Source of the DNA: Chromatiales bacterium
GTDB taxonomy: Bacteria > Pseudomonadota > Gammaproteobacteria > Thiohalospirales > Thiohalospiraceae
Assembly: GCA_026982395.1 (NCBI GenBank)
Contig: JALSHD010000018.1
Coordinates: 1 to 32,665, forward strand
DNA length: 32,665 nucleotides
Direction: 5' to 3'
Part shown: piece after piece, positions 1 through 32,665 of the stretch
Layout: each line of letters opens with the position of its first letter
Position numbering within the stretch: the first letter of the stretch is position 1
Notes under the pieces: model-generated
Told to the model about the DNA's origin: nothing
The model's input: the letters and a program-made list of their open reading frames with translations, nothing else
The model's database searches: none
Position numbers and translations under genes: made by a program

Positions 1-2
1 AC

Positions 3-110
3 CTGATAGGTGGCTTGATTGCCTATTGCCTGAAGGACAACAAACCTGCTATCAATTTATCGGAAAACGATATGGCGGAGCTGCAAGCGATTGCTCTACC
101 CTGTCCTTAA
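3..110 (+). CDS. C-terminal end of an unrecognised protein (partial)
   Basis: An open frame enters from the left edge and stops at TAA 108-110, leaving 35 codons. The visible tail reads roughly GGLIAYCLKDNKPAINLSEN and ends in ALPCP. I do not recognise the family, so no function is offered. Frame 2 is also open here (to about 171) but its composition, rich in Cys, Ser and Arg, is less protein-like. The stop is followed by about 160 bases of AT-richer non-coding sequence, which fits the end of a gene. The choice of frame is an inference from composition only. Confidence 0.4.
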   Translation: MIGGLIAYCLKDNKPAINLSENDMAELQAIALPCP

Positions 111-180
111 ACCGATCTCAGGTTAATAAAACAGATTTTTCCAGCCGATGCCCTTGTAGCGAAAGCTGAAAAATAAGCCG

Positions 181-210
181 CCCTTTCTGGTGTGTTCTGG
201 ATAGAAAGGG
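181..210. other. inverted repeat (hairpin) in intergenic DNA
   Basis: CCCTTTCT at 181-188 and AGAAAGGG at 203-210 form a perfect 8-bp inverted repeat around a 14-base loop. No T-run follows on either strand, so it is not a clear intrinsic terminator. It lies about 70 bases after the stop of the partial upstream gene and could mark its 3' end. Confidence 0.35.
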
Positions 211-272
211 AGTGAGCTTGGGCTGGACAATTACAGTTTTTATTACCCGACATATTGACTGCTTGCTGAGTA

Positions 273-478
273 GTTATCTATGGGCACCTCCAAAAATGCA
301 CTTTTTCCGCGATAGCAGCGTCAGCTCCGTGCCCGAATCCTTATACACTGCGGTTCCCGACAATTGTTCCATGCATTGCTCTCGACTCTGGCTTCCTGCT
401 TCGTTCTACCTCGTCCATCCATGGGCTCGTACCTTCCGCGTCCATGCAGTCGTGTGTGCGAAGCTTCCTTATCTTGAC
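273..478 (-). repeat. dispersed repeat, copy 1
   Basis: This non-coding stretch is closely similar to 24432-24643, which has the same orientation. The best core is 366-447 against 24529-24610, where 72 of 82 bases agree with no gap; the flanks align with small indels. Read on the minus strand, both copies share an open frame ending at the same stop (here at 321-323). Shared residues include GRG, TKQE, ESNAW, CR and a final ARS. A 69-codon frame (321-530) covers it here, but its apparent start lies inside the tRNA terminator, so it is not called as a gene. The repeat sits just beyond tRNA-Arg. It may be a mobile relic, a structured RNA or a small-protein family. Confidence 0.7.
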
Positions 479-516
479 CGTTCGGAGATCCTGGCTCCCG
501 GTAACAGGCCTGGCAT

Positions 517-543
517 AAAAAAACCCGCATGGCTAGCGGGTTT
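517..543 (-). terminator. intrinsic terminator of tRNA-Arg
   Basis: AAACCCGC (521-528) and GCGGGTTT (536-543) form an 8-bp stem with a 7-base loop. On the minus strand the stem is followed by a run of T (plus-strand A-run 517-523). It lies about 15 bases beyond the 3' end of the tRNA, as expected for its terminator. Confidence 0.85.
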
Positions 544-556
544 GTTCATATCGGTA

Positions 557-633
<77 letters not shown>

Positions 634-644
634 GAAGAGCGCAT

Positions 645-673
645 AGCATACCTCTGTTGAGGGTTTTCGTCTA
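645..673 (-). promoter_or_regulatory. probable promoter of tRNA-Arg
   Basis: On the minus strand TAGACG (668-673, -35-like) and TATGCT (645-650, -10-like) are 17 bases apart. The predicted start lies about 5 bases before the tRNA. The GC-rich bases between the -10 and the tRNA resemble the discriminator of stringently controlled stable-RNA promoters. The -35 overlaps the stop codon of the upstream protease gene. Confidence 0.45.
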
Positions 674-1459
674 TCGTTTGGCGCGGCGGTACTCCGCTTC
701 TGCTTCGGGCAGGAATTTCAGCAACTGCCGGATACGGGTTTTACCGACCGGGTGGGTGCTCAGAAACTCGGGTGGACGTTTTCCCTGCCTGGCTCCCCAG
801 GCGGCAAACCGTTTCCAGAACTCGATAGATGTTTTGGGATCATAACCTGCACGTGCCATATAGAGTTGGCCGAGGCGGTCAGCCTCCAGCTCGTTGGCGC
901 GGGAGTAGGGGAGCATCACCCCGACCGTGGTTCCCACTCCGTAGGCTGCGTTGATCAGGGCGCGTGTCTGGGGAGATTTGCTGGCGGTGGCGATATTGAC
1001 TATCTGGCCGCCAAGCTGGGCCAGCAGACCCTGGGACATACGTTCTGCACCGTGACGGGCGACGGCATGGGCCACCTCGTGGCCGATAACGGTGGCCAGC
1101 CCCGCCTCGTTTTTGGTGATCGGCAGAATGCCGGTGTAGATGCCAACCTTGCCGCCCGGCAGGCAGAAGGCGTTGGCAGTTTTGGGGGCGTCGAAGACAA
1201 CAAACTCCCACTGGGCATTGGGTAGAGGGGCGACCGCGGCGATGCGTTTGCCAACCCGCTGTACCATTGCATTGATCTCGGGGTCTTTACTGATTGGAGT
1301 CTCTTTTTTAATCTTTTCAAAGGCCTCGAGTCCCAGCTGCATCTCCTGTGGTGGGCTGATCAGCAGCAGCTGCTTGCGGCCGGTATCGGGCACGGTGGCA
1401 CAGGCGGACAGCACTATTCCCAGCAGGATAACAGTAAAAAATCGTTTTGCGGTGGGCAT
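671..1459 (-). CDS. M48-family zinc metalloprotease, predicted lipoprotein
   Basis: A 262-residue peptidase predicted to sit in the cell envelope. The N-terminus is a lipoprotein signal: basic start, hydrophobic stretch, then lipobox LSAC with Cys20. The zinc site is HEVAH (127-131) with the third ligand Glu190 in ELEAD, the usual M48 pattern. The C-terminus has the FLSTHP motif common to these proteases. The family (LoiP/YcaL-like, Oma1-related) takes part in outer-membrane and protein quality control. The start at 1459 is chosen over an in-frame upstream codon at 1522 because GGGAGG stands 6 bases before it and the signal peptide starts there; the upstream 21 codons would be read out of an inverted repeat. 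It is the last gene of the minus-strand block and is separated from ubiB by that repeat element. Confidence 0.9.
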   Translation of the reverse strand: MPTAKRFFTVILLGIVLSACATVPDTGRKQLLLISPPQEMQLGLEAFEKIKKETPISKDPEINAMVQRVGKRIAAVAPLPNAQWEFVVFDAPKTANAFCLPGGKVGIYTGILPITKNEAGLATVIGHEVAHAVARHGAERMSQGLLAQLGGQIVNIATASKSPQTRALINAAYGVGTTVGVMLPYSRANELEADRLGQLYMARAGYDPKTSIEFWKRFAAWGARQGKRPPEFLSTHPVGKTRIRQLLKFLPEAEAEYRRAKR

Positions 1460-1489
1460 GGACAACCTCCCTTTAAAAGCTTTGTCTAT

Positions 1490-1687
1490 TATTAACCCGG
1501 CAACAATATAATATTGTCGCATTCAGGGCTTCAGGCAGGCACCGGCCCTGCGTTCCAGTGCTTGACAAGGGAACTACCCTTGCCTGCGCACTGCGCCTTG
1601 GTCCGGCGCCTGCCTGAAACCCCTAACCCTATGATATTCAACGACAGGCCACGGCTGAATACGATATATATTGTTGCCGGGTTAATA
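1490..1687. mobile_element. MITE-like inverted-repeat element
   Basis: The two ends are a perfect 21-bp inverted repeat (1490-1510 and 1667-1687), beginning TATTAACCCGGCAAC. Inside are further inverted pairs: TTCAGGCAGGC (1530-1540) with GCCTGCCTGAA (1608-1618), and a central hairpin CAAGGG (1566-1571) with CCCTTG (1577-1582). The left end also holds a 15-bp palindrome (1503-1517). No open frame of useful length lies inside. Terminal TA at both ends would fit a TA target duplication, as in IS630/Tc1-derived MITEs, but that is inference. It fills the gap between ubiB and the M48 protease gene and could supply RNA structure or promoter sequence to the latter. Confidence 0.65.
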
Positions 1688-1710
1688 GAACAGCTCCCTC
1701 TGTTCCAGGT

Positions 1711-3375
1711 TCAATCCGTTTCGTTGAGCGGCCAGGAGATAAACAGCAGGATGGCTCCGGCCGTTCCCAGCAGCCAGGTTCCCAGCGGCAGGTCGCCAAG
1801 GCTGCGTAGTTCGTTTCCGGCGATTCCCAGCAGCAGGATTGCGCTGACAATCAGACTGCTGCCGGCGATGGCGCCGATGGTGCGGCGATTGGAGTTACGA
1901 ATCTCGCGGCGCAGTTTGATCAGTTCGTCCGGTTTGGACTCCAGCCTGAGTGTCCCCTGCTGCAGCTGTTTCAGAACGGAATGGGCCAGGATCGGAATCT
2001 CCGGGGTGAGCTCGAGAATCCGCGGTGCCTGCTGTTTGAGGTTGCGGGCAAAGGCGCGGGCACCCACCTGGTTGTGCATCCAGCGCTCCAGGAACGGTTT
2101 GGCGGTTTGCCACAGATCCAGATCGGGATAGAGCTGGCGGCCCAGGCCCTCAATGTTGAGCAGGGTTTTCTGCAGCAGCACCAGCTGGGGCTGAATCTCC
2201 ATGTTGAAGCGGCGTGCGGTCTGGAACAGGCGCAGCAGCAGATGACCGAAGGAGATATCTTTCAGCGGCCGTTCAAAGATGGGTTCGCACACTGAGCGGA
2301 TGGCGGACTCGAACTCATCCACCCGGGTGTTGCGCGGTACCCAGCCGGACTCCACATGCAGTTCGGCGACCCGCTGGTAGTCGCGCTGGAAAAAGGCCAG
2401 AAAGTTCTCTGCCAGATAGCGCTGATCCTCCGGATTGAGGCTGCCCATGATGCCGAAATCCACTGCAATGTACTGACCGTTGTCGGCCACGAAGATATTG
2501 CCGGGATGCATGTCGGCGTGGAAGAAGTTGTGCTGGAAGGCCTGGGTGAAAAAGATCTCCACGCCGCGTTCGGCCAGCTGTTTCAGATCGATGCCGGCGG
2601 CCTTGATGGCCTCGATGTCAGAGACGGGGATCCCGGAGATGCGCTCCATTACCATCACATTGCGGCGTACCCAGGGCCAGTAGATTTCGGGGATGTAGAT
2701 CAGCGGAGAGTTCTCGAAATTGCGCCGCAGCAGGGAGGCGTTGGAACCTTCGCGCATCATGTCCAGCTCGTCGAAAATGGTCTTTTCGTACTCGCGCACC
2801 ACATCCACCGGCCGCAGCCGCTTGCCCTCGGACCAGTAGCGCTGCACCATCCCTGCCAGCAGGTACATCAACTCCAGATCGCGGCGGATGGTCTGTTCGA
2901 TATCGGGACGTACTACCTTGACCACCACTTCACGCCCGTCATGCAGCCGGGCGGCATGAACCTGGGCGATGGAGGCGGAGGCCAGCGGGGTGTTCTCGAA
3001 CTGCTGAAATACTTCGCTGATCGGTTTGCCGTAGGATTTTTCAATAATGGTGCGGGCCTGCTCGGTGGGAAACGGGGGAACGTTGTCCTGCAGGCGGGCA
3101 AACTCGATGGCGATATCGTCGGGCAGCAGATCGCGGCGGGTGGAGAGGATCTGGCCGAATTTGACAAAGATGGGCCCCAGCTCCTCCAGGGATTCGCGCA
3201 TACGCACCGCGCGGGGAGCATCCTTGTCCTGCAACCAGTAACCGGGAACCAGATAGACAAGGAAGCGCAGTCTGCGGAACAGGGGGATAGTAAGTACTAA
3301 CTCATCTACTCCGTGGCGGGAGAGTACCCAGGCTATCTTGAACAGCCGCAGGGTGCGTGCCGGGCGTAGCCCCAT
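1711..3375 (-). CDS. ubiB: UbiB, ubiquinone biosynthesis accessory ATPase/kinase-like protein
   Basis: A 554-residue member of the UbiB/ABC1/ADCK atypical kinase family, needed for aerobic ubiquinone synthesis at the inner membrane. Family marks visible are KFGQ (about 73-76), the alanine-rich loop in PLASASIAQVHAARL that replaces a P-loop, HADMHPGNIF, and the metal-binding DFG in AVDFGIMG. Two hydrophobic helices at the C-terminus (about residues 500-550) anchor it, as in bacterial UbiB. The start is taken at ATG 3375, in a TGATG overlap with the stop of ubiJ; GTG at 3378, one codon upstream, is equally possible and lies closer to an AGGAG. The ubiE...ubiJ-ubiB order matches the known E. coli ubi operon apart from one inserted gene. 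Confidence 0.95.
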   Translation of the reverse strand: MGLRPARTLRLFKIAWVLSRHGVDELVLTIPLFRRLRFLVYLVPGYWLQDKDAPRAVRMRESLEELGPIFVKFGQILSTRRDLLPDDIAIEFARLQDNVPPFPTEQARTIIEKSYGKPISEVFQQFENTPLASASIAQVHAARLHDGREVVVKVVRPDIEQTIRRDLELMYLLAGMVQRYWSEGKRLRPVDVVREYEKTIFDELDMMREGSNASLLRRNFENSPLIYIPEIYWPWVRRNVMVMERISGIPVSDIEAIKAAGIDLKQLAERGVEIFFTQAFQHNFFHADMHPGNIFVADNGQYIAVDFGIMGSLNPEDQRYLAENFLAFFQRDYQRVAELHVESGWVPRNTRVDEFESAIRSVCEPIFERPLKDISFGHLLLRLFQTARRFNMEIQPQLVLLQKTLLNIEGLGRQLYPDLDLWQTAKPFLERWMHNQVGARAFARNLKQQAPRILELTPEIPILAHSVLKQLQQGTLRLESKPDELIKLRREIRNSNRRTIGAIAGSSLIVSAILLLGIAGNELRSLGDLPLGTWLLGTAGAILLFISWPLNETD

Positions 3376-4013
3376 CACGGGCGGTTCTCCTCGTCCTCAT
3401 GCTCTGAGAGGCGCCGCTGCAGGCGCTTGATGCGAGCCTCCAGCCGGGCAGTATCATCCCGGAGTTTGTCGACCTGATCCATGAAAGGGGTGATCTCCGC
3501 GCGGCTGGGCAGGATACGGCTCTCTTCCTGCAGGTATTCGCTGACATCCTGTTGCAGGCTGTTCAGCAGCTGCCTGCCCCATTGCAGTCCGTCCCTTACC
3601 AGATCGCCGGTACGGTGGGCGATGATATCGCCAGTGAAGGCTGCCAGCTGCTCTTCCCAGTCGATATCCATGCTGTCCAGAATACGTTTGAACTGCTGTC
3701 CGGTTTCAACATCACCGCTGATGGTAACGTCACCGGAAAACAGTACCTGGCTGGAGTCCCCCAGACCCATCCGTGTCATCGCCAGGGGCGTGCCGCTGAT
3801 GGTGGTGTCCACCTCATCTTCCCAGCCGGAGTGCAGGCGCAGGCCATAACTGCCGGGCAGGGCATAGAAGGTGGTATTCAATCCGCGCAGCTCGATGGCG
3901 ATCACCTTGCCCTGCAGTCTGCCGAGCCGTTTCAGGGTTTCCGGGTCAAGATGAAGATAGTAGTTGAGAGCGGTTTCCAGGGTGGTAAGGAGTGCGGAGG
4001 AGAGCATGTTCAT
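3375..4013 (-). CDS. ubiJ: UbiJ-like SCP2-domain protein
   Basis: A 212-residue protein. Its first ~110 residues fit the SCP2 (sterol carrier) lipid-binding fold, with the block TISGTPLAMTRM and a central GDVTISGD. The C-terminal part, about 165-205, is a charged coiled coil (VDKLRDDTARLEARIKRLQRR). UbiJ binds polyprenyl quinone precursors and organises the soluble Ubi complex together with UbiK. The position directly before ubiB and one gene after ubiE supports the name. It starts in an ATGA overlap with the preceding RDD gene and ends in a TGATG overlap with ubiB, so translation is probably coupled. Confidence 0.88.
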   Translation of the reverse strand: MNMLSSALLTTLETALNYYLHLDPETLKRLGRLQGKVIAIELRGLNTTFYALPGSYGLRLHSGWEDEVDTTISGTPLAMTRMGLGDSSQVLFSGDVTISGDVETGQQFKRILDSMDIDWEEQLAAFTGDIIAHRTGDLVRDGLQWGRQLLNSLQQDVSEYLQEESRILPSRAEITPFMDQVDKLRDDTARLEARIKRLQRRLSEHEDEENRP

Positions 4014-4498
4014 TTTGTTTCACTGATCAGCTGCTCAAGGGATTTGTCCGCTTCGCTGGGAATGACATGAAGCACGACGGTACCAGCAATCTTGTCATGG
4101 AAACCCTGCTTGCGCTTGTCCCATGCTATCCACAGGAAGCCCAGCATCAGTGGCAGGGTAGAGATCAGATAGGCGAAATAGCGCAGTATGGACTGGCCGA
4201 CTCCCGGCAGCTGGCCGGTGCGGGCATCCACTACCTTGCAGTTGAGCAGCATTTTACCCGGTGTTGCCCCCAGTTTTACCCACAGCAGCACCACGATGAT
4301 GAGTGGCAGGATATAGTTGATGAAGATATCGGCCCCGCCCGCAACAAGAGGGGCTGCCGGATCAGGAGAAAAATAGGCGGCCCCGTAGGCGATATAAAGC
4401 AGCGGCAAGGTAAGCAGCATAAAGATTACGGTATCGATAAGGGTTGCAGCCGTGCGCCGCCAGAAGCCGGCGTAATTCGGCTGCTCATCCGTTCTCAT
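4010..4498 (-). CDS. RDD-family membrane protein
   Basis: A 162-residue integral membrane protein. The N-terminal block [17 protein letters not shown] carries the Arg and Asp residues that define the RDD family. Three hydrophobic segments are visible (about 20-45, 60-80 and 115-130), with the conserved block [19 protein letters not shown] between the last two. The family's function is poorly defined; some members are proposed to be transporters. The gene overlaps ubiE by ATGA and ubiJ by ATGA, so it is embedded in the ubiquinone operon. A role with ubiquinone enzymes is possible but only inferred from position. Confidence 0.85.
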
Positions 4499-5256
4499 AA
4501 CTTGAATCCCCGATGTACGGCGACAATTCCTCCGGTCAGGTTGTGGTAGTCGCAGCGCTCGAAACCGGCCTGCTCCATCATGGCCCGCAGGGTCTCCTGG
4601 TCCGGGTGCATGCGGATGGATTCGGCCAGGTAGCGGTAACTGTCGGCATCGTTGGTGACCAGCTTGCCCATCAGTGGCAGCAGGGTGAATGAGTAGGCAT
4701 CGTAAAGTTTGTTCAGGCCCGGAACGACCGGCTTGGAGAACTCCAGCACCAGTAGCCGTCCACCGGGCTTGAGTACACGATACATGGAGCGCAGTGCGGC
4801 ATCCTTGTCGGTGACGTTACGCAGGCCGAAGGCGATGGTGATGCAGTTGAAGTGGTTGTCGGGAAAAGGCAGGCACTCGGCATTGGCCTGCACATACTCC
4901 ACATTCCCGACCACACCCTTGTTGGTCAGATTTTCGCGGCCCACCTTGAGCATGGAGTCGTTGATGTCCGCCAGTACCACCTCTCCCTGCGGTCCGACGA
5001 TGGAGGCGAAGCGGGCAGCCAGATCCCCGGTTCCGCCTGCCAGATCCAGCACTTTCTGGCCCCGGCGTACGCCAGCAAGCTGGATGGTGAAGTGTTTCCA
5101 TATCCGATGGACACCGAATGACATGAGATCATTCATCAGGTCATACTTGGCGGCTACCGAGTGGAATACACCGGCGACGCGTTCGACCTTCTCTTCTACC
5201 GGTACCTGCTGGTAGCCGAAGTGGGTGGTGCTGGACTGTTTTTCGTAGTTTGTCAT
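4495..5256 (-). CDS. ubiE: UbiE, demethylmenaquinone/2-polyprenyl-benzoquinol C-methyltransferase
   Basis: A 253-residue class I SAM-dependent methyltransferase that carries out the C-methylation step of ubiquinone (and menaquinone, where present) synthesis. Visible marks are the N-terminal [20 protein letters not shown] block, the UbiE signature [17 protein letters not shown], the SAM-binding loop [12 protein letters not shown], and the second signature FGLRNVTD. It ends in a typical [12 protein letters not shown]. It starts in a TAATG overlap with the stop of hslU and overlaps the RDD gene by four bases. Length and motifs match the family fully. Confidence 0.97.
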
Positions 5257-6596
5257 TACAATATATACCGTGTCAGGTCTTCATCTTCCGCCAGTTCGCC
5301 AACATGCTTGTCCACATAGGCGGCATCAACCGAGACCCGTTTTTCCGGCTGGTCGGAGGCGCTGAAAGAGATCTCCTCCAGCAGGCGTTCCATCACTGTA
5401 TGCAGGCGCCGGGCGCCGATGTTTTCGGTGCGTTCGTTGACCTGCCAGGCCACTTCGGCAATGCGCCGGATGCCGTCTTCGGTAAACTCCAGCGTTACCC
5501 CCTCGGTGGCAATCAGGGCGGCATACTGTTCGGTGAGCGAGGCGTCTGGTTCGGTCAGGATACGGACGAAATCATCCACATCAAGGGCGTTGAGCTCAAC
5601 CCGGATAGGCAGGCGGCCCTGCAGCTCCGGAACCAGATCCGACGGCTTGGCCAGGTGGAATGCACCGGAGCCGATGAACAGGATATGATCGGTTTTTACC
5701 ATGCCGTACTTGGTGGAGACCGTGCACCCCTCTACCAGCGGCAGCAGATCCCGCTGTACCCCTTCGCGAGAGATATCCGGGCCGCCGCTTTCGCCCCGCT
5801 TGGCAATCTTGTCCAGCTCGTCGAGGAAAACGATACCGTTCTGCTCAACACTGTTGAGCGCGCTGGATTTTATTTCGTCATCGTTGATTAATTTGGCGGC
5901 CTCTTCATCGGCCAGCACCTTGAAGGCCTCGCCGATAGGGAGCTTCTGGGACTTGGTTCGCCCACTGCCCATGTTCTGGAACATGCTCTGCAGCTGGCTG
6001 GTCATCTCCTCCATCCCCGGTGGTGCCATGATCTCGACACCAAGTGGTGCGGCAGACACCTCAATCTCGATCTCCTTCTCATCCAGCTTGCCTTCACGCA
6101 GCATCTTGCGAAATTTCTGCCGGGTGGATGACTCCTTCTCCCGGTCCGGCTCGGGCTCATTATCAAAGCCAACACTGCGGGCCGGTGGCAGCAGAACATC
6201 CAGGATGCGTTCTTCAGCGGCGTCTTCGGCGCGGCGACGTACCTTGCGCATGGCTTGTTCCCGGGTCATTTTGACCGCTGTTTCCATCAGGTCGCGGATG
6301 ATTGATTCCACATCGCGCCCAACGTAGCCTACCTCGGTAAATTTGGTGGCTTCCACCTTCAGGAAAGGAGCATTGGAGAGCTTTGCCAGCCGCCGGGCGA
6401 TTTCGGTTTTTCCTACCCCGGTGGGGCCGATCATGAGGATGTTCTTGGGGGTGATCTCATTGCGCAGCTCTTCGCTGACCTGGCCGCGTCGCCAGCGGTT
6501 GCGCAGGGCGATGGATACCGCCCGTTTGGCATCATTCTGGCCGATAATGTGTTTGTCCAGCTCCTGGACGATCTCTCTGGGGGTCATCTGGGACAT
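5256..6596 (-). CDS. hslU: HslU, ATPase subunit of the HslUV protease
   Basis: A 446-residue AAA+ unfoldase that unfolds substrates and threads them into HslV in the cytoplasm. Walker A GPTGVGKT lies at 57-64, the pore loop GYVGRD at 90-95, the intermediate (I) domain at about 105-245, and Walker B IVFLDE at 255-260. The C-terminus RYIL is the tail that docks into HslV. The I domain includes a Met/Gly-rich segment ([16 protein letters not shown]) as in other gammaproteobacterial HslU. The start codon directly follows the TAG stop of hslV with no gap. Confidence 0.98.
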
Positions 6597-7139
6597 CTAG
6601 TTGGTCTCCAGCTCTTCAATGGTCAGATTATTATTGGTATAGACACAGATCTCGGCGGCAATGCCGAGAGAGTGTTCCACAATCTCCCGGGCGCCGAGCT
6701 TGCTGTGTTCCAGCAGGGCACGCGCGGCGGACTGGGCAAAGGCACCGCCGGAGCCGATGGCAATCAGATCATGCTCCGGTTCAACCACATCGCCGTTGCC
6801 GGTGATGGTCAGCATGGCGTCCTTGTTGGCAACGATCAGCAGCGCCTCCAGGCGGCGCAGCATGCGATCGGTGCGCCAGTCCTTGGCCAGCTCTACAGCA
6901 GAACGCAGCAGGTGGCCCTGATGCTTTTCCAGCTTGGCTTCGAAGCGCTCAAACAGGGTGAAGGCATCGGCGGTACCACCCGCAAACCCGGCAATCACCT
7001 GATCCTTGTAGATACGGCGCACCTTGCGCGCATTGCCTTTCATCACCGTATTACCCATGGAGACCTGTCCGTCGCCACCGATAACCAGCTTGCCGTCGCG
7101 GCGGACGCAGAGAATAGTTGTACCACGATACTGTTCCAC
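6597..7139 (-). CDS. hslV: HslV, peptidase subunit of the HslUV protease
   Basis: A 180-residue threonine peptidase that forms the double-hexamer core of HslUV. Conserved blocks are [48 protein letters not shown] and [15 protein letters not shown]. The catalytic Thr is preceded by a short MEQYRG leader that must be removed, in contrast to the direct MTT start of the E. coli enzyme; such leaders are seen in other proteobacteria. It is the first gene of the block leading through hslU to ubiB. An AAGGAA lies upstream of the ATG. Confidence 0.97.
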
Positions 7140-7199
7140 GGAAGAATTCCTTTACTCGCTGAGGCGCAGGTACAGACCGGGCGCCGGGGTTGGTGTCGG

Positions 7200-7229
7200 A
7201 TTGTAACATCAACCGGCGCAGCTGCCCAA
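7200..7229 (-). promoter_or_regulatory. candidate promoter of the hslVU-ubi block
   Basis: On the minus strand TTGGGC (plus coordinates 7224-7229) and TACAAT (7200-7205) are separated by 18 bases, about 60 bases before the hslV start. The -10 matches 5 of 6 consensus bases and the -35 is weaker. I did not see a convincing heat-shock sigma-32 pair here, although hslVU is often heat-inducible. Confidence 0.35.
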
Positions 7230-7270
7230 AGGGGAGGGTTTGATGCTGTCGGGAGAGGGGGATCCCTGTC

Positions 7271-7477
7271 TCACTTCTTCGTGATCTGTTTCGTGGCTGC
7301 TCCACCACTCCGGGCCGAAAGCGCTATCTCCAGAGCGGTTTCCAAACGGATAACCCGCTCGGTCAGACGTTCGATTTTGAGTTGTTGATCCTTTACCGTG
7401 CCGGCCAGTCGTTCCACCTTGTCATCCATACGGATCACGCGGGTGATGGCGTCCCACATCTTTTCCGTGACACCCAT
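7271..7477 (-). CDS. small coiled-coil protein, partner of the RHH protein
   Basis: A 68-residue protein whose middle (about 14-55) is a continuous charged heptad-like helix: MDDKVERLAGTVKDQQLKIE followed by RLTERVIRLETALEIAL. The last residues are basic (TKKITKK-like). It has no signal peptide. I do not recognise a named family. Its ATG lies in a TGATG overlap with the stop of the upstream RHH gene, so the two are translated together. This layout is reminiscent of toxin-antitoxin or repressor-plus-partner pairs, but no toxin motif is visible and the function is unknown. Confidence 0.7.
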   Translation of the reverse strand: MGVTEKMWDAITRVIRMDDKVERLAGTVKDQQLKIERLTERVIRLETALEIALSARSGGAATKQITKK

Positions 7478-7758
7478 CAGGAGGCCTCTTTGCGGGATTC
7501 CATTTCGGCAATCCGTTGATTGGACGCGGCGACAAAATCCAGCGTCTCTTCAATAGCCCGGTCTGCTCTTTCGGTGGCCTTGAGCATCTGTTCAATCATT
7601 GCTTCGAGTGCCTCGTCGCTTTCAGAGGGATAAAATGATTCCGCTGCCCTCCTCATATATTCGCCGGTTGAAACCCCGGCCTCTCTTGCTTTTTTGACAA
7701 TCCGGGCCTTCTCCGCCTCAGTCATCAATACCGGAATGCGTGCTGTTGCTGTTGCCAT
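7477..7758 (-). CDS. ribbon-helix-helix (CopG/MobC-like) DNA-binding protein
   Basis: A 93-residue protein. Residues about 5-43 (ARIPVLMTEAEKARIVKKAR, then EAGVSTGEYMRRAAESF) match the strand-helix-helix pattern of RHH repressors and relaxosome accessory proteins. The remainder (about 45-90) is a long charged helix that could dimerise or bind the coiled-coil partner encoded next. Just upstream is a near-perfect 21-bp palindrome positioned after a -10 box, the usual arrangement for autorepression by an RHH dimer. A good AGGAG precedes the ATG. No toxin gene is recognisable, so I name the fold and not a role. Confidence 0.75.
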   Translation of the reverse strand: MATATARIPVLMTEAEKARIVKKAREAGVSTGEYMRRAAESFYPSESDEALEAMIEQMLKATERADRAIEETLDFVAASNQRIAEMESRKEAS

Positions 7759-7771
7759 ATTATCTCCTCAT

Positions 7772-7792
7772 GTTCATGTGCTGCACATGTAC
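7772..7792. promoter_or_regulatory. palindromic operator upstream of the RHH gene
   Basis: Two 10-bp arms around a central T: CATGTGC (7775-7781) and GCACATG (7783-7789) pair perfectly, and the outer three pairs have one mismatch. It begins one base beyond the candidate minus-strand -10 box and ends 13 bases before the RHH start codon. Site and symmetry fit a repressor dimer site. Confidence 0.6.
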
Positions 7793-7820
7793 AGTATAGG
7801 ACAATTCTGCAATTGGTAAA
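7793..7820 (-). promoter_or_regulatory. candidate promoter of the RHH/coiled-coil pair
   Basis: On the minus strand TTTACC (7815-7820) and TATACT (7793-7798) are separated by 16 bases. The palindromic operator lies immediately downstream, across the expected transcription start. Confidence 0.5.
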
Positions 7821-7828
7821 GATACCTG

Positions 7829-7834
7829 TATAAT
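7829..7834 (+). promoter_or_regulatory. candidate -10 box of sulP
   Basis: A perfect TATAAT stands 50 bases before the sulP start codon. I see no good -35 at 16-18 bases upstream. The box is 36 bases from the -10 of the divergent RHH promoter, so the RHH operator could affect both. Confidence 0.4.
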
Positions 7835-7884
7835 CGCCGCCTTTGCTTCGTTACATAAAAAGTATCAGGTACACCTCTTAATAT

Positions 7885-9411
7885 ATGTTCAATCTCGGTT
7901 CTTACCATAAAAATTTCAAAGATGACATTTTGTCCGGTCTTACGGTTGCCCTCGCACTGGTACCGGAGGCGGTGGCGTTTGCCTTTGTTGCCGGCGTCAA
8001 TCCTCTGGTAGGGCTGTATGCTGCATTCATGGTGGGTTTGATTACGGCAACCATCGGTGGCCGACCGGGGATGATCTCGGGTGCAACCGGCGCCCTGGCG
8101 GTTGTCATGGTGGCACTGGTTGCCCAGCATGGAGTGGAATATCTGTTTGCGGCGGTGGTGCTGATGGGGATTATCCAGATTGCGGCCGGTCTGCTGCGCC
8201 TGGGCAAATTTATCCGCATGGTGCCGCATCCGGTGATGCTGGGTTTCGTCAATGGCCTGGCGATAGTGATTTTTCTGGCCCAGCTGCAGAATTTCAAGGT
8301 GACCGGGCCGGATGGTGCAACCGAGTGGATGAGCGGCACTCCGCTCTATCTGTTGCTGGTGCTGATTGCCCTGACCATGGCCATTATCCATTTTCTGCCC
8401 CGTTTTACCCGCGCTATTCCCTCCTCATTGGCGGCGATCATTGCGGTTACCGCTATTGTCATGGTGCTTGATCTGGATGTGAAAACAGTGGGCGATCTGG
8501 CCTCCATAGCCGGCGGTTTTCCGGAGTTTCATATTCCGATGGTGCCGCTGAACTGGGAGACGCTGAAAATAGTCCTGCCCTACTCGTTTATCTTTGCCGC
8601 TATCGGGCTGATTGAATCCCTGCTGACGTTGCAGTTGATTGATGAAATTACCGAGACCCGAGGTAAAAGCAATCGTGAATGTATCGGTCAGGGGACGGCG
8701 AATATCGTCACCGGATTCTTTGGCGGCATGGGCGGTTGCGCCATGATCGGCCAGAGCATGATCAACATCAACTCTGGCGGCCTGGGACGTCTGTCGGGGA
8801 TCTCGGCGGCACTGTTCCTGTTGAGCTTTATCCTGTTTGCGTCCGATTTGATTGAAATGATCCCGATGGCGGCGCTGATCGGGGTGATGTTTATCGTGGT
8901 ATTGGCAACCTTTGAGTGGTCCAGTCTGCGCATATTCCGCAAAGTTCCGCTCGCTGATGCCTTTGTGCTGGTGCTGGTTTCCGTGGTTACCGTTTTTACC
9001 GATCTGGCGGTGGCGGTGGTGGTTGGCGTTATCGTTTCCGCCCTCGTGTTTGCCTGGCATACTGCCAGCCATATGGATGCGCGGACCATTGAAAATGAAG
9101 ATGGCTCTTTGACTTATGAGCTTCATGGTCCGCTGTTTTTTGGCTCTGTTCACAGCTTTGCTGATCTGTTCAATCCACGCACGGATCCGGATGAGGTGAT
9201 AGTGGACTTCCGCTATACGCGGGTACATGATCACTCCGGGCTGGAGGCCATCGACTCACTGGCAGAACGATACAATAAACAGGGGAAACGGCTGCATCTG
9301 GTGCATCTGAGTCCTGAATGCAAGGATCTGTTGAAAAAGGCTGGAACTGTCGTGGAGGTCAATGTCAGTGAAGATCCCCATTATCATGTGGCAACCGACA
9401 GGCTGGCCTGA
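7885..9411 (+). CDS. SulP-family inorganic anion transporter with STAS domain
   Basis: A 508-residue inner-membrane transporter. The SulP signature is at the N-terminus: [20 protein letters not shown], followed by [20 protein letters not shown] and [13 protein letters not shown]. Ten or more hydrophobic segments follow to about residue 395. The C-terminal part, about 405-500, is a STAS domain ([20 protein letters not shown]). Members carry bicarbonate (BicA type), sulfate or other anions, and sequence alone does not settle the substrate. In an organism with carboxysomes a sodium-dependent bicarbonate uptake role is plausible; sulfate handling in a sulfur oxidiser is an alternative. No strong ribosome-binding site is seen before the ATG. 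It is convergent with the AEC gene, 11 bases apart. Confidence 0.92.
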
Positions 9412-9422
9412 GGTCAACCATA

Positions 9423-10337
9423 TCAGGCGAGCAGTACAAACCAGAGTGGCAGCGTTACTGCGGCAATAGCGGTGGAGATGACCACTATCTCCGCATAGAG
9501 GCGGGTATCGAGGCCGAAGCGATCGCAGATTACCAGACCGAGCACCATACTTGGCATTGCCGCTTCCAGTACTACGGCGGTACGCAGGTCGCTGCTGAGT
9601 CCCAGCATGGCTGCCAGTGCCAATACAAAGATGGGGACTATCAGCAGGCGGATGGCGATAACGGGAAGCACGGCGGAAATTCGATCCTGCCAACCGGATA
9701 CCCAGCGCAACGCCAGCCCGGTGGAAAACAGCATCAACGGAATGACACCGGCTGCCAGCATCTCCAACAGCTGTTGCAGCCATGTTCCCATTGGAACCTG
9801 CAGATAGTTAAGCGTTATACCGGCCAGCGCTGCCCAGATGGGAGGTACTTTAAGCAATTCGCGAAAGATGCTGTCAGGCGCGGCCTTGTCGCCATAGCGA
9901 CTGGCAAGGATGATCCCCAGGCTCAGCAGTAACGGTGTGGCGGCAAACAGGTCGAACTGGATGGCAACAGCGCGCGCCCAGGGTCCGAGAGCGCCTTCCA
10001 GAACCGGCAGTCCAAGGTAGGTAAAGTTCCCCCAGCCGGCAGCCAGCAAAACGGTGCCCAGGGTTTTGCTGGAGGTTCGTTGCCAGCGGAACCAGAGCCA
10101 GGCCATTGTCAGTCCTGCAAAAATGCAGCTTGCAGAAATAAAGGCCAGACGTACCGCATCCATCCCCAGTGGTGCGCGCCACAGTACCAGCAGCACCAGG
10201 GCGGGTAGCAAAAACATGTAGACCAGAGAGGTAAGCGACTGACGCATTTGATCAGCGTCACTGCCAAACGGCTTGAGCAGACGCCACACTACTCCACTGA
10301 CAATCAGAAAAGCCGCTGTGGCGATGGCTTGATTCAT
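9423..10337 (-). CDS. AEC (auxin efflux carrier)-family transporter
   Basis: A 304-residue membrane protein with about ten hydrophobic helices. The family layout is visible: N-terminal helices with LTSLVYMFLLPALVLLVLWR, a central hydrophilic loop (SRYGDKAAPDSIFRELLKVP), and a C-terminal half with the block LRTAVVLEAAMPSMVLGLVI that contains the conserved Ala-Met-Pro. Bacterial AEC proteins export or import small organic acids such as malate; the substrate here cannot be read from the sequence. It starts 3 bases after the stop of yjbQ, so the two probably share a transcript. Confidence 0.9.
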   Translation of the reverse strand: MNQAIATAAFLIVSGVVWRLLKPFGSDADQMRQSLTSLVYMFLLPALVLLVLWRAPLGMDAVRLAFISASCIFAGLTMAWLWFRWQRTSSKTLGTVLLAAGWGNFTYLGLPVLEGALGPWARAVAIQFDLFAATPLLLSLGIILASRYGDKAAPDSIFRELLKVPPIWAALAGITLNYLQVPMGTWLQQLLEMLAAGVIPLMLFSTGLALRWVSGWQDRISAVLPVIAIRLLIVPIFVLALAAMLGLSSDLRTAVVLEAAMPSMVLGLVICDRFGLDTRLYAEIVVISTAIAAVTLPLWFVLLA

Positions 10338-10340
10338 CTG

Positions 10341-10745
10341 TTAACTGATATGCACTATGATTGAGCGCTGTCCGCCTTGGCGGCGATGCTCCCACAGAAA
10401 GATCCCTTGCCAGGTACCGAGAGCCAGTTGGTGATTAGTAATCGGTATGGTCAAGCAGGTGTTGGTCAACGCCGTTTTGATATGTGCCGGCATGTCATCA
10501 GCCCCTTCCTGGGTATGGGTGTACAAAGGGTCGTGCTCTTTCACCAGTTGGTTCAGCCAGTTCTCCAGATCCCGTCGGGCGGAAGGATCAGCGTTTTCCT
10601 GGATCAACAGACTGGCGGAGGTATGCTGGATAAACAGGGTACATAATCCCTCTTCGACACCGCTTTGATGGACCAGGGCAGAGACCTGTGAAGTGAACTC
10701 ATGCAGGCCCCAGTGATCGATCTGTAACTGAAGTTGGGTATTCAC
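10341..10745 (-). CDS. YjbQ/UPF0047-family protein
   Basis: A 134-residue protein of the UPF0047 family, annotated in databases as secondary thiamine-phosphate synthase enzyme because the E. coli member has weak activity of that kind. Its true role is uncertain. Family marks are LCTLFIQHTSASLLIQENAD, then DMPAHIKTALTN and GTWQGIFLWEHRR, including the conserved His of HTSASL. The start is a GTG preceded by AAGGAG at an 8-base spacing. It is upstream of and nearly adjacent to the AEC transporter gene. Confidence 0.93.
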   Translation of the reverse strand: MNTQLQLQIDHWGLHEFTSQVSALVHQSGVEEGLCTLFIQHTSASLLIQENADPSARRDLENWLNQLVKEHDPLYTHTQEGADDMPAHIKTALTNTCLTIPITNHQLALGTWQGIFLWEHRRQGGQRSIIVHIS

Positions 10746-10759
10746 TGGTACTGCTCCTT

Positions 10760-10777
10760 TGTTGTTATATTACAACA
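10760..10777. promoter_or_regulatory. inverted repeat upstream of yjbQ
   Basis: TGTTGT (10760-10765) and ACAACA (10772-10777) form a 6-bp inverted repeat around TATATT. It lies 14 bases before the yjbQ start codon, where a repressor or leader hairpin could act. The site is short, so the call is tentative. Confidence 0.3.
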
Positions 10778-10891
10778 TAGGCTAAAAAGTAATTTCATAA
10801 CGTTTAAATAAGTGGTAAAAACGCATAGCATACCGTTTTTCACTACCGGGTGGAGAATCATCACTCACAACAGACGATACAGGAGACAATA

Positions 10892-11293
10892 ATGGTAGCA
10901 AAAAAGAAAACCACTACTAAAAGAAAGACAGCTACAAAAAAAGTTGCTGCCAAGGCAACGAGTGTCGCTAAGAAAAGAGTAAAAGCTATCCCGGAGCCAA
11001 TGACAAAAGCGGTACTTTACCGGACGCTTGCCGAACAGACAGGCCTCGCCAGAAAAGATATCAATGCGGTGTTTGATGCCCTGGACGAGATTATTGAGGG
11101 TCATCTCAAGAAAAACGGTGCCGGCGTGTTTACTTTGCCCGGGCTGATGAAACTCAAGGTTGTGCGCAAACCGGCCAAACGGGCTCGCAAGGGGATCAAT
11201 CCTTTTACGGGTGAAGAGATGATGTTCAAGGCGAAGCCTGCCCATAACGTCATCAAGATAGCACCGCTGAAGGGGTTGAAGGAAAAAGTTTAG
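10892..11293 (+). CDS. HU-family DNA-binding protein with lysine-rich N-terminal tail
   Basis: A 133-residue protein. Residues 1 to about 37 are a Lys/Ala/Thr-rich tail (KKKTTTKRKTATKKVAAK) like the tails of histone H1-like bacterial proteins. From about 40 an HU/IHF-like domain follows: MTKAVLYRTLAEQTGLARKD, then a helix and FTLPGLMKLKVVRKPAKRAR and the family motif GINPFTGEEM. The likely role is nucleoid organisation. The start at 10892 is chosen over an in-frame ATG at 10850 because AGGAGA precedes it and the tail begins there. Confidence 0.88.
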   Translation: MVAKKKTTTKRKTATKKVAAKATSVAKKRVKAIPEPMTKAVLYRTLAEQTGLARKDINAVFDALDEIIEGHLKKNGAGVFTLPGLMKLKVVRKPAKRARKGINPFTGEEMMFKAKPAHNVIKIAPLKGLKEKV

Positions 11294-11669
11294 GTAACAC
11301 AAACCGGCTTGCTTCTGAAATGCGCCATCCCGGCGTTGGAAAATGCCTATTTACCCTTGGCCGTTCCCGCACATCCATGTACTACACGGCTTTCGAACAT
11401 TCCTCTTGGTGAAACACACCTTTTCTGCCTTGATTTGGCCCGGAAACGGGCCAAGTCGAGTAGTTGCCTTTTCTTTGATATCAACAGCTGAGACTACCTT
11501 GCTGTGCCCTTCAGGAGTAGACTGGGGTGTAACAGACAGGGGTGATCATATATACGGTTATATGGTATACGGCAGATGAGGGCGGTTTGCTGACAAGGGA
11601 GTGATGGAAGGATCCCTGCTCCGACAGCTTGAAAGAACATGCGCCAATTCTGTTTCATGGAGCTGAAAA
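11294..11669. other. intergenic region between the HU-like gene and mnhE
   Basis: About 376 bases without a convincing gene. Short open frames at 11309-11491 and 11343-11579 have no ribosome-binding site or protein-like composition. It holds one strong hairpin (11435-11454) and an AT-rich stretch around 11547-11573 (CATATATACGGTTATATGG) that may include the Mrp promoter, though I could not assign a clear -35/-10 pair. Confidence 0.5.
11435..11454. terminator. GC-rich hairpin, possible terminator after the HU-like gene
   Basis: TTGGCCCG (11435-11442) and CGGGCCAA (11447-11454) form a perfect 8-bp stem closed by a GAAA tetraloop. There is no immediate T-run (a pyrimidine stretch begins about 12 bases later), so it may be a weak or factor-assisted terminator or an mRNA 3' end. 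Confidence 0.4.
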
Positions 11670-12158
11670 ATGGGTTCATTGAAAGCCAAAATGCCTTGGT
11701 CAGTGATTGTATCGCGGGGGCTGTTTTTTGCATTTGTCTGGTGGATTCTTACCGACGGCGCGGCGGCGTCCTGGTCAATCGGATTGCCGGCGGTGCTGCT
11801 TGCCGTGGCTGCCAGCGCACGGTACACGCCGATACCGGTAGTCTGGTCTGAGCTTCTGAGGTTCGTGCCGTTTTTTCTCCTGCGCTCCTGGCTTGCCGGT
11901 ACAGATGTTGCCCGGCGAGCCTTTCAGCGCCATATCTCCATAGACCCCGACCTGATTGTATATCCGCTGCGGCTGCCAGCGGGATTTTCGCGGGTGCTTA
12001 TGGCCAATATCGTCAGTTTGCTGCCGGGAACGCTGAGCGCCGAGCTGGGTCAAGATGTACTGAAGGTGCACGTGCTGGATCGGCGGAAAAATTTTATGGC
12101 AGAGCTTGATGTGGTGGAACAGCGCGTGGCCCGAATGCTTGGCTTGCCTTTTGGGTAA
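11670..12158 (+). CDS. mnhE: Mrp-type Na+/H+ antiporter subunit E
   Basis: A 162-residue membrane protein of the MnhE/MrpE family. Two to three hydrophobic segments fill residues 10-70, followed by the family block DPDLIVYPLRLP and MANIVSLLPGTLSAELGQD (about 93-130), with VHVLDRR in the hydrophilic C-terminal part. A GGAGCT stands before the ATG at a suitable distance. It is the first gene of an eight-gene Mrp cluster running to 18311. Subunit E is a non-catalytic part of the complex needed for assembly. Confidence 0.92.
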   Translation: MGSLKAKMPWSVIVSRGLFFAFVWWILTDGAAASWSIGLPAVLLAVAASARYTPIPVVWSELLRFVPFFLLRSWLAGTDVARRAFQRHISIDPDLIVYPLRLPAGFSRVLMANIVSLLPGTLSAELGQDVLKVHVLDRRKNFMAELDVVEQRVARMLGLPFG

Positions 12159-12190
12159 CTTCTGGCTACTTGCCGAGTGGTTACAGGAGT

Positions 12191-12208
12191 GGCTGGAAAT
12201 GACCAGCC
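12191..12208 (+). other. hairpin between mnhE and mnhF
   Basis: GGCTGG (12191-12196) and CCAGCC (12203-12208) form a perfect 6-bp GC-rich stem with loop AAATGA. It lies in the only sizeable gap (103 bases) of an otherwise overlapping gene cluster. It may affect mRNA processing or relative expression. Confidence 0.35.
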
Positions 12209-12261
12209 CCTTGGTGCTATCCGGCTTTGTAACACCGGTTCCGATGAGGGAGTGAGTACGC

Positions 12262-12534
12262 GTGCAGACATTTTACCTTGCATTGGCGCTGTTTCTGCTG
12301 CTGAATCTTGGAGCCGGGATGTGGCGAGTACTGCGCGGCCCGAGCGCCGCTGACTGTATGCTGGCCGCACAGCTGTTCGGTACCACGGCGGTGGCGATAC
12401 TGCTGTTGTTGGCACAGGCAACCGGAAATGCTGCCCTGCGCGATGTGGCGCTGGTGTTTGCCTTGCTGGCTGCGGTGACGGCGGTGGCCTTTGTGCGGCG
12501 CGTCTGGCCGGAGGCAGATCATGACTCTGAGTAA
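12262..12534 (+). CDS. mnhF: Mrp-type antiporter subunit F
   Basis: A 90-residue, three-helix membrane protein of the MnhF/MrpF family. The motif WRVLRGPSAADCMLAAQLFG is the family's conserved loop (usually RGPTxxDRVLA). The start is GTG, with an AGGGAG region upstream. The end overlaps mnhG by 14 bases. Subunit F is a small structural part of the Mrp complex. Confidence 0.92.
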   Translation: MQTFYLALALFLLLNLGAGMWRVLRGPSAADCMLAAQLFGTTAVAILLLLAQATGNAALRDVALVFALLAAVTAVAFVRRVWPEADHDSE

Positions 12535-12820
12535 CGTGCTTTCTGTTGTGCTGCTGCTTGCCGGGGCGGTTTTCTTTCTGGCGGGGACGCTGGGTTTGTT
12601 ACGTTTTCCCGATGTCTATACTCGCCTGCATGCGCTTACCAAGGCCGACAATGTAGGTCTGGGTCTGATGGTGGCGGGGCTGGTCTTGCAGGCGGGATCA
12701 TGGGGCGAGGTGGGCAAGTTGTTGCTGATCTGGTTGCTGGTGCTGCTCGCCGGGGCCAGTGTTGCCCATCTGATTGCCAGCGGAGCCTTGCAGCGGGGCA
12801 TCCATCTGTGGAAACGCTGA
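12521..12820 (+). CDS. mnhG: Mrp-type antiporter subunit G
   Basis: A 99-residue, three-helix membrane protein of the MnhG/MrpG family with the signature GTLGLLRFPDVYTRLHALTK followed by DNVGLGLMVAGL. ATG 12521 is chosen because GGAGG lies 6 bases before it and the family's first helix starts there. It overlaps mnhF at its 5' end and the next gene at its 3' end. Confidence 0.93.
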   Translation: MTLSNVLSVVLLLAGAVFFLAGTLGLLRFPDVYTRLHALTKADNVGLGLMVAGLVLQAGSWGEVGKLLLIWLLVLLAGASVAHLIASGALQRGIHLWKR

Positions 12821-13770
12821 CGCTGTTGGCATGGGCGTTTGACAGCCTGCTGGGATTGGGGCTGTTATGGCTGGCCTGGCGAGCGCTGACCAGCCCGGAT
12901 CTGTTCAGGGCCATCGTGTTGTTCATTGCCTTTGGTCTGCTGATGGCCCTCATGTGGGTGCGTCTGGATGCGCCGGATGTGGCGTTGGCCGAGGCCGCTA
13001 TCGGTGCCGGGCTGACCGGTGCCTTGTTGCTGGCTGCGTTTGCAAGACTGCGCTCGACAACCACTGGCGGGGAGGCGAAAGCAGCCAGTAGCCCGAAGAC
13101 TCCGGTCTGCCCTCGACATTGCGGGGCGTTGGCGATGGTGCTGTTGATGGCTGGTGGGCTCGGCTATGTGGTTTGGTCGCTGCCGCCTGATGCGGCGGGG
13201 CTGAGTGTCGAGATCGCCACGAATATTGAAACCAGCGGCGTGAGCAATCCGGTAACCGCAGTGTTGCTCAATTTTCGTGGTTACGACACCTTGCTGGAGA
13301 CGGTTGTGTTGTTGCTCGCGTTGCTGGGTGTCTGGTCACTGAGTGGTACAGTGTTGAACCAGGAACCGGTACCGGGCCCGGTGCTGGACACCCTGGCACG
13401 ACTGTTGACGCCATTTTTCATTCTGGTCGCGGCCTATCTGCTGTGGGTCGGTGCCCATGCTCCCGGTGGCGCATTTCAGGCAGGCTCGGTGCTGGGTGCG
13501 GCGGGGGTGCTGCTGTTGCTGACGGGTTGGCGCCCCCGACCCAGGCTGACAGGGCTTCCCCTGCGGCTGATTCTGCTGGCCGGCCCTGCCACTTTTGTGG
13601 TGATGGCGGCAGTGCTCTATATGGTTGAAGGGCGACTTCTGGCATTTCCCCCGGCCCGGGCGGGTACCTTGATTTTGATTCTCGAGACGGCGGCGATGAT
13701 CTCGATAGGAGTGACCCTGGCCGCCCTGTTCCTGGGTGGAAACCCCCGGAATTTCAAGGATCAGAAATGA
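12808..13770 (+). CDS. fused MbhD/MbhE-MnhB subunit of the Mrp-type antiporter
   Basis: A 320-residue membrane protein with three parts. Residues about 1-85 fit the MbhD/DUF4040 domain (FGLLMALMWVRLDAPDVALA, EAAIGAGLTGALLL). A middle part (about 105-180) with NPVTAVLLNFRGYDTLLETV resembles MbhE. The rest, from about 190, is an MnhB domain (LLTPFFILVAAYLLWVGAHA, then PGGAFQAGSVLGAAGVLLLL). In Bacillus-type Mrp the MbhD/MbhE-like domains are the C-terminus of MrpA; here they are joined to MrpB. The start GTG 12808 overlaps the end of mnhG; the in-frame ATG at 12700 lies inside mnhG and is rejected. The stop overlaps mnhC by ATGA. Confidence 0.88.
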   Translation: METLTLLAWAFDSLLGLGLLWLAWRALTSPDLFRAIVLFIAFGLLMALMWVRLDAPDVALAEAAIGAGLTGALLLAAFARLRSTTTGGEAKAASSPKTPVCPRHCGALAMVLLMAGGLGYVVWSLPPDAAGLSVEIATNIETSGVSNPVTAVLLNFRGYDTLLETVVLLLALLGVWSLSGTVLNQEPVPGPVLDTLARLLTPFFILVAAYLLWVGAHAPGGAFQAGSVLGAAGVLLLLTGWRPRPRLTGLPLRLILLAGPATFVVMAAVLYMVEGRLLAFPPARAGTLILILETAAMISIGVTLAALFLGGNPRNFKDQK

Positions 13771-14081
13771 GTAGTGCACTCCTTTATGCTCTGGTGGGCA
13801 CAGGGCTGTTCTCTCTGGGCTTGTACGGCCTGATAGTGCAAGCCCATCTGCTGCGCAAGATTCTGGGGCTGAACATAATGGGCAGCGGAGTTTTCCTGGT
13901 GCTGGTTGCACTGGCGAGGCGCACCGGGGAGGTTCCGCCGGATGCCGTGCCCCATGCCATGGTCATCACCGGTATCGTGGTTGCGATTTCGGCCACGGCG
14001 CTGGCGCTTGCCCTGATGTTGCGGGTGGCGGCGGAAACCGGGCGCGCCGAGCTTCCCGATGATCAGCAGGACTCCCGCTGA
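13767..14081 (+). CDS. mnhC: Mrp-type antiporter subunit C (NuoK-like)
   Basis: A 104-residue, three-helix membrane protein homologous to NuoK. Family marks are LFSLGLYGLIVQAHLLRKIL and GLNIMGSGVFLVLVALA, then PHAMVITGIVVAISATALAL. Overlaps of ATGA upstream and TGATG downstream show translational coupling. Subunit C contributes to the ion path next to subunits A and D. Confidence 0.93.
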   Translation: MSSALLYALVGTGLFSLGLYGLIVQAHLLRKILGLNIMGSGVFLVLVALARRTGEVPPDAVPHAMVITGIVVAISATALALALMLRVAAETGRAELPDDQQDSR

Positions 14082-15547
14082 TGGATGAGCTGATCCCGGG
14101 GTTTCCCTGGGGTATTGCGCTGATCCTGCTGCCATTGGCGGGTGGCATGATCTGTTTCCTTTCGCCGGGGATAGCAAGGGCATCGGGGTTGATTACCCTC
14201 TTCGCCGTTAACCTGTCGGTGGTGGGTCTGGCCTGGCAGATGTTCGGCAACGGCGTCTATCGCCATGCGGTGGGTGGCTGGGATGCCCCGCTGGGGATCG
14301 AGCTGTACGCCGATGGCCTGAGCCTGTCGATGCTTGGGGTGACCGCTCTGGTGGGGCTCGCGGTCAGCTCCTATTCGGCGGCTTACTTCAGGGGCGGCGA
14401 GGCGATCCGGTTCTGGCCACTGTGGTTGTTGTTGCTGGCCGCACTGAATGCCCTGTTTCTGTCGGCCGATATTTTCAATATCTATGTTACCTTCGAGCTG
14501 ATGGGGCTGGCGGCGGTGACGCTGGTGGCACTGGCCGGCGACCGGGATGCGCTGGGCGGGGCCATGCGTTATCTGTTGGCAACGCTGCTGGGGTCGCTGG
14601 CCTATCTCCTTGGCGTGGCGCTGCTTTATCACGGCTTCGGCACTGTGGATATTGCATTGCTTGCCGAACGGGTGGACGCTTCGCCCGTGGTGTGGGCGGC
14701 GTTGGGGCTGATGGGTGCCGGTCTGCTACTCAAGACAGCGGTTTTCCCGTTGCACTTCTGGTTGCCGCCGGCTCATGCCAGCGCCCCGGCGCCGGTAAGT
14801 GCGCTGTTGTCGGCGTTGGTGGTGAAGGCCTCGTTCTACATTCTTTTACGGCTCTGGCTGGAACTGTTCGAACCGCTGGTCGCTGGCCAGGGCGTCCCTG
14901 CCCTGTTGGGGTTGCTCGGTACCGGCGCAGTGCTCTGGGGGTCGGTACAGGCTTTGCGGCAGAGCCGCCTGAAGCTGCTGATTGCCTACTCCACCGTGGC
15001 CCAGATTGGCTATCTGCTGCTGGCTTTTCCCCTGGCCGTAGCCACCGGTGTCACCGCCTGGAACGGAGCGCTGTATCTGGCGCTCTCCCATGCCCTGGCC
15101 AAGGCGGCCATGTTCCTGGCGGCTGGCAATCTGTTGCGATTCGAAGGACATGATCGCATTGCCGATCTGGATCGGGTGGTGCAGCGTCTGCCGCTCACCG
15201 CGAGTGCTTTCGCGTTGGCCGGTGCGAGCATCATGGGGCTGCCTCCAAGCGGTGGTTTCGTCGGCAAGTGGCTGCTTCTTGAAGCCGCGCTTGCCCAGGG
15301 GCGCTGGGATCTGGCGGCGGTGATGATCCTGGGCGGTGTGTTGGCGGCGGGCTATATTTTCAAGGTTCTGGGCTACGCCTTTACCCAGGCCGGTGTGGCG
15401 CACGAGCCGGGACCGGTGCCCGCCCGCATGGAGTGGGCGGCACTGCTGCTCGCCTGCGGTGCCGTCCTGCTGGGTTTCCTGGCGATGCCGCTGTTGTCGC
15501 TGGTGGGCATCGGCGCTCCTTTCGGTAGCGGTGGGGTGGACCCATGA
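14081..15547 (+). CDS. mnhD: Mrp-type antiporter subunit D (NuoN/NuoM-like)
   Basis: A 488-residue protein with about 14 hydrophobic helices, of the proton-conducting membrane transporter family shared with complex I. The key charged residues are intact: Glu139 in FNIYVTFELMGL (helix 5), Lys218 in LLLKTAVFPLHFWLPP (helix 7) and Lys249 in ALVVKAS (helix 8), followed by RLKLLIAYSTVAQIGYLL. These mark it as an active antiporter module. It is the first of three such proteins in the cluster. Confidence 0.93.
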   Translation: MDELIPGFPWGIALILLPLAGGMICFLSPGIARASGLITLFAVNLSVVGLAWQMFGNGVYRHAVGGWDAPLGIELYADGLSLSMLGVTALVGLAVSSYSAAYFRGGEAIRFWPLWLLLLAALNALFLSADIFNIYVTFELMGLAAVTLVALAGDRDALGGAMRYLLATLLGSLAYLLGVALLYHGFGTVDIALLAERVDASPVVWAALGLMGAGLLLKTAVFPLHFWLPPAHASAPAPVSALLSALVVKASFYILLRLWLELFEPLVAGQGVPALLGLLGTGAVLWGSVQALRQSRLKLLIAYSTVAQIGYLLLAFPLAVATGVTAWNGALYLALSHALAKAAMFLAAGNLLRFEGHDRIADLDRVVQRLPLTASAFALAGASIMGLPPSGGFVGKWLLLEAALAQGRWDLAAVMILGGVLAAGYIFKVLGYAFTQAGVAHEPGPVPARMEWAALLLACGAVLLGFLAMPLLSLVGIGAPFGSGGVDP

Positions 15548-17043
15548 GCGCAAACGGCTGGCTGCCCCTGCTGGTAATCCTCAGCTCGCTGCTGCCCGGG
15601 TTGCTCATCTTTGGTCTGGCGGAGGAGCGGGTGCGGACGCGCACGGTGCTCAATCTGACCGGGGCGGTGGTCAAGCTCGTTCTGGTGGGATGGATGTTGT
15701 GGGGCGTCTATAACGGGCACCATTACGAAATGCGGCTGCCCTTGCTGCCCGGGCTGGAGCTGGTGCTCCGGGCCGGTCCGCTGGCGCTTCTGTTTGTCTC
15801 GCTATCAGCGGTTCTCTGGCTGGTGACCACTGTTTATGCTATCGGTTATCTGGAAGGATCGCCTCATCGCAGCCGCTTTTTCGGTTTCTTCAGCCTCTGT
15901 GTCACCGCCACCGTCGGCGTGGCCCTTGCCGGCAATCTGATCACTTTTCTGGTGTTCTACGAGCTGTTGACCCTGACCACCTATCCCCTGGTGGTGCATC
16001 GTGGTACGGAGGTGGCTCGCCGCGCCGGGCAGAGCTATCTGATCTACACCATTTTCGGCGGATCCCTGCTTCTGCTCGGCACGGTGTGGCTCTATGTTCT
16101 GACCGGCACCCTGGAGTTCACTCCGCGGGGGTTTCTCGATACGGTCGCGACCGAGCACCATTCTGCGCTGGTGGTCATCTTTGCCCTGCTGGTCGCGGGG
16201 TTCGGCGTGAAGGCAGCGCTGATACCGCTGCACGGCTGGCTTCCGCAGGCGATGGTTGCCCCGGCGCCGGTCAGCGCGTTGCTGCATGCGGTGGCAGTGG
16301 TGAAGGCAGGAGCATTCGGGATTGTGCGGTTGGTCTATGAGGTGTTCGGGGTGGAGTTTGCCGCCATTCTGGGGGTTACCGGCCCCTTGGCCTGGCTGGC
16401 GGCGGCTACCATAATCTATGGATCGCTGCGTGCCCTGTTTCAGGACAACCTGAAGCGTCGGCTGGCCTATTCCACAGTCAGTCAGGTCTCCTATATTACC
16501 CTGGGCGTCGCCATCGCTGGACCTGTTGCCGCCATCGGTGGTGTGGTGCATCTGGTGCACCAGGGGCTGATGAAGATCACCCTTTTTTTCTGTGCCGGCA
16601 ATCTGGCGGAAACCCTGGGGATCCACAAGATCAGCGAGATGGACGGCGTGGGCAGGCGCATGCCCTGGACCATGGTGGCTTTTACCATCGGTGCCTTCGG
16701 CATGATTGGCGCGCCGCCGGTTGCCGGGTTTGTCAGTAAATGGTATCTCGGTCTGGGGGCTCTGGAGGTGGGCCAGGGATGGGTGGTTATCGTGCTGGCC
16801 GGCAGCAGCCTGCTCAATGCGGCCTATTTTCTGCCGATCCTGTATCGCGCATGGTTTCGCGAGCCGCCACACGTTTGGCCGCAGGAGCGTGATTTTGGCG
16901 GCAAGGAGACCGCCTGGGCGCTGCTGCTTCCATCATTGGCAACAGCCGCGATGGCCTTGGCGGCGGGGCTGATGGCGGCGGGCTCCTACAGCCCGCTGGA
17001 GTGGGCGAAGCTGATCGCGGAGCAGGAGTTCTACCTGAAATGA
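15544..17043 (+). CDS. second antiporter module of the Mrp cluster (NuoM/NuoL-like)
   Basis: A 499-residue proton-conducting transporter-family protein. Conserved charged residues are present: Glu140 in LITFLVFYELLTLTTYPLVV, Lys223 in GFGVKAALIPLHGWLPQAM and Lys254 in HAVAVVKAG. The block LKRRLAYSTVSQVSYITLG and KISEMDGVGRRMP are typical of the MnhD/NuoM branch. The cluster has no full-length MnhA, so this subunit may fill the MrpA N-terminal role or be a second MrpD. It overlaps its neighbours by ATGA on both sides. Confidence 0.9.
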   Translation: MSANGWLPLLVILSSLLPGLLIFGLAEERVRTRTVLNLTGAVVKLVLVGWMLWGVYNGHHYEMRLPLLPGLELVLRAGPLALLFVSLSAVLWLVTTVYAIGYLEGSPHRSRFFGFFSLCVTATVGVALAGNLITFLVFYELLTLTTYPLVVHRGTEVARRAGQSYLIYTIFGGSLLLLGTVWLYVLTGTLEFTPRGFLDTVATEHHSALVVIFALLVAGFGVKAALIPLHGWLPQAMVAPAPVSALLHAVAVVKAGAFGIVRLVYEVFGVEFAAILGVTGPLAWLAAATIIYGSLRALFQDNLKRRLAYSTVSQVSYITLGVAIAGPVAAIGGVVHLVHQGLMKITLFFCAGNLAETLGIHKISEMDGVGRRMPWTMVAFTIGAFGMIGAPPVAGFVSKWYLGLGALEVGQGWVVIVLAGSSLLNAAYFLPILYRAWFREPPHVWPQERDFGGKETAWALLLPSLATAAMALAAGLMAAGSYSPLEWAKLIAEQEFYLK

Positions 17044-18311
17044 ATGCCGTGATTCCCCCCTTGCTGCTCGGGGTTGTCGTGGCCTGGCCGTTGCTGTTGG
17101 CCTTTCCGGCGCTGTATGCCCGCGTTCCCTGGCCCCGCCAGTTGGCTACTGTTCCAGCGCTGTTGCTGGCGGTGCTGCCTGGCGAGGCCAGTCTTGAGCT
17201 GTCCTGGCTGCTGTTCGGAACAGGGTTTGCCATCGACGGGCAAAGCCGCTGGATTCTTGCTACGGCGGTGGCCGTCTGGTTGATGGCGGCGGTGACGGCG
17301 CAACCCGCCAATGAGGGTAATGCCGGCCGATGTACCACCCCGTTTTTCATGCTGACCCTGGGGGGCAATCTGGGCGCCATTCTGGCCACCGATCTGGTGG
17401 GCTTTTTCAGCTTTGCCACCGTGATGGGCTACGGCTTCTACGGGCTGTTAATCCAGGGCAGTGACGAAGCGGCACGCCGCAGCGGGCGTTGTTATCTCCT
17501 GTTTCTGATCGTGGCGGATCTGCTGCTGTTCGAAGCTCTGCTGCTTGCCGCATTCACTGCGGAGGATCTGCGCTATGAAACGGTGGGTGAAGCGATGGTC
17601 GGAGCGTCGTCCATGTCACTCTATCTCTGGCTGGTACTGATCGGTTTTATGCTCAAGGCCGGGGTCTGGCCTCTCCACTGGTGGTTGACGGCGGCTTTTT
17701 GCACCTCGCCCCGAACAACGGCTTTGCTGCTGGGTGGCGTACCGGTTGCCATGGGGCTGCTCGGGTTGCTGCGCTGGCTGCCGCTTGGAGAATACGCCGC
17801 TGGCGGTTCGGTGATGCTCATCCAGGTGATGGGGGCGGGAGCAGTGCTATACGCGGTTTTTGCCCGGGGTTCCGTAAAAACATTGCCTGCCCGGGTTGCC
17901 GTCTCGGTTACCGGACTGTTTGTTGTGGCGCTGGGGAGTGGGCTGGCCTATCCGGCGGTGTGGCGGCAGTATGAATTTATTGGCTATCCCTTTATCGCCT
18001 CGCTGGGTATTTTGCTGGCGGGACTGGGTTTCACCACCGGCCGGATGAAGGGCGCGCGTTACATGTCCACCTTTGCATCGCGGCGCCTGGGGGCGTTACA
18101 GCCGGAGGTTGGGCGGTGGATTGAGATCGTCTATCAATGGGCTGGAGACAGATTTTCCGGACTCCACTCCCTTTGGCGCGTGTCATGGTTGAAGGCGGTA
18201 AAATGGCGCATCCCGGACTGGCGAAATCTGCGGACTCTTGTAGAGGGATGGAGCGCCACGATTACCCTTTTCGTGTTGTTGGGACTGGCGCTGGCCTGGC
18301 TGGCAGGATGA
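17040..18311 (+). CDS. third, divergent antiporter-like subunit of the Mrp cluster
   Basis: A 423-residue membrane protein related to the other two modules but shorter and diverged. The helix-7 Lys is kept (Lys206 in GFMLKAGVWPLHWWL). The helix-5 Glu is absent: no Asp or Glu occurs at 119-141, and Thr127 aligns with Glu140 of the second module. The helix-8 Lys is also lost (Ala237 region, GGVPVAMG). The C-terminal ~100 residues are amphipathic and end in one hydrophobic helix, somewhat like the lateral helix and anchor of NuoL. ATG 17040 is in an ATGA overlap with the previous stop. It may be structural and not ion-pumping. Family assignment is by motif and position. Confidence 0.75.
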   Translation: MNAVIPPLLLGVVVAWPLLLAFPALYARVPWPRQLATVPALLLAVLPGEASLELSWLLFGTGFAIDGQSRWILATAVAVWLMAAVTAQPANEGNAGRCTTPFFMLTLGGNLGAILATDLVGFFSFATVMGYGFYGLLIQGSDEAARRSGRCYLLFLIVADLLLFEALLLAAFTAEDLRYETVGEAMVGASSMSLYLWLVLIGFMLKAGVWPLHWWLTAAFCTSPRTTALLLGGVPVAMGLLGLLRWLPLGEYAAGGSVMLIQVMGAGAVLYAVFARGSVKTLPARVAVSVTGLFVVALGSGLAYPAVWRQYEFIGYPFIASLGILLAGLGFTTGRMKGARYMSTFASRRLGALQPEVGRWIEIVYQWAGDRFSGLHSLWRVSWLKAVKWRIPDWRNLRTLVEGWSATITLFVLLGLALAWLAG

Positions 18312-18333
18312 TATAACGTCATGTTCAATTGAT

Positions 18334-18354
18334 GGTCATGGCATCTCCATGGCC
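18334..18354. terminator. possible bidirectional hairpin between convergent genes
   Basis: GGTCATGG (18334-18341) and CCATGGCC (18347-18354) form an 8-bp stem with one T-G pair and a CATCT loop. It lies in the 47-base gap between the end of the Mrp cluster and the end of the outer-membrane protein gene. There is no T-run, so termination efficiency is uncertain. Confidence 0.4.
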
Positions 18355-18358
18355 TGTA

Positions 18359-18853
18359 TCAGAAATGCTTTACAAATCCGATATTGAACGCGTTGACTTG
18401 ATATGTTGAGCGTTCAGCATAGTTCATCCCCTCCAGGCCGATATCCAGATTTGCCGCTACCCGCCAGCGAACGCCGAAACCAAAAGAAAAATTTTCGCTG
18501 ATCTCTGATTTTCCGGCGCTGTCAACGTCGGTACGTGCCATGCCTGCCAACGTAAACAGATGCAGGCGCTCATAGGGAAAACCGGCATACAGGTAGGCGG
18601 CGGTAACACTGTTCAGCTCAAAATTCCCCCGGGTCTGGGAAAGGCCGGTTTGCAGCTCCAGGCCGAGATTGTCACCCATCATGAATCCCAGCCGGGCCAT
18701 GATTCCGTTGGGGCTGTAGTCCGGCCCTGCTGTCCGGCTGCTGTGCAGTTGCAGATAGCTGATGCCAAAATAGTTGATGGGTTTGTACTCCTGTCCCCAT
18801 GCCATGCCTGCGGTGCAAGCCAGCACTAAAAGTAAAAACAACGGTTTTGGCAA
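18359..18853 (-). CDS. small outer-membrane beta-barrel protein
   Basis: A 164-residue exported protein. Residues 1-20 are a signal peptide with a hydrophobic core LFLLLVLAC ending near AWGQ. The mature part alternates polar and aromatic or hydrophobic residues (YFGISYLQLHS, LGLELQTGLSQ, FSFGFGVRWRVA) and ends in Phe, the usual outer-membrane insertion signal. Eight strands would fit the length, as in OmpA/OmpW-like barrels. I cannot name the family. The start is a TTG preceded by a G-rich site (GGGGGG) at a suitable distance. It follows the pteridine reductase gene by 28 bases on the same strand. Confidence 0.75.
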   Translation of the reverse strand: MPKPLFLLLVLACTAGMAWGQEYKPINYFGISYLQLHSSRTAGPDYSPNGIMARLGFMMGDNLGLELQTGLSQTRGNFELNSVTAAYLYAGFPYERLHLFTLAGMARTDVDSAGKSEISENFSFGFGVRWRVAANLDIGLEGMNYAERSTYQVNAFNIGFVKHF

Positions 18854-18881
18854 ATAGATTCCCCCCTTTATTCAAATCACT

Positions 18882-19637
18882 CTAACTGTTTATCGAACGG
18901 CCCCCGTCTACGGTAATGATCTCTCCGCTTACATACTCCGCATCCCGAATCAGGTAGAGCACCGCACGTACAACGTCTTCAGGTGAGCCCTGGCGCTTGA
19001 GAAAGGTGCGGGAGATAATGCGTTGTTTGGCCACTTCGTCCAGCTCCTGTTCCGGCCACAGAATAGCGCCGGGGGCAACGGCGTTGACGCGCACATTGGG
19101 CCCCAGTTCGCAGGCCATGGCTTTGGTAAGCATGACCAGGCCGGCTTTGGCGATACTGTAGATGGGATACCCCTTCAGGGGGCGCAGGGCGTGAATATCT
19201 GCGATATTAATGATGCTCCCTTGCCATCTGGCCAGGTGGGGTGCAGCAGCCTGACAAAGAAAGAACGGAGCCTTGAGATTGGTTCCGATCAGGTCATTCC
19301 AGCAACGCTCGTCAGCAGTGCCAACTTCCGTTGGAAAGAAGGTGGAGGCATTGTTGATCAGAACATCCAGACGTCCCCACGCTTCACGTGCCTGTTTGAC
19401 AATAGCGGAAATCTTGCCGGTTTCGGCCAGGTCGGCCTGGATCAGTATTACGGAATCTGCCCGTTGTCGGTTCAGTTCGTGCTGGAGAGCCAGTGCCGCG
19501 CTGCGGGATGTGTGGTAGTGGATTACCAGGTTCATCCCCTGGCTATGCAGCCCCCGGGCCAACGCTGCGCCGATTCGGTGTGCTGCGCCCGTAATCAATA
19601 CCACCTTGTCTGCCAGAGGCTGTGTGTTATCCTGCAC
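18882..19637 (-). CDS. pteridine reductase-type short-chain dehydrogenase
   Basis: A 251-residue Rossmann-fold reductase. The cofactor loop TGAAHRIG (16-23) contains the RIG variant found in pteridine reductases. NNAS is at 95-98 and the catalytic Tyr160 and Lys164 are in YSIAK. Position 147, normally the catalytic Ser of SDR enzymes, is Asp, as in PTR1-type pteridine reductases. The enzyme is expected to reduce dihydropterins, possibly dihydrofolate (FolM-like), with NADPH. The start is a GTG with AGGAAG upstream. It is divergent from the MidA gene, 71 bases away. Confidence 0.88.
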   Translation of the reverse strand: MQDNTQPLADKVVLITGAAHRIGAALARGLHSQGMNLVIHYHTSRSAALALQHELNRQRADSVILIQADLAETGKISAIVKQAREAWGRLDVLINNASTFFPTEVGTADERCWNDLIGTNLKAPFFLCQAAAPHLARWQGSIINIADIHALRPLKGYPIYSIAKAGLVMLTKAMACELGPNVRVNAVAPGAILWPEQELDEVAKQRIISRTFLKRQGSPEDVVRAVLYLIRDAEYVSGEIITVDGGRSINS

Positions 19638-19708
19638 AGGTTTTTCTTCCTTTGCGATTTGTCAGTAGACACTGTACCGCAAATGCGACTCTATAAATAC
19701 TAAATTAT

Positions 19709-20923
19709 ATGAGCAAATCCTTATCTTTGCACGCACGCGTGCGATATGCGACTGCTGCGCTGAACAGTCTGCCAACTCCCGAAGCAGATGCCATCACTCA
19801 TAGTGAACGATTGGTGGCACGGCTGCAACAGGAGATGAGAGATAGTGGAGGGGCTATCACCTTTGCCCGTTTCATGGAGCTGGTGCTGTATGCACCGGGG
19901 TTGGGTTACTACAGTGCAGGCAGCCGCAAATTCGGGGTTGAGGGGGATTTTGTCACTGCACCGGAGATATCGGCGCTTTTTTCCTGCTGTGTGGCCAGCC
20001 AGGTTCAGCAGGTGCTTGGGGCACTGGAGGGGGGGGCAGTTCTTGAGGTGGGCGCAGGTTCTGGGGTGATGGCTGCCGATATGCTGGCAGAGCTGGAGCG
20101 GCTGGAAAGTTTGCCTGAACACTATTTTATTCTGGAGCTGAGCGCTGAGCTGCGGGAGCGTCAGCGGGTGACGCTGCAGGACAAGGTGCCGCAGCTTGTG
20201 GGGCGGGTGCAGTGGCTGGACGGTTTGCCGCAGACCCCGTTTCACGGAGTGGTGCTGGCCAATGAGTTGCTGGATGCCTTGCCGGTGCACCGTTTCCATG
20301 TGGGGCGCGGTGGAGTGGATGAGCTTTATGTAACCTGTAGTAAGGAAGGGTTTTGCTGGGAGCGCGGCAGAATCAGCAGCAAACCGCTTGCTGAACGGCT
20401 TGGGGGAATTGTGGCGCAGCTACCGGTTGGTTACCAGTCGGAGGTTGGCCTTGCTGCCGAACGCTGGTTGCGCAGTATTGGCACTATCCTGGAGCGGGGG
20501 CTTGTTCTGCTGATTGATTATGGTTTTCCTGCCCATGAGTATTACCATCCGCAACGGGGCAGTGGAACGTTGATGTGCCACTACCGGCATCGCGCTCATC
20601 CGGATCCCCTGATTCTGCCCGGCCTGCAGGATATCACAGCCCATGTGAATTTTACCGCCGTTGCGGAGAGTGCGGTGGATGTGGGTATGGATGTTTACGG
20701 TTACACTACCCAGGCCTATTTCCTGTTTGCCAACGGGCTGGATCGGGCGATGCAGGATTTGCCCGATGATTCTCTGGCCCAGCTGGAGCTGAGCCGGCAG
20801 ATAAAGACGCTCACCCTGCCGGAAGAGATGGGGGAGCTGTTCAAGGTGATTGGTATTGGAAAAGGGTTGGCCGGCGTGCCGCTCAACGGTTTCAAGCTGC
20901 ATGACTTACGGGGGAAGTTATAG
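19709..20923 (+). CDS. MidA/NDUFAF7-family SAM-dependent methyltransferase
   Basis: A 404-residue protein of the MidA family. Marks are ITFARFMELVLYAPGLGYYS, FGVEGDFVTAPEIS, the SAM loop VLEVGAGSG (111-119), ANELLDALPVHRF and HPDPLILPGLQDITAHVNF. The mitochondrial member methylates an arginine in a complex I subunit (NDUFS2); the bacterial target is less well known. No clear ribosome-binding site precedes ATG 19709, but the start fits the family's N-terminus. Its stop directly abuts the uppP start. Unlike the neighbouring genes it is not clearly part of a pathway with them. Confidence 0.92.
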   Translation: MSKSLSLHARVRYATAALNSLPTPEADAITHSERLVARLQQEMRDSGGAITFARFMELVLYAPGLGYYSAGSRKFGVEGDFVTAPEISALFSCCVASQVQQVLGALEGGAVLEVGAGSGVMAADMLAELERLESLPEHYFILELSAELRERQRVTLQDKVPQLVGRVQWLDGLPQTPFHGVVLANELLDALPVHRFHVGRGGVDELYVTCSKEGFCWERGRISSKPLAERLGGIVAQLPVGYQSEVGLAAERWLRSIGTILERGLVLLIDYGFPAHEYYHPQRGSGTLMCHYRHRAHPDPLILPGLQDITAHVNFTAVAESAVDVGMDVYGYTTQAYFLFANGLDRAMQDLPDDSLAQLELSRQIKTLTLPEEMGELFKVIGIGKGLAGVPLNGFKLHDLRGKL

Positions 20924-21721
20924 ATGGATCTGATACAAATCGTTGTGCTGGCACTGCTGCAGGGGTTGACGGAATTTCTGCCGGTTTCCAGTTCGGCGCA
21001 TCTTATTCTGGTGCCGGTATTGACCGGCTGGGAGGATCAGGGGCTTGCCTTTGACGTTGCCGTACATCTCGGGACGCTGACAGCAATCGTGTGGTATTTT
21101 CGTCATGAACTGATTGCCATGGCGCAGGACTGGAGTCGTTCGCTGGTCACAAGGCAGACCACCGCCAATAGCCGGCTGGCCTGGGCGGTGCTGTTTGGAA
21201 CCATTCCGGCGGGTCTGGCGGGCCTGCTGTTCAAGGATTTTATCGAGACAGCACTGCGTTCGCCGCTGGTGATAGCCAGTACCACGATCATTTTTGGCCT
21301 GTTGCTGTGGTGGGCCGATGTACAGGGCCGCCGGGAGCGGGATGAACACACGCTGACCTGGCGGGATATCCTGTTGATCGGTTGCGCCCAGGCACTGGCG
21401 TTGATTCCCGGAACATCGCGTTCGGGAATTACAATGACAGCTGCCTTGATGCTGGGTCTGACCCGGGAGGGCGCGGCCCGCTTCTCCTTCCTGCTTTCGG
21501 TTCCCATTATTTTGCTGGCAGGTGGTTTCAAAACCCTGGATCTGGTGCAGATGGAGGCACCGGTTGACTGGCTGGCCCTGGTTCTGGGGACAGTGCTGTC
21601 GGCAGTGAGTGCTTACTTGTGTATTCATTGGTTTCTCAAGCTGCTGGAGCGCATCGGTATGGTTCCGTTTGTGATCTACCGGCTGCTGCTGGGTGCTTTC
21701 CTGTTTTACATGTTTATCTGA
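20924..21721 (+). CDS. uppP: UppP, undecaprenyl-diphosphatase
   Basis: A 265-residue membrane phosphatase (BacA type) that converts undecaprenyl diphosphate to the monophosphate for cell-wall carrier recycling. The two signature regions are present: [14 protein letters not shown] (14-27) with Glu17, and PGTSRSG (163-169) with the catalytic Arg region. About eight hydrophobic helices span the rest. It starts immediately after the TAG stop of the MidA gene, so both are probably on one mRNA. Confidence 0.96.
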
Positions 21722-21722
21722 T

Positions 21723-22121
21723 ATGGACACAACCGCAACCTTGAAATATCGTCCGCTGTGGCTGGCTATTGGCTGGGGGCTGGTAGCGCTGGTCGTCTAT
21801 CTCTCCCTTACCCCCAGGCCGGTAGAGTTGCAGATCAGCCATGGTGACAAATATTCTCACCTGCTGGCTTATTTTGTATTGATGGGGTGGTTCCAGCAGC
21901 TCTATTCAACCCGGTTATCCCGGCTGTTGTTGCTGGGAGTGTTTGTCGGCCTGGGTATCGGGATAGAATATCTGCAGGGAATGAGTGGCATGCGTTTTTT
22001 CGATGTGGCGGATATGGCGGCCAATGCACTGGGCGCGCTGCTCGCCTGGCTGCTGGGGTGGTTTGGATTCGCATCATTGCTGTTCCGGCTTGAGGAGCGG
22101 TTGATGTTGAAACGGGGCTAG
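21723..22121 (+). CDS. VanZ-like family membrane protein
   Basis: A 132-residue protein with four hydrophobic segments. The VanZ-like pattern is visible: SLTPRPVELQISHGDKYSHL, then GIGIEYLQGMSGMRFFDVAD and MAANALGALLAWLLG. Function of this short form is unknown; VanZ itself is linked to teicoplanin resistance, but most chromosomal members are unassigned. ATG 21723 lies two bases after the uppP stop; the longer in-frame version from 21693 would overlap uppP. Its stop overlaps the stop of the convergent comEC gene. Confidence 0.85.
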   Translation: MDTTATLKYRPLWLAIGWGLVALVVYLSLTPRPVELQISHGDKYSHLLAYFVLMGWFQQLYSTRLSRLLLLGVFVGLGIGIEYLQGMSGMRFFDVADMAANALGALLAWLLGWFGFASLLFRLEERLMLKRG

Positions 22122-24403
22122 TTATTCCAGTAGCGTCGTGCAGCAAGCCGGTATGACTCCGGTGCAGACAACCTGTCCTTGCCCAGTCTGAAGCGGATGG
22201 CGCCGTGGTGCGCCGAATCCAGCATCTGCGTGCCGTTTGCCAGATAGCGCCCCACCACATTTGGGTGAGGGTGATGAAAGCGGTTGCGGTAGCCTGCCGG
22301 GAACAGCACATAGTCCGGACTGACCGCATCGATGAACTGCTGTGAGGAGGATGTCTTGCTGCCGTGGTGGGGGGCTACCATGATTGCAGCGGCCAGAGCA
22401 GAAGGGTTTTCATCCACCAGCCTTCGCTCTGCCCGCTGTTCGATATCCCCGGTCAACAGGAGAGAGCTGGCGGCAGTCTCTACCTTGAGTACACATGAAG
22501 CGTTGTTTCCCTCTACTGTGCTTTGCGGGGTGGGATGCAGCACAGAAAACCGTACCCCGTCCCAGCTCCATGACTGGCCTTGCCGACATAGCTCCGTATT
22601 TCCCGGCAGTCGCTCCGGGACGGTGGTCAGCAGGCGCCTGGCGGGATATTCTTGCAGCAATGAATCTGCTCCACCGATATGGTCATTGTCACCGTGGCCG
22701 ACTATCAGCATATCCAGTGAGGTGATGCCTTCCCGGCGCAGAAAGGGGATCACAACGGCCTGTCCGGTATCGAAATGGTCACTGAATTTTGGTCCGGTGT
22801 CGTATACCAGAGTATGGTTTCTGGTCTGGACTACAGCGGCCAGTCCCTGACCTACATCCAGCAGGGTAAACCAGGCCTCTCCCTGTTGCGGACGTTCGGG
22901 GCTGGTCAGAACCAGTGGCAGCAGCCAGCCGGCACCGATCCAGCGGGCCGGGACACCGCGGGGAGCCAGCATCCAGAGAATGCCGATAACAGCAGCGAGC
23001 AGACTCCACGGTGGCACCTCGGCAGGCAGTTGCCACTGAGCGAACCGCAGCTCTGCCAACCACTGTAGAACCGGCCACAGCCAGCCCATCAGACTGGCTG
23101 CCTGAAGCAGCAGCCAGCCGCCCAGCGGAGGGTAGAGCAACAGGCAGATAGCGCCAAGCAGGGTAAGGGGTACTACGGACAGGCTTACCCAGGGAACGGC
23201 GATAAGGTTGGCCAGCGGCGAGAATAGTGGAGCCTGCTGGAAAGAGAATGCCAGCAAGGGCAACAGGCCCAGACTAACTACCCACTGCACTCGCCCCCAT
23301 TGCCTCCAGCCGCCTTTTTTGTGCAGCCGTCCCCCCAGTCCATACAAAATGATCGCTACAGCTGCAAAAGAGAGCCAGAACCCTACCGTTATCACTGCCA
23401 TGGGGTCGATTAACAGTACGCCACCCAAGGCAAGGGCCAAGCCATGACTGGGGCTGATCTGCCGTTGCAGGAACAAAGCAATCATGACCACTCCAACCAT
23501 GATCAATGCTCGTTGGGTGGGTATGGAAAAGCCGGCCAGAGCGGCATATCCACAGGCGGCAAGCAGGGCGATGACAGCAGCAGCCCGGGGGGCGGGAACA
23601 AGCAGCGGTGCCCGCCAGAGCAGGGGCCAGATCCAGCGTCCCAGGAAAAAGGCCATTCCGGCAACCAGCCCGATATGCAGACCGGATATCGCCATTAAAT
23701 GGTTGGTCCCGGTGCCGGTCAATATCTCCCACTGCTCGTTGTGGATCCTGCTGCGATCACCTATTGCCAGGGCGGTAATCAGGCCGGAAAAGGGGTGATT
23801 TTCCAGATGGTGGTCAATCTGCTGCCGAAGATCCTGGCGCAGGCGATCAACGGGGCGGGAGTATTGCTCCGATGCCAGAAAAGTTTGGAGAGCTTTGGTG
23901 CGCACATAACCGGTGGCGTTGATCCGTCGTTGAAACAGCCACTTTTCATAATCGAAACCGCCGGGGTTCATAAACCCATGTGGCCGTTTGAGGCGTACGG
24001 TCAACCGCCAGCGATCGCCAACGGAGAGCTCTGGCGCTTTGCCATACCAGCTCAACAACACCCGGCGGGGGGTGGAGAACTCTTGCTCTCCATCGCCCGG
24101 GGTATCCAGAAGAAATTCAAACCGTGCACGGCGAGAGTTCCGTTCCACCAGTGAAGCGATGGTTCCCTCCACTTCGACATCCACCCCTTCCAGCTGTTTG
24201 GGGAGAGTATTGCCGAGCATCCATCCGCCATGAAGAAAAGCCCACAGAAATCCGCCCAGAGTTGCCATCGGCAGCCGGGCCATCTGCCACCGCCATGCCA
24301 GCGGCAGGAGAGACGCAGTGAACAGCCAGTAGAGGCCGGGCAGTTCAGCACACTGCTGAAACAGGACTATCCCGAACAGGAAAAAAAGTATCGCCAGACG
24401 CAT
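22118..24403 (-). CDS. comEC: ComEC/Rec2-family DNA uptake channel protein
   Basis: A 761-residue inner-membrane protein thought to carry single-stranded DNA into the cytoplasm in natural transformation. Order of parts: N-terminal hydrophobic and DUF4131 region (1 to about 190), the Competence membrane domain with ALAIGDRSRIHNEQWEILTG and NHLMAISGLHIGLVAGMAFF (about 205-490), and a C-terminal metallo-beta-lactamase-like domain with DVGQGLAAVVQT, GHGDNDHIGG and LLLTGDIE. Metal-ligand residues of the last domain look intact. Length fits the family. No other competence genes are in the window. The dispersed repeat copy 2 begins 29 bases upstream of its start. Confidence 0.95.
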   Translation of the reverse strand: MRLAILFFLFGIVLFQQCAELPGLYWLFTASLLPLAWRWQMARLPMATLGGFLWAFLHGGWMLGNTLPKQLEGVDVEVEGTIASLVERNSRRARFEFLLDTPGDGEQEFSTPRRVLLSWYGKAPELSVGDRWRLTVRLKRPHGFMNPGGFDYEKWLFQRRINATGYVRTKALQTFLASEQYSRPVDRLRQDLRQQIDHHLENHPFSGLITALAIGDRSRIHNEQWEILTGTGTNHLMAISGLHIGLVAGMAFFLGRWIWPLLWRAPLLVPAPRAAAVIALLAACGYAALAGFSIPTQRALIMVGVVMIALFLQRQISPSHGLALALGGVLLIDPMAVITVGFWLSFAAVAIILYGLGGRLHKKGGWRQWGRVQWVVSLGLLPLLAFSFQQAPLFSPLANLIAVPWVSLSVVPLTLLGAICLLLYPPLGGWLLLQAASLMGWLWPVLQWLAELRFAQWQLPAEVPPWSLLAAVIGILWMLAPRGVPARWIGAGWLLPLVLTSPERPQQGEAWFTLLDVGQGLAAVVQTRNHTLVYDTGPKFSDHFDTGQAVVIPFLRREGITSLDMLIVGHGDNDHIGGADSLLQEYPARRLLTTVPERLPGNTELCRQGQSWSWDGVRFSVLHPTPQSTVEGNNASCVLKVETAASSLLLTGDIEQRAERRLVDENPSALAAAIMVAPHHGSKTSSSQQFIDAVSPDYVLFPAGYRNRFHHPHPNVVGRYLANGTQMLDSAHHGAIRFRLGKDRLSAPESYRLAARRYWNN

Positions 24404-24431
24404 GCGTTGTTATCAAACCCGGAGCGGTCAG

Positions 24432-24643
24432 GTTATAGATGGGCACCACCAAAAAACTTTTTGCAATAACGGCGTCAGCTCCGTGCGTGAACCCTCAAGT
24501 ATTCTCTATACAGCAGTTTCCGGCAATAGCTCCATGCATTGCTCTCGATGCTGACTTCCTGCTTCGTTATACCTCGTCCCTCCATGGACTCGTACCTCCT
24601 GCATCCATGCCGGTCGTGTGCGCGGAGATTCCTTGTTCTTGCC
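24432..24643 (-). repeat. dispersed repeat, copy 2
   Basis: Second copy of the repeat seen at 273-478, in the same orientation. The best core is 24529-24610. Read on the minus strand it has an open frame containing RYESMEGRG, ITKQE and ESNAW, ending HARS at a stop in the same place as copy 1; the segment after ESNAW differs by 9 bases, which keeps frame. It occupies most of the 300-base gap (24404-24703) between comEC and cbbR, in which I see no other feature. Confidence 0.7.
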
Positions 24644-24703
24644 GAAAAAATAGTGCCTATTATGTTGTATTTATTGCGAGCGGAGTGGACGGTTCTTCAG
24701 GTT

Positions 24704-25690
24704 TTATCGCGCTTTTTTCTTTTTCTGGCAGGGTGGGGCCTCTGTCTGCTCCTCCGGGACATTTTTTAAAATGTTTCTCCCGTCCTCCAGGAGGAAGTCC
24801 AGAAAGGTGCGCGCTACCAGTGGCAGCTGCTTTCCTTTCGGATAGGCGGCATACCAGCGCCGCTTCAGAGGAAACCCTTCCACATCCAGTACAGCAATAT
24901 GGTCGCCCGCCAGCTCCAGCCGCAAACTGTGCAGTGACAGAACGGAAAGACCCAGACCTCCCATGACGGCATGCTTGATTGCCTCGCTGCTGCCCAGATT
25001 CATATAGGGTTTTATCTGTAACCCTCTATCGGCAAACAGCTGGTCGATAGCCATACGTGTCCCGGAGCCCGGCTCCCGTATCAGAAAATTCTCCTCCAAC
25101 AGTGACTGCAAAGGGATGGATTGTTTTTTGGTCAATGGATGCGATGGCGGGGCGACCACCACCAGATCATTGTCCAGAAAAGCGGTTGCCTCAACCTCCA
25201 GGCTTTCCGGTATCTTGCCCATGATCAGCAAATCGTCTTCGTTTGAACGCAGACGTTGCAGCATTTTTTCCCGGTTGGTTACTACCAGGCACGGCTCCAC
25301 ATCCGGGTAGCGACGCACGAATGCGCCGAGCAGGTGGGGTATGAAATATTTGGCAGTACTGACGACAGAGATACGCAATTCGCCTTTCACTTCTCCCCTG
25401 AGTGAAGTCATGTCATCATCGAGCTGCCCCAGGCGCTCGAGGATGTCCTGCGCTGCGGCCAGGATTTTCCGCCCCGCTGCGGTGGGATGCAGCTGTTTGC
25501 CAATCTGCTCGAAAAGCGGCAGATCCACGGTATCACTGAGTTTTTTGATCTGCATCCAGACAGTAGGCTGGGTAAGGTGCAATGCCCTGGCTGCGCGTGT
25601 ATAGCCCCCAAGCCGAGCAACAGCCTCCATGATTTGCAGCTGGCGCAATGAAGCATGTCGAATCAGGGAGTCGGCCTTCAATTCTTTCAT
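24704..25690 (-). CDS. cbbR: CbbR-type LysR-family transcription regulator
   Basis: A 328-residue LysR-type regulator. The helix-turn-helix is at the N-terminus (SLRQLQIMEAVARLGGYTRA, then ARALHLTQPTVWMQIKKLSD). The effector domain follows, with LRISVVSTAKYFIPHLLGAF, REPGSGTRMAIDQLF and HAVMGGLGLSVLSLHSL as in CbbR/RbcR proteins. It is divergent from the sbtA-cbbL side, the standard place for the activator of Calvin-cycle operons. The start at 25690 is preferred; a TTG at 25717 in the same frame would overlap the palindrome in the promoter region. The C-terminal tail is lysine-rich (KKKKAR), which is unusual but not clearly important. Confidence 0.92.
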   Translation of the reverse strand: MKELKADSLIRHASLRQLQIMEAVARLGGYTRAARALHLTQPTVWMQIKKLSDTVDLPLFEQIGKQLHPTAAGRKILAAAQDILERLGQLDDDMTSLRGEVKGELRISVVSTAKYFIPHLLGAFVRRYPDVEPCLVVTNREKMLQRLRSNEDDLLIMGKIPESLEVEATAFLDNDLVVVAPPSHPLTKKQSIPLQSLLEENFLIREPGSGTRMAIDQLFADRGLQIKPYMNLGSSEAIKHAVMGGLGLSVLSLHSLRLELAGDHIAVLDVEGFPLKRRWYAAYPKGKQLPLVARTFLDFLLEDGRNILKNVPEEQTEAPPCQKKKKAR

Positions 25691-25993
25691 AGACCACGTT
25701 CTATATTGATAATACAAATTATCGATTTTTATATAGTAGCAAACTTGCTTATTATCGCCAATGTGCGGATGGAGCGTTTTGCTAATGAGTCCGAACCCCT
25801 GTTACGGAATATGTATGGACAACTTAATCGGTAAAAATTCGCGTGAACAGCTATTGTGTTCCGGGCTTGTGACGGGTGTAATAGCGTCAAAATTCAGGGC
25901 TTGCATTGTGTGACCTGTGTAAATTTATGGGGGAAGCTCTGTTACATCATGAGCCAACGAACATCCAGGAAGTTATAAGAGGCTACCTTTTAT
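25691..25993. promoter_or_regulatory. divergent regulatory region between cbbR and sbtA
   Basis: About 303 bases without a gene. It holds a perfect palindrome, GATAAT-ACAA-ATTATC (25708-25723); a pattern TTA-N7-TTA (25719-25731) matching the loose CbbR half-site TNA-N7-TNA; and GAACA-N7-TGTTC (25845-25861). The first two lie just upstream of cbbR and could serve autoregulation. The TNA-N7-TNA pattern is common by chance, so only the palindromes carry weight. I could not fix promoter boxes for sbtA. Confidence 0.45.
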
Positions 25994-26944
25994 ATGACAT
26001 CATCAATAGACCCCATAGTACTGTTTTTTCTTCTCGGGTTGATTGCCGGGCTGTTGCGTTCGGAGTTGCGCTTGCCGCAGGCCATTTACGAGTTTCTCAC
26101 CGTGCTGCTGTTGCTGGCCATCGGTTTGAAAGGTGGTATAGAGCTGGCCAAGCAGCCCTTTGGCGAACTGTTGATGCCGCTGCTGGCGGTAATCATTATG
26201 GGTACCATGTTACCGCTGGTCGCCTATCCCATACTCTCTCTTGTTGGCCGTTTCAAGCGGGCTGATGCTGCATCCATCGCCGCCCATTACGGCTCGGTGA
26301 GTGTTGGTACCTATGCGGTGGCGATCGCCTATCTTGGCGCCCAGCAGATAGACTATGAAGCCTATATGCCCCTGTTTGTGGTTGTGCTGGAGGTACCTGC
26401 GATTCTGGTAGGTATCGTCATGGCACGGGGTGTTTCCCGTGATACGGACTGGGGGAAACTGGCTCACGAGGTTTTTCTGGGCAAGGGGGTTGTATTGCTC
26501 ATGGGGGGGTTGTTCATAGGCTGGATTGCCGGCCCCGAGGGAGTGGAGCCGATTGCGCCGATGTTTTTCGACCTGTTCAAGGGGGTGCTTGCCCTGTTTC
26601 TGCTTGAGATGGGGTTAATTGCGGCCAGCCAGATAGGGGGGTTGCGGCGTTACGGTCTCTTCATCGTAGGCTTCGGAATTCTTTTTCCCCTGTTTGCGGC
26701 AACAATCGGTACCGTGCTTGGCTGGATGCTGGGTTTGTCAACCGGCGGTACCATCCTGCTGGCGACGCTGGCAGCGAGCGCCTCTTATATCGCTGTGCCG
26801 GCGGCCATGCGTCTTACTGTGCCGGAAGCCAATCCGACACTGTCAATCAGTGCTTCACTTGGTGTAACCTTCCCCTTTAATATTCTGGTGGGTATTCCCT
26901 TGTATCATCAGTTCGTTAACCTGATTCAAAATCTTGGAGGATGA
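25994..26944 (+). CDS. sbtA: SbtA-type sodium-dependent bicarbonate transporter
   Basis: A 316-residue membrane protein with about ten hydrophobic helices in two similar halves. Family marks are LAIGLKGGIELA, AHYGSVSVGTYAVAIAYLGA, and ASASYIAVPAAMRLTVPEAN followed by PTLSISASLGVTFPFNI. SbtA imports bicarbonate with sodium at high affinity in cyanobacteria, and homologues sit near carboxysome genes in chemoautotrophs. The substrate here is inferred from family and context. It is followed by the PII-like gene in near overlap. The weak AGAGG upstream leaves a wide 11-base spacing. Confidence 0.92.
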   Translation: MTSSIDPIVLFFLLGLIAGLLRSELRLPQAIYEFLTVLLLLAIGLKGGIELAKQPFGELLMPLLAVIIMGTMLPLVAYPILSLVGRFKRADAASIAAHYGSVSVGTYAVAIAYLGAQQIDYEAYMPLFVVVLEVPAILVGIVMARGVSRDTDWGKLAHEVFLGKGVVLLMGGLFIGWIAGPEGVEPIAPMFFDLFKGVLALFLLEMGLIAASQIGGLRRYGLFIVGFGILFPLFAATIGTVLGWMLGLSTGGTILLATLAASASYIAVPAAMRLTVPEANPTLSISASLGVTFPFNILVGIPLYHQFVNLIQNLGG

Positions 26945-26949
26945 AGCCT

Positions 26950-27252
26950 ATGCATTTAGAGACCCGGAAGTTGCTCACCATAACAACAGAGGCTGCACTG
27001 GAGCAGAGTGTGTTGGAAGATCTGGATCGCCTGGGAGCTCATGGTTATACCATTGTCGATGCCCGGGGCAGAGGGCACCGGGGATCGCGCAATGCCAGCT
27101 GGGATCTTACCAGCAACATCCGTATCGAGGTTGTGTGTCCGGAGCAGGTGGCCGAGGCCATCGTTACACATATCAGGGAACATTATTATGCTAACTACGC
27201 AATGATTGTGTTTTTGAGCGATGTAGATGTGCTGCGCCCGGAGAAATTCTAG
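26950..27252 (+). CDS. sbtB: SbtB/CPII-like PII-family regulator of bicarbonate uptake
   Basis: A 100-residue PII-like protein. The block LGAHGYTIVDARGRGHRGSR (about 29-48) and NIRIEVVCPEQVAEAIVTHI match the SbtB/CPII subgroup. SbtB-type proteins bind adenine nucleotides and regulate SbtA; CPII of a carboxysome locus responds to ADP/AMP and bicarbonate. ATG 26950 is chosen over the in-frame ATG 26941 because GGAGG at 26936-26940 directly abuts the latter but stands 9 bases from the former. The gene sits between sbtA and cbbL, as expected for a gate linking transport to the carboxysome. The protein ends at RPEKF and lacks the C-terminal Cys pair (CGPEGC) known from some cyanobacterial SbtB. 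Confidence 0.9.
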   Translation: MHLETRKLLTITTEAALEQSVLEDLDRLGAHGYTIVDARGRGHRGSRNASWDLTSNIRIEVVCPEQVAEAIVTHIREHYYANYAMIVFLSDVDVLRPEKF

Positions 27253-27303
27253 GTGGCGTGGAGGTGAGGGCATTGAGGGGGGCGGATTGTCCGCAACCAG
27301 CGT

Positions 27304-27332
27304 TTTAAAGATAAAAGACTATCCTGTATATA
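27304..27332 (+). promoter_or_regulatory. candidate cbbL promoter
   Basis: TTTAAA (27304-27309) and TATATA (27327-27332) are 17 bases apart, about 115 bases before the cbbL start. An alternative TTGACT at 27362-27367 lacks a good -10. A TNA-N7-TNA pattern (27337-27349) could be a CbbR half-site. The assignment is tentative. Confidence 0.3.
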
Positions 27333-27381
27333 GCATTTATCTAGTATCATCTGTTTTTGAATTGACTTACCATGTTAAATC

Positions 27382-27407
27382 GTGTTGCTTTGGCAACGCA
27401 GTTTTTT
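27382..27407 (+). terminator. terminator-like hairpin in the cbbL leader
   Basis: GTGTTGC (27382-27388) and GCAACGC (27393-27399) form a 7-bp stem with one T-G pair and a TTTG loop, followed within two bases by six T (27402-27407). The form is that of an intrinsic terminator. It ends 41 bases before the cbbL ATG and 24 bases before the AAGGAG site. It could end sbtAB transcripts, attenuate cbbL, or stabilise a processed 5' end. Confidence 0.55.
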
Positions 27408-27448
27408 AAAGTTTAACCGATCACAATTGCTAAGGAGATTAGTGCAAA

Positions 27449-28867
27449 ATGGCTAAGAAATACGAAGCGGGCGTCAAGGACTACCGCGAAACCTATTGGC
27501 AGCCGGACTACGTTCCGCTTGATTCCGATATTCTGGCGTGTTTCAAGATTACTCCGCAGCCTGGGGTTGATCGTGAAGAGGCAGCAGCGGCGGTGGCTGC
27601 CGAATCTTCGACTGGCACCTGGACCACGGTATGGACCGACCTGTTGACCGATATGGATTACTATCGGGGGCGGGCCTACCATATTGAAGACGTGCCTGGT
27701 GACGATACCTGCTTCTACACCTTTATCGCATATCCGATCGACCTCTTTGAAGAAAACTCGGTTGTCAACGTGTTTACTTCACTGGTTGGTAATGTTTTCG
27801 GTTTCAAGGCCATCCGCGCCTTGCGCCTGGAAGATGTGCGCTTCTCCCTGGCTTATATCAAGACCTGTAATGGACCACCACATGGCATTCAGGTTGAGCG
27901 TGACAAGCTGAACAAGTACGGCCGCCCGATGCTGGGTTGCACTATCAAGCCGAAACTGGGTTTGTCTGCAAAAAACTACGGTCGTGCGGTTTATGAGTGT
28001 CTGCGTGGCGGACTGGATTTCACCAAGGATGACGAAAATGTCAACTCGCAGCCCTTTATGCGCTGGCGTGATCGCTTTCTGTTTGTTCAGGATGCCATCG
28101 AAACAGCCCAGGCAGAAACTGGCGAGCGCAAGGGTCACTACCTGAACGTGACCGCACCCTCCCCCGAGGAGATGTACGAGCGTGCCGAGTTTGCCAAGGA
28201 GCTGGGAACCCCGATTATCATGCACGACTTCCTGACCGGCGGTTTCTGTGCCAATACCGGTTTGGCTCGTTGGTGTCAGAAAAACGGGGTGCTGCTACAT
28301 ATCCACCGCGCCATGCACGCGGTGCTCGACCGCAATCCGCATCACGGTATCCATTTCCGGGTTCTCACCAAGGCACTGCGGCTTTCTGGCGGTGATCATC
28401 TGCACTCCGGCACCGTCGTCGGCAAGCTGGAAGGTGATCGCGCTGCAACGCTGGGCTGGGTTGATTTGATGCGTGAATCATTCGTTCCGGAAGATCGTAG
28501 CCGGGGTATCTTCTTCGATCAGGACTGGGGTTCCATGCCTGGTGTCATGCCGGTTGCTTCAGGTGGTATTCACGTATGGCACATGCCTGCACTGGTGGCT
28601 ATTTTCGGTGACGATTCTGTATTGCAGTTCGGTGGAGGCACCCTTGGACACCCATGGGGTAACGCCGCAGGCGCCGCAGCGAACCGGGTGGCTCTCGAAG
28701 CCTGTGTGGAAGCCCGTAATCGTGGTGTTGATGTGGAGCGCGAAGGCAAGGCCGTGCTTACTGAAGCGGCCAAGCATAGCCCCGAGTTGAAGGTTGCCAT
28801 GGAGACATGGAAAGAGATCAAGTTTGAGTTTGATACCGTGGATAAGCTGGATCAAGTCAATCGCTAA
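27449..28867 (+). CDS. cbbL: RuBisCO large subunit, form IA
   Basis: A 472-residue large subunit of ribulose-1,5-bisphosphate carboxylase/oxygenase, which fixes CO2 inside the carboxysome. Active-site regions are intact: [16 protein letters not shown] (Lys167 and Lys169), [11 protein letters not shown] (carbamylated Lys193, Asp195, Glu196), HIHRAMHAV, and [17 protein letters not shown]. The N-terminus and the block [19 protein letters not shown] are typical of proteobacterial form IA. The position directly before cbbS and csoS2 marks it as the carboxysomal type. AAGGAGA stands 10-11 bases before the ATG. Confidence 0.99.
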
Positions 28868-28893
28868 TCCGAACATAGAGGAGCAATATAGAA

Positions 28894-29226
28894 ATGGCTG
28901 AAATACAAGACTACAAGTCCACGCCAAAGTTCGAAACATTTTCATATCTGCCGGAGATGACGCCGGATCAGACACGAGCACACATTGCCTACATTATCCA
29001 GCAAGGCTGGAATCCGGCGATTGAGCATGTTGAGGTGGATCGTGCCTTCAACTACTTCTGGTATATGTGGAAGTTGCCGATGTTTGGCGAGCAGTCGGTG
29101 GACCGGGTTCTGGCTGAACTGGAAGCGTGTCACCGTGAATACCCTAGCCACCATGTTCGTTTGATTGGCTACGATAACTTCACACAAAGTCAGGGTCTGG
29201 CATTCGTTGTATTCCGGGGACGCTGA
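28894..29226 (+). CDS. cbbS: RuBisCO small subunit, form IA
   Basis: A 110-residue small subunit. Family marks are [46 protein letters not shown] and [18 protein letters not shown] with only small changes. It forms the L8S8 enzyme with CbbL and, at the CbbL-CbbS junction, is part of the surface that CsoS2 N-peptides bind in carboxysomes. It follows cbbL by 26 bases with GAGGAG upstream. Confidence 0.98.
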
Positions 29227-29248
29227 TTTTATTTGTGGTCGGGGTTTC

Positions 29249-29266
29249 GCTTTTTGTAGAAAAGGC
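29249..29266 (+). other. hairpin between cbbS and csoS2
   Basis: GCTTTTT (29249-29255) and AAAAGGC (29260-29266) pair as a 7-bp stem with one T-G pair and a GTAG loop, 40 bases before the csoS2 ATG. There is no T-run after it. A stem-loop in this gap could lower downstream expression relative to cbbLS, which is needed in far greater amount. Confidence 0.4.
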
Positions 29267-29305
29267 TAGATGTTACTACATTTCTAAGGATCCCAGGAAT
29301 TCAAA

Positions 29306-32300
29306 ATGACAGATCTATTGCATACATCCGGGCTGTCGGGACGGGAGCTGGCGCGTGCAAGAAGGCGCGCAATGTCCCGTACTGGCGCAGGTATGGTTGG
29401 TCGCGGCGAATCCAGTACCGTTGCAAACGCTGTACAGCGCTCTCCAGCCGGGTCGCATGCTTCGAGGGAAGTGGCAGAAGCATCGGCCAGGCCCCTTACT
29501 GGCAAGGCGCTTGCCAAAATGCGCCGGGCCCGGCTTTCCGCAGGAGGGAAGAGCGCATTGGCTTCTTCCGGTATGGCGGCTGGCTCTGCTGAGCCGGCGG
29601 CTGTAGCGGTTGATGAAGTTTCCGCCCGCCAAGGGGAGAGAGGCCGGCGGAAGGAGGAGGCGTGCTGTGATGCATGCGCAAACTCCTTGCCATGTGAGGG
29701 CGCTAGTATGAGCGAATCTCCGGAAGAGTCCAAAGAGTGCGAAGAAGCGGTGCTTGATACGTTGTGCGAAACACTGGAGAGTGCTCCAGCTGGTCTGGGG
29801 CCGGTTTCGTCGAGTGTCCGCGCATACTGTCGCACTCGCCGTAGCCAGCTATCCAGGCAAGGCAAGCAGGCGTTATCTGCCGGAAGAAAGGAAAGGGGCC
29901 GGTCGACTGGGTCTGTACCCGCAGCACGTCGGGCTCCCTCTTCACCGTCAGGCAGAGCCCTGGCGAAGGCGAAGCGACTGGAGCGCTGCCGCTTTGGTCA
30001 ACCTACCAGTATGACCTGCCGCCCCAGCGGCCGGGTTCGTCCCGGCAGGGTTGCGCCGGAAGAGCCGGTGGATGTTGTATCGCGACACACGGAAGAGGTT
30101 AGTGCTGAAGATGTGCTGAATGAGCTGTGTGAAGTTGTCGTGAACAATCCGGATAGTTCGGAACAGAATTCCAGCATACGGGCATATTGTCGCGAGCGAC
30201 GTAACCAGCTCTCCAGGAAGGGGAAACTGGCCTTGCCTGGCAAGGCAAAGAAACAGGCAATCGAGTCTCTGGTTCGTCAGAGTGCCGGTTCTTCCCTGAC
30301 GGGCCGGGCCGTGGCAAAACTGCACCGGGAGAGCCGTTGCCAGTTTGGTCGTGGTGACAGCTCGGGGTGCCGCCCCAGTGGGCGGGTTCGTCCTGCTAGG
30401 GCGTCGTCCAAGGTGGAGGTTGGTACCACATTGTCAGGTCAGGCGGTAACGGGTACCCAGGTAGAGCAGACAGAAAAGATTACCGGTATTGAGTCAGGAG
30501 CCTGCCGGGTCGTTACCGGTACGGAATATCTGGGCGTTGAACAGTTCGAGAGCTTTTGCTCCAGTGTTCCCGAGCCTGCCGTAGCCAAAGTGGGCCTGAG
30601 CAAAACCAGCCATGGGCAGTTAATGACGGGCCTTGCTGTAGCGGATTCGGAAAAGGTTACCGGCGACGAAGCAGGTGGCTGCAAACGCATTACCGGAAGC
30701 GAATACCTGGGCGTCGAGCATTTTGAAGCAGCTTGCAATTCTGCCAGCGGAATCAACCGGACTCAGGATAAAGTTGTCGCGGACCGTTCCGGAAAAGATT
30801 TGCGTATCACCGGAGTTGATGAGGCTCGTGACAATGATGTTACCGGGCTGGAGTCCGGAGCCGGTATCAAAATTACGGGCACAGAGTACGTCATCAACAA
30901 GGAGCAGGGGGAAGCCCCTGCCAAGGTTCAGGAAAGCCATACGGCTGCCGGAGTGGCGGTTTCGGTTTCAGGGGGAGACGTTTCCCGCGTTGATATTACC
31001 GGTGATGAACAGGATGCCTGTCGCCGTGTTACCGGTACGGAATATATTTCCAGCGAGCGCTTTCAGGCGACCTGTGGTGCAAGACCCGAGCGTCCGGCAC
31101 CCAAAGTGGGTATTGACACCAGCCAGGGAGGAATGAGCGTTACCGGTAATCTGGTTGGCCGCAGCGAAAAGGTTACCGGCAACGAACCCGGCTCCTGCCG
31201 GCGTGTGACAGGCAGTCAATATGGAGCCTCTTCCGATGCGGGTTTGTGCGACAACCGTTCGGACAAGGTACACCACATGAGTACTTTGCATGGACGGCCG
31301 CTGAGCGGCACAGAGGTTGGTTCCTCTCCAAAGTTGACCGGCGATGACCGGGGCGGCTGCCTGGATGTTACCGGTACGGAATATCTCGGGCAGGAGCATT
31401 TCAGGCAAACCTGCTCGCAGACGCCGATCCCTGGCACTGAAAAGACGGGAGTTGGCTATACCTGGAATAATCAGCCGGTGAGTGGAACCCGGGTGGGTCC
31501 TGCTCAAAATGTAACAGGTGATGAACAGGGTGTTTGCGAACCGGTTACCGGCAGCGACTATATCGGCCGGGATCAGGTGGGGGAGTTTTGTGCCCCGGCA
31601 GCGGTGCAGGACAGCGATCGGCGCCAACGCCACGATACCTCGGTCATGTCTATATCCGGGATCCAGCCAGGTCCGGACGAACGGATAGCCGGTAATTTTC
31701 AGCGGGGTGGTTGCCAAAATATTACCGGGACACCTTATCAGGGACCGGGCAGTCAGTGTACCGTAACCGGCGAGAACCGCCAGCCGCGGCAAATGCACCA
31801 CCTGGTTCGGGCGGTCGGTACGCCGCAGGTTCCGATAGAGCCGAAGCAACGGGGCGGCAGCGGGTCAGCAGAGTCCTATCAAGGTAGCTTTTCCGTGATG
31901 TCACCAGCGAGAACTGCGTGGCAGGGTCGGGAGCGTCAGCCGGTCCATAGCAGCGTATACGGCGTGGGAGGTTCCATCACCGGTGTGGTTAACAAGGCGG
32001 AAGGTGTTATTTCCGGAACTCCGGAGTTTCGTCACCCCCAGGAGTTGAACGCAGCGCCCGCAGTGACAGTGGAACCTGATGATGCCCAGCGGGAAAGAAT
32101 TACCGGAGAGGGCCGGGAGGCCGGTACCAGAATTACCGGGGATGACTGGTCACGCAGTAACTTTGTCACCGGAACAGAAGGAATGTTTTCCGCCAAGCGC
32201 AACCAGACAATGCGGGGCGCGTCCGTGGAGCGAAACAACATTGGCGCCCATGCACTGAAAGATCGTGAGCGGGTGCAGGCTCCCGTTTCCAGGGTGACGG

Positions 32301-32362
32301 GTGGCAGCGGTAATGTCAGTTCATCCTCTATGGTTACCTTATCGGGCGGCGCAAGTGGTTAA
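29306..32362 (+). CDS. csoS2: CsoS2, carboxysome assembly scaffold protein
   Basis: A 1018-residue, largely disordered repeat protein that links RuBisCO to the alpha-carboxysome shell. N-domain (1 to about 365): basic RuBisCO-binding peptides such as GRELARARRRAMSRTG (12-27) and GKALAKMRRARLSAGGKSAL, then two long similar units (about 147-246 and 268-363), each with RAYCRxRRxQLSRxGKxAL, GRAxAK, CxFG and CRPSGRVRP. M-domain (about 378-785): seven repeats of VTG...KVTG...C..VTGTEYLG...F...C. The third (about 503-556) lacks both Cys. C-domain (about 785-1018): further ITG/VTG repeats and the terminal shell-binding tail ending TLSGGASG. AGGAA stands about 8 bases before the ATG. In some species a -1 frameshift gives a short form; I found no classic slippery heptamer here. 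Confidence 0.97.
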   Translation: MTDLLHTSGLSGRELARARRRAMSRTGAGMVGRGESSTVANAVQRSPAGSHASREVAEASARPLTGKALAKMRRARLSAGGKSALASSGMAAGSAEPAAVAVDEVSARQGERGRRKEEACCDACANSLPCEGASMSESPEESKECEEAVLDTLCETLESAPAGLGPVSSSVRAYCRTRRSQLSRQGKQALSAGRKERGRSTGSVPAARRAPSSPSGRALAKAKRLERCRFGQPTSMTCRPSGRVRPGRVAPEEPVDVVSRHTEEVSAEDVLNELCEVVVNNPDSSEQNSSIRAYCRERRNQLSRKGKLALPGKAKKQAIESLVRQSAGSSLTGRAVAKLHRESRCQFGRGDSSGCRPSGRVRPARASSKVEVGTTLSGQAVTGTQVEQTEKITGIESGACRVVTGTEYLGVEQFESFCSSVPEPAVAKVGLSKTSHGQLMTGLAVADSEKVTGDEAGGCKRITGSEYLGVEHFEAACNSASGINRTQDKVVADRSGKDLRITGVDEARDNDVTGLESGAGIKITGTEYVINKEQGEAPAKVQESHTAAGVAVSVSGGDVSRVDITGDEQDACRRVTGTEYISSERFQATCGARPERPAPKVGIDTSQGGMSVTGNLVGRSEKVTGNEPGSCRRVTGSQYGASSDAGLCDNRSDKVHHMSTLHGRPLSGTEVGSSPKLTGDDRGGCLDVTGTEYLGQEHFRQTCSQTPIPGTEKTGVGYTWNNQPVSGTRVGPAQNVTGDEQGVCEPVTGSDYIGRDQVGEFCAPAAVQDSDRRQRHDTSVMSISGIQPGPDERIAGNFQRGGCQNITGTPYQGPGSQCTVTGENRQPRQMHHLVRAVGTPQVPIEPKQRGGSGSAESYQGSFSVMSPARTAWQGRERQPVHSSVYGVGGSITGVVNKAEGVISGTPEFRHPQELNAAPAVTVEPDDAQRERITGEGREAGTRITGDDWSRSNFVTGTEGMFSAKRNQTMRGASVERNNIGAHALKDRERVQAPVSRVTGGSGNVSSSSMVTLSGGASG

Positions 32363-32415
32363 TCGTGTTGACTGGTGCAACATCAAGGTAACGATGAACG
32401 ATTATCGATCAGGCC

Positions 32416-32665
32416 ATGAACACCAGAAACGCATATAGAAGAACAGCGGCTAGCGGTTCTCATCGTTATATGCAGGCTCCGATCGGTCTGGCGCAGCAGC
32501 AAGCGGCGGTGAATCGTGAGATGGAGTCTGTAAATGGCCGGAATACAGCCATATCTCCATCAACGTCGTCTCCAGCGCTGGCTTGCGACACGTTACCCCA
32601 TCGTGCGTGTCGGCACCCGTTGGCCGATCTGCACGCCAATGCGGAACTGGCGCACTGCGAGCAGA
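32416..32665 (+). CDS. csoSCA: CsoSCA, carboxysomal carbonic anhydrase (N-terminal part, cut by window end)
   Basis: An open frame of 83 codons runs to the right edge. It begins MNTRNAYRRTAASGSHRYMQ and contains LACDTLPHRACRHPLADLHA, which resembles the N-terminal region of CsoSCA (CsoS3) from other alpha-carboxysome operons. CsoSCA converts bicarbonate to CO2 inside the shell; its N-terminal tail is known to bind RuBisCO. The place directly after csoS2 is the standard order. No strong ribosome-binding site is seen (AGG close to the ATG). An earlier ATG at 32394 is out of frame. The zinc domain lies beyond the window. Confidence 0.88.
   Translation, partial: MNTRNAYRRTAASGSHRYMQAPIGLAQQQAAVNREMESVNGRNTAISPSTSSPALACDTLPHRACRHPLADLHANAELAHCEQ

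Follow-up and report, generated by a model that had tools for sequence, protein, structure and literature searches.

A stem-loop at the predicted start of the cbbL message, behind a candidate CbbR promoter, in a Chromatiales bacterium

The leaders of the ompA, papA and bla messages of Escherichia coli are 5'-terminal stem-loops that protect the mRNA. The sections of PMC3997798 drawn on here report that a 5' hairpin, by impeding RppH, can lend stability to the bla mRNA, and also that 5'-end sequestration leaves the stability of the rpsO mRNA and of T7-transcribed lacZ mRNA unchanged. The locus analysed here would share with the ompA, papA and engineered bla leaders a stem-loop, predicted to begin 0–2 nt from the 5' end, and after it a U-rich leader of little structure that runs to the ribosome-binding site. 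In respect to the promoters of RuBisCO genes, the part of PMC2942843 used here describes the CbbR sites in cbbR–cbbL intergenic regions as being of the T-N11-A/TNA-N7-TNA type, and the CbbR-controlled cbb promoters of Acidithiobacillus ferrooxidans combine a T-N11-A-type dyad with a -10 element at fixed spacing and cbbL downstream. A further comparison is offered by Rho-independent and premature terminators, with which the locus has in common a sense-oriented stem-loop with T6 upstream of a gene; the portion of the attenuator survey PMC2965389 cited here describes regulatory terminators as less stable. Also, article titles cited in PMC2758277 point to a 5' RNA structure in the 5' UTR of Chlamydomonas chloroplast rbcL and to a proposed control of the lifetime of this RuBisCO message, in a different genetic system, for which a relation to the present locus would be speculative. 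In the openly accessible literature that we have searched, neither a terminator nor a 5' stem-loop is described ahead of cbbL, which does not prove its absence: stem-loops or rho-independent stops have been predicted in RuBisCO gene clusters (PMC2942843 and PMC5506194, as far as their main text goes), and since these predictions sit in figures and supplements a cbbL-leader stem-loop may be among them.

We have analysed a hairpin upstream of cbbL in a stretch of 32,665 nt of DNA from a Chromatiales bacterium, hereafter the window (Table 1). As the first-pass annotation had described, a stem-loop with six T precedes cbbL: GTGTTGC and GCAACGC pair around a TTTG loop into a stem of 7 bp, one of them a G-U pair, AG (27400–27401) stands between stem and T6 run, and 41 bases separate the last T from the cbbL ATG. 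The same annotation rightly held that no full promoter fits between the hairpin and the ribosome-binding site, as only 24 nt are left between the T6 run and the Shine-Dalgarno sequence. The hairpin belongs to an intergenic region of 196 nt, from the sbtB stop codon (27250–27252) to the cbbL ATG, and cbbS and csoS2 come after cbbL. For cbbR, the CbbR model NF045990 is the top NCBIfam match, with a score under its curated cut-off. Elsewhere in the window, 7885–9411 encodes a SulP-family transporter and 11670–18311 is a cluster of membrane genes, of which 17001–18311 resembles NADH dehydrogenase/Mrp antiporter subunits; the transporter and the cluster are possibly further inorganic-carbon uptake systems. 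The 121-nt region around the hairpin is not unusually structured (z = 0.59; 147 of 200 shuffles fold equally well or better). The core palindrome GTTGC-N4-GCAAC occurs at just 5 places in the 2.72-Mb genome, versus 2 forward matches for the reversed control, and a dispersed repeat family was thus ruled out.

Table 1. Positions in the window of the genes and of the observed and predicted elements around cbbL.
Feature	Position	Strand	Basis or remark
cbbR, LysR-type regulator	24704..25717	-	NCBIfam NF045990, E 7.3e-71; Pfam LysR domains
Predicted CbbR-type promoter facing sbtA	25684..25755	+	model score 21.7
sbtA, Na+-dependent bicarbonate transporter family	25994..26944	+	Pfam Sbt_1, E 6e-119
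sbtB, P-II-like protein	26941..27252	+	Pfam P-II, E 1e-25
Predicted CbbR-type cbbL promoter	27302..27373	+	72-nt model match, score 17.9
CbbR recognition-like dyad AAAGATAAAAGACTAT	27307..27322	+	window aligned to 60 relatives
Predicted -10 TACCAT	27368..27373	+	promoter model
Predicted transcription start	27380..27382	+	promoter geometry, 7-9 nt after the -10
Hairpin, 7-bp stem, TTTG loop	27382..27399	+	predicted ~+1 to +18 of the cbbL mRNA
T6 run, AG between stem and run	27402..27407	+	sequence; no counterpart in 87 other cbbL loci at the cut-off applied
Shine-Dalgarno AAGGAG of cbbL	27432..27437	+	sequence
cbbL, RuBisCO large subunit	27449..28867	+	NF003252, E 1.4e-239

The comparison was based on 88 cbbL loci, comprising the best 80 of at least 588 confirmed relatives and 8 loci from genomes of the same order other than that of the window; leaders were compared in 87 (L066 has no upstream sequence), and the copies of the window itself (L001, L002) are excluded from the relatives' counts. 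Direct conservation of the intergenic DNA is limited, as in the comparison with 20 relatives significant similarity is confined to the beginning of cbbL and the intergenic matches are short (E ≥ 0.07), and a generic sigma-70 scan of 27253–27448 returned no promoter-like site. Alignment of the leaders evidences a common layout, with a dyad close to ATAGA-N5-TCTAT (exactly so in many relatives), then ATAG/AAAA, TTATTTATG, and the -10 about 12 nt further on. From this layout we derived a 72-nt model covering the CbbR dyad and the -10, built on 60 relatives and refined on 87 with the window excluded. It has two strong matches in the window, one facing sbtA and one before cbbL, the rest of the window scoring at most 2.7 on both strands. 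The score of the cbbL match was reached by none of 5000 shuffles and at none of 1,252,268 positions on both strands of 60 stretches (~630 kb) of the same genome, where the top score was 14.1; the unrefined model from the 60 relatives also gave a clear cbbL match (0 of 2000 shuffles). Of eight further loci that had no part in the training (L154–L161), the six scanned (L154–L159) gave scores before cbbL of 26.9, 25.7, 15.7, 41.5, 21.7 and 30.7, the second coming from a locus (L155) closely similar to training locus L026.

The cbbL candidate has a recognition dyad, an activation half and a -10 at conserved spacing; as read from the alignment, the spacing of its dyad, ATAG and -10 is the same as in L003, of the same genus, and 30 bases of the 72 are identical to the window in L003 and 36 in L016. 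Its -10 agrees with TATAAT at 4 of 6 positions. Two earlier descriptions were replaced once the recognition dyad became visible: a hand-made pattern with the -10 at 27345–27350, which is outside the four best model matches in the region, and a first 32-nt model with the -10 at 27375–27380, 7 bases downstream, which would put the RNA start inside the stem and whose score of 5.6 was reached by 14% of shuffles (2% when restricted to -110 to -90). The dyad layout agrees with the CbbR sites in the cited part of PMC2942843; unlike the cbbR–cbbL promoters described there, the one in the window lies between sbtB and cbbL, and sbtAB separates it from cbbR. From this layout we infer that the predicted promoter binds CbbR and drives cbbL.

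The position of this promoter bears directly on the hairpin. Transcription normally starts about 7–9 nt after the -10 element, and with a -10 that ends at 27373 the RNA should thus begin at the foot of the hairpin, 27382 being the first purine of the predicted interval as well as the position where the stem opens. Most probably, then, the hairpin starts at the predicted transcription start. The offset of 9 nt between -10 and hairpin is equal in L003 and L016. In the latter, 2861–2932 is a cbb promoter match with a 5' stem at the window's offset and without the T run. Facing sbtA, a leader of ~230 nt (25756–25993) lies between the promoter match and the ATG.

We have then asked the same of the relatives' leaders, taking as a measure the probability that any of the first 3 nt is paired inside a 36-nt segment counted from a start 9 nt after the -10 end. 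This measure was picked after a stricter test, in which a stem of at least 5 bp starting 6–12 nt after the -10 was found in 8 of 74 loci against ~5% expected; likewise, the energy of the best hairpin after the promoter was hardly enriched (-2.6 versus -2.2, 66 loci). Loci with a promoter score below 10 or an over-short leader were dropped, leaving 79 of the 87, of which 74 had downstream controls. Mean 5' pairing was 0.604 against 0.473 in dinucleotide shuffles (79 relatives, p = 0.0005) and 0.623 against 0.444 in downstream segments (74 relatives, p = 0.0002), p-values that are optimistic because the loci share ancestry. Upon removal of similar leaders the difference persisted, at 0.582 versus 0.461 for shuffles (68 loci, p = 0.003) and 0.587 versus 0.457 for downstream segments (65 loci, p = 0.005). 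Over the seven offsets considered, the excess is seen at +7 to +10 (p 0.04, 0.001, 0.0002 and 0.003), with a peak at +9, and is absent over downstream controls at +5 and +6.

Closer to the window the stem recurs at the same place: at +7, 5' pairing is at least 0.83 in all five loci of the genus, the window included, and in 8 of 9 of the family, a count in which L007 and L010 are one genome. The 5'-nucleotide pairing probability of the window itself is 1.00 for starts 27380–27382, a 5'-end pairing value matched by 0.6% of 500 shuffles. The 5' sequences of the relatives' leaders differ, and position alone is common to them. Two loci of the same genus (L004, L005) have CGCC-N8-GGCG 5' stems with different loops, and in both a second, common hairpin lies closer to the start codon. 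Against the recurrence, the 5' stem is absent from L009 of the same family and from two close CbbL relatives (L013, L015), 5' pairing in L016 is ordinary with respect to its own shuffles (rank 0.38), and in L006 it drops to 0.52 at +9. Altogether, these results hint, modestly, at a tendency of cbbL messages to have a stem-loop at their 5' end.

Our preferred reading of the feature is an ordinary 5'-terminal stem-loop, preceded by a predicted CbbR promoter and followed by a private T run of uncertain effect. The complete proposal, in which a cbbL message made from a CbbR promoter opens with the hairpin as its 5'-terminal stem-loop and is protected by it, is one to which we give about even credence. 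A CbbR-dependent promoter would start the RNA in the predicted interval, and the message would open with the stem-loop, in its first 18 nt, followed by the U-rich AGUUUUUUAAAGUUUAACC; in the predicted leader fold the ribosome-binding site is in a weak 5-bp stem. The paired 5' end would slow pyrophosphate removal by RppH and the 5'-end-dependent attack of RNase E, and would thus give a longer-lived RuBisCO message. Protection leaves the T6 run unaccounted for; the run may be a lineage-specific extra, in that polymerases arriving from sbtAB may partly stop at the hairpin and U run, and a partial stop would help to separate two CbbR-driven units, sbtAB and cbbL. Unlike the ompA, papA and bla leaders, as covered in the cited sections of PMC3997798, the stem of the window precedes T6, and protection is here a prediction. 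Of the outcomes suggested by the first-pass annotation, a stabilising 5' end is the one that fits best, with an origin in initiation and not in processing. The annotation had also held that transcription into cbbL must pass through the hairpin: a polymerase from the sbtA promoter, unless halted earlier, does transcribe it, but read-through need not be the sole feed of cbbL given the predicted promoter.

The gene order in which this arrangement occurs is itself rare. A cbbR divergent from cbbL, at most 450 nt apart, is found in 61 of the 88 loci (best 80 of at least 588 relatives plus 8), and within the same set L016 alone has both sbtA and sbtB immediately before cbbL. The stretch available for that locus reaches ~1.4 kb upstream of sbtA and holds no CbbR match and no second promoter match of at least 10. 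In L047 a weak SbtB-like match alone is upstream of cbbL; in L017, L028, L045 and L070 an SbtB-like gene, in two of them with sbtA, comes first, with a cbbR of opposite orientation between it and cbbL (in L028 and L070 the order is sbtAB, an opposite CbbR-like gene, cbbL). In a genome of the same genus (G004) cbbR adjoins cbbL (L003) and sbtAB is on a separate contig (L094), and in G075 the order is cbbR–sbtAB, a second and opposite cbbR, and cbbL (L092, L158), with a CbbR-type promoter match on both units. Orders of this kind, in G075, L028 and L070, are a likely ancestor of that in the window, which could have derived from them had the second cbbR been lost.

The main rival is that the hairpin is an intrinsic terminator which ends the sbtAB unit and stops most arriving polymerases, cbbL being read from its own abutting promoter; we hold this to be rather improbable, and it can coexist with 5' protection. 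The annotation had seen in the hairpin the form of an intrinsic terminator, and as to shape this stands. When the intergenic region was dinucleotide-shuffled 3000 times, 3 of the shuffles contained a strict shape, defined post hoc as a stem of at least 7 bp with at least 4 G-C pairs and T6 within 2 nt, and there are 17 cases in 663 kb, that of the window included. Of the 16 other counts, 6 lie at convergent gene ends (two sites being counted on both strands) and 2 between codirectional genes; the 2-nt gap recurs in 4 of these 8. The remainder comprise an intergenic antisense case, 3 counts at the edges of contigs and 4 within genes. These placements depend on a crude longest-ORF rule, used also for the 274-kb sample below, which misreads the left neighbour in the window and calls the hairpin divergent or a 5' leader only; per the annotated genes, the hairpin sits between codirectional genes. 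Moreover, the stretch from sbtB to the cbbL promoter contains no further terminator-like site in a loose scan.

As to strength the terminator reading fares worse. The d'Aubenton-Carafa-type score of the hairpin is -45.8, within the range of coding-sequence background, because AG splits the stem from the T run and the stem is weak (-7.9 kcal/mol): it is not a stable G+C-rich stem directly abutting a U tract, and only a definition of shape that tolerates a 2-nt gap includes it. In a 274-kb sample, scores of at least 0 number 6 in 7.6 kb of convergent-end strand sequence versus 8 in 470 kb of genic sequence, and this clustering indicates that the organism uses intrinsic terminators, of which the cbbL hairpin is atypical. 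A tRNA gene at 560–633 (window ~524–633, minus strand) is followed by a canonical intrinsic terminator with a score of 21.4, which offers a natural positive control for the shape of terminators in the same genome. Also, RNA from the cbbL promoter would encounter the same signal, and in model read-through RNAs the stem probability varies from 0.008 to 0.998 with the assumed ends. The terminator-like character is not conserved: of the 88 loci, only the window has in the last 150 nt before cbbL a hairpin at a cut-off of -4 kcal/mol with at least 5 T within 2 nt, and L016, with the same sbtAB–cbbL order, does not have it; in L015 the stem before a T8 run is weaker (-3.2) and falls short of the cut-off. 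Downstream of sbtB in 15 other loci the window's stem is found in none, and a run of at least T4 after foldable sequence in 7. Weak or partial termination at the hairpin may nonetheless occur, since the exact shape is rare and the other cases are often at gene ends, and the partial separation from sbtAB that the annotation proposed would then be a side effect.

A second alternative, which we regard as unlikely, is that hairpin and T run are functionless and the leader is the plain start of a message. It draws on the number of loose terminator-like sites in 22000–32665, which shows no excess (9 versus 10.1 ± 3.0 in shuffles), and on the 36 of 79 promoter-bearing relatives with 5' pairing below 0.7. 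Against chance stand the rarity of the strict shape and of the window's 5' pairing in shuffled sequence, and the recurrence of the stem at the same position in the genus.

Still less probable, indeed very doubtful, is that the hairpin is an attenuator of cbbL transcription, with some signal, CO2 status for instance, modulating termination at T6, an outcome that the first-pass annotation had suggested for RuBisCO. The element is sense-oriented and terminator-like, is closer to cbbL than to sbtB and lies within 300 nt, a position that passes the distance filter of the survey PMC2965389 as given in the part cited. However, if the predicted promoter is right, only ~0–2 nt of RNA precede the stem, and a start at the stem base leaves no leader for a sensor, a leader peptide or an antiterminator, which makes attenuation unlikely. 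In fact, the search for an alternative fold that the annotation had recommended gave a divided answer: in 27253–27500 the perfect Watson-Crick complements to either arm, G-U pairs excluded, are no longer than 5 nt (at 27293 and 27300), but in a model RNA covering 27200–27407 other pairings nearly fully displace the stem (0.008), so that an alternative fold may form in sbtAB read-through RNA. In the Rfam 15 scan of the window a tRNA alone exceeded the gathering score, leaving no match at the region. Unlike the terminators of PMC2965389, as described in the cited portion, this hairpin has a 2-nt gap and a weak stem, is unconserved upstream of orthologous genes and would have no room for a sensor. 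Finally, that a long sbtAB–cbbL RNA is cut just ahead of the hairpin, which then shields the new 5' end, would suit three codirectional genes with no strong terminator between them but is needless given the predicted promoter, and we consider it extremely improbable.

Taken together with the relatives, the 5'-terminal stem-loop reading extends to a joint one, which we put forward tentatively and as more of a long shot: across proteobacteria, cbbL messages from CbbR promoters would tend to open with a stem-loop placed by the promoter, and in the lineage of the window this stem would have gained a U run and double as the boundary terminator of sbtAB. If this is true, it is the position of the stem and not its sequence that is preserved, as a general device prolonging the life of a very abundant message, and sbtAB directly upstream is the setting in which the stem would gain a U run. 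The focus thereby moves from a CO2-sensing attenuator to the initiation and 5'-end protection of the RuBisCO/carboxysome message. Trimming of the leader would remove the stem, which is relevant to moving carboxysome operons between hosts. If the excess of 5' pairing holds with mapped starts, it would reveal a simple and reused way for autotrophs to raise RuBisCO mRNA levels.
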